Positions 1 through 64,000 of a stretch of 64,000 nt of DNA are shown here, piece by piece. A model generated the notes under the pieces. The model ran no database searches, had not been told where the DNA came from, and worked only from the letters and a program-made list of their open reading frames with translations. The stretch is from Myxococcaceae bacterium (GTDB lineage: Bacteria > Myxococcota > Myxococcia > Myxococcales > Myxococcaceae). The position numbers and the translations under genes were made by a program. Within the stretch, counting starts at the first letter, position 1. Every line of letters begins with the position of its first letter. The stretch is taken from positions 1 to 64,000 of the forward strand of contig JAEUJQ010000076.1 of the NCBI GenBank assembly GCA_016793095.1. Reading direction: 5' to 3'.

Positions 1-440
1 TGGCTCGACCGCGCGCCCGGCGCGGTCACGCGGGTGACGCCGCGGCCCGGGAGTCGTGCTCTTCGCGCTCGAGCGCGCCCGTGGCGGTCATGCGGGTGAC
101 GCCGCGGCCCCGGAGTCGTGCTCTTCGTGGCTCGAGCGCGCCCGTGGCGGTCACGCGGGTGACGCCGCGGCCCCGGAGTCGTGCTCTTCGCGCTCGAGCG
201 CGCCCGTGGCGGTCACGCGGAGAACATGCGCGGCCCGGGAGTCGTGCACTTCGTGCCTCGACCGCGCGCCTGGCGCGGTCATGCGGGTGACGCCGCGGCC
301 CCGGAGTCGTGCTCTTCGCGCTCGAGCGCGCCCGTGGCGGTCACGCGGAGAACACGCGCGGCCCGGGAGTCGTGCTCTTCGTGGCTCGAGCGCGCGCCCG
401 GCGCGGTGACGCTGGTGACGTCGCGGCCTACGAGCCGTGC
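1..440. repeat. 62-65 bp tandem repeat array, about seven copies, running off the left edge
   Basis: The unit is marked by gagtcgtgctcttcg, which recurs at about 51, 113, 176, 239, 304 and 367, with a decayed copy at 432. Spacings are 62, 63, 63, 65, 63 and 65 bp. Units mix two variants at each of two places: ctcgagcgcgcccgtggcgg or ctcgaccgcgcgcccggcg, and gcgggtgacgccgcgg or gcggagaacacgcgcgg. Each unit has a short GC-rich dyad. There is no spacer-repeat architecture, so this is not CRISPR. No gene is seen here. The last copy runs into the 3' end of the sigma-factor gene on the minus strand, and the array continues beyond the window. Confidence 0.9.
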
Positions 441-443
441 GCT

Positions 444-1442
444 TCAGGCCCCGGTCGCGCGCATGGGCCCGGGCTGCGTCGCGCTCCCCGGAGCGAGGAA
501 GCGCGCCGTCAGCTTCGGGTCGACCCACGCCACCACGTGCACGAGCTGGTCGCCCTCGGCCTCGACGAGGTGCACGCCCGCGGGCTCCCACGGCTCGCCC
601 GGGCCCTTGCGCATCGAGATGGCGAGGCCGAGGTGCCCCGCCGCTTCCACCGGCACGGCCTTGAAGCGCTGCGCGTCCACCGCTGGCGCGAAGAGCGCCG
701 AGCCGAGGAAGCCGGTGATGGCCTCGAGGCCGCGGAACCAGAGCGCCATGGGCGGCATGGTGAGCGTCGCGTCCTCGCGCAGCAGCGAGATGAGGCCCGC
801 CACGTCCGACGACTCCCACACGCGCAGGTAGCGGCCGAGCAGGTCGCGCTCCTTGTCCTCACTGGCGCGGCGGGCCCAGCGCGGCGACGCCTCGTCGAGC
901 GACGCGCGCGCGCGCTGCAGCAGGCTGTTCACCGCGGCGACGGTGGTGTCGAGGTGCTTCGCCGTCTCCTCCGCCGAGAAGCCCATCACGTCCTTCAGCA
1001 CCAGCGCGGCCCGCTGCGAGGCCGGGAGCGCCTGCAGCGTGACGAGGAAGGCGAGGGCGACGCTCTGCCGCCGGCTCACCACCGTCTCGGGCCCGGGCTC
1101 GAGGTCGAGCGCGCTCGCCGGCGCCGGCTCGATGTACTCGTGCAGCGGGTCTGGCCGCGGCTCGTCACCGGGCTGCGCTGGGGGCGCGACCTCGTCGGGC
1201 AGGTGGCGGCGCTTTCGCTGGGCCAGCAGGTCGAGGCAGGTGCGGGTGGCGATCTGGAACAGCCACGACCGCAGCGCGTCCGCTCCCTCGAGCGCGTCGA
1301 GGTTCTTCCACGCGCGCACCAGCGCCTCCTGTACCGCGTCCTCGGCGTCCGACCACGAGCCCAGCATGCGGTAGCTGTAGGCGACGAGGGCACGACGGTG
1401 CGGTGCGACCTGTGCTTCGAACTGCCCGGAGCCGTTGGCCAT
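444..1442 (-). CDS. ECF RNA polymerase sigma factor with C-terminal SnoaL-like domain
   Basis: This is a 332-residue sigma-70 family factor. The sigma region 2 runs at about residues 15-80, with the motif MLGSWSDAEDAVQEALVRAW. Region 4 runs at about 140-185, with the helix-turn-helix segment GFSAEETAKHLDTTVAAVNS. A roughly 120-residue SnoaL-like extension follows, which in SigJ/SigX5-type ECF factors (for example TIGR02960) is thought to tune activity without a classical anti-sigma factor. I chose the ATG at 1442 because homology begins there. The frame is open to 1640, but that upstream part is low-complexity and overlaps the divergent gene at 1522. No anti-sigma gene is adjacent. The gene ends in the repeat array. 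The regulated genes are unknown. Confidence 0.85.
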   Translation of the reverse strand: MANGSGQFEAQVAPHRRALVAYSYRMLGSWSDAEDAVQEALVRAWKNLDALEGADALRSWLFQIATRTCLDLLAQRKRRHLPDEVAPPAQPGDEPRPDPLHEYIEPAPASALDLEPGPETVVSRRQSVALAFLVTLQALPASQRAALVLKDVMGFSAEETAKHLDTTVAAVNSLLQRARASLDEASPRWARRASEDKERDLLGRYLRVWESSDVAGLISLLREDATLTMPPMALWFRGLEAITGFLGSALFAPAVDAQRFKAVPVEAAGHLGLAISMRKGPGEPWEPAGVHLVEAEGDQLVHVVAWVDPKLTARFLAPGSATQPGPMRATGA

Positions 1443-1521
1443 GGCCGCTCTCTGCCACACTTCCCGCGCGAGGACGCCTCCCTCCCCTCGTTCGGCGGGG
1501 TGTCCTACGGTGCGGCGCTCC

Positions 1522-3045
1522 ATGGCGCAGGCCGAGAAGACAGTCGAGGCAGGCCGCGCGCCGTGGGTGCTGGCCCTCGCGCTCGCCGCCGGGTGCTCCA
1601 TGCCGATGCCTCCGGGTGATGGCGGCGTCGATGCCGGCACGTCCCCGTGGCGCGTGGTGCTCGCGAACCAGCCCGGCGCGTTGCTCTCGGCCTGGGAGAG
1701 CGGCGAGGGTGTGCTCTACGCCGTGGGCGGTACGGCCAGCCGCGCGCTCGTGCTGCGCCACGACGACGACGGGTGGTGGGAGATGGACCCTGGCACCTCG
1801 CGCACGCTGTGGTGGGTGCACGGCTTCTCGAAGGACGACGTCTGGGCCGTGGGCGCCTCGGGCGTGGTGACGCACTTCGACGGCACCCGCTGGCGCGTCG
1901 AACGCGAGGGTGGGCCCGCCACGCTCTTCGGCGTCTTCGGAACCGCTCCGTCCGCGCTCGTCGCGGTCGGCGGCGTGGTGAGCGTCAGCGCGCCGGCGCC
2001 GCTGGTGCTCCGCCGTACGGCGTCGGGGTGGGGTGAGGTGGCGGCGCTCCCGGCGACCGACGCGCGCGCCTTCTTCAAGGTGTGGGGGCGCTCGCCGGAC
2101 GACCTGGTCCTCGTCGGAGAGCGCGGGCTGCTCGGCCGAGGCACGCCCGAGCGCCTCACGCTGGCGTCGCTGCCCGTCACCGACCGCCTCACCACCGTGC
2201 ACGGCAACGCCACCGAGACGTACGTCGTGGGTGGGCTCCAGCGGCCGGTGCTGCTGCGCCTCGAGGGCGGGCAGTGGAAGCCGCTCGCCGCGCCCGGCAC
2301 GCCGCAGTTGCTCAACGGCGTCGCGGTGAACGGCGCGGGCGACGTCGTCATCGCCGGCCTCGACGGCTACCTCGCCGAGGGGCGCGCGGGTGACTTCACG
2401 CAGGCGCCGCCGGTGACGAACCTCGGCCTGCACGCGGTGACGCCCACGTCGACGGGCTTCGTCGCGGTCGGCGGCGACCTCGTGCAGACCCTCGGCCGCG
2501 GCGTGGTGCTCGCGCGCGGAGCCCTCGAGGGCGGCGCCGTCAGGCGGTGGCCTCACGCCGGTGTTCCGCTCGACGCCGGAGCCGATGCGGGCGTCGCCGA
2601 CGCGGGGCTCCCGGACGCAGGCGGTCTGGACGGCGGCGCGCTCGATGGCGGCGCCGATGCGGGCGTCACGGATGCCGGGGTCATGGACGCAGGGCTCGCG
2701 GACGCAGGGCTCGCGGACGCAGGCGTCACGGATGCCGGGGTGGACGCAGGGCTCACCGATGCCGGCGTCATCGACGCAGGTGTCGCGGACGCTGGAGCGG
2801 TGGACGGGGGGATGGACGGCGGCGTGCTGGGGCCCGGCGATGACTGCGGCATGGCGCCCGCCTCGTGCGGCCCGGGGATGATGTGCTGGTTCGTCTTCGG
2901 GCCGTTCCGCAACTACTGCGCCGGCACGTGCACCGACGCGGCGGAGTGCGGTGGCTACGGCGCAGGTGCGTGCTGCCGCCTGCCCGGCCCGCAGGCGATG
3001 GAGAACGTCTGCCTGCGCGCCGACCACTGCGACGCCGGCATGTGA
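1522..3045 (+). CDS. Lipoprotein with beta-propeller-like body, Asp-Ala-Gly linker and Cys-rich C-terminus
   Basis: This 507-residue protein opens with a lipoprotein signal whose lipobox is LAAGC. Residues 50-350 contain short beta-propeller-like repeats of the form DVWAVGASGVVTHFDGTRW, as found in myxobacterial WD/Kelch-like surface proteins. A linker of about 85 residues made of DAG/DGG units follows. A final 70-residue segment has about ten Cys and is probably disulfide-bonded. The start is the ATG at 1522, the first that gives a compact signal peptide; the frame is open from 1435. It probably sits on the outer membrane, with the linker spacing two folded domains. Its function is unknown. 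It is divergent from the sigma factor gene across about 80 bp. Confidence 0.8.
   Translation: MAQAEKTVEAGRAPWVLALALAAGCSMPMPPGDGGVDAGTSPWRVVLANQPGALLSAWESGEGVLYAVGGTASRALVLRHDDDGWWEMDPGTSRTLWWVHGFSKDDVWAVGASGVVTHFDGTRWRVEREGGPATLFGVFGTAPSALVAVGGVVSVSAPAPLVLRRTASGWGEVAALPATDARAFFKVWGRSPDDLVLVGERGLLGRGTPERLTLASLPVTDRLTTVHGNATETYVVGGLQRPVLLRLEGGQWKPLAAPGTPQLLNGVAVNGAGDVVIAGLDGYLAEGRAGDFTQAPPVTNLGLHAVTPTSTGFVAVGGDLVQTLGRGVVLARGALEGGAVRRWPHAGVPLDAGADAGVADAGLPDAGGLDGGALDGGADAGVTDAGVMDAGLADAGLADAGVTDAGVDAGLTDAGVIDAGVADAGAVDGGMDGGVLGPGDDCGMAPASCGPGMMCWFVFGPFRNYCAGTCTDAAECGGYGAGACCRLPGPQAMENVCLRADHCDAGM
2571..2826 (+). repeat. Coding minisatellite for Asp-Ala-Gly linker
   Basis: Short units of 9-15 bp encode DAG, VTDAG, LADAG and similar steps inside the lipoprotein gene at 1522. 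One 15-bp unit, gacgcagggctcgcg, is repeated exactly in tandem near 2694-2723. Such units are prone to slippage, so linker length may vary between strains. Confidence 0.75.
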
Positions 3046-3064
3046 CATGTGAGCGCCCGAGGCG

Positions 3065-3553
3065 TCAGCGCACCGCGAAGTGGAGCCGGTGTTCGAGCCT
3101 GCAGCCCAGCGGCACCAGCGCGGCGTGAGTGACCGGGCGGAGACAGGGTTCGACGGCGGCGTCGGCTGGCTCGAGCTCGTCGATGGTGACCGAGGCCACC
3201 CGGCCGCTGCCCGCGACGTGCACGGTGGCCTCGAGCCAGGTGACGCGGAAGCGCTCGAGGCAGGGGCGCAGCGACGGGTGGTGCTGAACGACGCGCTCGA
3301 ACTGGCCGCGTGGTGAAGGCCCGGTGCGGCAGCCGCGCCAGCCGCCTGCCCAGGAGCTGGCGAGCGTGACGGGGCCCATCGTCGCCTCTTCGGGCCCGCA
3401 GCGGTGCGCGCGCGGCTCCTCGGCGGCTGGTCCGGGCACGACGAGGGGCGCGCTGTCAGCGACCTCCACCGCCAGCCGAGCCAACGGCTGGTGGCGGGGC
3501 GGCCCGGCGCATCCGAGCGACACGACCGAGAAGACAAAGAGGCGCCAGCCCAT
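3065..3553 (-). CDS. Small lipoprotein with AgmX/PglI-like C-terminal domain
   Basis: This is a 162-residue lipoprotein. From the ATG at 3553 the signal reads MGWRLFVFSVVSLGC, a good lipobox; the frame is open to 3607 but the extra residues are Arg-rich. The C-terminal half has the pattern PCLERF, then a strand with ATVHVAGSGRVASVTI, then VEPCLRPVTH. This resembles the AgmX/PglI and TonB-C-like fold common in myxobacterial envelope and gliding proteins, where paired Cys bracket a beta-strand core. It converges with the lipoprotein at 1522 with a 19 bp gap. The role is unknown. The domain call is by pattern only. Confidence 0.65.
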   Translation of the reverse strand: MGWRLFVFSVVSLGCAGPPRHQPLARLAVEVADSAPLVVPGPAAEEPRAHRCGPEEATMGPVTLASSWAGGWRGCRTGPSPRGQFERVVQHHPSLRPCLERFRVTWLEATVHVAGSGRVASVTIDELEPADAAVEPCLRPVTHAALVPLGCRLEHRLHFAVR

Positions 3554-3769
3554 GCGTGCCCGCGGACACCGCGCGCGCCCCGCGGGTTCCCTCACCGGTC
3601 GCTCCAACCGCTGGACGAGCGCCTCGCTCGACGCACCACCTCAGCTCCGAGCCGACCGCTCCGCACTCCCAGGAGTCGCCGGACGGTGCCCACGAGGGTG
3701 CAGCGCGGCGACGCCCTGTCCGTTCGGGGCGAAGAGGCGAGGGCCGCCCGGCGAAGCGGTCGGTGGCGT

Positions 3770-6700
3770 TCAGCCCCGGCGTCGCGCGCGCAGCACGAAG
3801 AAGAGCAGGCCCGCGAGGCCCCACGGCGCCACGCCCACGCCGTTGCAGCCGCAGCCGCCCAGCACGAGGTCCTGCCGGCCTTCGCGGCCAGTGGGGCCGG
3901 GCTCGGTCCCTGCGTCCACCGGCTGGCCGCTGCCGGCGTCGGTGGGTGAGGTGCCCGCGTCCTGCCCGGGCTGCGTCCCGGCATCCGGCTCCGGCTGGCC
4001 GGCGTCGGGCGTCGTCGTGCCGCCGTCCGGCGTCGTCGAGCCGCCGTCAGTGCCCGGGTCGATGGCGGTGAAGGCCACCGGCGCGCTGCGCGTGGAGTTG
4101 CCCGCCGCGTCGAAGGCCACCGCCACCAGCGAGTGGGCGCCCGCGCTCACCGTGGCCGACACCTGGTACGGCGCCATCGTCGCCACGCCGGACGCCGCAC
4201 CATCGACCTCGAACTCGACGCGCTGCACGCCGACGTCGTCGCTCGCCGTGGCGGCCAGCGTCACCGAGAGGCCCGTCATCGCGCCGGCCGTTGGCGCCGT
4301 CACCGAAACGGTGGGGGGCGTGGTGTCCGTCGACATGCCGACGATGATGAAGACGGGCGTGCTGGTCGCCGAGTTGCCGGCGGCGTCATGCGCCCGCGCG
4401 GTGAGCGTCTTCGTGCCCGGCGTCCACGGCGTGGTGTCGACCTGCAGTTGCCACGGCGTGGCCGTCGCCTCGCCCAGCCTCGTGGCGCCCTCGAAGAACT
4501 CGACGCGGGTGACGCCGACGTTGTCCATCGCCTGGGCCACCAGCGTCACCTGGCCGGTGACGCGCGCGTTGTTCGCGGGCGCTGTCAGTTGCACCGTGGG
4601 CGGCGTCGGGTCAGGCGTCATCGTGACCGTCACGCTCGCGGTGCCCGTTGCCGCGCCGGCGCTGACGGTGACGGTGAAGGGCCCGCCCGCCATCGTCCCC
4701 GCGGTGAAGAGCCCCGTCGCGTCGATGGCGCCGCCACCTGAGACCTGGAACGTGAGCGGCGGCTGCACCGACAGCGCGTCGCCGAACTGGTCGTCCACCA
4801 CGCCGTCGAACTGCTGCGTCGCCAGCACCTGCACGCTGGCCGTCGCCGGTTGCACCTCCACCGTCGTCGGCACCGCCTGGACCGTCACCGTCACGAGGCT
4901 CGTCACCATGTTGCCCGCGCCGTCGGTGACGGTGACGACGAACTCGTAGGTGCCCGCCTGGGTGAAGGTGACGACGGAGTCCTTCGCTGCGTTCGAGGTG
5001 TTGGCCGAGAACGTCACCGGGGCGGGAGCGGTCGTCGCCGTCCACGTGTAGGTGAGGCCAGGCTCGCCCGTGTCGTCGGTGGCGCGGACCGACAGCGCGG
5101 TGCTCGTGCCCGTCACCAACGCCGGTGTCGCCCGCGCGGGCTGGGTGATGGTGGGCGCGCCGTTGCCGACGACGGTGATGGTCGCCGTCCCCATGAAGCC
5201 GCCTGCGCTCGCCGTCACCGTGAACGGACCGCCTGGCGTCATGCCGGCCGTGAACTGGCCGTTGGTCGCGATGGCGCCGCCGCCCGAGACGCTCCACGTC
5301 GCCGCGCCGAGGAACATGAAGCCACCGAACTGGTCCCGCCCCGAGGCCGAGAAGAACTGCGTGCCGCCCGTGGGCACCGCCGCCGTCGTGGGCGAGACGG
5401 TCATCGCCGTGCCTACCTGGTTCACCACCACCACCACCTGCGCGCGCACCGGCAGGCCGCCCGCGTCCGTCACCGTCACCTCGAAGGTGTAGGTGCCCGC
5501 GCCGGTGAACGTCACCTGGGTCGACTTCGCGCCGTTGGTGCCGTTGGCCGAGAACGTCACCGCGCGCGGGCCGGTGCTGCTCCACGCGTAGGTGAGGTTC
5601 GCCTCGCCGCCGTCATCGGCGCCGAGCACGGTGAGGGTGATGGTGGTCGCCGTGGTGGGGTTCTGGCTGGCGGCCGGCGCCGTGGCGATGGTGGGCGCCG
5701 CGTTCACCGTCGTGGTGGCGAAGTCCTGCCCGGTGATGTTCGCGCTCGTCACCGTCGTCATGCGCGTCGCTGGCGTGAAGGTGTAGCCCGCGCGCGTGGG
5801 CGTCAGCGTGTAGGTGCCCGCCGGGACGCCCACGAGGGTGTAGCGACCGAAGGAGTCCGTCGTCGCCGTGCGGGTGCCGTCGGAGAGGGAGACGCCCGGC
5901 AGCGGCGTGGCGCCCGTCAGCACGGTGCCCGAGACGAGGAAGGTGGTCGTCGTGGCGACCTGGAAGTTCTGGTTGAAGAGCCCGGCGCCCGCGATGGTGA
6001 CCGGGTTGGTGAAGTTCTGCGGCGTCAGCGTCACGCCCGGCGACGTGGCCACCACGTTCCAGGTGCCGTTCGGCACACCGCTCAGCGTGTAGTACCAGGG
6101 CTGCGTCATCGCCCCGCGCGTCGCCGTCACCGTGCGGAAGCCGTCCGTCACCACTGGCGCCGTCATCACCGTCGAGGGGAGCTGTCCGCTGATGTTCTGC
6201 CCCTGCGCGACGAAGTTCACGTTCGAGACGTTGCCGCCGTACACCTCGACGGGGTTACGCAGGCCCGAGAGCGCGAACGCCCAGCCTACGCGCGTCGCCG
6301 AGAGGGTGTACTGGCCGTTCGGCACGCCGGTGAGCGAGAAGTCTCCGTTCGCGTTCGTCGTCGCCGTGCGCGTACCGTCCGTCACCGAGACGCCCGAGAC
6401 GCCCGTGCCGCCCGCGGTCACCCGGCCGGCCACCGTGTAGCCCGGTCGGTTGGCAGCGGTGAAGATGAGGTCCGTCTGGCTGGCCTGGACGACGAGCGGC
6501 GCGGCGAAGGTGCGCGTCATCGCGAGGTCGAACTTCGCCGCGGTGAGCGTGTACCCGGCGTCGCTGGCCGGTACGTTGGTGAGCGCCCAGGTGCCGTCGG
6601 ACAACGACCAGGTGGTGCGCGTGCCGTCGCTGATGCGCGCGCCTTCGACGCCGGCGTCGGCCATCAGCACCGCGCCGCTCAGCGTGAAGGTGGTGGGCGT

Positions 6701-8722
6701 GCCGACGGTGACGAAGATGGCCGCGGTGGCGGTGCCGCCCTTCATGTCGCTCACCGTGCAGCGCACCTGATGCACCCGGTTGCCGGTGAGTGTCTTCACC
6801 TGCGTCGGCTGGTTGTTGACGCTGAAGGTGCCGTCGTCGAAGTCCCACGCGTAGGCGAGCGTGTCGCCATTCGGGTCCGTCGCCGTCGCCGTGAACGTCA
6901 CTGCCGTGTTGGAGGGCACCATCGTCTGCGAGGCAGAGACGGTCAGGCTGGGGCCGACGTTCGACGGGTACGGGCCGAAGTTGATGACGACGTCGAGCGA
7001 CTCCGGGGTGGTGCCTCCCTTCCCGATGGGCGTGAAGTGCAGGTTCGCCGGCCAGTCGGAGAAGGTGCGGCCGATGACGAGCGGGGAGTTCGACGCGCCG
7101 CCAACGCCCGGCGTCATGTCGAGCAGGTGGGCGCCGCACGCGGTCGGGGGCGTCGTGGGGCAGGTCGTGCCGGGGCTCGGCCAGCCGAAGTTGAAGCTCG
7201 CGCCGTTCATCACCGAGGTGTTGCTGGTGATGACCTGGCGGAACTCGAGCCAGTAGTCGCGGGTGCGGGTGTCGCCCGGGCGCGGCAGCTTGATGGCCTG
7301 CAGGCCTCCGTCCGGCGCGGCGGAGTCGAGCGCGTGGATCCGGTACGTCCCGCTCACCGTCGGGGTCACGATCTGGTGCGGCAGAATCCAGTCGAAGTTG
7401 CGCTTGTACCAGGCGTTGAAGTGCGAGGAGCCCGAGTTGCCCATCACGTCGAAGGGGTTGCCGTACTCCTGCTGTGAGCCCGCGCCGATGATGCTGTCGC
7501 CCGCGTTCCAGAGGTTCGCGTGCCAGTTGCCGTAGTTGTGGCCGAGCTCGTGCGCGGTGACACCCTGACTGAAGTTGCCGTTGAGCCAGGTGCCCTTGCC
7601 GCCCACGTAGCCGCGCCCCGCCCACCCCGAGAACATGTTCGGGTGCGCGACGATGTCGAGGTTGTAGTTGTTCGGGTCGAAGCCGGCGTCGCGGGCGGCG
7701 ACCCGCGCGTCGGAGAGCACCTGGAAGTAGTTCCCGGCGTCACGGTACTCGCCGTACAGGCGTGGCAGGCGCAGCGTGGGCGGGAAGGTGCCGCTCAGCT
7801 GCGTCTTGTTGAAGCTGCCGGCGATGAAGAAGTTGTTCACGTTGGTGTTGATGAGCGTCGTCGCCGCGGCGAGAGAGACCGGCTCGCCGGGTCGGTCGTC
7901 GAAGTCGACGCGCATGAAGAGCACCGTCTTGGGACCCTCGGTCCACGCCGAGGCGGCCGTCTCCTGGTCCGCCGCGACCTGTGAGGCCTCGTCCTGGATG
8001 AGCGCCTGCGCGTAGGCATCGGCCTCCTCGGGTCGGCAGAAGCCGATGACGGAGTCGCCGTCGTGCAGCACCTCCGCGGCTGTCCATGCGTTGCACTGGC
8101 CGACGACCTCGAAGAGCGCCACGTCTTCTGCGGTGAGGTGTCGCGCGGGGAGCTCGTCCATCGCGAAGACGCCGTCGAGCTCGATGCCGTGCAGGCGCAG
8201 GCCGTCGCGGGTCAACAGCGCCTCACGACGCCCCCAGACGCCGGCGCGGAGCACGGTGTCTCGCCCGTCGAAGGTGACGAAGTGCTCGACCGGCGGCTGC
8301 ACGCCGTCGGAGTCGTCTCCAACGGTGTCGATGACGTGGAGCATGCCGCGCCCGTCGCGCCACTGCTCGACGTTCGCCTGCACCTCGGGCGGCAGCATGC
8401 GCCGCTCGGCGATGGTGGGCGCCATCGCAAGGGCGAGGCGTGGCTCGACCAGCATCAGGCTCACGACGTGCCGCTTGCGGAAGAGCGAGAGCTCACGACC
8501 CTGATCGACGAGGCGCTGAGGGGCCGGCCGTGGCGTCTGCTTGAACTCGTCGAGCCACCGGCGGAACGCCGTGTGTGCCGCGACGGCCTGGCTCGCGGGC
8601 GTCAGCGTGGGCTCGTCGGACAGCGGCGCGAAGGTGCGCTCGACGCGGCGCGGGGGCTCCTGGGTGCAGGCCGCGAAGATGATGGTGAGGGCGGGTAGGA
8701 GGCTTCGCGACACGGAGGACAT
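3770..8722 (-). CDS. Large lipoprotein metalloprotease (metzincin) with PKD, Big and carboxypeptidase-regulatory-like repeats and MYXO-CTERM tail
   Basis: This is a 1650-residue secreted protein. The ATG at 8722 gives a lipoprotein signal (lipobox FAAC); 70 upstream codons lack coding character. The protease domain, at about residues 260-560, has HELGHNYGNWH at 391-401, the HExxHxxGxxH zinc site of metzincins, and a Met-turn in FDVMGN near 427. It is closest in layout to gametolysin-type M11 and related peptidases. Then come a PKD-like domain, several carboxypeptidase-regulatory-like repeats (GVSVTDGTRTATTNANGDF type), and alternating PKD-like and Big-type Ig domains. A TPDAG-rich linker leads to a GCGC motif, one hydrophobic helix and RARRRG, a MYXO-CTERM sorting tail. 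It therefore appears to carry anchors at both ends. It probably digests extracellular protein at the cell surface. Confidence 0.88.
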   Translation of the reverse strand: MSSVSRSLLPALTIIFAACTQEPPRRVERTFAPLSDEPTLTPASQAVAAHTAFRRWLDEFKQTPRPAPQRLVDQGRELSLFRKRHVVSLMLVEPRLALAMAPTIAERRMLPPEVQANVEQWRDGRGMLHVIDTVGDDSDGVQPPVEHFVTFDGRDTVLRAGVWGRREALLTRDGLRLHGIELDGVFAMDELPARHLTAEDVALFEVVGQCNAWTAAEVLHDGDSVIGFCRPEEADAYAQALIQDEASQVAADQETAASAWTEGPKTVLFMRVDFDDRPGEPVSLAAATTLINTNVNNFFIAGSFNKTQLSGTFPPTLRLPRLYGEYRDAGNYFQVLSDARVAARDAGFDPNNYNLDIVAHPNMFSGWAGRGYVGGKGTWLNGNFSQGVTAHELGHNYGNWHANLWNAGDSIIGAGSQQEYGNPFDVMGNSGSSHFNAWYKRNFDWILPHQIVTPTVSGTYRIHALDSAAPDGGLQAIKLPRPGDTRTRDYWLEFRQVITSNTSVMNGASFNFGWPSPGTTCPTTPPTACGAHLLDMTPGVGGASNSPLVIGRTFSDWPANLHFTPIGKGGTTPESLDVVINFGPYPSNVGPSLTVSASQTMVPSNTAVTFTATATDPNGDTLAYAWDFDDGTFSVNNQPTQVKTLTGNRVHQVRCTVSDMKGGTATAAIFVTVGTPTTFTLSGAVLMADAGVEGARISDGTRTTWSLSDGTWALTNVPASDAGYTLTAAKFDLAMTRTFAAPLVVQASQTDLIFTAANRPGYTVAGRVTAGGTGVSGVSVTDGTRTATTNANGDFSLTGVPNGQYTLSATRVGWAFALSGLRNPVEVYGGNVSNVNFVAQGQNISGQLPSTVMTAPVVTDGFRTVTATRGAMTQPWYYTLSGVPNGTWNVVATSPGVTLTPQNFTNPVTIAGAGLFNQNFQVATTTTFLVSGTVLTGATPLPGVSLSDGTRTATTDSFGRYTLVGVPAGTYTLTPTRAGYTFTPATRMTTVTSANITGQDFATTTVNAAPTIATAPAASQNPTTATTITLTVLGADDGGEANLTYAWSSTGPRAVTFSANGTNGAKSTQVTFTGAGTYTFEVTVTDAGGLPVRAQVVVVVNQVGTAMTVSPTTAAVPTGGTQFFSASGRDQFGGFMFLGAATWSVSGGGAIATNGQFTAGMTPGGPFTVTASAGGFMGTATITVVGNGAPTITQPARATPALVTGTSTALSVRATDDTGEPGLTYTWTATTAPAPVTFSANTSNAAKDSVVTFTQAGTYEFVVTVTDGAGNMVTSLVTVTVQAVPTTVEVQPATASVQVLATQQFDGVVDDQFGDALSVQPPLTFQVSGGGAIDATGLFTAGTMAGGPFTVTVSAGAATGTASVTVTMTPDPTPPTVQLTAPANNARVTGQVTLVAQAMDNVGVTRVEFFEGATRLGEATATPWQLQVDTTPWTPGTKTLTARAHDAAGNSATSTPVFIIVGMSTDTTPPTVSVTAPTAGAMTGLSVTLAATASDDVGVQRVEFEVDGAASGVATMAPYQVSATVSAGAHSLVAVAFDAAGNSTRSAPVAFTAIDPGTDGGSTTPDGGTTTPDAGQPEPDAGTQPGQDAGTSPTDAGSGQPVDAGTEPGPTGREGRQDLVLGGCGCNGVGVAPWGLAGLLFFVLRARRRG

Positions 8723-8855
8723 GGAGGTGTGAAGGCCAGCAAGCGATACGCCACTCCACCGGCGAACAGCGCGTCGGTTCGCCGTTCCTGGCGAAGGTGA
8801 ACTCCCTGGAATCGCAGGCCTGTCGACGAAATGCGGAGGCGGCCTGGGGTGCGGT

Positions 8856-8876
8856 GCCTCGCATTCGCTGCGAGGC
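8856..8876 (-). terminator. Hairpin downstream of the RNA ligase gene
   Basis: GCCTCGCA and TGCGAGGC form a perfect 8-bp stem around the loop TTCGC. It lies about 95 bp past the RNA ligase stop on the minus strand. There is no T-tract, so it may stabilise RNA ends or need a factor. Confidence 0.5.
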
Positions 8877-8896
8877 TCGCACTGATTACAGGCGAG

Positions 8897-8916
8897 GTGG
8901 GGACTCTGCTCCCCAC
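8897..8916 (-). terminator. Second hairpin downstream of the RNA ligase gene
   Basis: GTGGGGA and TCCCCAC form a perfect 7-bp stem with the loop CTCTGC, about 55 bp past the RNA ligase stop. Together with the hairpin at 8856 it gives a tandem transcript-end structure before the metalloprotease gene. No T-tract is seen. Confidence 0.5.
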
Positions 8917-8970
8917 TCGGCGGAGCCTGCACGCGCGCGGCGACTCCTGCCGGACTCCAGCTCGTGACGG

Positions 8971-10002
8971 TCAGTCCCGCTCGTCGAGCAGGTACTGGTT
9001 GGAGATGGCCTTGAACGAGAGCCGACCACCGAGCACGTCAGAGCGTGCCTCGGCCTGTGGCCGGACGACGATGCCTTCGCGCTGGTTGGCGGTATTCGGG
9101 TACACCCCTTCCGCGCGCAGGAGCAGGGAGTCCACCGTCTCGTCGAACGCGTCACCCTCGAATGCGAGCGGCACCGGCTGAAGCGCGTGACGCGCACACA
9201 GGGCCCTGAGTTCGGCGTCGGAGAGGTGCCGGCCCGCCTGCCAGTCCCAGGCGCTGAAGAGGAAGAGCTCCTTGTCCTTCAGGCTGGCCGGGTTCTTCTG
9301 AATGCCGGGGCCAACCACTTCGCCCTGCAAGGCGAGCGTCGGGTGTGCGTCGAGCACATCGGCGAGGCGGTACTTCTTCGCGACGTACCAGTAGAGGTTC
9401 TCTCCCTCGGCGATGGAGTGGTTGCGGCCGCAGACGTGCAACGCGCCATCGACCTTCACGAAGGTGGCGCTCGTGCCGTCCATCTTCACCGTGGCGACGA
9501 AGGGCCTGCCACGCAGCTCGTCGAGCACCGCCGGGAAGGACTGCACGCGCAGCTCGTCGGTCTTCGGCACGATGCCCGGAAAAGGCGCGCGGTAGTCGCC
9601 CATGCCCGCCGGTGCCGGCGGCTCGTACTTGCTGATGCCCAGGCGCTCTGTGAGGTCGTCGCCAGCCTTCACGTCGCGGAGGCCGAGCTGCCCAAGCGGC
9701 AGCAGCAGGCCCTGAGAGAGCGTGCCGCGCAGCCGCAGGGTGCGAATGCGGAACCAGTCGGGCCGAGGCGTCCGGGTGGTGGCGGTCTTCGCCTGCCAGA
9801 GCCACGCGAAGGTGTCGGTGTCGGGAGGGACGGAGTCGATCTCCAGGTACACCGCCAGCTCGCCCGCGGAGACTTCGCCCTTCTTCACCACACACTGCCA
9901 GCCAGCGACGCGGGCGACCTCGATGCGGTCGGCGCCCGCGATGGGGTTGACGGCGCCAACTGTCACGACGGACGCGAGCTTGCGCTTCATGGTGGGGGGC
10001 AT
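8971..10002 (-). CDS. ATP-dependent RNA ligase, DraRnl (TIGR02306/Rnl5) family
   Basis: This 343-residue protein matches the Deinococcus-type RNA ligase family, which joins RNA ends and favours RNA-templated nicks. The N-terminal 130 residues carry the family OB-fold-like part, with KLASVVTVGAVNPIAGADRI. The nucleotidyltransferase domain has motif I, KMDGT, with the adenylated Lys at about residue 173. EGIVVRP (motif IV) and LSFKAISNQYLL (motif V) follow near the C-terminus. The length equals the family norm. The start is the ATG at 10002; an ATG four codons later (9990) is equally possible and neither has a clear ribosome site. It lies 44 bp after the hydrolase gene in the same direction, so the two are probably cotranscribed. 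The role is probably RNA repair. Confidence 0.87.
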   Translation of the reverse strand: MPPTMKRKLASVVTVGAVNPIAGADRIEVARVAGWQCVVKKGEVSAGELAVYLEIDSVPPDTDTFAWLWQAKTATTRTPRPDWFRIRTLRLRGTLSQGLLLPLGQLGLRDVKAGDDLTERLGISKYEPPAPAGMGDYRAPFPGIVPKTDELRVQSFPAVLDELRGRPFVATVKMDGTSATFVKVDGALHVCGRNHSIAEGENLYWYVAKKYRLADVLDAHPTLALQGEVVGPGIQKNPASLKDKELFLFSAWDWQAGRHLSDAELRALCARHALQPVPLAFEGDAFDETVDSLLLRAEGVYPNTANQREGIVVRPQAEARSDVLGGRLSFKAISNQYLLDERD

Positions 10003-10046
10003 GATCGCGTCGACGGAGCGCTCAGGCGAGCCTGACACGGGGCCGA

Positions 10047-10874
10047 TCACGCCGTCAGCGTCGTCAGCACCGCGCGCCTCAGCGCCCGTCCGTGAAATGC
10101 CCAGGCCCCGAGGTGCCCCGAGTCGACCCACGTCGGAGTCACGCCCCAGTGGCGGGCAAGGCGCTCCATGGCCGCCGGCGCGACGACGCCGTCCCTCCGC
10201 ATGGCGACGACGACACGTTGCCTCGAGCGCGGCACCGGCTGATGCAACACGGAGAGCTGCCGCAGCACCGCGCGGAGTCGCTCCATGCCCTCATCCCCGA
10301 GGGCGGCGCGGTCGACGCTGGCCGCCAACGGCCCGTCGCAGAACACCACGCTCGCGTCGTCGGGCGGTGCCATCACCGTCACCGGCACCTCGACGTCGAG
10401 GGACGCCGCTGCGTGCGCCGACATCTGGCCCGCCATCGAGTAGCCGGCGAGCGCGACGGGCAGCGACGGCTTCGCCTCGAGCGCGGTGGCGACGAGCGCG
10501 CGCACCTCCACCACGTTCGCGAGGCCCATGCGCAGGAAGTCGCCCACCGTGGGCAGGTTCATGCCCTGCTGAGCCGCCGCCCGCCGCGAGCCGAAGTACG
10601 CGCCCTCGAGGAGCCACAGCTCGACGCCCTGGTAGCGGAGCGCGTCGAAGAGGTGCGTGCGTCGTCCGAAGCCCTCATCACCCCATGACGGCGGCACGAG
10701 GACGCGCGCGCGGGTGGGACCCTTCGCGCGCATGCGCATCACGTGCAATCGACCGGTGTGCGCGTCGAGCAGCGGCGCCGGAGACGGGGCGAACGCCTCT
10801 TCGGTGCGCGCGGACGTGGGGAAGAACTCGAGCGCGAGCGGCGTCGCCGAGCTGCGGGTCAACAACGGCGGCAC
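10047..10874 (-). CDS. Alpha/beta hydrolase, ABHD18/DUF2048-like
   Basis: This is a 275-residue alpha/beta hydrolase. The nucleophile elbow is GYSMAG and the segment EGAYFGSRRAAAQQG precedes it. The order EGAYFG, Gln-Gly, MGLANVVEVRAL, GYSMAG and a late His in DSGHLGAWAF fits the ABHD18 (DUF2048) family, whose animal member acts on lipids. No signal peptide is seen, so it is probably cytoplasmic. It is upstream of the RNA ligase gene in one probable operon. The substrate is unknown, and the family call rests on motifs alone. Confidence 0.75.
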   Translation of the reverse strand: MPPLLTRSSATPLALEFFPTSARTEEAFAPSPAPLLDAHTGRLHVMRMRAKGPTRARVLVPPSWGDEGFGRRTHLFDALRYQGVELWLLEGAYFGSRRAAAQQGMNLPTVGDFLRMGLANVVEVRALVATALEAKPSLPVALAGYSMAGQMSAHAAASLDVEVPVTVMAPPDDASVVFCDGPLAASVDRAALGDEGMERLRAVLRQLSVLHQPVPRSRQRVVVAMRRDGVVAPAAMERLARHWGVTPTWVDSGHLGAWAFHGRALRRAVLTTLTA

Positions 10875-11122
10875 CTGGCGCGCCGGCCCCTCGACCTCAC
10901 CCCACCCGCGGCTGAAGAGCCGGGGCGCCGCGTGAGCCGAAGGTACCCAGCGTCGAGCCAGTGCATCGCCTCGCTTCTCGCACAGGCGAGCAGCGCGCGC
11001 GCATGCTCCAGATCAACCCCACACCTGCAACCTCCAGTACACACTCCGACACGCGAGAGGCTCGTTCTTTCGATGGGTTGGACGGGCTGAGCCGGGGTCA
11101 CCCGTTTGCACCGACGAGCGCC

Positions 11123-13207
11123 ATGCACCGCGTCCTCGTCTGCTGCCTCGGCCTCGCCCTCGTGGGGTGCGAAGGGGCCATCGTGCCCGGTGGAGTCCTG
11201 CTCCCCGGTGAGCCGGTTGGAGGTTCGGGAACCGGTGCGGGCGGAGCAGGGCAGGGCGGCGGGGGCAGCGAGGTGATGACGTGCGCGCCCGTCGAGTCGC
11301 TGGACCCGGGACGCGTCACCATGCGTCGGCTCAACCGCGTCGAGTACAACAACACGGTGCGCGATCTGCTCGACGACGCGACCGCGCCGGCCACCGACTT
11401 CCCCGCCGACGACTTCGGGCACGGGTTCAACAACATCGCCGACGTGCTCTCGACGGCGCCGGTGCTGGTGGAGAAGTACGACCTCGCTGCGAAGGCGCTG
11501 GCCGAGGCCGTCATCGCGAAGGAGTCCTCCCCCGGCCAGACGACGCGGGTGCAGGCGGAGGACGGCGCGAAGTCCACCGGCGGGGCCGACGGCGAGTTCT
11601 GGAACCTCTGGTCGAACGGCACCATCTCGACGCAGGTCACCTTCGTCACCACCGGCCGCTACACCTTCCGCGTTCGCGCCGCGCAGACGGCGGCGGGCAG
11701 CGAGGCCGCGAACATGGTGCTGAGCCTCGATGGGCGGCAGCTGGGCGCCTTCCCCGTCACCGCGACGCGCGCGACGCCGGGCGTCTACACCGCCGAGGCC
11801 GACGTCACGCAGGGCAGCCACCGCGTCGAGGTGGAGTTCACCAACGACTTCTACATGCCTCCGGCCGACCGCAACCTGCTGGTGGACTGGCTCGAGGTGC
11901 AGCGCCCCGGCACCGTCGTCGACCCGTCGATGGCGAAGGTGATGGTGTGCGACCCGGCGACGGCGGGCTGTGCGCGCACCATCCTCACGCGCTTCGGCCG
12001 CAAGGCCTGGCGGCGGCCCCTGACGACGGTCGAGGTGGACCGCTACGAGCGCGTCGTCACCCTCGCGCAGATGGAGGGCGAGACGCCCAAGGCCGGCCTG
12101 GCGCTGGCGCTCGAGGCGATGCTGTTGTCGCCGCACTTCCTCTACCGCGTCGAGCTCGACGCCGAGCCGACGTCGTTGGCGGCGCACCCGCTCACGGCCC
12201 ACGAGCTGGCCGCGCGGCTGTCGTACTTCCTCTGGGCCAGCACCCCCGACGAGGCGCTGGCCCGGGTGGCCGACGACGGCAGCCTCCTTCAGCCCGCCGC
12301 GCTCGAGGCGCAGGTGACGCGCATGCTCGCCGACCCGAAGGCGAAGACGCTCACCACGCAGTTCGCGGGCCAGTGGCTGTGGTCGAACCAGGTGGAAGAC
12401 GCGGCGCCCTCGGCGAGCGTGTACGCGAACGTCACCGCCGCGACGAAGGCCGCCATGAAGGGCGAGACCGAGGCCTTCTTCGAGCACTTCCTCAAGCAGG
12501 ACGTGAGCGTGCTGGGCCTCCTCGGCTCCGACTTCACCTTCCTGAACGACGTGCTCGCCGATCACTACGGCCTGCCCCGGCCGAACTCGGCGACGCTGCA
12601 GCGGGTGACGCTCGTCTCGAGGCCCGAGCGGGGCACGGTGCTCGGTCAGGCCGGCGTGCTGACGGTGACCTCGTTCCCGACCCGCACCTCACCGGTGAAG
12701 CGCGGCGCGTGGGTGATGGCGAACCTGCTCTGCCAGGAGCCGCCCGCCCCTCCACCCGGCGTCGAGGCGCTGCCGGTGCCCGAGGTGCCCAACGCGACGC
12801 TGCGGCAGCGCATGGAGCAGCACCGGTCGAACCCCACCTGCGCCGGCTGCCACTCCTTGATGGACCCCATCGGCTTCGGCATGGAGCCCTTCGACGGCGT
12901 TGGCCGCTCGCGCACGATGGACACCGGCGGCTTCGCCATCGACGCGTCAGGCACGCTGCCCGACGGGCGGTCGTTCAGCGGCCCCGGCGAGCTGTCGCGG
13001 CTGCTGCGCGACGACCCGCGCTTCCCGCACTGCCTCGCCGAGAAGCTGTTCACGTACGGGCTTGGCCGCGCGCCGCGTCGCGACGAGACATGCCAGGTCG
13101 AGGCCATCTCGAAGGACTTCGAGCACCGCGGGCATCGGCTCTCGGGGCTGGTGAAGTCCATCACGCTGAGCCGTTCGTTCACGCACCGCCGCGGAGAGAC
13201 GCCATGA
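11123..13207 (+). CDS. Exported lipoprotein of the DUF1587/DUF1595/DUF1592/DUF1588/DUF1585 family with inserted carbohydrate-binding-like domain
   Basis: This is a 694-residue lipoprotein (lipobox LVGC; ATG at 11123, although the frame is open from 10961). Domains in order are DUF1587 (RLNRVEYNNTVRDLLD), a beta-sandwich insert of about 130 residues resembling a carbohydrate-binding module (TRVQAEDGAKSTGG onward), DUF1595 (RFGRKAWRRPLT), DUF1592 (LLSPHFLYRVE, LSYFLWASTPDEAL), DUF1588 with CAGCH at 573-577, and DUF1585 (LAEKLFTYGLGR). These families occur together in Planctomycetes and myxobacteria. CAGCH fits covalent haem c attachment. The stop overlaps the next gene as ATGA, so the pair is translationally coupled. 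The substrate is unknown. Confidence 0.9.
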   Translation: MHRVLVCCLGLALVGCEGAIVPGGVLLPGEPVGGSGTGAGGAGQGGGGSEVMTCAPVESLDPGRVTMRRLNRVEYNNTVRDLLDDATAPATDFPADDFGHGFNNIADVLSTAPVLVEKYDLAAKALAEAVIAKESSPGQTTRVQAEDGAKSTGGADGEFWNLWSNGTISTQVTFVTTGRYTFRVRAAQTAAGSEAANMVLSLDGRQLGAFPVTATRATPGVYTAEADVTQGSHRVEVEFTNDFYMPPADRNLLVDWLEVQRPGTVVDPSMAKVMVCDPATAGCARTILTRFGRKAWRRPLTTVEVDRYERVVTLAQMEGETPKAGLALALEAMLLSPHFLYRVELDAEPTSLAAHPLTAHELAARLSYFLWASTPDEALARVADDGSLLQPAALEAQVTRMLADPKAKTLTTQFAGQWLWSNQVEDAAPSASVYANVTAATKAAMKGETEAFFEHFLKQDVSVLGLLGSDFTFLNDVLADHYGLPRPNSATLQRVTLVSRPERGTVLGQAGVLTVTSFPTRTSPVKRGAWVMANLLCQEPPAPPPGVEALPVPEVPNATLRQRMEQHRSNPTCAGCHSLMDPIGFGMEPFDGVGRSRTMDTGGFAIDASGTLPDGRSFSGPGELSRLLRDDPRFPHCLAEKLFTYGLGRAPRRDETCQVEAISKDFEHRGHRLSGLVKSITLSRSFTHRRGETP

Positions 13208-14544
13208 AGTTCACCCTGTCGCGACGAACGCTGCTCCGTGGCGCCGGTGCCTCACTGGCGCTGCCGTGGCTCGAGGCGATGCTGCCGAAGGGAGCGCTCG
13301 CGCAGGCCATGGCGCCGAAGCGGTTCCTTGCGTTCTACGTGCCGTGCGGCATCCGCATGAACCGGTGGACGCCGGCAGCCACCGGCGCGACCTGGGCGCT
13401 GACGCCGATCCTCGCGCCGCTCGGTCAGCGCGGGCAGGACCCCTCGATCCAGGGGGACGTCAACGTCATCAGCGGCCTGTCGAACCGCCCCGCGCGCCCT
13501 GATGGGCCGGGCGATCATGCGTCGGGCACCGGCGCGTTCATCACCGCGCGTCACCCGTTCAAGACGGAGTCCACCAACATCCGCAACGGCATCTCGCTCG
13601 ACCAGGTGTTCGCGAACGCCTGGCGGTCGCAGACGCGCTTCGCCTCGCTCGAGACGGGCACCGACGGCGGGGGCTCGTCGGGGAACTGTGACTCCGGGTA
13701 CTCGTGCGCCTACGCGCGGAACATCTCCTGGGCGTCGGAGACCCAGCCGCTCGCGAAGGAGACGAACCCGCAGGTGCTGTTCGACCGGCTCTTCGGTGGG
13801 CTCGACCCGAACCAGAGCCAGCAGATGGTGGAGAAGCGCAAGCGCCTCAAGCAGTCGGTGCTCGACGCGGTGAAGGCCGACGCCGACGCGCTCAAGCCGA
13901 AGCTGGGGAAGACCGACCAGCGCAAGCTGGACGAGTACCAGACGGGCGTGCGCGAGCTCGAGCGGCGCGTGCAGGCCGAGCAGCCGATGACGGTGTGCAC
14001 GCCCGGCGGCCGGCCGGCGACGGTGGGCGACCTGCGCGACCGAACGCGCGTGATGCTGGACCTGCTCGTGTGGGCGTTCCGCTGCGATCTGACGCGCGCG
14101 GCGACGTTCATGCTGCAGAACGCGGGCAGCGGGTACGTCTTCAACTTCCTCGGGCTGTCCGACGGGCACCACTCGTACTCGCACCACGGCGGCTCGGCGA
14201 CCAACCTCGACGCCATCGAGCGCATCAACACGTGGGAGCTCGAGCAGTTCGCCTACCTGGTGCGCGCGCTGAAGGCCGCGCCAGAGGGCAGCGGCTCGGT
14301 GCTCGACAACTCGCTGGTGTTCTTCTCGAGCGAGATTGAAGACGGCGACTCGCACAGCCACGACAACATGCCGATCCTCGTGGCGGGGCGTGCGGGCGGG
14401 CGCGTGCAGACGGGGCGGCACCTGCGCTTCACCGGCGCCCCGTCGGTGGCGAACCTGTTCCTCTCGATGACCGACGCTTTGGGTGCGCCGCAGACGTCGT
14501 TCGGAGACTCGACCGGCCTGCTCCCCGGCTTCATCACGGCCTGA
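13204..14544 (+). CDS. Tat-exported DUF1552 protein
   Basis: This 446-residue protein begins MKFTLSRRTLLRGAGASLA, a twin-arginine signal. The body matches DUF1552, including FLAFYVPCGIRMNRW, DGPGDHASGTGAF, and late DGHHSYSHH and SHSHDNMPIL. The family is related to alkaline phosphatase/sulfatase-like folds such as DUF1501. Tat export suggests a folded, cofactor-bearing protein in the periplasm. It starts inside the stop of the DUF1592-type gene, the usual genomic partner. The enzymatic reaction is not known. It ends just before a hairpin repeat array. Confidence 0.9.
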   Translation: MKFTLSRRTLLRGAGASLALPWLEAMLPKGALAQAMAPKRFLAFYVPCGIRMNRWTPAATGATWALTPILAPLGQRGQDPSIQGDVNVISGLSNRPARPDGPGDHASGTGAFITARHPFKTESTNIRNGISLDQVFANAWRSQTRFASLETGTDGGGSSGNCDSGYSCAYARNISWASETQPLAKETNPQVLFDRLFGGLDPNQSQQMVEKRKRLKQSVLDAVKADADALKPKLGKTDQRKLDEYQTGVRELERRVQAEQPMTVCTPGGRPATVGDLRDRTRVMLDLLVWAFRCDLTRAATFMLQNAGSGYVFNFLGLSDGHHSYSHHGGSATNLDAIERINTWELEQFAYLVRALKAAPEGSGSVLDNSLVFFSSEIEDGDSHSHDNMPILVAGRAGGRVQTGRHLRFTGAPSVANLFLSMTDALGAPQTSFGDSTGLLPGFITA

Positions 14545-14850
14545 GCCACGTCGGCGTGCCGCACCGCGAGAACAAGCGGAGCCACGTGAGCGGTGGTCGA
14601 AGGTGTGCTCGCGGCGTGAGCTGAGCGGTGTGCTGGTTCGAGGCGTGCCGCACCACGCGAGAACCAGCGGAGCCACGTCAGCGGTGGTCGGAGGTGTGCC
14701 CGCGGCGTGAGGTCGCGCGCGCGCACCGCGAGAACAAGCGGAGCCACCTCAGCGGTGGTCGGAGGTGTGCTCGCGGCGTGAGGTCGCGCGCGCGCACCGC
14801 GAGAACAAGCGGAGCCACCTCAGCGGTGGTCGAAGGTGTGCTCGCGGCGT
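14541..14850. repeat. Four-copy hairpin repeat array between convergent genes
   Basis: Units of about 51 bp sit at 14564-14614, 14653-14705, 14726-14776 and 14797-14847. Each can fold: CCGCGAG pairs with CTCGCGG at the ends, then ACA with TGT, and CCACC with GGTGG around a 5-nt tip. Unit spacing is about 71 bp for copies 3-4 and 90 bp for copies 1-2, which hold an extra gtgctggttcg segment. Copy 2 has drifted at its outer arms. The array fills nearly all of the 318 bp between the DUF1552 gene and the FG-GAP gene, so it may end transcripts from both sides. No gene is seen in it. Confidence 0.85.
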
Positions 14851-14862
14851 TGATGGCTGCGC

Positions 14863-17800
14863 TCAGAAGTCGAGCGGCAAGATGAACGCCGTGCCGTTCG
14901 CCGTGCCAGAGCGGTACGACAAGGGCGCGCCGATGACGAGCGCTGCCGGCGTACTCGCCGTCGTCGAGGCCGGCGTCGCCGCGAGGTCCTGGCCGAACGC
15001 CGCCCGCTCGCGCTGGTCCGGGAACGCGGTGAAGTGCGACTCGTTCCTCCCCGGCACCGTCAGCCCTGCCGCGAAGCCGAAGACCGCTCCCGTGCCGTCG
15101 CCGTTCGCGTTCGCCGTCGGCGCTCCGACGAGCAGATCCGGCCGCGCGTCGCCCGCCACGTTCACGCCGCCCCAGAGCTGCCGCCCGAAGCCCGGTGCGC
15201 GGTCCAGGTACACCAGCGGCACCGGGTCGAGGCCGTCGCCCAGGGCGCCCACCAGGACGCCTCCTGACATCGGCCGCCGCGCGTTCAGCTGCGCCACGTC
15301 GAACAGCAGCACCGTCGGCTGAGCCACGCCCTCGAACGAGTACAGGTCGGCCGTCACCGCCACGAAGTCGCGCGTGTCGTTCGCGAGCAGCTGGCCCGCG
15401 CGGGCCATCGCCACGCCGAGCCGGAGCGTCGGCAGGCCCGCCTCGACGTCACCAGACACCCGCACCCACGAGCCCTCGGTGCGCCCGCCACAGCGCGTGC
15501 CGCCAGGGTCGAAGCCGTACGCCACGATGAAGCCGAGCCGGTCGCCGTAGCGCAGGCCCAGCTCGTGACAGCCGTCGCCGTTCAGGTCGCCGAGCGCCGC
15601 CAGCAGCGTGGTGCCCTGCGGCACGTTCGGCAGGGTGAAGCCCATGTCGCACGCGATGGACGGCCTGGCGAGGGTGGCATCGTCAGGCGCGCGGCCGAAC
15701 ACCACCTCGAGGCCGTTCGTTCGCGAGAGCGCGAGATCCTGGGTGCCGTCGCCGTTGAAGTCGAAGCCTCCGACGAGGCCGTTGCGCGAGAGCGCTGCGC
15801 GTTGACACACCGCCGCCGCGCCGCCGTCGGGCACCGTGCAGTTCGGGATCTGCACCGGCGCCCACACCCGGAAGCCCTCGGCGAACGTGCCGTCAGCCCG
15901 CTGCAGCCACACGAGCGCGCCACCTGGAGTCTGCGCAGCGCCCGGGAAGCACTGCGGCCGATTCCCGGCGTACTCGGCGTTCGGTACGCCGCCGTCGGCC
16001 AGCCGCGCGGGCACGCTCCAGTTGGGGGCGGCGAACACCGCGTCCTGCCTGCCGTCACCGTCGAAGTCCGTCATGGCCACGTCCACCGCGAGCGCGCGCC
16101 CGCCGAAGGCCGGCACGCCCGCGTCCGTCACGTACCTCGTCGTCGCGCCCTCCTGCAGGACCCTCGGCGCGTCGGGAGCGGCCGACGAGAAGAGGTGCGC
16201 CTGGCCCGCCCCCAGCTCGTTGCCCGAGGAGTCAGCGCCGGCGCCGTGCACGTTCGGAGCGCCGATGAGCGCGCGCAGCCCGCCGACGCCCGGCGCGACG
16301 TCGACCGCCTGCCCGAAGCCCTGCGACGCGGCCCTGTTCGGAATGGCCGCCGCGCTCGCCGTCCACGTCGACAGGTCCGCGCCCGAGCCCGAGAAGACGT
16401 CGAGCCGACCGGTGAAGAGCCCCTCGGTGGTGCTGGCGCGGCCCGCATACCCGAGCAGCAACGTCGTCCCGCCGTTGGCCCAACCTCCAGTCGCGATGCC
16501 GAGCGTGTCGGTGCGGTTGGCGCCCGCGCGCACCATCGTCGTCTTGTTGAGCAGCGCTCCGCGCGAGAGGCCACCGAGCGGGTAGACGAGCAGCCGGCCC
16601 GCGTTCGGCGACGACACCATCATGCCGCCCACCATCGCCGTCGTCGTCGCGTAGGGCGCCCCCAACACGAGCTCGGGCTTCATGTCGGCGTCGAGGTCGA
16701 CGACGGCGAAGCTGCGGCCCGCCTGGATGTTGGCCTGGTCTCCATAGAGCTGCGCGAAGGCGTCGGCCCGGCCGACCTGCGTCGGGCGGTCGGTCGCCGC
16801 CCCGCTCGCCATCAACGGGCGCAGGTCGAACAGCACCGCGCCGCCCGCGTTGGAGCCCGCCGGGTTTCCGCCCATCGCCATCAGGTTCGGAGAGTCCGTC
16901 TGGTCCGCCGCGGCGATGAGGTAGGGGCCCACGCCGCCCGACGCGGGGACGACGCCCAGCCGCCACGTCCCCTCGCCCGAGTCCATCGGGTTGATGGGCA
17001 GCACGAAGGCGTCGGGCCTGGCCTCGAAGCGCGGCGTGCCCTCGCGGCCGAGGTGCACCTGAATGGCGTTCTGGTTGCGCGCGAGCGCCGTGCCACCGAG
17101 CAGCGAGTTGTTCACCGAGGTGAGGAAGGCGAGATCGACGCGGCCGTCACCGTTGAGGTCGTGCGCGACGAGGAAGCGCCCGGCGCGGAGCTGTGTGAAG
17201 GGGCGCAGCGTGCCGTCGGCCGCGAGGTCCTGCCCGCCGAGGCGAATGGAGCCGAGGTCGGGCACGGGCTGGTTGCGCGTCAGCAGGAAGATGTCCACCA
17301 CGCCGCGCGAGTTGATGGCGCCCGTCGGCGCGAGGTCGGCGCCGGGCGAGCCGACGACGAGGTCCTGGTCGCCGTCCCCATCCACGTCGGCGATGGCCAG
17401 CGAGGCGCCGAAGTTCCCGCGCCCCAGGCCCGTGAGCGGCGGTCGCATCAGCTCGGGGCCGTCGTCGGTGATGCGGTAGAGCACGACCGCGCCGGAGTCG
17501 GCGATGGTGATGTCGGCGCCCGGCTCCGAGATGGCGAGGTCATCTCTGCCGTCGCCGTCGAGGTCGCCCACCGCGAGCACCGCCCCGAGCTGGGCCGTGT
17601 CGGAGTCGCCGAGGATCTGCCAGGTGTGCCGCGCCGGCAGGCCGGTCGGCGTGCCCTTGTAGATGAAGACGGCGCCTCCCTGCGGCCTGCCGAGGTCGCT
17701 CTCGGGGACGCCGAGCGCGACGTCCTTCACCCCGTCACCGTCGAAGTCACCCACGGCCATCGTGGCCACGTCGCTCCGCCGCCCCTGCGGCACGGTCGGG

Positions 17801-18639
17801 CGCGTCAGCTCGGTGAGGATGCGGATGGAGGCGCTGGCCGTCTCACCGGTGAACTCGTCGCGCACCGTGAAGGTGGCGGTGCCGCCTCCCGAGGCAGGCG
17901 CGGTGAAACGACCCCCCACCAGCGCGCCTGGGCCGCCGGTCTGCTGCCAGGTGACGACGCCCGACCCCTCCGCAGTCTCGAGCGGCACGACACCACCGGT
18001 AGGCACCGCCATCTTCGATGGCCGCGCGCGGAACCGGGCCGTGGGCGTGACGCGGTACTGCAGCAGCACCTGGTCTCCCGAGACGCGGTCGCGCGCGACG
18101 ATGAGGTCGAGCCCGGGCGTCATGCCTGCCGTGTACACGCCCGCGGCGGTGATGGTGCCGCCCGAGGCGAGCCGGCTGGCCGAGGGCGCGAACTCGACGG
18201 TGCCGGAGTTGCCGACGACCGAGATGGTGAAGGTCGTGCCTGGGCGGATGGTGGCGCGCAGCGGCTGCACGTCGAAGAGCGGCTGCACGCGAATGTCGAG
18301 CTCGGCCGAGCGCCCGCAGTCGTCGGTGGCGCGCACGCGGTCGGTCCCGGCGGCGGGCCCGGCGATGTAGCGGCTGCCCGAGATGCTGCCGCCCGACACG
18401 TTCGTCACCACGCTGTAGCTGTACCGGCCAGAGCCGCCGCTGCCCTCGAGGCTCGCCGCGCCTTCCGTGCGCACCGTGGCCGGGGCCGCCGTCAGCGCCA
18501 CTGGCGTCAGCGACGGGTCCTCACAGCGATCGACCGGCGGCGGCAGCTCGGGTGGCGCGGGCGTCGGGGGCTCGCACGCGGTGAGCGCGAGGACGGCGAG
18601 GGTGAGCGACGCGAGAAGCAGGCGGCGGCACGTCGTCAT
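14863..18639 (-). CDS. Large FG-GAP repeat lipoprotein
   Basis: This is a 1258-residue lipoprotein. From the ATG at 18639 the lipobox is LTAC; the frame is open to 18816 but those codons overlap the upstream gene. About 250 N-terminal residues look like two or three Ig-like (Big) modules. The rest is a string of FG-GAP/integrin-type propeller blades with calcium-binding cores: DGDGVKDVALG, DGDGRDDLAIS, DGDGDQDLVVG, NGDGRVDLAFL, DGDGRQDAVFA, NGDGTQDLALS and others. It is probably a surface adhesion or scaffold protein. Its start overlaps the stop of the upstream CxxCH gene as ATGA, so the two are coupled. The ligand is unknown. Confidence 0.87.
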   Translation of the reverse strand: MTTCRRLLLASLTLAVLALTACEPPTPAPPELPPPVDRCEDPSLTPVALTAAPATVRTEGAASLEGSGGSGRYSYSVVTNVSGGSISGSRYIAGPAAGTDRVRATDDCGRSAELDIRVQPLFDVQPLRATIRPGTTFTISVVGNSGTVEFAPSASRLASGGTITAAGVYTAGMTPGLDLIVARDRVSGDQVLLQYRVTPTARFRARPSKMAVPTGGVVPLETAEGSGVVTWQQTGGPGALVGGRFTAPASGGGTATFTVRDEFTGETASASIRILTELTRPTVPQGRRSDVATMAVGDFDGDGVKDVALGVPESDLGRPQGGAVFIYKGTPTGLPARHTWQILGDSDTAQLGAVLAVGDLDGDGRDDLAISEPGADITIADSGAVVLYRITDDGPELMRPPLTGLGRGNFGASLAIADVDGDGDQDLVVGSPGADLAPTGAINSRGVVDIFLLTRNQPVPDLGSIRLGGQDLAADGTLRPFTQLRAGRFLVAHDLNGDGRVDLAFLTSVNNSLLGGTALARNQNAIQVHLGREGTPRFEARPDAFVLPINPMDSGEGTWRLGVVPASGGVGPYLIAAADQTDSPNLMAMGGNPAGSNAGGAVLFDLRPLMASGAATDRPTQVGRADAFAQLYGDQANIQAGRSFAVVDLDADMKPELVLGAPYATTTAMVGGMMVSSPNAGRLLVYPLGGLSRGALLNKTTMVRAGANRTDTLGIATGGWANGGTTLLLGYAGRASTTEGLFTGRLDVFSGSGADLSTWTASAAAIPNRAASQGFGQAVDVAPGVGGLRALIGAPNVHGAGADSSGNELGAGQAHLFSSAAPDAPRVLQEGATTRYVTDAGVPAFGGRALAVDVAMTDFDGDGRQDAVFAAPNWSVPARLADGGVPNAEYAGNRPQCFPGAAQTPGGALVWLQRADGTFAEGFRVWAPVQIPNCTVPDGGAAAVCQRAALSRNGLVGGFDFNGDGTQDLALSRTNGLEVVFGRAPDDATLARPSIACDMGFTLPNVPQGTTLLAALGDLNGDGCHELGLRYGDRLGFIVAYGFDPGGTRCGGRTEGSWVRVSGDVEAGLPTLRLGVAMARAGQLLANDTRDFVAVTADLYSFEGVAQPTVLLFDVAQLNARRPMSGGVLVGALGDGLDPVPLVYLDRAPGFGRQLWGGVNVAGDARPDLLVGAPTANANGDGTGAVFGFAAGLTVPGRNESHFTAFPDQRERAAFGQDLAATPASTTASTPAALVIGAPLSYRSGTANGTAFILPLDF

Positions 18640-20186
18640 GGCAGGCTCCCTCCCGTCACCCACCGCTGGACGAGCTGGATTCCGGCGGCGTCGAGCGGTC
18701 CGTCGGCGGGCATGCGGCGGTCGCGAACCGCGTTGGCGCAGGCAGCGGCGAACGTCTTCCACTGCTCGTAGCTCGAGAGGTCGGGCTGGGTGCCGGTGGA
18801 GTGGCACTTGTCGCACCGCGCCTGCGACAGCGGTCGGATGTCGCGCTGCCAGGACACCTGCACCACCGCTGACGCCTCGAGGTCGAAGTGCACCAGGCGC
18901 TTCGAGTCCACCCCGTCAGCGGTGCGCGCCGACACCTCGAGCGTGTGCAGCCCGTCCGTCAGCACCCCGAAGGAGATGAACTTCGGCCGACCAGAGGGCT
19001 CGAGCCCGCCGAGCGTGTGGAAGGTGAGCGCCTGTTGGGGAGGCGCCCCCGCCCGGCCCTTCGTCACGTCCACGGTGCGGGGCTCGCCGTCGTCGAAGCG
19101 CCAGCTGAGGCTCTCGAGCATGAGGCGCTGCGGCACCACCAGCTCGACGACCGCCTCGGGCTCGTGAATGACCTGGTTCTGGTAGACGCCCGTGAGGCGC
19201 AGCGCGGGCGTCGGCGCGATGGAGAGGGTGCTGCCCCCGACGCGCACCCAGGCGCTGCCCGCCGCGTCCACCGCGAGGAGCCGCGGCACCGCCTCGAGCC
19301 CCTTCGCGTTCGTCCACATGCGCGCGTCAGCGTCGTAGCGGTACAGCCCATCGCCCGACTGCAGCCAGAGGAAGCGCCCGTTCGACATCACCTGCTTCGG
19401 CGTGCGGCCCAGCTCGTAGCGCCGCCAGCTCACCAGCGTGCGCTGGTACAGCACCTTCGGCGTGATGACCCACACCTCGCCCGACGAGGTGCGCGAGGCG
19501 GTGATGCCGGCGATGCCTCGCACGCCGCCTGCGAGCTCCTCGGCGGTCAGCCCGCTGTCACGAATCGAGTAGGTGTTCGCCGCGGTCTGCGCGGCCACCG
19601 ACACGGTGTCGCCCTGGGCGAACCACACGCCGGGCCGCAGGTCGGTCGCCGGCGCGATGGCGAGCGAGGTGATGCCGGTGATGGCGTTGCCGTTGGCCTT
19701 GAGCTCCTTGAGCTCGCCGCCCTCGATGCGGAACAGCCCGTCGTCGTGCGCAATCCACGCGACGCCGTCGGGCGCGATGGCGCTCGAGCGAAAGCCGCTC
19801 GCCGACAACCTCGTCTGCCAGGGCGGCGCGATGAGCCACCCCGCATCGGCGACGTAGAGGCCGCGGTCCGTGACGACGAGGGCCGAGTAGGGGCCCAGCG
19901 GCCAGAGGCTGGTGGCCGGGCCTGGCGGCACGGCGTTCTGAGGGTGGGACTCGAGGGCAGCGCGGGTGCCGTCGGAGCGGAGGCGCACCACGCGCCCGGC
20001 GAGGTCGATGAAGAGCCCACCGCCCCGCTCGTCCGCGAAGGACGGCGCCGCGGAGAGGTCCACCATCGCGGCGAGCGTCGTCACGTCCACCGGCGCGGCG
20101 GTCAGCGTCTCGGTGATGACGCCTCCACAGCCACTGCCACCGATTGTCAGCACGAGCGTCGTCGTCAGTCCCAGGCGACCCAGCAT
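18636..20186 (-). CDS. Propeller-type lipoprotein with C-terminal CxxCH motif
   Basis: This is a 516-residue exported protein with a lipoprotein-like signal ending GGSGC. The ATG at 20186 is preferred; the frame is open to 20255. Residues 40-330 show two-component-sensor-like propeller repeats (DGVAWIAHDDGLFRIEGG, GRFLWLQSGDGLYRYD). An Ig-like region follows. The last 80 residues read as a cytochrome-c-type end, QRDIRPLSQARCDKCH, with CDKCH at 458-462, then DRRMPADGPLDAAG. This resembles planctomycete-type cytochrome c segments. Met in RRMPADG is a candidate axial ligand. It is coupled to the FG-GAP gene and separated from the DUF1501 operon by a terminator. Confidence 0.8.
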   Translation of the reverse strand: MLGRLGLTTTLVLTIGGSGCGGVITETLTAAPVDVTTLAAMVDLSAAPSFADERGGGLFIDLAGRVVRLRSDGTRAALESHPQNAVPPGPATSLWPLGPYSALVVTDRGLYVADAGWLIAPPWQTRLSASGFRSSAIAPDGVAWIAHDDGLFRIEGGELKELKANGNAITGITSLAIAPATDLRPGVWFAQGDTVSVAAQTAANTYSIRDSGLTAEELAGGVRGIAGITASRTSSGEVWVITPKVLYQRTLVSWRRYELGRTPKQVMSNGRFLWLQSGDGLYRYDADARMWTNAKGLEAVPRLLAVDAAGSAWVRVGGSTLSIAPTPALRLTGVYQNQVIHEPEAVVELVVPQRLMLESLSWRFDDGEPRTVDVTKGRAGAPPQQALTFHTLGGLEPSGRPKFISFGVLTDGLHTLEVSARTADGVDSKRLVHFDLEASAVVQVSWQRDIRPLSQARCDKCHSTGTQPDLSSYEQWKTFAAACANAVRDRRMPADGPLDAAGIQLVQRWVTGGSLP

Positions 20187-20266
20187 CACGTCTTCCCTTC
20201 CTTGCGCGCGGCCCTGCGCTGCGGTGGCCTTCGACCCACGCTGGCGCGACCGCATGGTACCCCAAT

Positions 20267-20299
20267 GAAAAGGGGCTCCGGAGAATCTCCGAAGCCCCT
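20267..20299 (-). terminator. Strong intrinsic terminator after the DUF1501 operon
   Basis: On the minus strand AGGGGCT pairs with AGCCCCT and an inner CGGAGA pairs with TCTCCG, with one mismatch between the stems. A TTTT run follows the stem. It lies about 55 bp past the DUF1501 stop and before the gene starting at 20186, so it separates two minus-strand units. Confidence 0.85.
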
Positions 20300-20352
20300 C
20301 GTCTTCGCTCCCTCACCCGTCGCGAGGGCGGGCAGACGGGCCCGGGGTCGGC

Positions 20353-21795
20353 TCAGGTCGCCATCAGGCCCTTGAGCGGCTCGACGCGCATGATGCTGTA
20401 GTCGAGGCCCGCCGAGGCCATGATGGTCGCCACCACGTGGTCGGGCAGGTACTGGAAGCCCTTCCGGTCCGGCCGACCGGTGTCGTAGTTCACCACGCCC
20501 GCCGACATGCCGACGTTGCCAGACGCGCCGAAGACGAAGTTGTGCTTCACGCCCCGGCCCACGATGGCGCAGCAGTTGGTGATGTGGTGGTCGCGGCCGC
20601 CCGAGGCGTTGATGAGCGGCGTGCGGCTGAACTCCGAGAACACGAGGATGGTGACGTGCTTGATCCACTTGTCACCAGCGGGGTGGTCGGACTCCTTGAA
20701 GTCGGCGATGAGATCGGCCAGCGCGTTCCAGCCGGCGCGCTGGTTGTTCGCCTGGGTGAGCTGCGTGCCGAAGTGGGTGTCGAGCCCGCCAGCGATGTTC
20801 ATGCTGACGCACTGGCTGACGCCCTTCTTGAGCGCGGTAGCGACGAGCGCCGCCCGGGCCGCCGACGAGTTGCGGGGGTCGTTGGTGAACCCGTTGTTCC
20901 CCACCCGCAGCTGGTAGCGCGCCACCGTCGCCGCCTTCTCCATCGCCACCGCCGGTGGGTCGCCGGTCGTCTGGTCGAAGCGGAAGTAGCGGTCGAGCGA
21001 GGCGTCGAGCACCGTGCGCACCTGCTTGCGCGCGTCGTTGTACTGGGTGACGAGGCCACGCGAGTCGTAGAGCTGCGACTCGCACGTCACCGGCTGCCCG
21101 CGCATGTCGATGAGCTGCTTCTCGATCTCGCTGTCGATGGCGGTGGGGCTCGGCGCGAGGGTGAGGAGCAGGTCGTTCGCCGACGACACCCGCAGCGCGT
21201 TGGCGTAGCCACCGTAGCGGTCGTTGTACGACTCGATGTTGAAGGCGAGGTTCGGCACCGGCGGGCGCTGGTTCGCTGCCATCTTCGGGTAGAGCTGGCC
21301 GACGACCTCGGTCGCGGTGGACGAGTTGCGGGCCGCCGAGCCGTTTGGCTCCTTGCCGGTGAGGAAGTACCGGAAGCCCACCTCGTGGGCGACGGTGTTC
21401 ATGTTGATGCCGCGCACCACCGACATCACGTCGAAGTGGTCGGCGAAGCGCCCCACCGCCGGCCCGAAGGCGATGTTCGACCCCTGCCGCTGGATGGGCA
21501 TCGTCGGGTAGGTGGGGTCGTTCGCGAGCAGCGAGTACCCGGGGAGAATGCGGGTCTCGCTGATGCGCTCCGGGGTGAACTCGTTCGGGTCGCGCGGGTC
21601 GAGGTTCAGCAGGGCGTCCCAGCCCCCGCCGAAGTACGCGAAGACGAAGCAGTGGTCGGCCGGTGCGAGGGCCTGCGCCTGCTGCGCGAAGGCCTTGAAC
21701 GACAGGCCGCCGAACAGGCTGGTGCCGGCGAAGGCCGAGGCGGCCTTGAGGAAGGTGCGGCGCTGGAGGGTGTTCTTCACGGAGTTTCTGGACAT
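20353..21795 (-). CDS. Tat-exported DUF1501 protein
   Basis: This 480-residue protein begins at the ATG at 21795, with GGAGAG upstream as ribosome site. Its signal contains QRRTFLKAASAFAG, a twin-arginine motif. The body fits DUF1501: CFVFAYFGGGWDALLN, GGLDTHFGTQLTQ, SEFSRTPLINASGGRDHH and GRPDRKGFQYLPD. The family is sulfatase/phosphatase-like in fold, usually paired with exported planctomycete-type cytochromes. Here it is the last gene of an operon with a CxxCH protein and a small lipoprotein; the gap upstream is 17 bp. It probably forms a periplasmic complex with them. The reaction is not established. Confidence 0.9.
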   Translation of the reverse strand: MSRNSVKNTLQRRTFLKAASAFAGTSLFGGLSFKAFAQQAQALAPADHCFVFAYFGGGWDALLNLDPRDPNEFTPERISETRILPGYSLLANDPTYPTMPIQRQGSNIAFGPAVGRFADHFDVMSVVRGINMNTVAHEVGFRYFLTGKEPNGSAARNSSTATEVVGQLYPKMAANQRPPVPNLAFNIESYNDRYGGYANALRVSSANDLLLTLAPSPTAIDSEIEKQLIDMRGQPVTCESQLYDSRGLVTQYNDARKQVRTVLDASLDRYFRFDQTTGDPPAVAMEKAATVARYQLRVGNNGFTNDPRNSSAARAALVATALKKGVSQCVSMNIAGGLDTHFGTQLTQANNQRAGWNALADLIADFKESDHPAGDKWIKHVTILVFSEFSRTPLINASGGRDHHITNCCAIVGRGVKHNFVFGASGNVGMSAGVVNYDTGRPDRKGFQYLPDHVVATIMASAGLDYSIMRVEPLKGLMAT

Positions 21796-21812
21796 GGTGG
21801 TTCGCTCTCCGT

Positions 21813-22475
21813 TCAGTAGGTGATGAAGCGCGAGTCGGTCATGAAGGCGACGCACATCGCGCCCCACGCCTGCTCTGGCCGGTTGATGGTCTTCGCTCGC
21901 GCTGCGACGGTCTTGAAGGTGCCCGCCCACGCGTCGCGCTCGGCGGCCGAGAACGGCTGGCCCCAGAAGCGCACCGCAAGGTACGAGAGGTTCGCCTTGA
22001 TGGCGTCGTCGCTCATGGTGGTGAAGTCACGGTTCATCACCGTCACGTCGGGCCACAGCACGCGGTCTGCCGGCGCGCGGTTGAAGTCGGCGTTGGCGGT
22101 CGCCAGGCAGACCTCCCGAGCGCCGTCCTCGACGAACTTCGCGAAGACCAGGTTCGCCTCGGTGGACTCGCTGACGGTGAGCGCGAAGTCAGCCTGGCCG
22201 AGCGAGGCGGCGAGGTTGTTGATCTGCGACCACTGCCGGCCGGTCGTGGTGAGGATCGACTCGCGGAGCTGAGCCACCGTGAGGCGGCGCGGCTTCCGGC
22301 CGACGTGGCCCTCGTTGTGCTCAGGGTCGGCGAGCTTCACCATCGGCGGGTGGTTGCCCATGTCGACGGTCTCGAGGGTGCCGGCCTGCTCGGGCTTCTC
22401 CACCGGCTTCGAGGTGCAGCCGACCAGCGCGAGCCCGGCAAGCAACGCGGCGAACCGCAGGGTGAGGGTCTTCAT
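21813..22475 (-). CDS. Small lipoprotein of the DUF1501 operon
   Basis: This 220-residue lipoprotein begins MKTLTLRFAALLAGLALVGC. The start at 22475 shares one base with the stop of the gene upstream, so it is translationally coupled. RRLTVAQLRESILTTTG resembles the DUF1587 opening segment, and the end EQAWGAMCVAFMTDSRFITY resembles the DUF1592 phrase around LLSPHFLYR. It may therefore be a reduced relative that completes a split DUF1592-like unit together with the 662-residue protein before it. There is no CxxCH of its own. The family assignment is an inference from these short matches. Confidence 0.7.
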   Translation of the reverse strand: MKTLTLRFAALLAGLALVGCTSKPVEKPEQAGTLETVDMGNHPPMVKLADPEHNEGHVGRKPRRLTVAQLRESILTTTGRQWSQINNLAASLGQADFALTVSESTEANLVFAKFVEDGAREVCLATANADFNRAPADRVLWPDVTVMNRDFTTMSDDAIKANLSYLAVRFWGQPFSAAERDAWAGTFKTVAARAKTINRPEQAWGAMCVAFMTDSRFITY

Positions 22476-24463
22476 CAGTCGATCCTCCGGTAGGCCTCGG
22501 TGGCCATGATGCTCTGCATGAGCGCCTTGAGGTTGTGGCCTTCGGCAGAGAAGCCCTGCGCGAGGCCGTGCAGGTAGAGGGACTCTTCCTGCGTGCTCAT
22601 GCCGCGGCCGAGCAGGTGGCTCCACATGTTCCGCACCGCGCACCGCTCGAGCTCTCCGGTCTGCATGAAGCGCTGCACCATCAGGCGCGGCCCGCCCACG
22701 ATGTTCGACTCCTCGTCCGAGGTCCGGTACAGGTAGGTGCGCAGCAGGCCCAGGGAGTTGGCGCCGTCGCCGTCGAACGCCTGCATGACGTAGTTGCCGC
22801 ACTCGTTGTTGCAGGTGGTGTCGCCGGCGAGCGCGCAGTCGCGGCACCGGGCGTCGAGGCGGGGGAACTTCTCGGGGTCCAGCCAGGTGGCGTTGCGCTC
22901 GCCGAAGCGACCCCAGTGCGCGCCCATCGGCTCGACCGTCGCGTGGCAGTACGAGCAGCCGCAGCGCTTGGCGAGGTTGTTCTCGCGGTTGCAGCTGTCT
23001 TCGGGGGCCGGGGCGATCGCGCCCGGCTCAGGCGCGAAGTGCTTGCAGAGGAACGCCTCGTAGAACTGGTTCACGCGCGCGCGGTGCGTGGGGAAGCGAT
23101 AGAGCCACGACGGGGTGGTCAGCACGCCCGAGGCCTGGTCGTCGCGCGTGTACTCGGCCCAGGTGGTGGTGTCGGCCAGCGGCACGTCGGGAATGGCATC
23201 GCGCGCGGTCGGAGGCGTCACCAGCCACGTCTGCGGCGATTGGTTCTGACGGAACATCTGCGAGAGGGTGCCGTTCACGAAGCTGCGACGCGTGGTGAGG
23301 ATGTTGAAGTAGTCCTCGTTGCGGCGGATGACCGAGTCGGTGATGAGCACGGGCTCGTCGTTGAAGGCGCTGATGCGCGCGTTGTGGAGCGCGGTGTTCG
23401 CCGACTCGCAGCGGTTCGAGCGCGGCCCACAGCCACAGGAGCGGTCGCCGGTGAACCGGCCGGTGTTGCACGACTCCATCGTCCACGGGTTGGTGTCGCG
23501 CGCCTGGGCCTCGATGGCGCACATTGGCACCTGCGTGGCGCCACTGGCGTCCCAGTACGGAGCCTGGGTCATCACCACGCCCTCGCGCTGCACACAGCCC
23601 GCCGGCACGCGGTAGCGCCCGCGGATGCCGCCGTTGAGCTCGAGGTCGAGGCCGCAGCGGTTGAGTCGGGTGGTCTGACCGGTCGCCGCCAGCATCGAGA
23701 AGGCGATCACGTTCTGGTTCGCGCCGTCGAAGAGCTCGGTGGTGGTGGTGCCGGCGACCGTCATCGCCTGCGGGAGGCAGTAGTGGGGGACGAGCGCCGT
23801 GCCCACGCGGCGCATGTCGCAGAAGAGCAGGTGCTTCGCGGGGAGCATGCGCCCGGCCGCGTCCATCTGGCCGACGGCGCTGTTGCAGTCGGTCGCCGTG
23901 GAGATGGCCTCGCACCGGTAGATGTCGGTGCTGTAGTCGACCGTCACGGGCAGCGGGACGTTGAAGTTGTCGTAGCAGCGCTTGGTGGTGGGCTCGAGGT
24001 GCGGGTCCTGGCGGTTCGCGCCGTCGTTGCAGGCGTCCTGCATGACGAAGGCGTCGCAGCCCGCGCCGTTCTGTCCACGAAGGCCGGTCGACGGGTTCCC
24101 GCGGATGCCCAGGGGCCGGAAGCCCACGGGCACGTCCGCGAGCCGCATGTCGCCGTTCACGAAGATGCTCTGGCTGATGTTCGAGCGGAGCAGCGCGCGG
24201 TGGTAGCCCCGCATGCGCCCGTAGAACTCCTCCTTCTCCATCAGGCTCGCGACGTCCTCGGGGAGGACGGCGCCCTTGGCCTGGTAGAACCGGTACTCGG
24301 CCATCGTCGGCGGCCGGCCGACCATGTCGAGGTAGACCTGCCGAACGTGTCTCTCGAGCGGCACGTTCGAGGCCGAAGCCTCACAGACGGGACCGTCGGC
24401 TGCGAGCGACGGGACAGCGAGCAGCGCAAGACAGCTGCTCACGACTCGGGTCATCAGACGCAT
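22475..24463 (-). CDS. Exported 662-residue CxxCH protein, DUF1592/DUF1585-like ends
   Basis: A Sec signal (SCLALLAVPSLAADG) leads a Cys-rich protein of 662 residues. RHVRQVYLDMVGRPPT near residue 40 resembles DUF1549-type openings. CSYCH lies at 503-507 in a context like DUF1588 (CHATVEPMGAHWGRFGE). The C-terminus, MWSHLLGRGMSTQEES onward, resembles DUF1585. Many additional Cys, including CGCGPRSNRC, suggest disulfides. It opens an operon with the small lipoprotein and DUF1501. ATGs at 24463 and 24454 are both possible. I regard it as a divergent planctomycete-type cytochrome partner of DUF1501. The substrate is unknown. Confidence 0.75.
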   Translation of the reverse strand: MRLMTRVVSSCLALLAVPSLAADGPVCEASASNVPLERHVRQVYLDMVGRPPTMAEYRFYQAKGAVLPEDVASLMEKEEFYGRMRGYHRALLRSNISQSIFVNGDMRLADVPVGFRPLGIRGNPSTGLRGQNGAGCDAFVMQDACNDGANRQDPHLEPTTKRCYDNFNVPLPVTVDYSTDIYRCEAISTATDCNSAVGQMDAAGRMLPAKHLLFCDMRRVGTALVPHYCLPQAMTVAGTTTTELFDGANQNVIAFSMLAATGQTTRLNRCGLDLELNGGIRGRYRVPAGCVQREGVVMTQAPYWDASGATQVPMCAIEAQARDTNPWTMESCNTGRFTGDRSCGCGPRSNRCESANTALHNARISAFNDEPVLITDSVIRRNEDYFNILTTRRSFVNGTLSQMFRQNQSPQTWLVTPPTARDAIPDVPLADTTTWAEYTRDDQASGVLTTPSWLYRFPTHRARVNQFYEAFLCKHFAPEPGAIAPAPEDSCNRENNLAKRCGCSYCHATVEPMGAHWGRFGERNATWLDPEKFPRLDARCRDCALAGDTTCNNECGNYVMQAFDGDGANSLGLLRTYLYRTSDEESNIVGGPRLMVQRFMQTGELERCAVRNMWSHLLGRGMSTQEESLYLHGLAQGFSAEGHNLKALMQSIMATEAYRRID

Positions 24464-24644
24464 CAGGCACCTCGCGGACGAGAGGCAACGGCAATGGGGA
24501 GGGTGAGGATCACGATTGTGCGTTGATCGTCGTCAATCGGCAATGTGCGAGTGTGCAGACGATGTAGGGGCATGAGCGCGCAGCCTTCAGGGCCACTTGA
24601 GCGCGAAGGTGGCGAGGACGGGCCCGTTGAGGCATGGGAGCCCC

Positions 24645-25190
24645 ATGCAGCGCGCTGAAGTGAGTCACAAGCCCTTCTTCGTCTTCAACGCAGCGGTCTC
24701 GGTGCTGGCGTTGAGCCTGCTCGCGTGGCTGTTGCTGGTGCACGGAGGCCTGCAGAGCCCGACGGTGAACCTGCGCTTCATGCCGGCGGTGAACGCGGGC
24801 CTCAACGCGTTGGCGGCGACGTTGTTGGTGGCCGGGCGGGTGGCGATCGCGAAGCAGCGGCAGGGCCTGCACCGCGCGCTGATGGTGTCGGCGTTCGCGA
24901 CGTCGGCGGTGTTCCTCGTCGGCTACCTCGCGTACCACGCAGTGCACGGCGACACGAAGTTCGGGGGCGAAGGCGCCGTGAAGGTCGTCTACCTCGTCGT
25001 GCTCGCGAGCCACGTGCTCTTGTCGATGGGCATCGTGCCGATGGCGCTCGCGGCGTTCTACTTCGCGTGGCGGCAGGACTTCGCGAAGCACAAGAAGGTC
25101 GCCCGCGTCCTCCACCCGGTGTGGCTCTACGTCTCGGTGACGGGCGTGGTCGTCTTCTTCATGCTGCGCCCGTACTACCCTGCGGGGTGA
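24645..25190 (+). CDS. DUF420 integral membrane protein (YozB/CtaM-like)
   Basis: This is a 181-residue protein with five predicted membrane helices. Conserved DUF420 features include KPFFVFNAAVS at the N-terminus, HRALMVSAFATSAVFLVGY, HVLLSMGIVPMALAAFYFA and a final helix ending in FFMLRPYYP. Family members such as CtaM help assembly of haem-copper oxidases. The start is the ATG at 24645 with GGGAG seven bases upstream; an in-frame TTG at 24597 is less likely. It stands alone, divergent from the DUF1501 operon and convergent with the next gene. No oxidase genes are near, so the link to respiration is from family knowledge only. Confidence 0.85.
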   Translation: MQRAEVSHKPFFVFNAAVSVLALSLLAWLLLVHGGLQSPTVNLRFMPAVNAGLNALAATLLVAGRVAIAKQRQGLHRALMVSAFATSAVFLVGYLAYHAVHGDTKFGGEGAVKVVYLVVLASHVLLSMGIVPMALAAFYFAWRQDFAKHKKVARVLHPVWLYVSVTGVVVFFMLRPYYPAG

Positions 25191-25312
25191 GGCTCACGCC
25201 TCCTTCGGTGGCCGAGCGACCTCCCGCGCAGGCCCGGGGCTCGGCACCTGGTGAGCGAAGCGGCTCCGTTGCGACGCGCGTCGAAGCCTGGAGCGGCTCC
25301 GGCGGCGTTGGC

Positions 25313-26560
25313 TCACTCGCATGTCTCCCACGTCGCCCGCAAGGTGGCCCCGGGGTACGGCGAAGACAGCGGCCCGAAGACGACGGCGCCGGTCGCGCCA
25401 TCGAAGCGCCACAGGCCGTCGACCTGCGGGAGCACGACGCCGTCCACCGACACCTCCAGCGACTGCGACGAGCGCATCGCCGGCATCGAGGGCAGGTGAA
25501 ACCAGCGGCGGAAGCCGAAGCCGGACCGCGAGTACGACTCGAGCGTCGAGCTCCAGCCCGGGCTGCACAGCTCTTCCCGCACGCCCACGGTGACGTCGCG
25601 CACGAGGTCGAGCCGCGCGTCGAGGGCGCCGCACGGTCGGGCGCCGAATGGGGCCACGAGGCTGAAGCTCGTCACCGGCAGGCCGGGACGGCCCTGCCAC
25701 TGGCCCACCATCACCGAGCCTGGCAGGTCGGACTCGTCCAGCTCGTTGGTGATGCAGATCACTGCGTGCGGTGACTCGGCGCTCCAGAAGCCGGCCGGTT
25801 CCCGCGCCGCCATCAGCCGCCGCGCCGTCTCGTGGCAGCTGCGCACGCCGGGAGTCCGCGTCACCCGGGTCGCCCGCGTGAAGCGGTCGATGAACGTCGG
25901 GCTCTCGGACACCAGCACGCTCACGCCGTCGGGCCGCTGAATCGCGCCGGTCAGGTCGCTCACGACGACGCGGACGTCCCCCGCCGAGGCGAAGTACCGC
26001 GCGAGCCGCGAGAAGTTCTCCTCTGCCTCGAACACGCCGTCGTCGTCGATGACGACCAGCAGCTCCACCGGGGGGCTCCGCTGCACGACCTGCTCCGACG
26101 CCACGCGGCGCGCGGACACGGCGGTCCCTTCGACGAGCAGCGACGTCTCCTGCGCGAAGCCGTCAGCCAGCGCCGTGAGCGTGAGCCGTTCGCGCACGGG
26201 TCCGGCCACCATCGGCAGCACCCGCACCGTCGCGCTGCCCGAGGCGCCTGGTCGCAGGGAGCGGGGCAGCGCCGAGAAGCCGACGGCTCCCGCGCGGCTG
26301 CTCGACAGGCGGACCTCGAAGCCACAGCGGTTGCTGATGACGACATCGACGCTCGAGGGCGCACAGCCGACCGTCGTCTCGGGCACCACGAGCCGCGCGC
26401 CCACCTCGAGGCAGGGGTTCGCGCGCGGGTCGAACGGGTTCGGCCTCGGCCCGAGTGGCGGCTCTTCGCGCTCGACGAGGACGGGCCCGAGCGATCCGTC
26501 GAGGGTGCCGGCCCCGCCGCCGCACGAGCACAAGAAGAGGAGCAGCGTCACCACCCTCAT
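25313..26560 (-). CDS. Lipoprotein with von Willebrand A-like domain lacking the usual metal site
   Basis: This is a 415-residue lipoprotein (signal MRVVTLLLFLCSC; ATG at 26560). Residues 50-155 look like a choice-of-anchor or Ig-like domain with VVISNRCGFEV and SATVRVLPMVAGPV. A VWA-like domain follows. Its first strand reads VELLVVIDDDGVFEAEENF, where relatives have DDSGSM. The DxSxS metal site is therefore DDDGV here, probably degenerate or altered. ICITNELDESDLPG supplies the late acidic strand. A short beta domain closes the protein. Its function is unknown; binding or scaffold is likely. The neighbouring SGNH lipoprotein gene lies 40 bp upstream in the same direction. Confidence 0.72.
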   Translation of the reverse strand: MRVVTLLLFLCSCGGGAGTLDGSLGPVLVEREEPPLGPRPNPFDPRANPCLEVGARLVVPETTVGCAPSSVDVVISNRCGFEVRLSSSRAGAVGFSALPRSLRPGASGSATVRVLPMVAGPVRERLTLTALADGFAQETSLLVEGTAVSARRVASEQVVQRSPPVELLVVIDDDGVFEAEENFSRLARYFASAGDVRVVVSDLTGAIQRPDGVSVLVSESPTFIDRFTRATRVTRTPGVRSCHETARRLMAAREPAGFWSAESPHAVICITNELDESDLPGSVMVGQWQGRPGLPVTSFSLVAPFGARPCGALDARLDLVRDVTVGVREELCSPGWSSTLESYSRSGFGFRRWFHLPSMPAMRSSQSLEVSVDGVVLPQVDGLWRFDGATGAVVFGPLSSPYPGATLRATWETCE

Positions 26561-26600
26561 CCGCGTACCGTACGGCGCTCCGTCGGCCCGGGACAAGGCG

Positions 26601-28031
26601 TCACTGCTCCATCACCACGAGCGCGTACTCGCCCGCCCGCTCGACGCCCGACGAGACGAAGGTGTCGAGGACGAGGAACCAGGCGCCTGGCGTGACGGCG
26701 AAGGTGACCGTCTTGTCGTTGCGCGAAACGCACGAGCTGGCCGTCACCGTGTCGCGCAGCAGGTGCACGTCGATGTCCGAGGCGCCGAGCGAGACGACCG
26801 TCGCCCGCACCGTCTGCGCCCGCGTCGCCTCGAGCCGGTACACCACCTCGGGGCCGCCCTCGTTCGCCGTCGAGCACCCGCTCCAGGTCGCCACCCCGCG
26901 CGCGCCGTCCCTCGCCGTGTCGCGCACGTCGACGAAGGGGAGCGAGGGAATGACGAGGGGCTCCACCGCGGTGCCCGAGCCGGCCAGCGTCGGCGCGGCC
27001 GTGTCGCTCGACTGCCCCGCCGTCACCGCTCCCCGCGCCCTGGCGAGCGCCTCGAGCGTGAGGAGGTTGCGCACGTTGTTGCCGTACGCCAGGCCCGCCG
27101 ACGTCAGCAGGCAGCCGCGCGCACCGCCCGTCGGCGCGTAGACGTTGAGGTGCAGGTTGTCGCCCGCGAGGCCGTGGCCCGGCAGGGGCAGCAGCTGCCG
27201 GTGCACGTCGACGTACGGCACGCCGCGTGACTGCGCGAGCGCGCGGGTGACGCCGTTGTACCAGGGCACCTGCGCGTCGGCGGTCGCCGAGTCGTCGCGC
27301 GGCGGAATGCTCGAGATGATGGGCACCACGCCCCGCGCGAGCAGGAAGTCCACCAGCGTGAACATGTTTCGCCCGTAGGCATCGAGGTTCATGAAGCCGA
27401 TGTCGTTGGTGCCGAACATCACCGTGGCGAAGCGGGCGTTGGTGGCCGTCAGCTCGCGCTCCATGGGCGACGGTGAGCCGGCGATGGCCGAGGTCGCGCT
27501 CCAGCCGACGGTGGCGGCGAGCGAGGTGCGGTCGAGCGGCGTCGTGCTGCCGATGCGCGTCGCCTTGAACACGTCGATGGTGGGCTGCAGCTGCGAGCGC
27601 CCGGCGAGGTCGACGTTCATGCCCGCGAAGCAGGCGAGGAAGCTCGGGCTCACCGTGTGCGAGTCGCCGACCTTCATCAGGGTCGCGTCGTCGTGGACCG
27701 CGCGCGCCGCCACCCGCTGCAGGTTCGCCACCAGCCCCGGCGTGAGCGGCGAGTGGTCGCGGCCGAACGCATAGAGCACGCCCCCGTCGGACGGAGGCGG
27801 GCCCGCATCCATGAGCACGCTCCCCGCGTCTCCACCGGCGTCGCGCTCGGAGCCTGCGTCCCCCACGAGTCCCGCGTCGTCCCACCCACCATCGCCAGCA
27901 CCTGCATCGAGGCCGCCGTCCAACGCCAGTGCGCCCGAGCCCCCATCGACCTCCTCATCCCCTCCGTCGGGCAGGACACCGGGCAGTGGGCCGCAGGCCA
28001 GCAGGAGGAGGACAGGGAGTGACTGACGCAC
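26601..28031 (-). CDS. SGNH/GDSL hydrolase lipoprotein with C-terminal PPC-like domain
   Basis: This 476-residue protein likely starts at the GTG at 28031, giving a short lipoprotein signal (LLLLAC); the frame is open to an ATG at 28175, which would add low-complexity sequence. A DAG/DGG linker covers about residues 21-85. The catalytic domain has VGDSHTVS (Ser124), FGTNDIG (Asn209) and GDNLHLN (Asp291, His294), the standard SGNH set, so it is probably an esterase or acyl-hydrolase acting on extracellular or envelope glycans or lipids. The last 100 residues resemble a pre-peptidase C-terminal (PPC) beta-domain. The substrate is unknown. It is divergent from the hydrogenase operon across about 257 bp. 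Confidence 0.83.
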   Translation of the reverse strand: MRQSLPVLLLLACGPLPGVLPDGGDEEVDGGSGALALDGGLDAGAGDGGWDDAGLVGDAGSERDAGGDAGSVLMDAGPPPSDGGVLYAFGRDHSPLTPGLVANLQRVAARAVHDDATLMKVGDSHTVSPSFLACFAGMNVDLAGRSQLQPTIDVFKATRIGSTTPLDRTSLAATVGWSATSAIAGSPSPMERELTATNARFATVMFGTNDIGFMNLDAYGRNMFTLVDFLLARGVVPIISSIPPRDDSATADAQVPWYNGVTRALAQSRGVPYVDVHRQLLPLPGHGLAGDNLHLNVYAPTGGARGCLLTSAGLAYGNNVRNLLTLEALARARGAVTAGQSSDTAAPTLAGSGTAVEPLVIPSLPFVDVRDTARDGARGVATWSGCSTANEGGPEVVYRLEATRAQTVRATVVSLGASDIDVHLLRDTVTASSCVSRNDKTVTFAVTPGAWFLVLDTFVSSGVERAGEYALVVMEQ

Positions 28032-28148
28032 GACGAGGACGTCTGCCCCAACAGGTCTGCCCCCGCAAACCGACCCGACTCCGGCGTCACCATCGCGAGA
28101 CGTCACCCACCTTGACCTACGCGCAAGCAATGCAGTCCGAGAGGCCAG

Positions 28149-28173
28149 GGTGGGGCTCTTTGCATGCCCCACC
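28149..28173. promoter_or_regulatory. 8-bp inverted repeat upstream of the hydrogenase operon
   Basis: GGTGGGGC and GCCCCACC form a perfect inverted repeat separated by 9 bases. It lies about 115 bp before the hydrogenase small-subunit start and between divergent genes. Terminator use is unlikely, because no gene ends here. It is a candidate operator for hydrogenase regulation. Confidence 0.45.
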
Positions 28174-28204
28174 ACGACAAAGGCCCCTTCTTCCCCCGTT
28201 GGAA

Positions 28205-28218
28205 TTGAGCGTGCTCAA
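28205..28218. promoter_or_regulatory. TTGAGC-GT-GCTCAA dyad upstream of the hydrogenase operon
   Basis: A perfect 6-bp dyad with a 2-base centre lies 71 bp before the small-subunit ATG. Its size and symmetry suit a dimeric regulator. I could not place a convincing -35/-10 pair next to it. Confidence 0.45.
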
Positions 28219-28288
28219 GCAGACCGCGGGAACATGTCATGCACGTCGCGGCCGCTGATCGCCCTCTTACCGCGCGGGAGTGGACACC

Positions 28289-29395
28289 ATGGCTCGAGTC
28301 GAGACGTTCTATGAGTTGCTCCGCAGGCAGGGCGTCAGCCGGCGAAGCTTCACGAAGTTCTGCTCGCTGACGGCTGCCTCCCTGGGCCTCGCTCCGGCGC
28401 TCGCGCCGAAGGTCGCCCACGCCATGGAGACCAAGCCCCGCATCCCGGTGCTCTGGCTCCACGGGCTCGAGTGCACCTGCTGCTCCGAGAGCTTCATCCG
28501 CTCGGCGCACCCGCTCGTGAAGGACGTCGTGCTGTCGATGATCTCCCTCGACTACGACGACACCATCATGGCCGCGGCCGGGCACCAGGCTGAGAAGTGC
28601 CTCGAAGACATCCGCACCGAGTACAAGGGCAAGTACCTGCTCTGTGTCGAGGGCAACCCGCCCATCGGGAAGGACGGCGAGTACTGCATCGTCGGCGGCC
28701 GCCCGTTCGTCGACCAGCTCACCGACATGGCGAAGGACGCGATGGCCGTCGTCAGCTGGGGCAGCTGCGCGAGCTGGGGCTGTGTGCAGGCCGCCAAGCC
28801 GAACCCCACCCATGCGGTGCCCGTGCACGAGATCGTCAAGGACAAACCAGTCATCAAGGTGCCGGGCTGCCCGCCCATCGCCGAGGTGATGACCGGCGTC
28901 GTCTCGTACATCGTCACCTTCGACCGCCTGCCCGAGCTCGACCGCCAGGGCCGCCCGAAGATGTTCTACAGCCAGCGCATTCACGACAAGTGCTACCGCC
29001 GGCCGCACTTCGACGCGGGGCAGTTCGTCGAGGCGTGGGACGACGAGAACGCGCGCAAGGGCTACTGCCTCTACAAGATGGGCTGCCGCGGCCCGACGAC
29101 CTACAACGCGTGCTCCGTCACCCGCTGGAACGAGGGCGTCAGCTTCCCCATCCAGTCCGGGCACGGCTGCATCGGCTGCTCCGAGAACGACTTCTGGGAC
29201 AACGGCCCGTTCTACGAGCGCCTCACCAACATCAGCGTCTTCGGCGCCGAGGCGAACGCGGACCAGTGGGCGGCCCGGGTCGGCGTGGGCGTGGGCGTAG
29301 GCGTCGCGGCGCACGCGGCCGTCTCCGCTGCCGTGCGAATGACTGACAAGGAACGCCACAAGAGCCCGCCGATGCCGAAGGGAGGCCACGAATGA
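28289..29395 (+). CDS. hyaA: [NiFe]-hydrogenase small subunit, oxygen-tolerant (group 1d) type
   Basis: This 368-residue electron-transfer subunit of a membrane-bound uptake hydrogenase passes electrons from H2 through three Fe-S clusters. A Tat signal with SRRSFTK (17-23) ends near residue 45. Proximal-cluster Cys are 62, 64, 65, 160, 165 and 194, in [16 protein letters not shown] and VPGCPP. They line up with Cys17, 19, 20, 115, 120 and 149 of E. coli Hyd-1, including both extra Cys of the oxygen-tolerant [4Fe-3S] cluster. Medial and distal ligands lie in HDKC, MGCRGPT and [11 protein letters not shown]-terminal hydrophobic segment ([16 protein letters not shown]) is the membrane anchor. 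The ATG at 28289 has GGGAG eight bases upstream. ATGA overlap links it to hyaB. Confidence 0.97.
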
Positions 29396-31188
29396 GCACC
29401 ACGACGCCGAACGGCTTCAACCTCGACAACGCCGGCAAGCGCGTCGTCGTCGATCCCATCACCCGCATCGAGGGTCACCTGCGCATCGAGGTGAACGTCG
29501 ACGACAAGAACGTCATCCGCAACGCGGTCTCGACCGGCACCATGTGGCGCGGCCTCGAGACGATCTTGAAGGGGCGTGACCCGCGCGACGCGTGGGCCTT
29601 CACCCAGCGCATCTGCGGCGTCTGCACCGGCGTGCACGCGCTGGCGAGCGTGCGCTGCGTCGAGGACGCGCTGGGCATCAAGATCCCCGAGAACGCGAAC
29701 ACCATTCGCAACATCATGTCGCTCGCGCTCTACGTGCAGGACCACCTGGTCCACTTCTACCACCTGCACGCGCTCGACTGGGTCGACGTGGTCTCGGGCC
29801 TGAAGGCCGACCCGAAGGCGACGAGCGACCTCGCGCAGACCGTCTCGCCGTCGTGGCCGAAGTCGTCGGTCGGCTACTTCCGCGACCTGCAGAACCGGCT
29901 CAAGAAGTTCGTCGAGTCGGGGCAGCTCGGGCCGTTCCGCAACGGCTACTGGGGCCACCCTGCGTACAAGCTGCCGCCCGAGGCGAACCTCATGGCGACG
30001 GCGCACTACCTCGAGGCGCTCGATTTCCAGAAGGAGATCGTGAAGATCCAGACCATCTTCGGCGGCAAGAACCCGCACCCGAACTGGCTGGTCGGCGGCG
30101 TGCCGTGCCCCATCAACCTCAACGACACCGGCGGCATCGGCGCCATCAACATGGAGCGCCTCAACCTGGTCAGCTCCATCGTCGATCAGTCGCTCGCGTT
30201 CATCGAGCAGGTCTACATCCCCGACCTCGTCGCGGTGGCCGGCTTCTACAAGGACTGGGCGGCCATCGGCGGCGGGCTCGCGGGCAAGTCGTTCCTCTCG
30301 TACGGCGAGTTCCCGCAGTTCGCGAACGACCAGTCGAACAAGTCGCTGCTGCTCCCGCGCGGCGCGATCATCGACGGCAAGCTGACCGAGGTGCTCGACG
30401 TCGACCTCAAGGCGCCTGATCAGATCCAGGAGTTCGTCACCCACAGCTGGTACTCGTACTCGGACGAGACGAAGGGCCTGCACCCGTTCGACGGGGTCAC
30501 CGAGCCGAAGTTCGCACTCGGCCCCAACACGAAGGGGGACCGCAAGAAGCTCGAGGCGATCGACGAGAACGCGAAGTACTCGTGGGTCAAGTCCCCGCGC
30601 TGGAAGGGCCACGCCATGGAGGTCGGTCCGCTCGCCCGCTTCGTCGTCGCGTACATGTCGGGCCGCCAGGACGTGAAGGACCTCGTGGACTCGACCCTCA
30701 AGACGCTCGATGTGCCCATCACCGCCTTGTTCTCGACGCTCGGCCGCACCGCCGCGCGCGGGCTCGAGGCGCTCTGGTCGGCGAAGCAGCTGAAGGCGTT
30801 CAACGACAAGCTGATCGCCTCCATCAAGGCCGGCGACACCGCCACCGCGAACACCGAGAAGTGGGACCCGAAGTCCTGGCCGAAGGCGGCGCAGGGCGCG
30901 GGCTTCATGGAGGCGCCGCGCGGCGCCCTCGGCCACTGGATCAAGATCGAGGACACGAAGATCGCCAACTACCAGGCGGTCGTGCCCACCACGTGGAACG
31001 CGAGCCCCCGCGACGCGGCGGGGAAGATCGGCGCCTACGAGGCCTCGCTCCTCGACACGCCGATGGCGAACCCCGAGCAGCCGCTCGAGATCCTGCGCAC
31101 GATTCACAGCTTCGACCCGTGCCTCGCCTGCGCCGCGCACGTCATCGGGCCCGACGACCGGGAAGTCACGAAGGTCACCGTGAAGTGA
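29392..31188 (+). CDS. hyaB: [NiFe]-hydrogenase large (catalytic) subunit
   Basis: This is a 598-residue subunit holding the NiFe(CN)2CO site that splits H2. The N-terminal ligand motif is [16 protein letters not shown], and [10 protein letters not shown] precedes it. The C-terminal motif is DPCLACAAH, at 575-583. A 15-residue tail after His583 is the piece normally removed by the maturation protease once nickel is in. The length and tail match E. coli HyaB. It is co-exported with the small subunit on that subunit's Tat signal, so it has none of its own. The start codon overlaps the hyaA stop. Confidence 0.97.
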
Positions 31189-31198
31189 GGAGGCTGCC

Positions 31199-31930
31199 AT
31201 GGCCACCGACTCCAGCACCGTCCCCCACATCGCGCCGGCACCCGACGCGCACGGCGGCGAGGCCCACCGCCACCTCACCAGCTACTACGTGTACGAGGCC
31301 CCGGTCCGCCTCTGGCACTGGCTGACCGCCATCCTCGTCTTCGGCCTCTCGGTGACGGGCTACCTGATCGCGGTGCCGCCGGTCTCCGCCGAGGGCGACA
31401 CGAACGACCTCTTCCGCATGGGCACCATCCGCGAGCTGCACTTCATCGCGGCGTACCTGCTCGCCATCGGCATGGCGTGGCGCGGCTACTGGGCCATCGT
31501 CCACGGGCAGCACGCGCGGCAGATCTACTACGTGCCCTTCTGGAGCCTCGAGTGGTGGAAGGAGGTCTGGGGCATGGTGCGCTGGTACCTCTTCCTCGCG
31601 AAGAAGCACGAGCGCTGGGTGGGCCACAACCCGCTCGCGCGAGCCTCGATGTTCGGCATGTTCACGCTGGGCTCGACCTTCATGGTGCTGACCGGCTTCG
31701 GGCTCTACGCCGAGCAGGCGGGCCTGGGCTCGTGGCAGGACACACTCTTCGGTTGGACGCTGTCGCTCTTCGGCAGCTCGATGGCGCTGCGCACCTGGCA
31801 CCACGTGGGCATGTACCTGCTGCTGCTGTTCAGCGCGGCACACATCTACGCGGCGGTGCGCGACGACATCATGGGGCGGGTCAGCACCATCTCGTCGATG
31901 ATCAGCGGCTGGCGCACCTTCCGGGACTGA
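31199..31930 (+). CDS. hyaC: Ni/Fe-hydrogenase b-type cytochrome subunit
   Basis: This is a 243-residue membrane cytochrome b with four predicted helices, which takes electrons from the small subunit to the quinone pool and anchors the complex. The first helix contains APVRLWHWLTAILVFGLSVTG with a haem-ligand His. A second His pair lies in RELHFIAAYLLAIG, and a late one in RTWHHVGMYLLLLFSAAHI. The family spacing is normal. GAGGAGG just before the ATG gives strong initiation, and the gap after hyaB is 10 bp. Confidence 0.95.
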   Translation: MATDSSTVPHIAPAPDAHGGEAHRHLTSYYVYEAPVRLWHWLTAILVFGLSVTGYLIAVPPVSAEGDTNDLFRMGTIRELHFIAAYLLAIGMAWRGYWAIVHGQHARQIYYVPFWSLEWWKEVWGMVRWYLFLAKKHERWVGHNPLARASMFGMFTLGSTFMVLTGFGLYAEQAGLGSWQDTLFGWTLSLFGSSMALRTWHHVGMYLLLLFSAAHIYAAVRDDIMGRVSTISSMISGWRTFRD

Positions 31931-31941
31931 AGGACACCACC

Positions 31942-32565
31942 ATGGCCCGCACCCCCGCGCTGGTCCTCGGCATCGGCAACCTGCTCTGGGCAGACGAGGG
32001 CTTCGGCGTGCGCTGCGTGGAGGCGCTCGACGAGCGCTTCGAGTTCCCCGACGGCGTGGTGGTGATGGACGGCGGCACCCAGGGGCTCGGGCTGGTGCAC
32101 GACGTCGCCTCGGCCGAGCGGGTGCTGGTGCTCGACGCCATCGACTTCGGAGACGACCCCGGCACCCTGCGCGTCATCGAGGGCGACGACGTGCCGACGT
32201 ACGCCATCGCGAAGAAGATGAGCATGCACCAGACGGGCTTCCAGGACGTGCTCGCGGCGGCGTCGCTGCTCGGCTCGTCGCCGGCCGAGGTGGTGCTCAT
32301 CGGCGTGCAGCCGCGCGACCTCGAGGACTTCGGCGGCGCGCTCACCGCCCCGGTGGCCTCGCGGCTCGACGACGCGGTGGCGCTGGCGGTCGAGCGGCTG
32401 CGGGGCTGGGGCTTCACGCCGAAGCCGCGGACGGTGGCGGGCGGCGCTCTGCTGGCGAAGAGCCTCGGCCGCACGGCGTACGAGTCCGGGCGCCCGTCTG
32501 CACAGGACGCGTGCCGCATCGGCGACATCCGCCTGCTGGCGGCGCACCTCGCGAAGGAGAGCTGA
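31942..32565 (+). CDS. hyaD: Hydrogenase maturation endopeptidase (HyaD/HupD)
   Basis: This 207-residue protease trims the C-terminal tail of the large subunit after nickel insertion. It opens with VLGIGNLLWADEGFGVRCVE, in which the Glu is a nickel-probing ligand. VLDAIDFGDDPG gives the conserved Asp, and MSMHQTGFQD the His, the third ligand. It is slightly longer than E. coli HyaD because of a C-terminal extension. It has 11 bp spacing from hyaC. Its substrate is most likely the hyaB product two genes upstream. Confidence 0.93.
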   Translation: MARTPALVLGIGNLLWADEGFGVRCVEALDERFEFPDGVVVMDGGTQGLGLVHDVASAERVLVLDAIDFGDDPGTLRVIEGDDVPTYAIAKKMSMHQTGFQDVLAAASLLGSSPAEVVLIGVQPRDLEDFGGALTAPVASRLDDAVALAVERLRGWGFTPKPRTVAGGALLAKSLGRTAYESGRPSAQDACRIGDIRLLAAHLAKES

Positions 32566-32569
32566 CTCC

Positions 32570-32875
32570 ATGTGCCTCGGCCTGCCCATGCGCGTGGTGG
32601 AGGCCGACGGCTTCGTCGCGGTCGTCGAGCGACGCGGCGAGCGGCAGCGGGTGAGCCTCGCGCTGGTGGGGTCGCTCGAGCCCGGCGCGGCCGTGCTGGT
32701 GCACCTCGGGTCGGCCGTGCGCGTGCTCGACGAGGCCGAGGTGGGCCTCATCGACTCGGCGCTCGACGGGCTCGACGCGGCGTTGAACGGGCAGAACGTC
32801 GACGGCTACTTCGCCGACCTCGTCGGGCGCGAGCCGCAGCTGCCCGAGCACCTGCGCCCGAAGGAGAAGACATGA
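32570..32875 (+). CDS. hypC: HypC/HybG/HupF-type hydrogenase maturation chaperone
   Basis: This 101-residue protein begins MCLGLPMRVV. The Cys2 start is the family signature: HypC-type chaperones carry the Fe(CN)2CO unit and hold the immature large subunit. AGGAGAG lies upstream. It overlaps the next gene by ATGA. The other maturation proteins (HypA, B, D, E, F) are not in this window. It could be the operon-specific paralogue (HybG/HupF) rather than the only HypC. Confidence 0.92.
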   Translation: MCLGLPMRVVEADGFVAVVERRGERQRVSLALVGSLEPGAAVLVHLGSAVRVLDEAEVGLIDSALDGLDAALNGQNVDGYFADLVGREPQLPEHLRPKEKT

Positions 32876-33240
32876 GCCCCCTCGACCGGCTGCTCTCGAC
32901 GTCCCAGGCGGTGCCCGCGTCGGGCGCCGATGCCTTCCTCGCGTCGGCGGGGCGGGGCGTGCTGCTCTTCACCGGCGACCCGTCGCAGCGGCCCGAAGCG
33001 CAGGACGTCGCCGTCATCGCGAGCGAGCTGGCGCGCAAGGTGCCGGGCCTGGCCATCGGCGTGGTGCCGCTCGCCGAGGAGCCGCAGCTGCGCACGCGCT
33101 TCGACGTCTCGGCGGTGCCGGCGGTGGTGTTCGTGAAGGACGGGCGGGCGGTGTCGACGCTCTGTCGGGTGCAGGACTGGGCGGTGTACCAGCGGGCGGC
33201 CGAGGTGCTGTTCGGCCGCGCGAAGGAGGTCGTCTCGTGA
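32872..33240 (+). CDS. hyaE: HyaE/HupG thioredoxin-fold hydrogenase chaperone
   Basis: This is a 122-residue protein of the HyaE/HupG family, thioredoxin-like but without a CxxC active site. The line RGVLLFTGDPSQRPEAQDVAVI and the late VSAVPAVVFVKDGRAV fit the fold. In other bacteria HyaE/HoxO binds the small-subunit precursor before Tat export. It starts inside the hypC stop (ATGA) and overlaps hyaF (GTGA). This placement is standard for the operon. Confidence 0.87.
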   Translation: MSPLDRLLSTSQAVPASGADAFLASAGRGVLLFTGDPSQRPEAQDVAVIASELARKVPGLAIGVVPLAEEPQLRTRFDVSAVPAVVFVKDGRAVSTLCRVQDWAVYQRAAEVLFGRAKEVVS

Positions 33241-34055
33241 GCGTCAACTCCGTGTCTCTGCCCGTCGTCGGTGCCGAAGCCGCGTCGGACGCGTTGCCCA
33301 CTGCGGCCCTCGAGGCGCTGCTCGGCTCCGCTGGCCCGCGCGCGCACGCCCTCGGCGACGTGAAGGGCGCTGACGAGGCGGCTCCGGTGCTGCGCATGCT
33401 GCTCACTGCGCTCGAGCAGGTCGCCGCGGGCGGCGTGCCGGTGGTGATTCCGCTCGAGGGGCTGTCGGACGAGGCGATGGCGGCGCTCTTCGACGCGCTC
33501 GCGGAGGGGGAGGTGACAGCGAGCGTGCGCGGCGCCCACGTGTACCGGCTGCGCGAGACGGCGCTGCACGGCGTGTGGCACGTGAAGGACGAGACGGCCC
33601 GGCGTGAGTACCTCGAGGTGGCCGACGTGCCGCAGGTGCTCCGCGGCGCCGACCTCGAGGCGACGAAGGAGCTGCTGTCCATCGGCAAGCCGCCCGAGGG
33701 CGTGATGAATGTGTTGCCATTGCTGGCCGAGCTGCGGCACCGCATGCAGACGTGGAAGCCGGGCGACGCGAACCACGTGGTGTCCTTCACGCTGCTGCCG
33801 ATGAACGAGGTGGACATGCGGCACCTCGAGGCGCAGCTCGGGCACGGGCCGGTGATGGCCGAGTCGCGGGGCTATGGCCGCACGCGGGTCGAGCTCACGG
33901 GGCACCGGCACATCTGGAGTGTGCAGTATTTGAACGTGATGGGCGCGGTGGTGCTCGACACGCTCGAGGTCGGCGACGTGCCGGGCGCGCTGCTGGCCGG
34001 CCGCGAGGACTTCGAGGACTCGGCCGAGCGGCTGACCGAGCTGTTGGGGGCGTGA
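33237..34055 (+). CDS. hyaF: HyaF/HupH hydrogenase expression/assembly protein
   Basis: This 272-residue protein starts at a GTG that overlaps the hyaE stop. The C-terminal half matches HupH/HyaF: PPEGVMNVLPLLAELRHRM, then GYGRTRVELTGHRHIWSVQY. Family members are needed for a mature small subunit, probably helping its Fe-S clusters form under oxygen. The N-terminal half is more variable. The next gene follows after one base pair, indicating tight coupling. Confidence 0.9.
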   Translation: MSVNSVSLPVVGAEAASDALPTAALEALLGSAGPRAHALGDVKGADEAAPVLRMLLTALEQVAAGGVPVVIPLEGLSDEAMAALFDALAEGEVTASVRGAHVYRLRETALHGVWHVKDETARREYLEVADVPQVLRGADLEATKELLSIGKPPEGVMNVLPLLAELRHRMQTWKPGDANHVVSFTLLPMNEVDMRHLEAQLGHGPVMAESRGYGRTRVELTGHRHIWSVQYLNVMGAVVLDTLEVGDVPGALLAGREDFEDSAERLTELLGA

Positions 34056-34056
34056 G

Positions 34057-34671
34057 GTGACGGCCGTGCGCGAGTGCGGCGTGTGCTGGTACGTCTACGA
34101 CCCGCAGGTCGGTGACGACGTGTGGCAGGTGCCGCCGGGCACCGCGTTCGACGAGCTGCCGCCCGAGTGGCGGTGTCCTCGCTGTGACTCGCCGAAGGAG
34201 CGCTTCCTGCCGCCGCGTGAGGAGGCGAAGGAGACGCGGCCCCAGACGCTCGAGGACGTCTACCGCGACATCGAGCGCACGAAGATGAAGGACGTGCCGA
34301 TCCTCAACGCCGCGCTGCGGGTCGAGGCGGTCGGCTTTCAGCCGTTCGCCGGCGGGCTGCTCGGCGCGCTGGTGACGCCGTGGTCGGTGAACGTGGTGTT
34401 CTTCCCGCCGAAGGGGCCGCCGGCGCCGCAGCTGGGCCGTGCGCGCGCGCTGCCCGCGGGCGTGGTGACGTTCCTGCCGCAGACGCTGCCGGGCCTGGGC
34501 GAGGTGGAGCTCCTGTCTCTCTTCTCGCCAGCGCTCGAGTTCGTCGATCAGCCCGCCGCCGTCGCCTGCGCGCAGGAGTGCCTCACCTTGCTCCTGACTC
34601 CCCCGAAGGACGAGCCGCCCGCGCCACCTTTGCCGAGCCGTCGCGAGCTGTTCGGCCTGCTGCGCCGCTGA
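34057..34671 (+). CDS. Fused rubredoxin (HupI) and HupJ/HybE hydrogenase assembly chaperone
   Basis: This is a 204-residue fusion. Residues 1-50 are a rubredoxin with ligands Cys7, Cys10, Cys40 and Cys43 (ECGVCWY and RCPRCDSPKE). Residues 65-200 match HupJ/HybE, with the family block LGALVTPWSVNVVFFP. In many operons these are two genes. HupI/HoxR helps the small subunit mature in oxygen, and HybE/HupJ is a large/small subunit chaperone. Fusion suggests both act on one assembly step. The GTG at 34057 is the start. A GCCGC-GCGGC hairpin (34664-34677) spans the stop codon at the end of the operon. Confidence 0.9.
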   Translation: MTAVRECGVCWYVYDPQVGDDVWQVPPGTAFDELPPEWRCPRCDSPKERFLPPREEAKETRPQTLEDVYRDIERTKMKDVPILNAALRVEAVGFQPFAGGLLGALVTPWSVNVVFFPPKGPPAPQLGRARALPAGVVTFLPQTLPGLGEVELLSLFSPALEFVDQPAAVACAQECLTLLLTPPKDEPPAPPLPSRRELFGLLRR

Positions 34672-34802
34672 CGCGGCACGTCGCGGGGCCGCAGCGCAAT
34701 CTCTTCGTTCGCCGGCCCTGACTCTGCACGCCGCCAACGCGTGTCTGACTCCAGTCAGCCCGCAGACCTGCAGCCCTGGGCAACTTCACCCCGACCTGGG
34801 CT

Positions 34803-35393
34803 TCAGGCCGGCGCGCAGAACGTGCGGCTGTACCACCTCACGACATCGAGCGCCGACACCACCCCGACCAGGTGTCCCACCTCGTCCACCACCTGCACCC
34901 GCTCGAGATTCCGGCTCTCCATCAACTGCACGAGCTGGTGCACCGTCACCTGCTCGCCAACCGCCACCGCCGGCGCGAGCGCGTCCTCCACCTCCGCGTG
35001 GGGTGAGTGCGCGAGGCCGATGAGCTCCGAGGTGAAGACCACCCCCAGGAGCGTGTCGTTGTCGTCCACCACCGGGGCGGACGGCGCGTGCGACGAGTTG
35101 AGCAGCGCGAGCGCTTCCTTCGCCGAGAGTTCGGCGTCGAGGACCACCGTCTCTTCTGGAATGAGGGCGCCCACCAGGCTCCGCGTGCTCACCACTCCCG
35201 CCGGGAGCTGGCACCTGAGCGCGTGCTCGTCGGCATCACGCAGCCGCTGGCACGACAGGCAGTCCGACACCGCCTGCGAGCGCTTCAGGGGACAGTGCAC
35301 CGTGGAACGGAACGGCTGCAGCCCATCAGGACCGACGATGACGACCCGTCGGATGGGCAGACGGACCGGGACGTCAGACTCGGTGGGCTGCAT
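34803..35393 (-). CDS. CBS-pair protein with N-terminal four-Cys cluster
   Basis: This is a 196-residue cytoplasmic protein. The C-terminal part holds two CBS motifs (APSAPVVDDNDTLLGVV, then VQVVDEVGHLVGVVSALDV), which typically bind adenine nucleotides. The N-terminal part has Cys34, Cys45, Cys48 and Cys61 (C-x10-C-x2-C-x12-C), a likely zinc or Fe-S site. No output domain such as a kinase or DNA-binding fold is seen. It ends facing the hydrogenase operon, 131 bp away, and is divergent from the deacylase gene. A redox or energy sensor is a reasonable guess, not shown by sequence alone. Confidence 0.78.
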   Translation of the reverse strand: MQPTESDVPVRLPIRRVVIVGPDGLQPFRSTVHCPLKRSQAVSDCLSCQRLRDADEHALRCQLPAGVVSTRSLVGALIPEETVVLDAELSAKEALALLNSSHAPSAPVVDDNDTLLGVVFTSELIGLAHSPHAEVEDALAPAVAVGEQVTVHQLVQLMESRNLERVQVVDEVGHLVGVVSALDVVRWYSRTFCAPA

Positions 35394-35475
35394 CTCGGCC
35401 CGAGGGAATCCAAGATCCGTTCCACCCGGGTGAGGTCGTGCGTGGGATCAAGCCGGACGTGCTACACGCACCTTC

Positions 35476-36594
35476 ATGTCCGAGGTGATTGAGCTGCTGC
35501 GCGACCTGGTGGCCATCGACAGCACCTCCACGAAGTCGAACGCGCCCATCATCGACCTGCTCGAGCGACGCCTGGGGGCCCTCGGCCTCACCACGCAGCG
35601 ACAGCGCTACGTGGACGACGCGGGCGTCGAGAAGCAGAACCTGCTCGCCACCACCGGCCCGGGGCTGCCCGAGCTCGCGCTGGTGGGCCACTCCGACTGC
35701 GTGCCCTTCGACGCCTCGTGGGCGGGCGCGCTCACCCTCACCGAGCGGGACGGCTTCCTCTACGGCCGGGGCGCCTGCGATACGAAGGCCTTCATCGCCT
35801 GCGCCGTCACCGCCATGGCGCGGGTGCGCACGTCGCTGCGCCGGCCTGCGCAGCTCGTCTTCACCGCCGACGAAGAGCTGGGCTGCGTCGGCGCGAAGAA
35901 GCTGCTCGAGGCAGGGCTCGGCAAGACGAAACGCGCCCTCATCGGTGAGCCCACCTCGCTGCGACCCATCCGCGCGAACAAGGGCTACTGCCTCGCCGAG
36001 GTCGAGGTGCACGGGAAGGAAGGGCACTCCGCGTACCCCGACACCGGGGCCTCGGCCGTCTTCCGTGCCGCGCGCCTGCTCACGAAGCTCGAGCAGTTCT
36101 CCCGCACCACGCTGCGCGAGACGACCGACCAGGCCTTCGTGCCGCCCTTCGCGACGCTCAACGTCGGCGTGGTGTCGGGCGGGAAGGCGAAGAACGTCAT
36201 TCCGGGGCTCGTGCGGTTCACCCTCGAGTGGCGACCGCTGCCGGGCCACGACGTCAATGTCGTCCTCGACTCCCTCGAGCGCCTGCGCCGCGAGTGCGTG
36301 GCCGAAGACCCGTCGTTCTCGATGACGGTGAAGCCCCTGCGCCTCGACCGCGGCTTCGTCACCTCGCCCGACGCCGACCTCGTGCGCTTCATCGAGGGCC
36401 AGACGGCGAAGACGTCCGACACGGTGGCCTTCGGCACCGAGGGGCCCCAGCTCGCCGCGCTCGGCGCCGTGCCGGTCGTCTTCGGCCCGGGCGACATCAC
36501 GGTGGCCCACCAGACGGGCGAGCACGTGCCGGTCGTCGAGCTCCACCGGTGCGCCGAGGTGATGCAGGCGGCGCTGGTGCACTTCGCTGGCTGA
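35476..36594 (+). CDS. argE: M20 family deacylase, acetylornithine deacetylase (ArgE) type
   Basis: This is a 372-residue di-zinc hydrolase. Ligands and catalytic residues are visible: His72 and Asp74 (GHSDCVP), bridging Asp102 (GRGACDTKAF), Glu133-Glu134 (ADEELGCVGA), Glu158 (GEPTSL) and a late His in VAHQTGEH. KGYCLAEVEVHGKEGHSAYP marks the dimerisation lid domain. It fits ArgE, which removes acetyl from N-acetylornithine in arginine synthesis; DapE or another N-acyl amino acid hydrolase is the alternative. No arg genes are adjacent, so the pathway is not confirmed by context. Confidence 0.83.
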   Translation: MSEVIELLRDLVAIDSTSTKSNAPIIDLLERRLGALGLTTQRQRYVDDAGVEKQNLLATTGPGLPELALVGHSDCVPFDASWAGALTLTERDGFLYGRGACDTKAFIACAVTAMARVRTSLRRPAQLVFTADEELGCVGAKKLLEAGLGKTKRALIGEPTSLRPIRANKGYCLAEVEVHGKEGHSAYPDTGASAVFRAARLLTKLEQFSRTTLRETTDQAFVPPFATLNVGVVSGGKAKNVIPGLVRFTLEWRPLPGHDVNVVLDSLERLRRECVAEDPSFSMTVKPLRLDRGFVTSPDADLVRFIEGQTAKTSDTVAFGTEGPQLAALGAVPVVFGPGDITVAHQTGEHVPVVELHRCAEVMQAALVHFAG

Positions 36595-36613
36595 CGACGG
36601 CGTCGCTGTGAGT

Positions 36614-38689
36614 ATGCTGGGCGCTCCCGTGCTTCGCCGCCTCGTCCCCACGCTCGTCCTCACCCTCTGCGCCTGCCCGCCGCCGATGATGGCCGTCGAC
36701 GCCGGCGTCATGACGCCCGTGGACGCCGGCGCGCCCGTCGCCTGCGCGAAGCCCGAGTCCTGTCGCGACCTGGGGTTCCCGAAGGCGGTGTGCCGCGAGG
36801 GCTTCTGCAACCCCGACGTGCCGTGCGGCTCCGACTACGAGTGCAGCCTCGGTGAGCGGTGCCTGCGCGGCCGCTGCGCCTTCACCGGTTGCACGAAGGA
36901 CGCCGACTGCCCCACCGGCCGCTGCCTCGCCGACACGTACTCGTGCGTCGAGTGCGCGGCGAACGACGACTGCCCACGCGACCGGCCCGTCTGCGACGTC
37001 GCCCGCAACACCTGCACCGCCTGCCGCACCGACGCGCAGTGCACGGTGCCCGGCCCCGCGCGCTGTGGCCCGGGTGGCGCCTGCGTGCACTGCCTCGTCA
37101 ACGACGACTGCGCCAACGGCCTGACCTGCGGCGCTGGCAACCTCTGCACCGGGGTGCGGCGAGGGCAGCCGTGTCCCATGGGCACGGCGTGTGGCGCCGG
37201 CCTCTCGTGCGTCACCTTGAACGGCGAGCCGGTGTGCCTGCCGTCGTGCAACCTGTACCAGCCGCAGTGTGAGACGGGAGAGCTCTGCTACCGCCTCACC
37301 TACGCGACCTCGAACTCGCTCGTCTTCGAGTCGCAGGGCCCCATCGGCGTCTGCTTCCGCCAGCAGGCGGGCCTGCGGGGGCCACGGGAGCTCTGCCAGC
37401 GCAACGACATGGGCGGCAGCAACTGCCAGCCGAACCTGCAGTGCGTGCCCGAGACGGCCAGCACGGCGCTGTGCCGCACCTACTGCAACCCGCTCATCTC
37501 GGGTGGCTGCGTCTCGACCGAGAAGTGCGTCAGCTTCCCCGGTGACTTCAACGGGCGGCGCTATGGGCTGTGCCTGCCCGACACCGGCTTTGGCGCCTCG
37601 TGCGTCCGCGACGACCAGTGCCGCGCCAACCTCTCCTGCCAGCCCTACGACGACCCCTCGTCCTCCACCGACGTCTCGAACATCTGCCAGTACAACGTGG
37701 GCACCGCGCCTGGCCTGGCTCCATGCGCTGACCGCACGCTGCCCGACGGTGGGATGATCCCCGCGAACGTCGGCTGTCGGAGCGGCGCGTGCCGGGGCGA
37801 CCCGCTGGCGTTCAACTCGCCGAGCTACTTCTGCTACCACGCCTGCGAGCAGGACCAGGACTGCGCGGTCGGCGGTCGCACGGGCGTCTGCGACGCCGAC
37901 TTCAGCTTCACCACGCCCTTCGGCACCGCCGGCACCGTGCGCGGCTGTCGGCCGGCGTGCGCCGAGGAGTCCGCCTGCGCGGGCTACGACGCGGGCGTCA
38001 CCTGCCGCGTGCGCCTGGTCTCGAGCGCCACCGAGCCGAAGCTGACGAGCACCTGCTCACCGCCGTCGGGCCAGGGTCGGTCTGGAGAGCCGTGCACGTC
38101 ATCGGTGCAGTGTCGCAGCGGCTTCTGCCAGTTCGACGACGCGCGTGGGGCGCGGCGCCAGGGGACCTGCCTCGAGCTGTGCTCCACCGGCGCGAGCTGC
38201 TCGACCCCCGCCAACCTCGACGGCGGCATCTTCCGCGAGCTCGACTGCCTGCCGGTGTCCGTCCTGGCGTCGCGCGGCTTCGACGGGGTGGCGAACACCA
38301 GCGACGACCGGGTGCTCCAGCGCTCGTTCTGCGCGGGCCGACCGTGTGCCACCACCGACGACTGCCAGGCCGACGCCGGCGTCACGTCGGTGTGCGCGCC
38401 CATGGTGGAGCCCGGCGGAGCGAACGCCGTCACCCTGCGCTGCCTGCCGCGCGGCCTCGGCGCCCGCACCGCCGCCCAGCCCTGCACCTCGGACGCGGAG
38501 TGCGCGAGCGGCGCCTGCGGCACGCTGCAGAGCCCCTCCTCGGAAGCGGGGAGCCGCTGCTTCGAAGCCTGCACCGCGACCTCCACCTGTCCCCTGCTGG
38601 CGGACGGCGGCGTGTTGAGCTGTCGCATCGGTGGCATGCGCATCACCACTTCGCGCGGTCTGGTGAACGTCGACTCGTGCGCGCCTTGA
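36614..38689 (+). CDS. Very Cys-rich lipoprotein with dickkopf-like repeats
   Basis: This 691-residue lipoprotein (signal ending LTLCAC) carries about sixty Cys in short units such as CTKDADCPTGRCLADTYSC and CVECAANDDCPRDRPVCD. Such units are common in myxobacterial surface proteins and resemble small disulfide knots. A DAG segment follows the lipid anchor. I prefer the ATG at 36614; a GTG at 36608 is possible. It lies 19 bp after the deacylase gene, so they may share a transcript, but no functional tie is apparent. The function is unknown. Confidence 0.78.
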   Translation: MLGAPVLRRLVPTLVLTLCACPPPMMAVDAGVMTPVDAGAPVACAKPESCRDLGFPKAVCREGFCNPDVPCGSDYECSLGERCLRGRCAFTGCTKDADCPTGRCLADTYSCVECAANDDCPRDRPVCDVARNTCTACRTDAQCTVPGPARCGPGGACVHCLVNDDCANGLTCGAGNLCTGVRRGQPCPMGTACGAGLSCVTLNGEPVCLPSCNLYQPQCETGELCYRLTYATSNSLVFESQGPIGVCFRQQAGLRGPRELCQRNDMGGSNCQPNLQCVPETASTALCRTYCNPLISGGCVSTEKCVSFPGDFNGRRYGLCLPDTGFGASCVRDDQCRANLSCQPYDDPSSSTDVSNICQYNVGTAPGLAPCADRTLPDGGMIPANVGCRSGACRGDPLAFNSPSYFCYHACEQDQDCAVGGRTGVCDADFSFTTPFGTAGTVRGCRPACAEESACAGYDAGVTCRVRLVSSATEPKLTSTCSPPSGQGRSGEPCTSSVQCRSGFCQFDDARGARRQGTCLELCSTGASCSTPANLDGGIFRELDCLPVSVLASRGFDGVANTSDDRVLQRSFCAGRPCATTDDCQADAGVTSVCAPMVEPGGANAVTLRCLPRGLGARTAAQPCTSDAECASGACGTLQSPSSEAGSRCFEACTATSTCPLLADGGVLSCRIGGMRITTSRGLVNVDSCAP

Positions 38690-38702
38690 CGGGGAGGATG
38701 AG

Positions 38703-39452
38703 ATGTCGCGGGGACGGGTGAGGGGACCGAAGCGCACGCTGACGAAGCGGGCGACGTCGAAGAAGCCGCGCGGGAAGCGCGTGCCGTCGCGCAGGTCAGC
38801 GGGCGTGTCGGCGGCAGCGAGGACCGAGCAGGACGTGTTCGGCGCCGCCGGCGGCATGCCCTTCACGCCGACCGCGGTGATGGGCGATCGCTCCTTCTCA
38901 CGGCACGCCGCCCAGGAGCTCTCGTGGGCCGAGTTCGACCGCCAGGTGCAGGAGCTCGCCCGCAAGGCCTGGGCCTTCAAGCCTCAGGCCGTCGTCGGCA
39001 TCGCCCACGGCGGCGTCTTCGTGGGCGGCGCGGTGGCGAGCGCCCTCAAGGCCGAGTTCTTCCCGGTGCGCCTCACCAGGCGCTCCCGTGACAGCGAGAC
39101 GCGACTCCCGGCGGGCCTCTCGGACGACATGCCGAAGGAGCTCGCCGGCCGCCGCGTGCTCGTCGTGGACGACATCTGCTCCTCTGGCGACAGCCTCGAG
39201 ATGGCGACTCGCCTCGCGAAGAGCGCCGGCGCGGCGAAGGTGAAGACGGCCGCCCTCGTCACGCGGCCGAAGGGCGCACGCCCGGACTACACCGCCTTCA
39301 CCACCGACACGTTCTTCGTCTTCCCCTGGGACTACCAGGCCGTCGTCGAGGACGAGCGCTTCGAGACGACGCAGCGCCAGCAGGGCAGGAACAAGCGCGC
39401 GAAGGGCGGCGCCGGCACGCCGGGGAACGACGACGCCCTGCTCGGGGTCTGA
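38703..39452 (+). CDS. Phosphoribosyltransferase-family protein
   Basis: This is a 249-residue type I PRTase fold. The PRPP-binding loop is VLVVDDICSSGDS at 152-164, and AVVGIAHGGVFVGGAVA at about 97-113 is the preceding loop. The first 60 residues are basic and probably disordered (KRTLTKRATSKKPRGKR). The closest well-known groups are the xanthine/hypoxanthine PRTase-like proteins, but no base-specificity loop can be read with certainty. It is directly followed by selB (1 bp gap). The substrate is not assigned. Confidence 0.82.
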   Translation: MSRGRVRGPKRTLTKRATSKKPRGKRVPSRRSAGVSAAARTEQDVFGAAGGMPFTPTAVMGDRSFSRHAAQELSWAEFDRQVQELARKAWAFKPQAVVGIAHGGVFVGGAVASALKAEFFPVRLTRRSRDSETRLPAGLSDDMPKELAGRRVLVVDDICSSGDSLEMATRLAKSAGAAKVKTAALVTRPKGARPDYTAFTTDTFFVFPWDYQAVVEDERFETTQRQQGRNKRAKGGAGTPGNDDALLGV

Positions 39453-39453
39453 G

Positions 39454-41382
39454 GTGATCGTCGGCACCGCGGGTCACGTCGACCACGGCAAGACGTCGCT
39501 GGTGAAGGCGCTCACGGGCATCGACACCGACCGCCTGCCCGAAGAGAAGCGGCGAGGCATCACGCTCGAGCTGGGCTTCGCGCACCTCGACCTGCCCGGC
39601 GGCCGTCGCGTCGGCGTGGTGGACGTCCCGGGCCACGAGCGCTTCGTGAAGGCGATGACGGCAGGCGCGGGTGGGGTGGACCTCGCGCTGCTGGTGGTGG
39701 CCGCCGACGAGGGCGTGATGCCGCAGACCCGCGAGCACGTCGACATCTGCTCGCTGCTGGGCGTGCGCCGCGGCGTGCTGGTGGTGTCGAAGGCCGATCT
39801 GCTCCCGGGGCTGGGCGAGGGCTGGCTCGAGCTGCTCGAGGGAGAGCTCCGCGCGCTCTGCATCGGCACCTTCCTCGAGGCGGCACCGCTGGTGGCGGTC
39901 AGCGCGAAGACGGGCGAGGGCCTCGGCGTGCTGAAGGCCGAGGTGGCGAAGCAGGTGGAGCAGCTCGAGGGCGAGCGCGGCCGCGTCGCCGACGGCCCGC
40001 TCTTCATGCCGGTGGACCGCGCCTTCACGGTGAAGGGCTTCGGCTGCGTCGTCACCGGCACGCTGCTGTCAGGGCGCCTGTCAGTGGACGACGAGGTGTC
40101 GCTGCTCCCCGGCCTCCCCGGGCCGCTGCGCGTGCGTGGGCTGCAGCAGCACGGCGCCAGCGTCTCGAAGGTGGTGGCGGGCGAGCGCGCGGCGGTGAAC
40201 GTCGCGGGCGTCGAGACGCACGAGGTGCACCGCGGCATGGCGTTGGTGCGGCCGGGAGAGCTCGAGGCCACGAAGGTGCTCGACGTCGAGCTGACGCTGT
40301 TGCCGTCGGTGGAGCGGCCGCTGGCCCCCCGTTCCCGCCAGCTCGTCACCGTCGGCACCGCGCAGAGCGAGGCGGTGGTGAAGCTGCTCGACGTGGACGC
40401 GCTCGAGCCGGGCGCGACGTGCTTCGCCCAGCTCCGCCTGGCCCAGCCGGTGGCCGCGATGCCGCAGCTGCGCCTCATCCTCCGCGGGACCCGCGCGCTG
40501 CCGGGCCGCGGAGCGACGCTTGGCGGGGCCCGTGTGCTGGTGCTGAGCCCGCCTCGCCGGCGCCCGGGTGCGGCCTCGCTCCTCGCCGGGCTCGCCGGCG
40601 CGCAGGCGGACGAGCGCGTCGCGTGGCTCGCCGCCCAGGCAGGCTCCCGTGGCCTCACCGACAAGGAGCTCTTCGCGCGCGCCTCGGTGTCTCCGAAGGA
40701 GCTCACCCGCGCGCTGGAGACGAGCGCCACGCGCGGCAAGCTCGTGCTGGTGGACAAGGAGCAGCGCCGCTTCCTCGCGGCCAGCGTCGTGGGGGCGCTG
40801 CAGCAGCGCGTGCTCGCCACGCTGGGGCGCTTTCACGACGAGCGGCCCGAGGCCGACGGCATGCCCCGAGAGGAGCTGCGTCAGCGCCTCGGCGTGCCGT
40901 CGGACAAGACGTTCTCGCGCGTCGTGGCGCCCCTGCTCGAGGCGCGGACCATCGAGGCCGAGAAGGACCTCGTGCGGCTGCCGGGCCGTGGCCGCGCCTT
41001 CACCGAGGCGGCCTCCGCGCTGCGGAAGGAGGTGGTAGCCGCGCTCGCTGCGGCGGGGCTCCAGCCGCCCCTCGTCGCCGACCTCGCCGCGCGCCTCGAG
41101 GTGCCCGACGCGCGGCTGCTGCAGGTGCTGCAGGGCCTCGCCGCCGAGGGCCAGGTGGCGCGGGCCGGAGAGCTCTTCTTCGACGCCGCCGCCATCGCCG
41201 GCCTCGAGCTGAAGCTGGTGGCCTTCCTCACCGAGCATGGCGCCATCTCGACGCAGCAGTTCAAGGACCTCACCGGCCTGTCGCGGAAGTTCCTCATTCC
41301 GCTCGCCGAGCTGTTCGACGCGCGAAAGGTGACGCTGCGGGTCGGAGACACGCGGGTGCTGCGCGGAAAGGGCGGCGCGTGA
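39454..41382 (+). CDS. selB: Selenocysteine-specific elongation factor SelB
   Basis: This 642-residue GTPase delivers selenocysteyl-tRNA to recoded UGA codons by binding an RNA hairpin. G1 is [10 protein letters not shown] (7-16), G3 is [10 protein letters not shown] and G4 is SKADL. The Thr-rich switch region reads [17 protein letters not shown], a SelB hallmark. Domains II and III follow, then about 270 residues of repeated winged helices (final one [19 protein letters not shown]). Start is the GTG at 39454. No selA, selC or selD is in the window. Its presence implies that the organism decodes selenocysteine somewhere. Confidence 0.95.
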
Positions 41383-41762
41383 AGAGGGCCGCGCTCCTCG
41401 TCCTGCTCGGCGGTTGCGCCACCGGCGAGGCCGCGCGCACCGGGCCGGTCGAGGTCGAAGGGCTGGTGCGGCAGCGGGAAGCCCGGTGCGGGCCGCGGAG
41501 CGACTTCGTGCTGGCCGTCGGCTCGAAGCCTGTCGCGGGCCGGCGCTTCTCCGTTCGCGCCACCGATGCCTCCGGCGCCGAGCTCGCCTCCATCGTCACC
41601 AGTGAGGAGGGCGCCTTCCGCCTGGCCCTGCGCCCGGGCCGCTGGTGCTTCGTGGACACGACGCATCCGGGCGCGGCCCGGGTCTGCGCAGGGGTGCTCA
41701 GCTACCAGCCCTCGGCCGAGCCGATTCCGGTGGTGGTGCTGCCGGCCCTCCCATGCCCGTGA
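41379..41762 (+). CDS. Small lipoprotein with regulatory-like beta domain
   Basis: This is a 127-residue lipoprotein ([13 protein letters not shown]). It starts at a GTG that overlaps the selB stop (GTGA). The body reads RFSVRATDASGAELASIVTSEEGAF, the typical core of a carboxypeptidase-regulatory-like or transthyretin-like beta sandwich. The spacing suggests it is translated with selB, but a functional tie is unlikely. The role is unknown. Confidence 0.7.
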   Translation: MKRAALLVLLGGCATGEAARTGPVEVEGLVRQREARCGPRSDFVLAVGSKPVAGRRFSVRATDASGAELASIVTSEEGAFRLALRPGRWCFVDTTHPGAARVCAGVLSYQPSAEPIPVVVLPALPCP

Positions 41763-41803
41763 GGCGCTGGAAGTCCGCTGAAGGGTGAGGGAACCTCCGT
41801 CGC

Positions 41804-44419
41804 ATGCCTCAACTCCGGAGCTTGTCGGCGGCGCTCGTCGCCGCGGTCCTCTCGTGCAGCGCGCCGCCGGTCGCTGGCTCCGCGCTGCGCGTCTCCATCG
41901 AGCTCGAGCAGGGCCTGCGCTCGAAGTGCGTGCTGCTCGAGGTGCGGGACGCGGCCGGCGCCGTCTTGAAGAAGAGCCGCGGCGCCCAGACGGAAGGCCG
42001 CATGGTGCTGTCGGCCGCCGTCTTCCGTGACGACCTGCCCGAGACCGTCACGCTGCAGGCCCTCGGCTTCGCCGACGCGGACTGCACGATGGCGACGGCG
42101 CCCGCCGAGGCGTCGGACCCGAAGGAAGAGACGTTCCCGCCCACCAACCTGAAGGACGTCACGCTGCTCGTGCGGCGCACGGTGACGATGAGCGTCGACG
42201 TCGACAACGACGGCTCGCCGGCCGAGCTCGACTGCGACGACCGCGACGCGCGCCGCAAGCCCGGCCTCCCCGAGGACTGCACCGACGGCAAGGACAACGA
42301 CTGCAACCAGCTGTCGGACTGCGGCGATGGCGTGTGCACCGGCAAGCAGTGCCGGCTCACCGCCTCGGTGTGCGCGCCGTCGGGGCTGTGCACCGAGACC
42401 ATCTGCTCCAATGGCCTCGACGACGACGGCGACGGCGCGCTCGACTGCGCCGACAGCGACTGTGCCTCGCGGCCCTGCGCGAACGGCGGCACCTGCGCGA
42501 ACGGCACCTGCGGCAACGCGATGAACGAGACCGGCCTCTGCTTCGACGACGTGGACAACGACGGCGACGGCATGAAGGACTGCCTCGACGCCGACTGCAA
42601 CCTGCAGGCGTGCAGCGATGGGCTCGCGTGTAACGTGGGCGAGACGTGCACCAACAGTCAGTGCGGTGGAGGCATGGCGGTGTCGTGCGCGCAGTCGTCG
42701 AACGTCTGCCTCGCCGTGACAGGGACCTGTCGTGAGCCTGACGGCGGTTGTGCCTTCTCTCCGCTCTCGACCGACGCGGGCTGCGACGATGGGCTCTCGT
42801 GCACCGAGCTCGACGCGTGCGACGGCGACGGCGGCTGCGCGGGCTCGCCGAGGCAGTGCACCACCCCGCCTGCCGGGCCCTGCTGGGAGCCATCGGGCCA
42901 GTGCGACGAGGCCCTCGACGGCGGCTGCGTCTACGCCATCGCAGTCGGCCGGCTGTCGTGCGCCGACACCGACCCGTGCACCGTCAACGACGCCTGCCTC
43001 GAAGACGGCGGCTGCCTCGGCGTGCTGCTGGACTGCTCGAACGCGCTGCCGCCCGACGAGTGTCAGACGCCGACGGGCATGTGCCTGGGTGGCGCCTGCA
43101 CGTTCATGCCCCGCGCTGGCGCCTGCGACGGCGGTGTCTGCATGGCAGGGCAATGCCTGCCGGTGGACGGCGGGGTGACGCCTGATGCTGGCGATGCAGA
43201 CGCCGGCCTGCCCGACGCCGGCCCGCTCGATGCGGGCTCGCCCTCCGATGCTGGCGTGCTCATCGACGCTGGCGCTCCGGTCGATGCGGGGCCAGGTTTC
43301 CTTCTTCCCTCGAACGTCCCGCTCGCCACCATCGAGTCCGCCACCGCGGCGACTCACCTCAACTTCACCTGCGACGCGACGTTGACGCTCAACCCCGTCG
43401 GGTACGTCGATAACCTGCTCTGTGCAGAGCCGACGCTCCCTGCGCCGGTGCTCGTGTCGCAGACGAACGGACCGACCCTGGTCGTCTTCGTGATGGATCG
43501 GCTCACCATCGCGCCTGGCGTGCGGGTTCGGGTGTTGCGCGGTTCGTCCGGCAGCCCTGCGGATCGCGCGGTGGTGTTCGCGGTGAAGGCTGACGCGGCG
43601 ATCAACGGCGTCCTCGACGCCAGCGCGGTCGAGGGCTGGTTCGGCCTCAACAACCTCCTCGAATCGGGCCCGGGCGGGCAGGGGGCGTTCTGCCCTGCGT
43701 CGACCAACGGCACTCAGCTTGGCAGCCGTTCGGGCGGAGGCCAGGGTGGCAGCTTCGGTCTGGCGGGCGGGGCTGGGGGGCGCGGCGCGGACAATGGCGG
43801 CGCAGGCGCTCCGGCGACGACCCCCAACACGGACGCGACCCTGGTGCCGCTCCGGGGGGGGTGCGCGGGCTCGCGTGGCGGGCGTGGCGCCTCCGATCGG
43901 TACGGCAGAGCGGGCGGCGCGATTCAGCTGTGGGTGCGCGGCACGCTCGCGTTGAACGGGGCGGTGGTGGCGAACGGAGGCCGTGGCCTGTCGGCGCAGG
44001 CGGAGGGCGGGGGTGGTGGTGGTGGCGGCTCCGGGGGCGGCATTCTCATCGAGGCGACGACGCTGAACATCGGGAGCAGCGCCATCATCGCGGCGAACGG
44101 CGCGGGCGGGGCGGAGGGCTCGTCGATTGGCTGGGGTGACAACGGCGACAATGGCACGGTCGGGGTCTCCACCGCCGCAGGCGGAACGGGGAACAACATC
44201 TGCGGCGGCTTCGGCGGGCGCGGTGGCGCGAGAGCGGGCGGCGCGACGAGTGGCCAGGAGGGCGGCGTCGAGGGCACGTGCACGAACCTTGGCGGCGGTG
44301 GCGGTGGTGGCGGCAGCGTCGGTCGGGTCCGGATCAACGCCCTCAACCCGTGCACCATCGGCATGGGGGCGCGCATCAGCCCGCAGGCCACGTCGAACCG
44401 GTCGGGCTGTTCGCCCTGA
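41804..44419 (+). CDS. Surface lipoprotein with MopE-like motif, Cys-rich modules and Gly-rich C-terminus
   Basis: This is an 871-residue exported protein. The signal ends AAVLSC. At about 130-165 lies DVDNDGSPAELDCDDRD, continuing to CTDGKDNDCN, the MopE-like putative metal-binding motif; two further DNDGD-type copies follow. Residues 170-450 are Cys-rich. A DAG linker (about 455-490) leads to a beta-helix-like domain whose last 250 residues are very Gly-rich. The domain resembles others in large myxobacterial surface proteins. It may bind metal (Ca or Cu). It ends at the short-unit repeat array and converges with the protease gene. Confidence 0.78.
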   Translation: MPQLRSLSAALVAAVLSCSAPPVAGSALRVSIELEQGLRSKCVLLEVRDAAGAVLKKSRGAQTEGRMVLSAAVFRDDLPETVTLQALGFADADCTMATAPAEASDPKEETFPPTNLKDVTLLVRRTVTMSVDVDNDGSPAELDCDDRDARRKPGLPEDCTDGKDNDCNQLSDCGDGVCTGKQCRLTASVCAPSGLCTETICSNGLDDDGDGALDCADSDCASRPCANGGTCANGTCGNAMNETGLCFDDVDNDGDGMKDCLDADCNLQACSDGLACNVGETCTNSQCGGGMAVSCAQSSNVCLAVTGTCREPDGGCAFSPLSTDAGCDDGLSCTELDACDGDGGCAGSPRQCTTPPAGPCWEPSGQCDEALDGGCVYAIAVGRLSCADTDPCTVNDACLEDGGCLGVLLDCSNALPPDECQTPTGMCLGGACTFMPRAGACDGGVCMAGQCLPVDGGVTPDAGDADAGLPDAGPLDAGSPSDAGVLIDAGAPVDAGPGFLLPSNVPLATIESATAATHLNFTCDATLTLNPVGYVDNLLCAEPTLPAPVLVSQTNGPTLVVFVMDRLTIAPGVRVRVLRGSSGSPADRAVVFAVKADAAINGVLDASAVEGWFGLNNLLESGPGGQGAFCPASTNGTQLGSRSGGGQGGSFGLAGGAGGRGADNGGAGAPATTPNTDATLVPLRGGCAGSRGGRGASDRYGRAGGAIQLWVRGTLALNGAVVANGGRGLSAQAEGGGGGGGGSGGGILIEATTLNIGSSAIIAANGAGGAEGSSIGWGDNGDNGTVGVSTAAGGTGNNICGGFGGRGGARAGGATSGQEGGVEGTCTNLGGGGGGGGSVGRVRINALNPCTIGMGARISPQATSNRSGCSP
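43180..43295 (+). repeat. Coding Asp-Ala-Gly linker repeat in the MopE-like gene
   Basis: Repeats of gatgcg/gacgcc-type codons encode DAG steps (TPDAGDADAGLPDAG onward). Copies are less exact than those at 2571-2826. Confidence 0.6.
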
Positions 44420-44442
44420 TTGCGGGCGTACGCGGACCTGTC

Positions 44443-44554
44443 GGCCTTCGCGTTCGCCGCCCTTTCGCGTTCGGCGGCCTTTCGGGTTCGCCGCCCTTCG
44501 CGTTCGCCGGGCCTCTCACGTTCGCCGGCCTTTCGCGTTCGCCGGTCCTTCGCA
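44443..44554. repeat. 16-18 bp tandem repeat between convergent genes
   Basis: About six to seven copies of a unit close to ggcctttcgcgttcgcc fill most of the 146 bp between the MopE-like gene and the protease gene. Units vary by one or two bases. No gene is seen. Confidence 0.85.
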
Positions 44555-44565
44555 GCTCAGGCCGC

Positions 44566-45942
44566 TCACGCCCTGCGTTTGCGCCTGGGCCACAGCACCA
44601 CCGCCAGCGTGAAGGCCAGCCCACCACCGTGGCTGCACCCGACCGGCGCGAGCGGCCCTTCCCACGTCGCGCCCGCGTCGAGCGCGATGGGAGACAGCGG
44701 CACGCACACGCTGGTGGCGCCGAACTGGCACCGCGTGCCCGCGAGGCAGTTCGCCTGGGAGGTGCAGGTGCGCAGGCAGCGCCGCGCGGCGCCCAGGACG
44801 GTGCAGGCGGTGCCCTGGGCGCACTTCACGAGGGGACCACAGTCAGCTCCCTCGCCAACGATGGGAAGCTGCTTGAGGATGCAGAGCGCCCGCGCCCCGT
44901 CACACGTCATGAAGTCGGGGCAGGGCACAGCAGGCGAGCACGCCTGCGAGCAGTAGCGCGTGGGGTTCTGGGGGTCGGTGATGCACGAGCCGCCTCCGCA
45001 CTGCCCTGCGCTCAGGCACGCCTCGCCGTCGGGAATGCAGTCGCCATCTCCTGCCGGGCACATGGAGCGCGGCTGGCAGACGCCGTCGACGCGGCACTCG
45101 TTCGGGCAATCAGGGTCGTCGTTCTCGGCGCAGAAGGGCTGGCACACCCCGTCGGCGCCACACCGGCAGTCCGGGTCTTCGGGGACGCAGCCCGGGACAC
45201 AGCGGCCCTCGCGCGCGCAGTCCGGCCCCTCGTTCGCTGCGAGCCACGCCTCGAGGAACCGTCGGTACGGGTAGAGCAGCACCGACGAGGACACGCCGGC
45301 TCCGCACTCGGCCGTGATGAAGCTGTGCACCGCGCCCAGCCGCTCGCCAGAGGCGGTCGGCATGAAGGCGCCGCCGCCCGAGTCGCCGAAGCACAGGCCC
45401 TTCCCGAAGTCGCCGGACACCAGCACCATGCCCTGCGTGCGGTTCACCACCGCGCCGCTCACCGTCGTGGTGACGCTGCGGCGCTCGCCCGCTGGTCCGC
45501 CCTCGCTGCGTCCGTAGCCCACGTGGCGCACCCCGGACATCACCGCGGGCGGTGGTCCCCACCACGTCCACGCCTTCGGGGTCGCCGGTGGCGGACGGTC
45601 GAGCAGGAGCAGCGCGAGGTCGGCGCTCCCGCCGTCGGTCGCCTGGGCCCAGGTGAGGCGCTTCACCACCGTGTACATGCCTCCATCGCCCGGCGCGTCG
45701 ATGCGCGCGTGGTTCATGGCGAACATCGGAACGGCCTCGACGCAGTGCGCGGCGGTCACCAGCGTGCGTGATGCAATCAGGGTGGCGCTGCAGACCCCCG
45801 CGTCATTGTCGATGAAGAAGACGGCGTGGTCGTCGGGCGCGGGCACGCCTCCGATGATGGACTGGCGGAGCTGCGGCGCCAGCTCCCACGGCGGAGCGCA
45901 GGCGGCCAGGAGCCACGGCAGGAGGAGGAGCACGCGTCGCAC
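44566..45942 (-). CDS. Trypsin-like serine protease with Cys-rich region and MYXO-CTERM-like tail
   Basis: This is a 458-residue S1-family protease. Its signal holds a lipobox (LLAAC). IIGG at 29-32 marks the activation site. The triad is His66 (TAAHC), Asp108 (ADLALL) and Ser188 (GDSGGG). After the protease domain (about 29-235) come Cys-rich units like those in other lipoproteins here. The C-terminus has GCSHGGG, a hydrophobic helix and RRKRRA, a MYXO-CTERM-like anchor. It probably acts on extracellular protein at the surface and converges on the repeat array. Confidence 0.88.
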   Translation of the reverse strand: MRRVLLLLPWLLAACAPPWELAPQLRQSIIGGVPAPDDHAVFFIDNDAGVCSATLIASRTLVTAAHCVEAVPMFAMNHARIDAPGDGGMYTVVKRLTWAQATDGGSADLALLLLDRPPPATPKAWTWWGPPPAVMSGVRHVGYGRSEGGPAGERRSVTTTVSGAVVNRTQGMVLVSGDFGKGLCFGDSGGGAFMPTASGERLGAVHSFITAECGAGVSSSVLLYPYRRFLEAWLAANEGPDCAREGRCVPGCVPEDPDCRCGADGVCQPFCAENDDPDCPNECRVDGVCQPRSMCPAGDGDCIPDGEACLSAGQCGGGSCITDPQNPTRYCSQACSPAVPCPDFMTCDGARALCILKQLPIVGEGADCGPLVKCAQGTACTVLGAARRCLRTCTSQANCLAGTRCQFGATSVCVPLSPIALDAGATWEGPLAPVGCSHGGGLAFTLAVVLWPRRKRRA

Positions 45943-46157
45943 GGGACCGCTCCAGAGTCTCGCTTACCTCGCCGGTCCGCGACAGCGCGGCTCGCCGCCC
46001 AACCCCGCGAAGACGGCCTCCACGTCGAGGCTCGCGCGTCCGGTTCTTCCGAAAAACCCGTGCTCGTCACCTCCGCCGCGAATGCCGCGACCAGGTTGTC
46101 GATCTCACTGTCGGTCCTTACCGCCGCGCGGGCGGCCGTGCCTGGCTGCGCTGCCCG

Positions 46158-46934
46158 ATGCGACTCCTCCTCTCCACCGCGCTCCTCCTTCCGGGTCTCG
46201 CCATGGCTTCCCTCACGACGAAGAACATCCCCTGGGACCTCGACGGAGCCCCGTACGAGGGCATGCTCGTCTTCGACGACAAGGCTGCCCCCCGACCCGC
46301 GCTCGTCATGGTGCCCAACTGGTTGGGCGTGACGCCTGAGGCCGTGAAGCAGGCCGAGCTGGTCGCCGCCCGCGGGTACGTGGTGCTGGTCGCCGACGTC
46401 TACGGCACGAAGTCGCGCCCGAAGAACCGCGACGAAGCCGGCAAGTCGGCCGGCGCCCTCAAGAGCGACCGCCCCGCGCTCCGCCGCCGCGTCGCGAAAG
46501 CCCTCGAGGTGCTGCTCGCGCAGAAGTCGCCGAAGGTCGACGCGTCGAGGGTGGGCGCCATCGGCTTCTGCTTCGGGGGGACGGCGGTGCTCGAGCTGGC
46601 TCGGAGCGGCGCCCCCCTTGGCGCGGTCGTCTCGTTCCACGGTGGCCTCTCGTCACCCACCCCCGACGACGCGAAGAGCATCACCGCGAAGGTGCTCGTC
46701 CTGCACGGCGCAGACGATCCCTCCGTGCCGCCCGACGAGGTGGCGGCCTTCGAGTCCGAGATGCGCGCGGCGAAGGTGGACTGGCAGCTCGTCTCGTTCG
46801 GCGGCGCGGTGCACAGCTTCACCGACCCCAACGCGAACGTGCCCGGTCGCGCGTCGTACCACCCGGTCGTCGCCGCGCGGGCCTGGGCGATGATGGACGC
46901 CCTCTTCGCCGAGGTGTTCGCCACGAAGCGGTAG
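46158..46934 (+). CDS. Exported dienelactone hydrolase-family enzyme
   Basis: This is a 258-residue alpha/beta hydrolase with a Sec signal (LLLSTALLLPGLAMA). The nucleophile is the Cys in GFCFGGT, as in dienelactone hydrolases. GADDPS supplies the Asp and VHSFTDPN the His. YEGMLVF near the start holds the family Glu. Export is unusual for a catabolic dienelactone hydrolase, so the substrate is probably an extracellular ester or lactone. It is divergent from the protease gene over 215 bp and ends 5 bp from the convergent CoA transferase gene. Confidence 0.85.
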   Translation: MRLLLSTALLLPGLAMASLTTKNIPWDLDGAPYEGMLVFDDKAAPRPALVMVPNWLGVTPEAVKQAELVAARGYVVLVADVYGTKSRPKNRDEAGKSAGALKSDRPALRRRVAKALEVLLAQKSPKVDASRVGAIGFCFGGTAVLELARSGAPLGAVVSFHGGLSSPTPDDAKSITAKVLVLHGADDPSVPPDEVAAFESEMRAAKVDWQLVSFGGAVHSFTDPNANVPGRASYHPVVAARAWAMMDALFAEVFATKR

Positions 46935-46939
46935 CCTCT

Positions 46940-48232
46940 CTACAGGGCCACGTTGCGCAGCTTCGCGAACCCCTTCTTCAGCTCGGCGCGGAAGTCCGGG
47001 TGCGCGATCGAGATGAGCAGCTCGGCCCGCTGCCGCAGCGTCTTGCCGTGCAGGTTGACGGCGCCGAACTCGGTCACGACCCATTGGACGTGGCCGCGCG
47101 TGGTGACGACACCGGCGCCGTCCTTCAGCTGGAGCGTGATGCGGCTCACCTTGCCCCCCGCCGCCGTGGACGGGAGCGCGATGATCGGCTTGCCTCCAGG
47201 CGAGCGCGCCGCGCCGCGGATGAAGTCCATCTGCCCGCCGATGCCCGAGTAGATGCGGTGGCCCATCGAGTCGGCGCTCACCTGCCCCGTGAGGTCGATC
47301 TCGATGGCCGAGTTGATCGCCACCACCTTGTCGTTCTTCGAGATGAGCGAGGTGTCGTTGGTGCGGTCGCAGGGGTGGAACTCGACCTGCTGGTTGTCGT
47401 GCACGAAGTCGAACAGCCTCTTCGAGCCCGTCACGAACGAGACGACGCTGCGCCCGGCGTGCACCTTCTTGCGGCGGTTGTTCACCACGCCGTTCTCGAC
47501 CAGCGGGATGAGGCCGTCCGAGAACATCTCGGTGTGCACGCCGAGGTCCACCTTGTTGCCGAGCCGCGCGAGCACCGCGTCGGGGATGGCGCCGATGCCC
47601 ATCTGCAGACAGCTGCCGTCTTCCACGAGGTCGGCGATGAGCTCTCCGATGCGTGACTCCACCTCGCTGATCTCTCCGGGCACCATCGCGTTGAGCGGTC
47701 GGTTGGTGGTGGTGAAGCTCGTCACCCGCTCGAGCGGGAACACCGAGTGGCCCAGGGTGCGCGGCATCTGCTCGTTGATCTCCGCGACGACCTTCTTCGC
47801 GTGCCAGGCCGCGGCGAGCGCAGCGTCCACCGACGTGCCCAGCGTGCAGTCGGCGTGCGTGTTCGGTGGCGACAACTGCAGGAGCGCGACGTCGAGATCG
47901 ACGGCCCGTGAGCCGAAGAGCGCGGGGATCTCGGACAGGAAGATGGGCATGAAGTCCGCGCGGCCCTCCGCGATGGGGCCGCGGAGCCCGCCGCCGGTGA
48001 AGAGCGAGACCGAGAAGAAGCGGCCCGCGTGCTGGGGCTCGGCGAAGGTGGCCGGGCCGGTCGTGTGCAGGTGGTAGAGGGTCACGTCTTCGAGGTCGGT
48101 GCGCCGGCAGAGCGCCTCGACCAGGGGCGTGGGCGTCGCGGAGGCTCCATGAATGAAGACCTTGTCGCCGCTCTTGATGACCTTCACTGCGTCGTCCGCG
48201 CTCACGGCGCGGTCCTTCCAGGGCGTCGTCAT
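46940..48232 (-). CDS. Acetyl-CoA hydrolase/transferase family (4-hydroxybutyrate CoA-transferase-like)
   Basis: This is a 430-residue class I CoA transferase. The active-site Glu that forms the acyl-CoA thioester is Glu235, in GVHTEMFSDG. GIGAIPDAVL and IYSGIGGQMDFIRGA are the usual CoA-pocket blocks. It resembles AbfT/Cat2-type enzymes, which move CoA between acetyl-CoA and 4-hydroxybutyrate or related acids; a succinyl-CoA:acetate CoA-transferase or acetyl-CoA hydrolase is also possible. The start is the ATG at 48232. TesB lies upstream in the same direction, another CoA-thioester enzyme. Confidence 0.87.
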   Translation of the reverse strand: MTTPWKDRAVSADDAVKVIKSGDKVFIHGASATPTPLVEALCRRTDLEDVTLYHLHTTGPATFAEPQHAGRFFSVSLFTGGGLRGPIAEGRADFMPIFLSEIPALFGSRAVDLDVALLQLSPPNTHADCTLGTSVDAALAAAWHAKKVVAEINEQMPRTLGHSVFPLERVTSFTTTNRPLNAMVPGEISEVESRIGELIADLVEDGSCLQMGIGAIPDAVLARLGNKVDLGVHTEMFSDGLIPLVENGVVNNRRKKVHAGRSVVSFVTGSKRLFDFVHDNQQVEFHPCDRTNDTSLISKNDKVVAINSAIEIDLTGQVSADSMGHRIYSGIGGQMDFIRGAARSPGGKPIIALPSTAAGGKVSRITLQLKDGAGVVTTRGHVQWVVTEFGAVNLHGKTLRQRAELLISIAHPDFRAELKKGFAKLRNVAL

Positions 48233-48414
48233 GGCCGGGCTGTCTAGCGAGCGGCGTGCCGGCGTCAGGCGACGGGTCGTTGACGCGGGTTCAGCCGCAG
48301 CGGCTTCCGTTGCCTCGGGGCGGCGACGGGGCTCCGTCAGCGTGGGCCATCGACCTCCCGCGCCCCCGCAGGACCTGCGCCGTGGACCCGCCGCACCGCA
48401 GGGACTGCTCACCC

Positions 48415-49272
48415 TCACCGCTTTCGCGTCAGCCCTTCCTGGGCGGTGGTCGCGACCAGGATTCCGTCGCGGGTGTAAACGCGGCCGAAGACGAGCCCAC
48501 GCGCGCCGGCGGCGTTGGGCGAGTGCATGACGTGCAGCAGCCACTCATCGACGCGGACCGGCCGGTGGAACCAGACCGCGTGGTCGAGGCTGGCCACCTG
48601 CATTCCGCCGGTCCACCAGGTCGCGGCGTGGGGCTTCATCGACGTGGTGATGAAGGCCGAGTCGGACGCGTAGGCGAGCAGCGCCTGGTGCAGCGCTGGC
48701 GAGTCCGGCAGGCGGTGCTTCGCTCTGAGCCAGATGGAGCGGTCGGGCGCGCGCGGCTGCGGGTTGAACGGGTCGTCGTCTTCGACGGTGCGCAGCTCGA
48801 TGGGCCGCTCGGCCAGCGCCCACGCCTTCATCGCCTCGGGCAGCTTGTCGGCGTGCCGGGCGAAGCGCTCCTGGTCGGTCGGCAACGTCTCGGGCGCGGG
48901 CACGGTCGGCATCGCGTCCTGGTGCGAGAAGCCCTCCTCCTGCTTCTGGAAGGACGCGGCGAGGTTGAAGATGGCCTCGCCGTGCTGAATCGCCACCACG
49001 CGGCGGGTGGTGAAGCTCGAGCCGTCGCGAATGCGGTCCACGTCGTAGACGATGGGGGCCTTCACGTCGCCGGGGCGCAGGAAGTAGGCGTGCAGCGAGT
49101 GCACCGGCCGCGCGTCGGGCACCGTTCGCATCGCCGCCGTGAGCGCCTGGCCCAGCACCTGCCCGCCGAAGACGACGCCCCAGCCGAGGTCGTGGCTCTG
49201 GCCGCGGAAGAGGTTCTCTTCGAGCTTCTCGAGGGACAGCTGGGACACCAGCTCATCGAGGATGGACGGCAT
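48415..49272 (-). CDS. tesB: Acyl-CoA thioesterase II
   Basis: This 285-residue double hot-dog thioesterase hydrolyses acyl-CoA to free acid. Family marks are FRGQSHDLGWGVVFGGQVLGQ, VHSLHAYFLRPGD, GSSFTTRRVVAIQHGE and the C-terminal DSAFITTSM with LDHAVWFHRPVRVDEWLL. The length fits TesB. A good ribosome site (AAGGGAAGG) precedes the ATG. Its place next to a CoA transferase gene suggests a role in acyl-CoA turnover. The gap between the two is 182 bp, so they may have separate promoters. Confidence 0.93.
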   Translation of the reverse strand: MPSILDELVSQLSLEKLEENLFRGQSHDLGWGVVFGGQVLGQALTAAMRTVPDARPVHSLHAYFLRPGDVKAPIVYDVDRIRDGSSFTTRRVVAIQHGEAIFNLAASFQKQEEGFSHQDAMPTVPAPETLPTDQERFARHADKLPEAMKAWALAERPIELRTVEDDDPFNPQPRAPDRSIWLRAKHRLPDSPALHQALLAYASDSAFITTSMKPHAATWWTGGMQVASLDHAVWFHRPVRVDEWLLHVMHSPNAAGARGLVFGRVYTRDGILVATTAQEGLTRKR

Positions 49273-49378
49273 GGCCTTCCCTTACGCGCAAGGGCGCCGT
49301 TCGCAACCCCGCCGCGGCGCGAAAGTCGACCGCGGGCCCGCGCGGGGGTGGAATGAGCCTGACTCCAGGAGGCCTCCC

Positions 49379-49924
49379 ATGCGCGTGACCACCCGACGGC
49401 TGCTGCTCCGCGACTTCGACGAGCGAGACCTCGATCGCGCCCCTCCAACACCCCCGCGCCCTTCGAGCGTGCCAGTGCAGCCCTTCGACTGGCGCGACGT
49501 CGCCGGCGTGAAGCGGCAGGTGCGCGAGGCGCTCTCGTCGGCGCGAGAGGACCCTCGGGTCACCTGGGATCTCGCGATGGTGGTGACGGCGACCGACGAG
49601 CTCATCGGCCGCGCGGGGCTGCGCCGCAACGAGCGCGAGCCGAAGGAGGCGCAGGTGTGGTTCGCGTCGGACCCCGCGTGGTGGAACCAGGGCTTCGCCA
49701 ACGAGACGCTCACCGCGCTGCTGGGCGTGTGCTTCGACCAGCTGCGGCTCCACCGGATCACCGCGGAGTGCAGCCCGGCGAACGCCGGAGCGGTCGCGCT
49801 CTTCGAGGGCCTGGGCCTGCGGCGCGAGGCGCACTTCGTCGAGAACGTGCAGCAGGGCAGCGCCTGGGTGGACACGGCCGTCTTCGCGATGCTCGACCGC
49901 GAGTGGGCTGCCAGGCCGCGGTGA
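49379..49924 (+). CDS. GNAT-family N-acetyltransferase (RimJ-like)
   Basis: This 181-residue protein starts at the ATG at 49379, with AGGAGG nearby as ribosome site. TTRRLLLRDFDERD opens the family, WWNQGFANETLTALLGVCFDQL gives the acetyl-CoA pocket, and HRITAECSPANAGAVALFEGLG the final block. The pattern suits RimJ/RimL-type or small-molecule acetyltransferases. The substrate is not readable. It is divergent from tesB. Confidence 0.87.
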   Translation: MRVTTRRLLLRDFDERDLDRAPPTPPRPSSVPVQPFDWRDVAGVKRQVREALSSAREDPRVTWDLAMVVTATDELIGRAGLRRNEREPKEAQVWFASDPAWWNQGFANETLTALLGVCFDQLRLHRITAECSPANAGAVALFEGLGLRREAHFVENVQQGSAWVDTAVFAMLDREWAARPR

Positions 49925-49955
49925 CGGGGCGTGCTGGTTCTCGCCGCGCGAGCGC

Positions 49956-51881
49956 TCAGGGCGCGGGCACACCGAGGCGCCGCACGAGGTTCTCCAGCGC
50001 CTCCTCCAGCTTGCGTTGGGTGAGCGCCTTCAGCTGCGCCTCGTAGAGCTCGGCGAAGTTGCCGCCCTGCGTGTTGAAGATGCGCATCGCTTCGTCGTGT
50101 GCCTGGCGCCTCGCCTCGTCCAGCGCGAGGTCGCCATACCGATCGATGGCCCACGTGTAGAGGAGCTCGTCAACGCCCTCCGGGCCGACCTTCTTCAGCC
50201 AGTCCATGAAGGCACGGCCCGTGAGGCCCGACGCCTGGGCCACCTCGTCGAGCCCGCCAGCGTACGTGTGGCCGATGGGGAAGTCGGCGGCGAGGCGCAC
50301 GAGCTGATCCGGACTCAGGCGCGTCGTCGTCGCGAGCGCGTTCAGGTCTGCGCCAGTGGACACGAGGTTGTCCGCGGCTGCCTTCACCTGGTCCGGCGTC
50401 AGCCCGTACAGCGGGCTCCCCGGGTCCTTCGAGGCCTCGGTGAAGATGCCGGTGAGCAGCTCCCGCTGTTCCCGCTTGCGCGCCTCGGACTGCTGGTGGC
50501 CGTGGATGAGGCCGGTGACGATGCTGATGCCCGCGCCCACCACGGCGATGGCGGCGCCGACCGCCTGCGCGCCGGGGACGAGGGCGATGGCGCCTCCGAC
50601 CGCGGCCAACGTGTCGCCGACGGCCGCGCCCACCGTCTTGAGGTTCGGGTCGTCGAGGGCCGCGCCGATCGACTGGGCCGCCGAGATGGTGGACAGGGCG
50701 AAGCTGAGGACCGGCGTCACCTTCTCGAGCACCTTGCCGAGATCGCCGAGCGCCTTCCCGCCGACCCGCAGCGCCTTGTTGGTGGCGTCGCGCGTCGCCT
50801 GGGCGATGGCGCCGAAGCCCTTCGCGAGCAGCTCGGCGCCGGCGGCCGAGGCGTTCATGATCGCCAGCACCTGCTGTTGGCCGTTGGGCGCGTTCGCGGC
50901 CTCCGACAGGTAGACGCCCATGCCGACGGCCGTGGTGACGGTCGAGAGCGTGCCCATGGGGCCGCCAGCCTTCGTGCCGTCGAGCAGCGCCTTCGCCTTC
51001 TCGGACTCGAGGTACTTCGTCAACGCCTCGGTGCTGCCCGTGCACGCCGCCGTCACCACCGCCGAGGTGAAGTCCTCGAGCGCCGGCAGGCCCTCCTGGA
51101 TGAACTTCGTGACGTCGCTCGACACGAACTTCGTCGTGGAGAGGAACGAGTGCAGCTCGGTGAGCAGCGCCGCGGCGCCCTTCGTGTCGCCCTGAGCGAG
51201 CGCCTGCTTCGCCAGCGTGTCCGTCGCGGCGCTCATCGCCTCGACCAGGCCCTTCTCGGCCTTCTCGAACCCGGGCGGCAGCGCCCCGGCGGTCTTCAGG
51301 CCCTCGACGGTGTCGATGACGAACTGCGCCTGGGTCGGGTCGCGTGCGAGCTGCGTGAGGGAGCTCGCGAGCGCCTCCGCGGCCTTCGGGTTCGTGCGGG
51401 CGAGCTCGACGAGGCGGTCCCGGTTGGTCGAGACCGCCTGCTGCAGCTCGGCGTTGGCGGCCTTCTGCTCGTCGAGGGCGCCCTGGTGCTTCTCCCAGTA
51501 GGCGGCCTGGTACTCCTCGCGCTGCTTCGGCGTGAGGGCCGGCCCCACCTCCGAGAGCTGCTGGTCGAGCTCCTGCTGAAGCTTCGCCACCTCGTCGTTC
51601 GCCCTGGCGGCGCGGCTCGTGGCCTCGGTGACGGCCTTCACCTCCGCGGGCACGGGCGGCGGAGGACGACCGGCTCTGAGCTGTCTCACCTCGAGCGCGG
51701 CGGCGGCCTCCGTGAGGCGGGTGGGGCTGCCCAGCCTGGCGGTCTGGCGCAGGCTCGCGCCGCGCCCCGTCGAGAGCTCGTCCATCGACAGCCGCGGGCG
51801 GGGACTCGGGCTCTTCGTGGGTGCTGGCGTGAGGGGCTTCGGGCGGCGCAGCGGCTCGAGGCCCGTCTTCTTGATGGTCAT
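49956..51881 (-). CDS. 641-residue helical protein of unknown function with Pro-rich N-terminus
   Basis: The first 55 residues are Pro- and Arg-rich without a Sec signal. Residues 80-160 are strongly coiled-coil (EVAKLQQELDQQLSEVG and onward). The middle is all helical. Residues 416-460 are Gly/Ala-rich and hydrophobic (DTLAAVGGAIALVP, then AVGAAIAVVGAGISIVTGLI), a possible membrane-inserting hairpin. The end is again helical (about 470-640). No enzyme motif is seen. The layout of a Pro-rich tip, coiled coil and hydrophobic hairpin recalls translocator or pore-forming effectors, but this is only an analogy. The neighbouring genes to the right include a probable toxin. Confidence 0.7.
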   Translation of the reverse strand: MTIKKTGLEPLRRPKPLTPAPTKSPSPRPRLSMDELSTGRGASLRQTARLGSPTRLTEAAAALEVRQLRAGRPPPPVPAEVKAVTEATSRAARANDEVAKLQQELDQQLSEVGPALTPKQREEYQAAYWEKHQGALDEQKAANAELQQAVSTNRDRLVELARTNPKAAEALASSLTQLARDPTQAQFVIDTVEGLKTAGALPPGFEKAEKGLVEAMSAATDTLAKQALAQGDTKGAAALLTELHSFLSTTKFVSSDVTKFIQEGLPALEDFTSAVVTAACTGSTEALTKYLESEKAKALLDGTKAGGPMGTLSTVTTAVGMGVYLSEAANAPNGQQQVLAIMNASAAGAELLAKGFGAIAQATRDATNKALRVGGKALGDLGKVLEKVTPVLSFALSTISAAQSIGAALDDPNLKTVGAAVGDTLAAVGGAIALVPGAQAVGAAIAVVGAGISIVTGLIHGHQQSEARKREQRELLTGIFTEASKDPGSPLYGLTPDQVKAAADNLVSTGADLNALATTTRLSPDQLVRLAADFPIGHTYAGGLDEVAQASGLTGRAFMDWLKKVGPEGVDELLYTWAIDRYGDLALDEARRQAHDEAMRIFNTQGGNFAELYEAQLKALTQRKLEEALENLVRRLGVPAP

Positions 51882-51991
51882 GATGATGACTTCAACGCCG
51901 AAGGTCGCACCGAGTCCACTCCGCGTCTCGCAGTGAGCCCTCCGCGTGACAGCGCGGGTGACGGTCTGGGTGGTCGGGTAGAGTGGCTCGA

Positions 51992-52936
51992 ATGAGCGAC
52001 GATGACGAGGCGATGGACGAATCGACGACCGCGTGGCAGCCCGACCCGCTCGAGGACGCGTGGCTCGACCAGGAGCTGTCGCAGGTCCAGAAGCTCGCGC
52101 AACAGCGGCTGGAGACGGACGCGCTCGACGCCGCGGCGCATGCCTGGCTGGGCCTCGCGAGGTGCGCGCAGGGAGACCGCCGCGAGGGCTTCGCAGGGTT
52201 GACGCGTGCCTTCGAGCTCTTCCGGAAGAAGGAGGCGGCCTCGTCGAACGAAGACGAGAAGGCCGAGCTCGCGTGGGAGCTGCACGCCATCGGGAACAGG
52301 CTGCTCGAGGCGCTCCAGGAGGAGCCGGAGGCGGCGGTCGAGGCGGCGCGCTTTGTGGTGGAGACCCTGAAGCTCGAGCACCCGATGAGCCTGCGCTGGC
52401 TCGCCGAGGACCTCGCCCCGAAGGACCCGGTGAAGGCCGCGGGGCTGCTCAAGCGCGCGCTCGCGGTGGAGCCGACCGACCCCGAGACGCACTACCTCGC
52501 GGCGCGCGTGATGGCCCGCATGGGGAAGAAGCCGCAGGTGCTCGGCGAGCTGTCGAAGGCCATCGAGTACGCCGAGGGCACCATCGCCGTGCGCGCGCTG
52601 GCGCGTGTCGAGCCCGACTTCGACGGCTTCCGCGACGACGAGCAGTTCAAGCAGCTCACGGACCTGCTGCCCACGAGCGAGCCGCTGCGCGCGGTCTACA
52701 CGGCGCTCGACGAGGGCCGCTTCGTCGAGGTGCTCTCGCTCGCCGAGGCTGCGACGCCGAAGGTGAAGAACGCCCTCGACCTCTTGTACCCGTGCCGAGA
52801 GGCCCTCGAGCAGCTCATCGACGGCGGTGACGACGCGCGCGTGGCCGAGCTCGAGGCGCTGCAGGCCACCATCGAGGACCACGAGGGTCGTGACGAGGAG
52901 AGCCCCACCTACGCGCGGTTCTGCGGCGACGCCTGA
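51992..52936 (+). CDS. TPR-type repeat protein
   Basis: This is a 314-residue acidic cytoplasmic protein with TPR-like helical pairs: AAAHAWLGLARCAQGDRREG, AAGLLKRALAVEPTDPETHY and MARMGKKPQVLGELSKAIEY. TPR proteins bind partner proteins. The start is the ATG at 51992, three codons after a GTG. It is divergent from the helical protein over 110 bp and 82 bp before the possible toxin gene, so it could serve as a chaperone for one of them. That is context only. Confidence 0.7.
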   Translation: MSDDDEAMDESTTAWQPDPLEDAWLDQELSQVQKLAQQRLETDALDAAAHAWLGLARCAQGDRREGFAGLTRAFELFRKKEAASSNEDEKAELAWELHAIGNRLLEALQEEPEAAVEAARFVVETLKLEHPMSLRWLAEDLAPKDPVKAAGLLKRALAVEPTDPETHYLAARVMARMGKKPQVLGELSKAIEYAEGTIAVRALARVEPDFDGFRDDEQFKQLTDLLPTSEPLRAVYTALDEGRFVEVLSLAEAATPKVKNALDLLYPCREALEQLIDGGDDARVAELEALQATIEDHEGRDEESPTYARFCGDA

Positions 52937-53018
52937 GGTGCGCTGAGCTGGTGTTGACGTGGGTCAGGCGCCGTCTCCGGGGGTCGAGGCGCCGCCGGTC
53001 ACGCGGTACACTGCCGGA

Positions 53019-53984
53019 ATGAGCGACCAACGGATCAAGGGTCCCACGGTGCCACGGCAGGCTCCGGTGGCCCGTACGGCTCCCCGCGCCCCCGACCGCC
53101 CTCCGACCCCGCCGCCCGCCGCTGCGGCGCCGAAGGGTTGGACGCCGAAGCCACGCGCTGCCCGTCCCGTCCAGGCGCCTCCGACGAAGGAACAGATCGT
53201 TCAGGAGGTGCTGAAGGACGGGCCGAAGGGCACCGTCGGGCAGGCCGTCGACTACTGGAAGCAGGTCGGCCAGCAGGGCGGCGCGAAGGGCGTCGCCGGC
53301 AAGGTGATGGGCGGCCTGCTCGAGTTCTCCGGGCTGCCGGCGGTGGAGCGCAGCGCCGCCGAGCTCGGCGCGCGGGTGGGCGTCGACGACTCGAAGGCGA
53401 ACATCGCGAAGGCGGGCGGGAAGCTGGCCTTCAACGCCGGCGTCGTGGTGCTGAACGGGCTCGCCGCGGGCAAGGCCGTCACCTCGGTGCTGGGCCTCGG
53501 CGGCAAGGCCGCGAACCTGAGCGCGAGCGTGGTGCGGCACTACACCTCGGCCGACACGGCGCAGAAGATCATGCAGTCGGGGGAGATCTGGGCGTCGAAG
53601 GTGGGCAACGCCGGCGTCGACAAGGTGTACCTCCTCGCCGAGCAGGGGAGCGGGGGCATGAACTTCCTGCGCCGGCTCAACATCGGCTACGGGAGCGCCG
53701 CGAAGACGGCGAAGGCCATCGAGATCAACCTGACGAAGCTCCCGCCCGAGGTGGCGGCGAAGTTCGTCGAGTCGGCGGCGAGCGGCCCTCTCGCGCTCGA
53801 GAAGTTCGTCACCCACGCGGGCAGTCTCAACTTCAATGCCTTCCGCGACGCCGTGCGGGTGCTCGACACCAACACCATGCGGGTGACGATGGAGCAGCTC
53901 GGCAAGGCCGGGGCGAGCCTCGGCAAGGTGGTCGCGGCCACCGTCTCGGGCAACCGCGCGGCGGGCTCCGTCAACGAGCCGTGA
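53019..53984 (+). CDS. Possible ADP-ribosyltransferase toxin (ART-HYD1-like) with Pro-rich N-terminus
   Basis: This is a 321-residue protein without a signal peptide. Residues 1-55 are Pro-rich. A helical region follows (56-165) with a hydrophobic stretch (NAGVVVLNGLAAGKAVTSVLG). The segment RHYTSADTAQKIMQSGEIWA at 173-192 and KVYLLAEQGSG near 202 match the opening of HYD1-type ADP-ribosyltransferase domains, which in polymorphic toxins begin HYTS, then a small residue plus Ile, Ser-Gly, then GVYL. Here the usual Gly-Val-Tyr is Lys-Val-Tyr. A Glu that could be catalytic is in AIEINLT (236). The lipoprotein gene 7 bp downstream is in the position of an immunity gene. The toxin activity is an inference. 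Confidence 0.6.
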   Translation: MSDQRIKGPTVPRQAPVARTAPRAPDRPPTPPPAAAAPKGWTPKPRAARPVQAPPTKEQIVQEVLKDGPKGTVGQAVDYWKQVGQQGGAKGVAGKVMGGLLEFSGLPAVERSAAELGARVGVDDSKANIAKAGGKLAFNAGVVVLNGLAAGKAVTSVLGLGGKAANLSASVVRHYTSADTAQKIMQSGEIWASKVGNAGVDKVYLLAEQGSGGMNFLRRLNIGYGSAAKTAKAIEINLTKLPPEVAAKFVESAASGPLALEKFVTHAGSLNFNAFRDAVRVLDTNTMRVTMEQLGKAGASLGKVVAATVSGNRAAGSVNEP

Positions 53985-53991
53985 GGGCGTG

Positions 53992-55062
53992 ATGCGGCTG
54001 GTCGCGGGGCCGTTCCTCCTGCTGGTGGCGTGTCAGCACCCTGCTGCCGTGGCGCTCGAGCGAGGCGACCTCGCCACCGCCTGCTTGGAGACGAGGCTCG
54101 GCGGCGCGAACCCCGTCGTCACCGACGTGAACCGGCAGCTGCTCGACGGCCGCCTCTCGCTCATGGTGCGCCCGTTCAGCCCCGAGGAGGTCGCCGCGCT
54201 CGTTCCCGACGCGGGGCACCTCGAGCTGCCCATCGCGCGCGTGCGCTGGGCGCTGAAGGACGACTCCGGGCCGCCAGTGGAGGTCTCGTGGACGGAGCTG
54301 TCCATCGGCGGCGTGAACAGCGCGCTGACGCCAGAGCGCCACTCGCTCGTCGAGTTGCTGCCGGCGCCGCCGCGGCCCGAGCTCGAGTGGGTGCCCACCG
54401 AGTACCTGCCGAAGAAGTACGTCGAGGAGGCGGCCCCGGGGCGCTGGGAGGTCCGCCCCGTCTACCGCACGGGCGACACCATCCTCTTCATGATGACCGG
54501 CGGGCTCAGCGCCTTCCTCAAGGAGCTCGACACCGAGCTCGTCGAGCGGCCGCCCGAGACGGCAGCGCAGAAGCAGGCTCGCGAGCGCCGCAACAAGGCC
54601 GTACAGGCGCGCTTCGAGAAGGCCGAGGAGGAGCGCCTCGCGAAGAGCCGCGAGGTCATCGGTGGCGTCGTCGCCCGCAACCAGGCCCGCGTGGCCTGGT
54701 GGGAAGCGCAGAAGGCGGCGCGCGAGCGGCTCGGGCAGGCGCTCGACGCCCGGGCCCGCACCGACTGCACGTCCGGGCCCGGCAGCTCGCTCATCGTGCG
54801 TCCAGGCGGGCACTGCGAGTACCTCGTCCCCGTGAAGCTGTGGGGCACGCCGGACTTCGAGCGGAAGGCGGCCCTCGCGGGTCGCGCCGACGCGGTCGTC
54901 GGACAGGACTGCACCCGTCACACGAGGTGGACCGTGCCCCTCGGGGAAGGTGAGGCCCGCGGCTGGCGCGCGGTGCTCGACGCCCGCTTCACGAAGGGGC
55001 CGGTCTTCTTCGCACTCGACGGCTCCCGCAGCTACGACCTGCGGCTCGTGCCGCTGCCCTGA
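53992..55062 (+). CDS. Lipoprotein of unknown function, directly after the possible toxin gene
   Basis: This is a 356-residue protein with a lipobox (LLLVAC). Residues 60-150 are beta-rich. A Lys/Arg/Glu-rich helix follows at about 185-245 (QKQARERRNKAVQARFEKAE). The C-terminal 100 residues again look beta-rich with three Cys. No known family was recognised. The start is the ATG at 53992; a GTG three bases earlier is possible. Only 7 bp separate it from the possible toxin, so co-translation is likely. An outer-membrane immunity or delivery role is possible but unproven. Confidence 0.7.
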   Translation: MRLVAGPFLLLVACQHPAAVALERGDLATACLETRLGGANPVVTDVNRQLLDGRLSLMVRPFSPEEVAALVPDAGHLELPIARVRWALKDDSGPPVEVSWTELSIGGVNSALTPERHSLVELLPAPPRPELEWVPTEYLPKKYVEEAAPGRWEVRPVYRTGDTILFMMTGGLSAFLKELDTELVERPPETAAQKQARERRNKAVQARFEKAEEERLAKSREVIGGVVARNQARVAWWEAQKAARERLGQALDARARTDCTSGPGSSLIVRPGGHCEYLVPVKLWGTPDFERKAALAGRADAVVGQDCTRHTRWTVPLGEGEARGWRAVLDARFTKGPVFFALDGSRSYDLRLVPLP

Positions 55063-55069
55063 AAATCGG

Positions 55070-55089
55070 CGGGGAAATGCCCCGGGTTT
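55070..55089 (+). terminator. Weak hairpin after the lipoprotein gene
   Basis: CGGGG and CCCCG pair around AAATG, followed by GGTTTG. It is only 8 bp past the stop and is a marginal intrinsic terminator. Confidence 0.4.
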
Positions 55090-55110
55090 GTCAGCGCTCC
55101 TGACAGGAGC
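55089..55110 (+). promoter_or_regulatory. Two overlapping, mutually exclusive hairpins before the EF-hand/NlpC-like gene
   Basis: TGTCAG pairs with CTGACA (55089-55105). GCTCCTG pairs with CAGGAGC (55096-55110). They share bases, so only one can form. They end 39 bp before the start codon. They could be an operator or a leader RNA switch. Confidence 0.35.
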
Positions 55111-55149
55111 TCTCGACACACGGAAACGCACATCGGCCGACAACAGGGC

Positions 55150-55902
55150 ATGACGCTCGCCCGCTCAGTCGTGTCGAACCGTGCCGACGCCGTTCGCTCC
55201 GCCCTCGCCCGCGCCGACGTGAACCGCGATGGCCGCCTGTCTTCCGCAGAGCAGCGCCGCGCCGCCGGCCTTGTGTCGGGCGCCAGCGATGTTGCGCTCG
55301 TCGAGGCCTTCAAGCAGGCGCGCCTCAAGAGCGGCTTCGTCTCGGTGTCGAAGGCGCGTGGCCTGGTCTCACTCGCCCGCAGCCGGGCGCTCGCCGCCGA
55401 CGGCAATCAGAACGGCGTCTCGGCGAACGAGCGCGCGCGCCTGTCGGGCCCCATCGCCCGGGCGCTGACCCGTGGCGCGACGCGCGGTGGTTCGGTCAAC
55501 GCCCCGAAGCCGACCGGCAACCTCGGCACCTTCGGCCCGAAGGCGAAGCGGCTCGCCGAGGCCGCGCGGCGTCAGGCGCGACTGATGAACACCCGCGGCT
55601 GGTGCGCTCGAGGTGTCAACCGGGCGATGCGCGCAGCCGGCCTCGCCACGTCGCCCCTGCCTTCGGCGTACATGTACGCGAAGCGGCTCGAGAACGACCG
55701 GCGCTTCCGGGAGATCAAGAACGTCAGCGACGCGCAGGTGAAGAAGCTGCCGCCGGGCGCCATCGTCGTCTTCGACGCCTCGGGGGGCCGCACGAAGCAC
55801 GGGCACATCATGGTGACGCTCGGCGGAGGCCTCGAGGCGAGCGATCACGTCTCGCGCATCTACACGCACGGCCGCCAGCGCGTGTTCGTGCCGGTCGGTT
55901 GA
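55150..55902 (+). CDS. EF-hand plus NlpC/P60- or CHAP-like peptidase, candidate peptidoglycan hydrolase
   Basis: This is a 250-residue protein without a signal peptide. Residues 23-34 are a canonical EF-hand loop, DVNRDGRLSSAE. A second at 84-94, DGNQNGVSANE, is one residue short. The C-terminal half has Cys152 in RGWCARGVNRAMRAAG and HGHIMVTLGGGLEASDHV (217-234). A Cys near the start and a His in an HIMV-type strand are the marks of NlpC/P60 and CHAP amidases, which cut peptidoglycan stem peptides. Small unsecreted amidases of this size are often type VI or other contact-delivered effectors. No immunity gene is clear. Confidence 0.68.
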   Translation: MTLARSVVSNRADAVRSALARADVNRDGRLSSAEQRRAAGLVSGASDVALVEAFKQARLKSGFVSVSKARGLVSLARSRALAADGNQNGVSANERARLSGPIARALTRGATRGGSVNAPKPTGNLGTFGPKAKRLAEAARRQARLMNTRGWCARGVNRAMRAAGLATSPLPSAYMYAKRLENDRRFREIKNVSDAQVKKLPPGAIVVFDASGGRTKHGHIMVTLGGGLEASDHVSRIYTHGRQRVFVPVG

Positions 55903-55926
55903 AAAGGGGACTCACGGAGACTCGTC

Positions 55927-56793
55927 ATGCACAGCTATCGCATCAAGTCAGGGGACACGTTGTCGGCGCTCTCGCGGCGCTTCGGCACCACGGTGAAGGC
56001 GCTCGCCAGAGCCAACGGCCTCGAGAACCCGGACCTCATCATCACTGGCCGGACCCTGAGGATCCCCGGCTCGAGCGACTCGGTAGCTCAGGCGGCTCCC
56101 TCGAAGCAGCAGCGGGTCGAGCTCGCTGAGCCACCGAAGAAGAAGCGGACACCGACCCGCACGCCGACTCCTCCCCGCAGCCGCGACCCCGAGAGGCCCG
56201 GCAAGGTGCGCCTGGGCGACGTGCCGCGCGGCCAGCTGGCGCAGTACGAGTACTACAAGGACCTGGTGAAGAAGGCTGGCGGCAAGTTCAAGACGGGCCC
56301 CAACCAGTTCAACCTCGTGGGTCTGCGCACGAACACGCCGACGACGGCCAACGGCGGCGCGGGCAGCTACGACGACCGCCTCGCGATGGTGTGGAAGGAC
56401 AAGGCCGGCCGGCCGCACGTCGAGCTGCTGCGCTACAACACCGAGCCCGCGCGCGACATGTCCCGCTACTCGGCGGACGTGAACGGCGACGGGCGGGCGG
56501 ACCAGGGGCGGCTCGTGCCCGGCTCGTACGAGTACGTGAAGAGCTCGTGGAAGAACGGCTTCTGCCTGCGGCCGGTGCGCGACTACGCGGTGCAGCGAGA
56601 CATGAACCACAACGGCCGCTGGGACGACTCGAAGCGCACCGGTGGCGGTGCTTCCATGTTGTTCCACAGCGGCGGCTCGTCGGGCACGTACTCGGCCGGC
56701 TGCCAGACGTTCCCGCCCTCGGAGTGGAGCCGCTTCCGGCGCCTCATCGGGCCCGCCCAGGGCTCGTTCGCCTACACGCTCGTCACGCGGTGA
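55927..56793 (+). CDS. LysM protein with L,D-transpeptidase/phage-lysin-like catalytic domain
   Basis: This is a 288-residue protein. LysM (3-47) binds peptidoglycan: YRIKSGDTLSALSRRFG to ITGRTLRIPG. A Pro/Lys-rich linker follows (50-95). The catalytic-like domain, about 100-288, has His247 in MLFHSGG and Cys259 in SAGCQTF; the same His-x-Cys arrangement occurs in YkuD-type L,D-transpeptidases and in some phage endolysins. ADVNGDGRADQG (183-194) and DMNHNGRWDDSK look like calcium loops. There is no signal peptide, so delivery by a secretion machine or lysis is needed. It is 24 bp after the NlpC-like gene, in the same unit. Confidence 0.72.
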   Translation: MHSYRIKSGDTLSALSRRFGTTVKALARANGLENPDLIITGRTLRIPGSSDSVAQAAPSKQQRVELAEPPKKKRTPTRTPTPPRSRDPERPGKVRLGDVPRGQLAQYEYYKDLVKKAGGKFKTGPNQFNLVGLRTNTPTTANGGAGSYDDRLAMVWKDKAGRPHVELLRYNTEPARDMSRYSADVNGDGRADQGRLVPGSYEYVKSSWKNGFCLRPVRDYAVQRDMNHNGRWDDSKRTGGGASMLFHSGGSSGTYSAGCQTFPPSEWSRFRRLIGPAQGSFAYTLVTR

Positions 56794-56834
56794 AGCGGCG
56801 GCCCTCGGGCCCGTGAGCGGGACTTCTTGGCGCA

Positions 56835-56862
56835 GGTCAACGCGGCCCACGCCACGTTGACC
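56835..56862 (+). terminator. Hairpin after the LysM gene
   Basis: GGTCAACG pairs with CGTTGACC (8 bp) with an inner GGC/GCC. It lies 40 bp past the LysM stop and 28 bp before the next start. No T-tract follows, so it may be an operator or leader element instead. Confidence 0.45.
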
Positions 56863-56890
56863 GCGGGGAACGCGGCGTTACGCGAAGAGC

Positions 56891-57811
56891 ATGCTCTCGC
56901 TCGTCACGACGCTCGTCCTCGCCTGCGACCCACCCACCACGACCGCGGTCACCATCGTGCCTGTAGGCAGCACCACCGAGCTGGTGACGGGGCTGCCGGT
57001 GCCCGACGTGCGCTTCGAGGTGACGTGCCCGGCCTCGTCCTCGGCGACCTGCAACGCGCAGATCGGCCGGGTGGAGTTCTTCCACCCGTCGAACCCGTCG
57101 AAGGTGGTCGAGGCGCGCGCGAACGGCCCGGCCGTCAACGCGCTCTCGGGCACCCAGACGCAGCCCGTGCCGGGCTCGCTGTTCAGCTACCTGGGCTCGA
57201 CGGTGGCAGCGCGCGTGTCGTTCGTCTGCGGCACCGGCCTCGCGGTGTCGTCGACCGTGACGACGACGAGCCAGGCGGTCGTCATTCCGCCGCGGCTGAG
57301 CGGGCTCAGCTCGGGCCTCGAGGTGATCAGCTGGGAGTCCGTGAGCGGCCTCGACGTGCCGAACTTCATCGCGGCCGGGCAGGTGCCGGCGAACAGGCGG
57401 TTCACGCCGGCGCCGATGATCCACTCGGTGCCGCGTGGTGGCGAGACGACGACGGTGCGGGTGACGGGCCCCGGCCTCGACTTCACGAAGGCGTACGCGG
57501 GCGACGGCGGCACCGACTCGTTCTCGCTCGTCTACAAGGCCGACCCGGCGGCGAAGCTGAGCGTCACGGGGCCGGGCTCCGGGAAGTTCTGGATCGAGTA
57601 CGGCGGCGCGAGGTCCGAGGAGCTCACGCTCACCTTCGTCGGCAGCGCGGGGGGCGGCAGCGCTGGCGGGGCGGCGTCGGGTGGAGGCAGCGCTGGCGGA
57701 GGCACGGAGGCGCCGGAGCCAGAGCGCGGCTGCGGCTGCTCCACTGGCGTTGACGGGCTCTTCATGTTCGCGGCCGTCGCCCTGGTGGGCTGGCGTCGGC
57801 GGTGGACGTAG
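56891..57811 (+). CDS. Secreted lipoprotein with MYXO-CTERM tail
   Basis: This is a 306-residue protein. Its signal is MLSLVTTLVLAC, a lipobox. The body is beta-rich, with Ig-like strands, and no family was recognised. A Gly/Ser linker (GSAGGGSAGGAASGGGSAGG) leads to GCGC, a helix and WRRRW, a clear MYXO-CTERM tail. It seems to have anchors at both ends. The start has GAAGAG upstream. It may belong to the LysM transcription unit, but a hairpin separates them. The function is unknown. Confidence 0.78.
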   Translation: MLSLVTTLVLACDPPTTTAVTIVPVGSTTELVTGLPVPDVRFEVTCPASSSATCNAQIGRVEFFHPSNPSKVVEARANGPAVNALSGTQTQPVPGSLFSYLGSTVAARVSFVCGTGLAVSSTVTTTSQAVVIPPRLSGLSSGLEVISWESVSGLDVPNFIAAGQVPANRRFTPAPMIHSVPRGGETTTVRVTGPGLDFTKAYAGDGGTDSFSLVYKADPAAKLSVTGPGSGKFWIEYGGARSEELTLTFVGSAGGGSAGGAASGGGSAGGGTEAPEPERGCGCSTGVDGLFMFAAVALVGWRRRWT

Positions 57812-57930
57812 GACCGGCTCGCCGCTCATCGTCTCGGCGGGTGCAGCCACCGAGGCTCCCGACTCACCGGCCGACCGTGACGGGCCCCGGCTGAATCCCC
57901 CGGAAGCGCGGCGGGCTCTCACGCGCCGCT

Positions 57931-58278
57931 ATGGACTCCTCGTGGTTGCAGTGGGCCCTGCCCGCCCTCGTCATCGTCGCTTTCCTCGTCTTCAAGCGCC
58001 TCGGGCAGGTGAGCCGCGACGAGGCCCACCGACTCGTGAAGGAGGGCGCGAAGCTCGTCGACGTGCGCAGCGCCATGGAGTTCACCAGCGGCCACATCCC
58101 CGGCGCCATCAACGTGCCGTTGCAGGAGCTCGGGTCGAGGGCCCAGAAGCTGGGACCGAAGGACAAGCCCGTCGTCCTCTACTGCGCGAGCGGCACCCGC
58201 AGCGCGATGGCCCGCTCGACGCTGAAGGGGCTCGGCTTCACCCAGGTCTTCAACCTCGGCTCGATGGGGCGCTGGTAG
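57931..58278 (+). CDS. Membrane-anchored rhodanese
   Basis: This is a 115-residue protein with an N-terminal membrane helix (LQWALPALVIVAFLVF) and one rhodanese domain. The active-site loop is CASGTRS, the Cys that takes sulfur. VDVRSAMEFTSGHIPGAIN is the family opening. It lies on the inner membrane, probably facing the cytoplasm or periplasm depending on topology. The last 29 bp overlap the 3' end of the opposite-strand gene at 58250. Confidence 0.9.
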   Translation: MDSSWLQWALPALVIVAFLVFKRLGQVSRDEAHRLVKEGAKLVDVRSAMEFTSGHIPGAINVPLQELGSRAQKLGPKDKPVVLYCASGTRSAMARSTLKGLGFTQVFNLGSMGRW

Positions 58279-59794
58279 CCAGCGTCGTCACGCGCCGGAC
58301 CAGCTCGTCAGGGCTCAGCGACGTGGGATGCTGCAGGGCCTGCGCGAGCACCTGGTCGAACGCCGCCAGCGATGGCGCCACGCCCGCCAGGGACGGCGGG
58401 TGACGCAGCCTCAGCGCGAGCCGCTGGTGCACGGCCATCGCGCTGCCGACCTGCGCGTCGAGGAACGGGAGCCCCGCGAGCCATTCGAAGAGGACCGCGC
58501 CAGCGAGGCGGACGATCATCGGCGCGGTGCGACTCCAGGCCAGCGGCAGGCCGGCGAGCTCCGGCAGGGCGAAGGTGTCAGGACCCAGGCGCCGCGTCAG
58601 CGTCGGCACCAGCGCGAGGGAGCCGTCCCGCAGGCGCAGCTGCTCTCGCCCGAGCCCCACCCATTCCCCGCTGAGGACGTCGGGCGCGGACGTGCCCCAC
58701 CACGCCCCGAGCACCTCGACGAGGGTGCGCAGCCACGTCGCGGCGACGGCGGGAGAGACGCGCGAGGTGGGCAGTCTTTCGCCGGCCTGCTCGAGCTCGA
58801 GGAAGAGCGAGCGGCGAATGCGCAGCAGCCCGCGAGGCGCGACGAGGGCAGGGTGGCGGGGCGCGGAGAAGGCGTCGGCGACCGGCGCGTCATCCGCTCG
58901 CAGCACGTGGCGCTCCTGGCCCTCGAGGCGGAAGACGCGGCTCGTCGGCGCCTCAGGCACCAGCTCGGCGCGCAGGGTGGACTCCTCGGGTACCACCACA
59001 CGCTCTCCCGGCAACGCCGGCCGGAGCGCCCGGCGAACCCCCGCGGCGTCGAGCGTCTCGTCGAGCCACTCCAGCGCGCGCCCGGGTTGACGCTCGCTCC
59101 ACGCGGCGGCTGCGTCCACGATGAGGCCGTCACCCGGCTCCCGGCCCGGCACCAGGCGCAGCCGCTCGAGCGACGGCAGACCCAGCGCCCAGTCCGGCAG
59201 CTCGAAGCCTGGCCCGATGCCCACCGTCAACACGCGCACGTTCGCGAACGCAGGCGTGAGGATGGGCACCCAGTGCTGCGGCACCTCTCCTCTGGGCAGC
59301 GCGAGCTCGACGAGGCGCGGCAGCAGCTCGAGCGGCGGCGGCGGACCATCGACCCACATGGTGAAGGGCGAGGTGGCCCACACCGTCGAGAAGTCGAGCA
59401 ACCGCACGTGGCGCGCCGCACGTGAGCGGAGCAGCGGCAGCACCTCGCGGAACTCGCCCGCCACCGAGACGGCGCGGAGCGGCCAGGTGGCGTCGGCCTC
59501 GGGCGGGCGCAGCCCCCGCATCGCCGGAGCGAAGAGGGCCCACGAGGGCAGCCCGCGGTCGAGCTCGAGCTCCTTCGCCCAGGGCGCGAGGCTCGTTCGG
59601 AGCGACTCGCGCAGCTCGAGCTCGAGGGCCCGTCGCCGGTGCAGGTCCCGCTCCTCCGCTTCGAGGCGCAGCAGCTCACCGAGCGGGTGCTCCCGCTCGA
59701 GCAGCACGTCGGCCAGCACCTGCCTCGCCGGCTCGTCGTCCGGGCTGGACGCGGCGGTGAGCAGCAGCCGGTGCTCTTCGGCGGTGAACGTCAT
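58250..59794 (-). CDS. TIGR02996-domain protein
   Basis: This is a 514-residue cytoplasmic protein. Residues 1-50 match the TIGR02996 repeat-companion domain: EEHRLLLTAASSPDDEPARQ, then VLADVLLEREHPLGE. It recurs in myxobacterial and planctomycete proteins with leucine-rich or other repeats. Residues 90-250 here are Leu-rich and may be degenerate leucine-rich repeats. The C-terminal half is all helical and might be a decayed kinase-like region, but no catalytic motif is readable. The function is unknown. It overlaps the rhodanese gene by 29 bp in the convergent sense. Confidence 0.75.
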   Translation of the reverse strand: MTFTAEEHRLLLTAASSPDDEPARQVLADVLLEREHPLGELLRLEAEERDLHRRRALELELRESLRTSLAPWAKELELDRGLPSWALFAPAMRGLRPPEADATWPLRAVSVAGEFREVLPLLRSRAARHVRLLDFSTVWATSPFTMWVDGPPPPLELLPRLVELALPRGEVPQHWVPILTPAFANVRVLTVGIGPGFELPDWALGLPSLERLRLVPGREPGDGLIVDAAAAWSERQPGRALEWLDETLDAAGVRRALRPALPGERVVVPEESTLRAELVPEAPTSRVFRLEGQERHVLRADDAPVADAFSAPRHPALVAPRGLLRIRRSLFLELEQAGERLPTSRVSPAVAATWLRTLVEVLGAWWGTSAPDVLSGEWVGLGREQLRLRDGSLALVPTLTRRLGPDTFALPELAGLPLAWSRTAPMIVRLAGAVLFEWLAGLPFLDAQVGSAMAVHQRLALRLRHPPSLAGVAPSLAAFDQVLAQALQHPTSLSPDELVRRVTTLATSAPSSRG

Positions 59795-59818
59795 CGGGTC
59801 GAGTCTGGCAAACCGGCC

Positions 59819-60334
59819 TCAGAAGCGCGCGAGGGTCAGCGTGGGTGCGGGTGCGCTGCGGAGCCACTCCACCAGCCCTGGGCGCGCGCGGAGCTCGTCC
59901 AGCTCACGCTTGAGCTGATCTCGTTCGAGGATGAGCGCGTCACGGTCGGCCTTCGCCGAGGCGGCGGCGTTCGCCCCCGCGACCAGCCCGCCCACGAGCA
60001 GGCCGACGCCAGCGACGCCGAGCGAGATGAGCACGGCAAGCGGGGCCGGCGACGACAAGCGCGTCAGCACGGCGAAGGTGGTGATGAGCGTCGCATAGAC
60101 GACCAGCCCGCCGGTGTACGCGGCGATGAGCGCGCCGGTCGGCCAGTGGACGTCGATGGCCAGGATGCGGCGGTTGAGCGCGGCGAGCTGCACCTCGAGC
60201 ACCGCCTCGGTCGCCGGCGAGCCCTCGGGCGCGGGCGCGGTGGCCTGGGCGAGGAGCCCCGGCTCGGGCGGCGCAGCGTCGTGCGCCGACGAGGGCGCAG
60301 CGCACAGGGCGACCTGCAGGACGAGGCCGAGCAC
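59819..60334 (-). CDS. Small two-helix envelope protein of unknown function
   Basis: This is a 171-residue protein from a GTG at 60334. An N-terminal signal-like segment (MLGLVLQVALCAAPSSAHD) is followed by two membrane helices (GALIAAYTGGLVVYATLITT and APLAVLISLGVAGVGLLVGG) and a C-terminal coiled coil (DRDALILERDQLKRELDELR). No family was recognised. It lies 7 bp after the 150-residue gene on the same strand, so they are likely cotranscribed. Confidence 0.65.
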   Translation of the reverse strand: MLGLVLQVALCAAPSSAHDAAPPEPGLLAQATAPAPEGSPATEAVLEVQLAALNRRILAIDVHWPTGALIAAYTGGLVVYATLITTFAVLTRLSSPAPLAVLISLGVAGVGLLVGGLVAGANAAASAKADRDALILERDQLKRELDELRARPGLVEWLRSAPAPTLTLARF

Positions 60335-60341
60335 TCCGTGG

Positions 60342-60794
60342 TCAGGGGAACTTCGGCGGGTGCTGTGCAGCGAAGGCGACGAGCTGGTCCAGCGTGTGCC
60401 TCACGGAGGCGAGCGTGTAGGGATCGTCAGGGTGGGCCGCGTCACCCATGCGCTGGAAGTGGGGCCGCTCGTCGTGCAGCTCGCCCCACATCGCGTCCAC
60501 GCGTCTCGTGAACTCTTCGAGCGTGGCGTCGTTCTTGAGCGCCCGCTTCGCGAGCACGCCCACGACTTCGCAGAGGTGCGCGTGCAGTTCCTCCGGCGAC
60601 CAGGAGCCCATCTTCCGCACCATCGCGCTGAACAGCGCCTCTTCCTGACGCAGGTCCTGCTCGAGCACCTTGTGCATCGCGCCCTGGCTGTCCTTGAGGG
60701 CCGCGTGGAGCAGCGTGATGGTGGCCAGGCGCACCTGCTCCATCGGAGGCATGCTGCCGTCGAGGTGAACGCTCTTCGGATCGTGTTCGTCCAT
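60342..60794 (-). CDS. Conserved-looking 150-residue helical protein of unknown function
   Basis: This is a soluble, mostly helical, acidic protein with no signal peptide. Features include LHAALKDSQGAMHKVLEQDL and MGSWSPEELHAHLCEVVGV. No family was recognised. Codon use is like that of its neighbours, and it starts and stops tightly with the next gene, which supports it as real. It is 53 bp downstream of the glycosidase gene. Confidence 0.6.
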   Translation of the reverse strand: MDEHDPKSVHLDGSMPPMEQVRLATITLLHAALKDSQGAMHKVLEQDLRQEEALFSAMVRKMGSWSPEELHAHLCEVVGVLAKRALKNDATLEEFTRRVDAMWGELHDERPHFQRMGDAAHPDDPYTLASVRHTLDQLVAFAAQHPPKFP

Positions 60795-60847
60795 GGCCCC
60801 GAATAGAGCCGACGGGGCTCACGAGGGCCAGCGTTTCGCGCCTGACG

Positions 60848-62317
60848 CTACCGGCGCGCGCGGCGTAAGAGGAGCAGGGTCGCGAACACCAGCAGGCCAG
60901 GGGCGCTCACCGAGGTGCACCCGCAGCCGCCAGCGTCGGACGGGTCGAGCGGCAGCCTCGGGCCCGGGCCGGCGTCGGGCCTGTCCACGGCGCCAGCGTC
61001 CATCGTGGTGGTCGATCCGCCGTCGGGCTCGGGAGCCCCCGCGTCGAGTGAAGGCGCGCCCGCGTCGGCCGATGGAACGCCCGAGTCCTGCGGGGGCCTG
61101 CCCGCGTCGTGGGTCGGCAGACCGGCGTCGGTCCCCGCATCTCGCACGGCCCCCGCGTCGGGGCGCGGAACGCCCGCGTCCACGCCCCCGTCGATGACGG
61201 TCAGCCCGAACGCGCACGCGGTGGTGGTTCGCCCATGCGCCCAGTTCTGCAGCGCCGAGTAGGGCGCGAGCGGCATGGCGTTCTGGTCCACGATGCCCCA
61301 GCCGGAGCCGGGATCGTACGGGAAGTGGAAGTACCAGGTGCGCGTCCAGTTCCTCCAGGGGTCGATCAGCGAGCCCGCGTACGTGCCGGCGCAGACCTCT
61401 TCCTGCTTCGCGTAGAGGTCGACGATGCGGGTGGCGACGTCGGCGAGCGACACGCTGCCTTGCGGCGGGTGCTCCCAGCCCGTCTCGGTGAGCCAGAACT
61501 CCTTGTGACCGTGACCGGCGGCCTCGATGACGTGCTTGACGGAGTCGTGCGTCAGCACGCCGGCCACCGTCTCGCCGTCGAGCAGCGCGCGCATCACCCC
61601 GGCGGCGTCGGCCTTGTAGACGTGGTGGGTGACGACGTCGATGTGGCTGCCCACGCGGGTGAGGAGCTGGCCCAGGTCGCGCTCCCAGCCGTTGCGGATG
61701 CACGAGCCCGCGATGCAGGTGCCAGAGCGCCCGTTCCAGTTCGACGACGAGGCGAGGCCCGCGAGCTCGGGGCCGCAGATGCGCCCGGTCGGGTCGGCCG
61801 CGCGAATGGCGGCGGCCGCGGGCAGGAAGATCTCGTTCACGAACTGGTCCTGGGTGCCGTCGAAGAAGGTGCGCAGGTTGGGCTCGTTCCAGATGCCCCA
61901 GCACTCCACCTGGCCGCGGTAGCGCGTCACCACGCGCGTCACGGCGTTCACCCAGTCCTGCTGGTTGGCGGGCCGCTTGTTCTCGCAGCGGGCGGTCTCG
62001 GTCGACGCGTGCTGCGTGCACGTCGGGTCGGACGAGGCCCACTTCGGGGTGTACGCGACGGTGGCGTAGATGCTGAGCCCGTTGGCGCGCGCCGCGTTCA
62101 TCACGGTGTCGAGGTACTGCCAGGTGAGCTGCCCGCGCTGCGGCTCGAAGTCGAACCAGTTGAAGTCGAGCCGGGCCGAGCGCACCCCGAGCTGCGCCAT
62201 CAACTGCGAGTCCGACGGCGAGGGCAGGTGCGCGCACATGCCGACGGTGGGCGCCGCTGCCGCCGACGGCCGAGCGCTGAGGATGAGGAGGATGACGGGG
62301 AGCGCGACGCGCTTCAT
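60848..62317 (-). CDS. Secreted GH-A clan glycosidase (GH39/GH5-like) with DAG linker and MYXO-CTERM tail
   Basis: This is a 489-residue protein with a Sec signal (PVILLILSARPSAAAA; ATG at 62317). The TIM-barrel catalytic part, residues 23-385, has GIWNEPN with Glu145 as acid/base and WLTETGW with Glu278 as nucleophile, the clan GH-A pattern. FDFEPQRGQLTW early on is typical of GH39/GH5-type enzymes. A DAG/DSG linker (about 390-460) leads to GCGC, a helix and LLRRARR, a MYXO-CTERM tail. It probably cleaves extracellular polysaccharide while held at the cell surface. The exact family and substrate are not certain. Confidence 0.85.
   Translation of the reverse strand: MKRVALPVILLILSARPSAAAAPTVGMCAHLPSPSDSQLMAQLGVRSARLDFNWFDFEPQRGQLTWQYLDTVMNAARANGLSIYATVAYTPKWASSDPTCTQHASTETARCENKRPANQQDWVNAVTRVVTRYRGQVECWGIWNEPNLRTFFDGTQDQFVNEIFLPAAAAIRAADPTGRICGPELAGLASSSNWNGRSGTCIAGSCIRNGWERDLGQLLTRVGSHIDVVTHHVYKADAAGVMRALLDGETVAGVLTHDSVKHVIEAAGHGHKEFWLTETGWEHPPQGSVSLADVATRIVDLYAKQEEVCAGTYAGSLIDPWRNWTRTWYFHFPYDPGSGWGIVDQNAMPLAPYSALQNWAHGRTTTACAFGLTVIDGGVDAGVPRPDAGAVRDAGTDAGLPTHDAGRPPQDSGVPSADAGAPSLDAGAPEPDGGSTTTMDAGAVDRPDAGPGPRLPLDPSDAGGCGCTSVSAPGLLVFATLLLLRRARR
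61010..61200 (-). repeat. Coding Asp-Ala-Gly linker repeat in the glycosidase gene
   Basis: Minus-strand units encode DAG/DSG steps between the catalytic domain and the membrane tail. They are less regular than the copies at 2571-2826. Confidence 0.6.
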
Positions 62318-62383
62318 GGCTGAACGCCTTCGACTGTCCCCTTTGGCGCAGCCACCCTGCATGAAGGCGGGGCCCGTCCGCAA

Positions 62384-62403
62384 CTGAGCACGCGAGTGCT
62401 CAG
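62384..62403 (-). terminator. Hairpin with GCGA loop between the unknown gene and the glycosidase gene
   Basis: CTGAGCAC and GTGCTCAG form a perfect 8-bp stem around GCGA on the plus strand (TCGC when transcribed from the minus strand). It is 80 bp past the stop of the gene at 62484 and 67 bp before the glycosidase start, so it could end the first transcript or control the second. No T-tract is seen. Confidence 0.5.
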
Positions 62404-62483
62404 CGGTGCCTGGCGCGCCACACCAGCAGCGGCTTCACCGAGATCAATCGCAGTCCAGGGTGCCTGGCGCCGCGTCGGCCTCC

Positions 62484-63737
62484 TCACTGCTGCGCCGCGC
62501 TCGAGACCCGAACGATGTCCATGTCCGTCCCCGAGGTGAAGACGCGGAACTGGCCATTCTCGACCGAGAGCACGCGCGCGCCCTGCGGTCCTTCTCCGGC
62601 GATCACGATGCCCGACTGCCGGTGGTGGGCCCTGTCGATGAACTCGACCCGGTCGCCGGCCATGAAGAGCTTGTTCAGGGTGGGGCTCCCCGCCTGCGGC
62701 CTGGCTGCCGGGTTGGCCAGCGCGAGGTGCTGCGCGAGCTGCCCCGCCTCGTAGGACGTGAGGCTGCTGCGACCGCGGAGGAGGAAGTTCTCGAGGTTCG
62801 GTCTGACGTCGCGGGCGAAAGAGGCAGAGGCCAGCGAGCCCTGTTCACAGGCTTCGACGGCCCTCCAGGGCGCCCACAGCTCGCCCGGGTCGCGGGTGGC
62901 CTCCATGGGTCGGTAGCGATGGAGCGGGATGGGTGCGCTCGATGACCGGTCGTACGCCGCCCGGTCGGTCTTCATCGCGTCGGGAGGGAGCGTTCCCCCG
63001 ATCGTCACCGTCCGACCGTCCTTGAGGCTCACCTCGACGGAGTAGGGGAGTGGCAGGCCGCCGGCCAGGTTCACCAGGGTCTCGCGATCGACGGCGGCGC
63101 CGAACGCCCGGGTGCCGGCCATCATGACGTACGAGCCGGGAGCAGCGGAGCCGGTGCCCGCGTAGGCGAACTCGAGAGCGGTTGGCCGTTCGACGTAGGT
63201 CATGGGGACGGCGGTCGTGCCTGCGGGCGTCGTGAAGACCACCTGCGCGCTCGCCACCTGGTCAGTGGTGAACACCCGGTCGGCGCGCGCGTGGGCGGCC
63301 GCCTTCTCTTCATCGGTCGGGTGCTTGCCGAGCTGAATCGCGCCGTGATCGCCCTGTCGCGCCTGCAGCGAGAAGAACTGGAAGGGGCACCTCGTCTCGT
63401 CGTACCAGGCCCGCAGCTCGGCGTCCGCGGCGCGCGTCGAGACCGTGATGGCGCCCAGTCCCTGTACCAGCTCCGAGTGGTCGAACAGGGAGCTGCCCAC
63501 GCCGCCGGACCGGCGGATGAAGTCGAGCCCCTTCGGAGAGATGAGGTTGGTGAGCCCGGATGCGGAGGCGACCTCCTGCGAGCTCACACGGCGGCTCGCC
63601 TCGGGTGCTGGCGCGCGGCCGGCGTCGAAGGTGTCGGCTGCAGTCGCGCGTGCGACCTCGAGCGCCTTCACTGACGCGCCCGGCTCGATGCGGACCTGGG
63701 GCGTGACGCCGTGGTGGATCCTGGACAGAGAGGCCAT
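62484..63737 (-). CDS. 417-residue protein of unknown function (possible secreted effector)
   Basis: The ATG at 63737 has GGAG five bases upstream and is preferred. An upstream in-frame start at 63896 would add a segment with WLIIWLGAFAASC, which looks like a lipoprotein signal; this leaves two credible starts. After an N-terminal part rich in small residues (TAADTFDAGRAPAPEA), no known domain was recognised. SGGVGSSLFDHSELVQG and TFTTPAG-like strands suggest a mixed fold. The C-terminus has DRVEFIDRAHHRQSGIVIAG. The N-terminal style resembles that of the effector-like genes at 50-57 kb. The function is unknown. Confidence 0.6.
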   Translation of the reverse strand: MASLSRIHHGVTPQVRIEPGASVKALEVARATAADTFDAGRAPAPEASRRVSSQEVASASGLTNLISPKGLDFIRRSGGVGSSLFDHSELVQGLGAITVSTRAADAELRAWYDETRCPFQFFSLQARQGDHGAIQLGKHPTDEEKAAAHARADRVFTTDQVASAQVVFTTPAGTTAVPMTYVERPTALEFAYAGTGSAAPGSYVMMAGTRAFGAAVDRETLVNLAGGLPLPYSVEVSLKDGRTVTIGGTLPPDAMKTDRAAYDRSSSAPIPLHRYRPMEATRDPGELWAPWRAVEACEQGSLASASFARDVRPNLENFLLRGRSSLTSYEAGQLAQHLALANPAARPQAGSPTLNKLFMAGDRVEFIDRAHHRQSGIVIAGEGPQGARVLSVENGQFRVFTSGTDMDIVRVSSAAQQ

Positions 63738-63892
63738 GGGTTCTCCGAGAACGGCGAGGTGCCCGGCCTCCAGTGCAGCGCCAGTGCCATCGCCGCAGCT
63801 CGCCGCGAACGCTCCCAACCAGATGATCAGCCATCGGTGCTCGCGGAACGGTGTCCTCCCGCCCGGACACCTGGTGCGGGCGGGTCGCCTCC

Positions 63893-64000
63893 TCAAGGGT
63901 GAGCAAGCGTCACTGGCGGTAGTCGTCGATGGAGGTCGAGGGTGGCGGCGACAGGGCCCACGTGCTGTTCCTCGAGGTCCGTACGGGGCAGGAACGCATG
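63893..64000 (-). CDS. Possible 3' end of a gene cut by the window edge
   Basis: On the minus strand an open frame enters from the right edge and stops at 63893. The visible 35 residues begin HAFLPRTDLEEQHVGPVAA and end RRLPPVTLAHP. This is too short to identify, and it could be chance. Confidence 0.3.
   Translation of the reverse strand, partial: HAFLPRTDLEEQHVGPVAATLDLHRRLPPVTLAHP

Follow-up and report, generated by a model that had tools for sequence, protein, structure and literature searches.

The question raised by this stretch of DNA, the 64,000-nucleotide window from a Myxococcaceae bacterium (contig JAEUJQ010000076.1), is whether a run of genes for exported cytochrome-like, Tat-exported and propeller proteins encodes one machine, and of what kind. 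A sequence-only reading had joined seven ORFs, here called g1 to g7, into a single block. All seven are present, and the count of three CxxCH proteins and two twin-arginine (Tat) signals is correct, with motifs that exceed chance as judged by their conservation in orthologues. The block itself is smaller than proposed. The conserved unit consists of g7-g6-g5-g4-g3 only, collinear on the minus strand from 24463 down to 14863, and the convergent g1-g2 pair stands apart from it. The operon genes are tightly packed, as the g7 stop and the g6 start share the sequence TGATG, g6 and g5 are separated by 17 bp, and g4 and g3 overlap by 4 bases. A simple terminator scan found no terminator between g2 and g3, and NCBIfam has no name for any operon gene.

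In 32 of the 43 named Myxococcaceae loci, including that of Myxococcus xanthus, all five genes are present in the order g7-g6-g5-g4-g3. Ten of the other 11 loci reach a contig edge, and the one true exception (L101) has g7-g6-g5 without g4-g3 downstream. Across the Myxococcaceae loci the gene order is unchanged while protein identities drop to about 40%, and with a single exception g3 closes the operon in every informative orthologous locus. A rearranged module, g4-g7-g6-g5, with about 30% identity, is present in other loci and families, more widely in the Myxococcota, and in two loci a g3-like gene is divergent from this module. The existence of this reordered version indicates that the module parts travel together independently of one order. 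We are highly confident of the composition of the operon and of its evolutionary conservation. A literature search found no biochemistry for any of its members, and none of the hits read for the M. xanthus locus tags, which were guessed from map position, was attributable to the operon.

The neighbouring pair is of a known type. The g1 gene (11123..13207, plus strand) encodes a lipoprotein with the architecture DUF1587-CBM60-DUF1595-DUF1592-DUF1588-DUF1585, in which all domains score above the Pfam gathering cut-offs and the CxxCH motif lies at residues 573-577. Its partner g2 (13204..14544, plus strand) encodes a Tat-exported DUF1552 protein (Pfam E 1.5e-91). It was previously suggested that this DUF1592-DUF1552 pair and the five other genes form one extracellular oxidative machine, and the pair does neighbour the operon here as well as in three related loci, is homologous to g5, g6 and g7, and carries a CBM60 domain. 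However, it adjoins the operon only within the genus of the window, in 3 of the 29 informative loci, and is convergent, not co-directional, with the operon. Its closest relatives in other genera are found on other contigs, and about nine DUF1592-DUF1552 pairs are scattered through the window's own genome. Co-occurrence in other genomes, which had been proposed as the check, thus holds for g3 to g7 and fails for g1-g2. We consider a machine of all seven genes very improbable; the g1-g2 pair is an independent second copy of this pair type that happens to lie next door in this genus.

The earlier proposal of two parallel pairs was borne out by profile comparisons. The g7 gene (22475..24463, minus strand) encodes a Sec-exported CxxCH protein of 662 amino acids, with a PSCyt2-like N-terminus (residues 36-93), a cysteine-rich insert (about 136-352) and a DUF1592C-DUF1588-DUF1585-like C-terminus. 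In hhalign, residues 361-660 match DUF1592C-1588-1585 with a probability of 97.4 (E 1e-11) and with the CxxCH motifs aligned; in g7 this motif lies at residues 503-507, inside the DUF1588-like part. The window protein itself scores below the Pfam cut-offs (PSD1, 18.6 bits with 28.5 needed; PSD2, 16.3 with 25.8 needed), and among its 21 orthologues PSD2 is recognised in 21, PSCyt2 in 18, PSD4 in 14 and PSCyt3 in 11. The g6 gene (21813..22475, minus strand) encodes a 220-amino-acid lipoprotein whose lipobox cysteine, C20, is invariant in all orthologues and whose C-terminal half resembles the DUF1595 (PSD5) region (hhalign probability 85, E 6e-6). A PSD5 Pfam match was obtained for 9 of the 20 g6 orthologues (best E 4e-4), and none for the g6 of the window. 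DUF1501, the family of g5, and DUF1552 are also related, over 77 columns (hhalign probability 94, E 1e-7). Going by these profile matches, g7 is a divergent relative of DUF1592/1588/1585 proteins and g6 corresponds to their DUF1595 part, so that the second pair reads as a split form of the first.

The CxxCH motif of g7 is invariant in 21 of 21 orthologues and in 13 of 13 wider relatives, as it is in 10 of 10 DUF1592 proteins, and g7 very probably carries haem. H516 was considered as its distal ligand and was dropped because it is not conserved across the wider family. The structural model of g7 is poor around the CxxCH motif, and a fold search with it gave nothing below E 0.001, with a phycobilisome linker chain as the best match (Z 4.8). 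This negative result says little because the model is weak.

The g5 gene (20353..21795, minus strand) encodes a Tat-exported DUF1501 protein (PF07394, 62.6 bits against a cut-off of 27; E 4.8e-17), and its twin arginine is invariant in 20 of 20 orthologues. The AF2 model matched the alkaline phosphatase superfamily (Foldseek E 2.5e-4, probability 0.98) and aligned with PafA with a VIA-align Z of 15.4 and an rmsd of 4.5 over 265 residues, at about 11% identity. Confidence in the model is middling, with a pLDDT of 62 and several putative active-site loops below 50. As modelled, the core fold of g5 is that of the alkaline phosphatase superfamily, which includes PafA, NPP/autotaxin, the sulfatases and iPGM. 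This fold type is that of a hydrolase, not of an oxidase. Residues D60, T134, D339, H341, D402 and H403 do not vary among 18 diverse DUF1501 proteins, with identities as low as 29%. They give a D..T..D-x-H..D-H pattern resembling that of the superfamily and, judged by this conservation, form a candidate metal site. Unlike the known superfamily members, to which it has only the low identity given above, g5 is encoded in a gene pair with haem proteins.

The two remaining operon genes encode propeller lipoproteins, and the lipobox cysteine is invariant in all orthologues of both. The product of g4 (18636..20186, minus strand) has a predicted beta-propeller followed by a C-terminal cytochrome c domain, in which C458xxC461H462 and a downstream Met-Pro methionine, M492, are invariant in 18 of 18 orthologues. 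The CxxCH motif and the methionine are also kept in the wider module. M492 is the candidate distal ligand. The Cytochrome_CBB3 profile scores 15.7 bits in the window protein, under the cut-off of 27, and matches weakly in 17 of the 18 orthologues. We interpret the C-terminus as a His/Met cytochrome c domain that very probably carries haem; cytochrome c assembly proteins are encoded in the window's own genome. The product of g3 (14863..18639, minus strand) is a lipoprotein of 1258 amino acids with FG-GAP (integrin-type) propeller repeats (Pfam E 2.9e-40). Pfam recognised no carbohydrate-binding module in g3 to g7, the only one being the CBM60 of g1. Searches with profiles of g5, g7 and g4, and with g1 itself, found no family relative by sequence among solved structures, and g4 gave only weak matches, to the propeller-bearing sensor 3v9f and the cytochrome 4rlr.

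FG-GAP propellers are often binding modules. Together with a second large propeller lipoprotein, the cysteine-rich insert of g7 and the lack of a known substrate, this could mean that g5 and its partners are not catalytic and form a surface adhesin or structural complex, with the phosphatase-like fold and the c-haem domains serving as binding or stability elements. The invariance of the six g5 residues, and of the g4 CxxCH motif with its methionine, would make little sense if no metal or haem chemistry took place, and we regard such a non-catalytic role as doubtful.

Divergent from the operon lies g8 (24597..25190, plus strand), encoding a DUF420 membrane protein (Pfam E 1.4e-39). In Gram-positive bacteria, DUF420 has been linked to the maturation of cytochrome oxidase. 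A DUF420 gene flanks the operon divergently in 38 of the 43 named loci, and in M. xanthus (L129) a haem oxygenase gene lies just past it. Based on these neighbours, the operon and DUF420 may serve respiration or haem handling, for example by passing electrons between an envelope donor and a terminal oxidase. However, DUF420 is also found in genomes of the family that are without the operon, at least four of them, which weakens the case for DUF420 as an obligate operon partner, and we think a respiratory role improbable.

How does the operon compare with known systems? In Planctomycetes and Verrucomicrobia, PSCyt-PSD proteins occur with DUF1501 or DUF1552 partners (PMC5615132), and passages of PMC4452313 and PMC4960237 credit the 'DUF1501 module' to Kamneva et al. 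(2012). The operon has the same layout, an exported CxxCH PSCyt/PSD protein beside a DUF1501- or DUF1552-type gene: g5 adjoins g6 and g7 in the 43 loci, barring contig ends, and the products are exported. Some members of these PVC systems have carbohydrate-binding modules. The operon differs from them in that its PSCyt partner is split over g7 and g6, that g7 joins a PSCyt2-like N-terminus to a PSCyt3/PSD2-type C-terminus and has the cysteine-rich insert, and that a propeller-cytochrome lipoprotein (g4) and an FG-GAP lipoprotein (g3) are added. A DUF1800-DUF1501 pair has been described beside bacterial chitin synthases (PMC5122149), and one such pair is present in the window's own genome (at C55). 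There too a Tat-exported DUF1501 protein and its partner are encoded in one operon, but the partner is DUF1800 instead of PSCyt, and no cytochrome or propeller was described (PMC5122149).

Passages of PMC8981238 describe Cbp2D of Cellvibrio japonicus, an extracellular protein that has c-haem domains, one of them redox-active, and a DUF1587 domain; growth on cellulose is slowed when Cbp2D and Cbp2E are lost. Cbp2D is a proposed LPMO partner whose one multidomain chain also includes CBM2, X158 and X183, and those passages report no DUF1501 or propeller partner. As its c-haem domain is able to reduce LPMOs (PMC8981238, in the same passages), the haem chain of the operon might likewise donate electrons to lytic polysaccharide monooxygenases. 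LPMO_10, however, is absent from the window's own genome and from several other operon-bearing genomes, and was matched in only 24 of 59 family genomes. LPMO_10 is thus not a general partner, unless LPMOs of another family take that place, and we dropped electron donation to LPMOs as a general role; for this operon it seems extremely remote.

The best overall explanation, to which we give an even chance, is that the products of g7-g6-g5-g4-g3 form one cell-envelope complex that unites a metallohydrolase and a short chain of haems. In such a complex, g5 would be a metal-dependent enzyme of the alkaline phosphatase superfamily, exported folded via Tat, while g7 and g6 would stand in for the single-chain DUF1592/PSCyt protein that usually partners DUF1501/DUF1552 enzymes. 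One c-type haem would be held by g7 and a second, His/Met-ligated, by the propeller lipoprotein g4, and g3 would probably be a scaffold or ligand-binding part. The substrate may be a polymer of the envelope or of prey, perhaps a polysaccharide, in which the enzyme would act on an ester of the phosphate or sulfate type, and the two haems may donate electrons to a bound partner or accept them from it. We put this mechanism, from complex formation, catalysis and haem loading to electron transfer and substrate, forward only tentatively. More speculative still, and on balance unlikely, is that the operon encodes an undescribed, family-wide redox-hydrolase complex of the envelope. In it, the split PSCyt protein and g4 would make up a two-haem relay coupled to the Tat-exported, phosphatase-fold g5, linking ester chemistry on a polymer to electron transfer.

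Planctomycetes and Verrucomicrobia commonly encode uncharacterised exported pairs of a DUF1501 or DUF1552 protein and a PSCyt partner. Having a conserved operon of this type in cultivable, genetically tractable bacteria, M. xanthus and its relatives, offers a clean place to learn what such pairs do. The conserved gene order and the split architecture indicate which proteins to co-purify, and the fold of g5 indicates which activity to assay.

The seven genes that the sequence-only reading had grouped into one block are present where it placed them, with gene starts refined, on contig C66 of the 8.8-Mb genome of this member of the Myxococcaceae. Five of them lie on the minus strand: g7 (CxxCH protein, 24463-22475), g6 (small lipoprotein, 22475-21813), g5 (DUF1501, 21795-20353), g4 (propeller plus CxxCH, 20186-18636) and g3 (FG-GAP lipoprotein, 18639-14863). 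The end of g7 overlaps the start of g6 (TGATG), g4 and g3 overlap by 4 bases and g6 and g5 are 17 bp apart, which indicates an operon layout. The DUF1592-type gene g1 (11123-13207) and the DUF1552 gene g2 (13204-14544), on the plus strand, form a separate unit because g2 and g3 are convergent.

A search of relatives with g7 gave matches in 28 of 60 genomes, and an alignment-based search across the phylum in 101 of 195, distant relatives included. The orthologous loci share the order g7-g6-g5-g4-g3 wherever the contig is long enough, although protein identities fall to 37-60%. The only clear exception is L101/L058 (G008:C6), where the 2.5 kb beyond g7-g6-g5 contain neither g4 nor g3. Carriers include Myxococcus xanthus, Corallococcus, Archangium, Pyxidicoccus, Hyalangium and Citreicoccus. 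An entry labelled Comamonas sp. KCTC 72670, BNCN01000002.1 (L123), has all five genes in the Myxococcaceae arrangement together with the DUF420 neighbour and is probably a mislabelled genome. Co-occurrence of all seven genes elsewhere held for g3-g7, collinear in 32 of 43 named loci (10 are cut off by a contig edge), but not for g1-g2: of the 29 loci that extend far enough to show it, only 3 have this pair next to the operon, and all three belong to the window's genus. Outside that genus, the nearest relatives of g1 (52-55%) are on contigs other than that of the operon. There are eight PSD2 loci and nine DUF1552 loci in the window's own genome, and they are paired.

Scanned alone against Pfam, g7 gave only sub-threshold matches (PSD1, PSD2, PSCyt2, PSCyt3), and g6, as a single sequence, no useful match. 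In alignment comparisons, g7 residues 361-660 matched the DUF1592C-DUF1588-DUF1585 part of DUF1592 proteins (97.4%, E 1e-11), CxxCH aligning onto CxxCH, and g6 matched their DUF1595 part (85%, E 6e-6). Scanned one by one, family members of g7 matched PSD2 (21/21) and PSCyt2 (18/21), and those of g6 matched PSD5, that is DUF1595 (9/20). Judged from these matches, g6 and g7 together resemble a split DUF1592-type protein whose beginning is PSCyt2-like.

The g5 product has a twin-arginine signal. Its predicted model (pLDDT 62, pTM 0.71) had alkaline phosphatases as top Foldseek match (E 2.5e-4) and Z 14-15 against PafA/NPP enzymes. D60, T134, D339, H341, D402 and H403 are invariant across 18 diverse DUF1501 proteins and, by the alkaline phosphatase superfamily pattern, are candidate metal ligands and nucleophile. 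DUF1501 and DUF1552 are related along a 77-column stretch (94%). One DUF1800-DUF1501 pair, as beside bacterial chitin synthases elsewhere, lies at G000:C55:158004-160612 in the same genome.

The N-terminal part of g4 is propeller-like (weak match to 3v9f, E 3e-5), and at its C-terminus is a short cytochrome c domain in which C458, C461, H462 and M492 are invariant. Pfam finds FG-GAP repeats in g3. The lipobox Cys is invariant in g6, g4 and g3, and the genome encodes cytochrome c assembly proteins. A wider module has the order g4-g7-g6-g5 (L079-L081, L084-L086, L134-L136; L082 and L083 have incomplete copies). In L133 and L136, a g3-like gene lies divergently beside it. The module keeps the g4 cytochrome c domain, and its g7 relatives (~30% identity) are without the Cys-rich insert. 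The same members in two gene orders argue for these proteins working together.

The divergent neighbour of the operon is a DUF420 gene in 38 of 43 named loci; this gene is also found in family genomes without g7. At the M. xanthus AM003 locus, the DUF420 gene beside the operon is itself adjoined by a gene for haem oxygenase (L129:8517-9116). A few kb from the operon, the window encodes [NiFe] hydrogenase small and large subunits (28280-31188; NiFe_hyd_SSU_C/Oxidored_q6; NiFeSe_Hases, E 2e-234). Elsewhere in it are a phage-type RNA ligase with a PHA02142-type OB-fold domain (8971-10131), an adjoining ABHD18-like hydrolase (10047-10874) and a 1720-aa protein with PKD/Ig/carboxypeptidase-regulatory repeats (3770-8932), whose gametolysin (M11) peptidase match is barely above cut-off.

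In the PVC group, PSCyt proteins are paired with two families of partner genes (PMC5615132), and a DUF1501 module of Kamneva et al. 2012 is cited in PMC4452313 and PMC4960237. A PSCyt protein with a partner gene is thus already described; different here are the split g6/g7 form, the propeller-cytochrome partner and the family-wide operon, no description of which appeared in a literature search of partial coverage. Reduction of LPMO_10 enzymes is ruled out as a general role, since the window's own genome and several others carrying the operon gave no LPMO_10 match.

We favour an envelope complex of the g3-g7 products, in which g5 would perform ester chemistry, g6/g7 would hold g5 and carry one haem, g4 would carry a second haem and g3 would be a binding or scaffold part. 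There are indirect hints that a polysaccharide may be the substrate: the CBM60 xylan-binding module inside g1 (residues 181-268, between DUF1587 and DUF1595), the carbohydrate-binding modules in PSCyt proteins of Verrucomicrobia (PMC5615132), the DUF1501 neighbours of chitin synthases (PMC5122149) and the slower growth of Cbp2D/E mutants on cellulose (PMC8981238).
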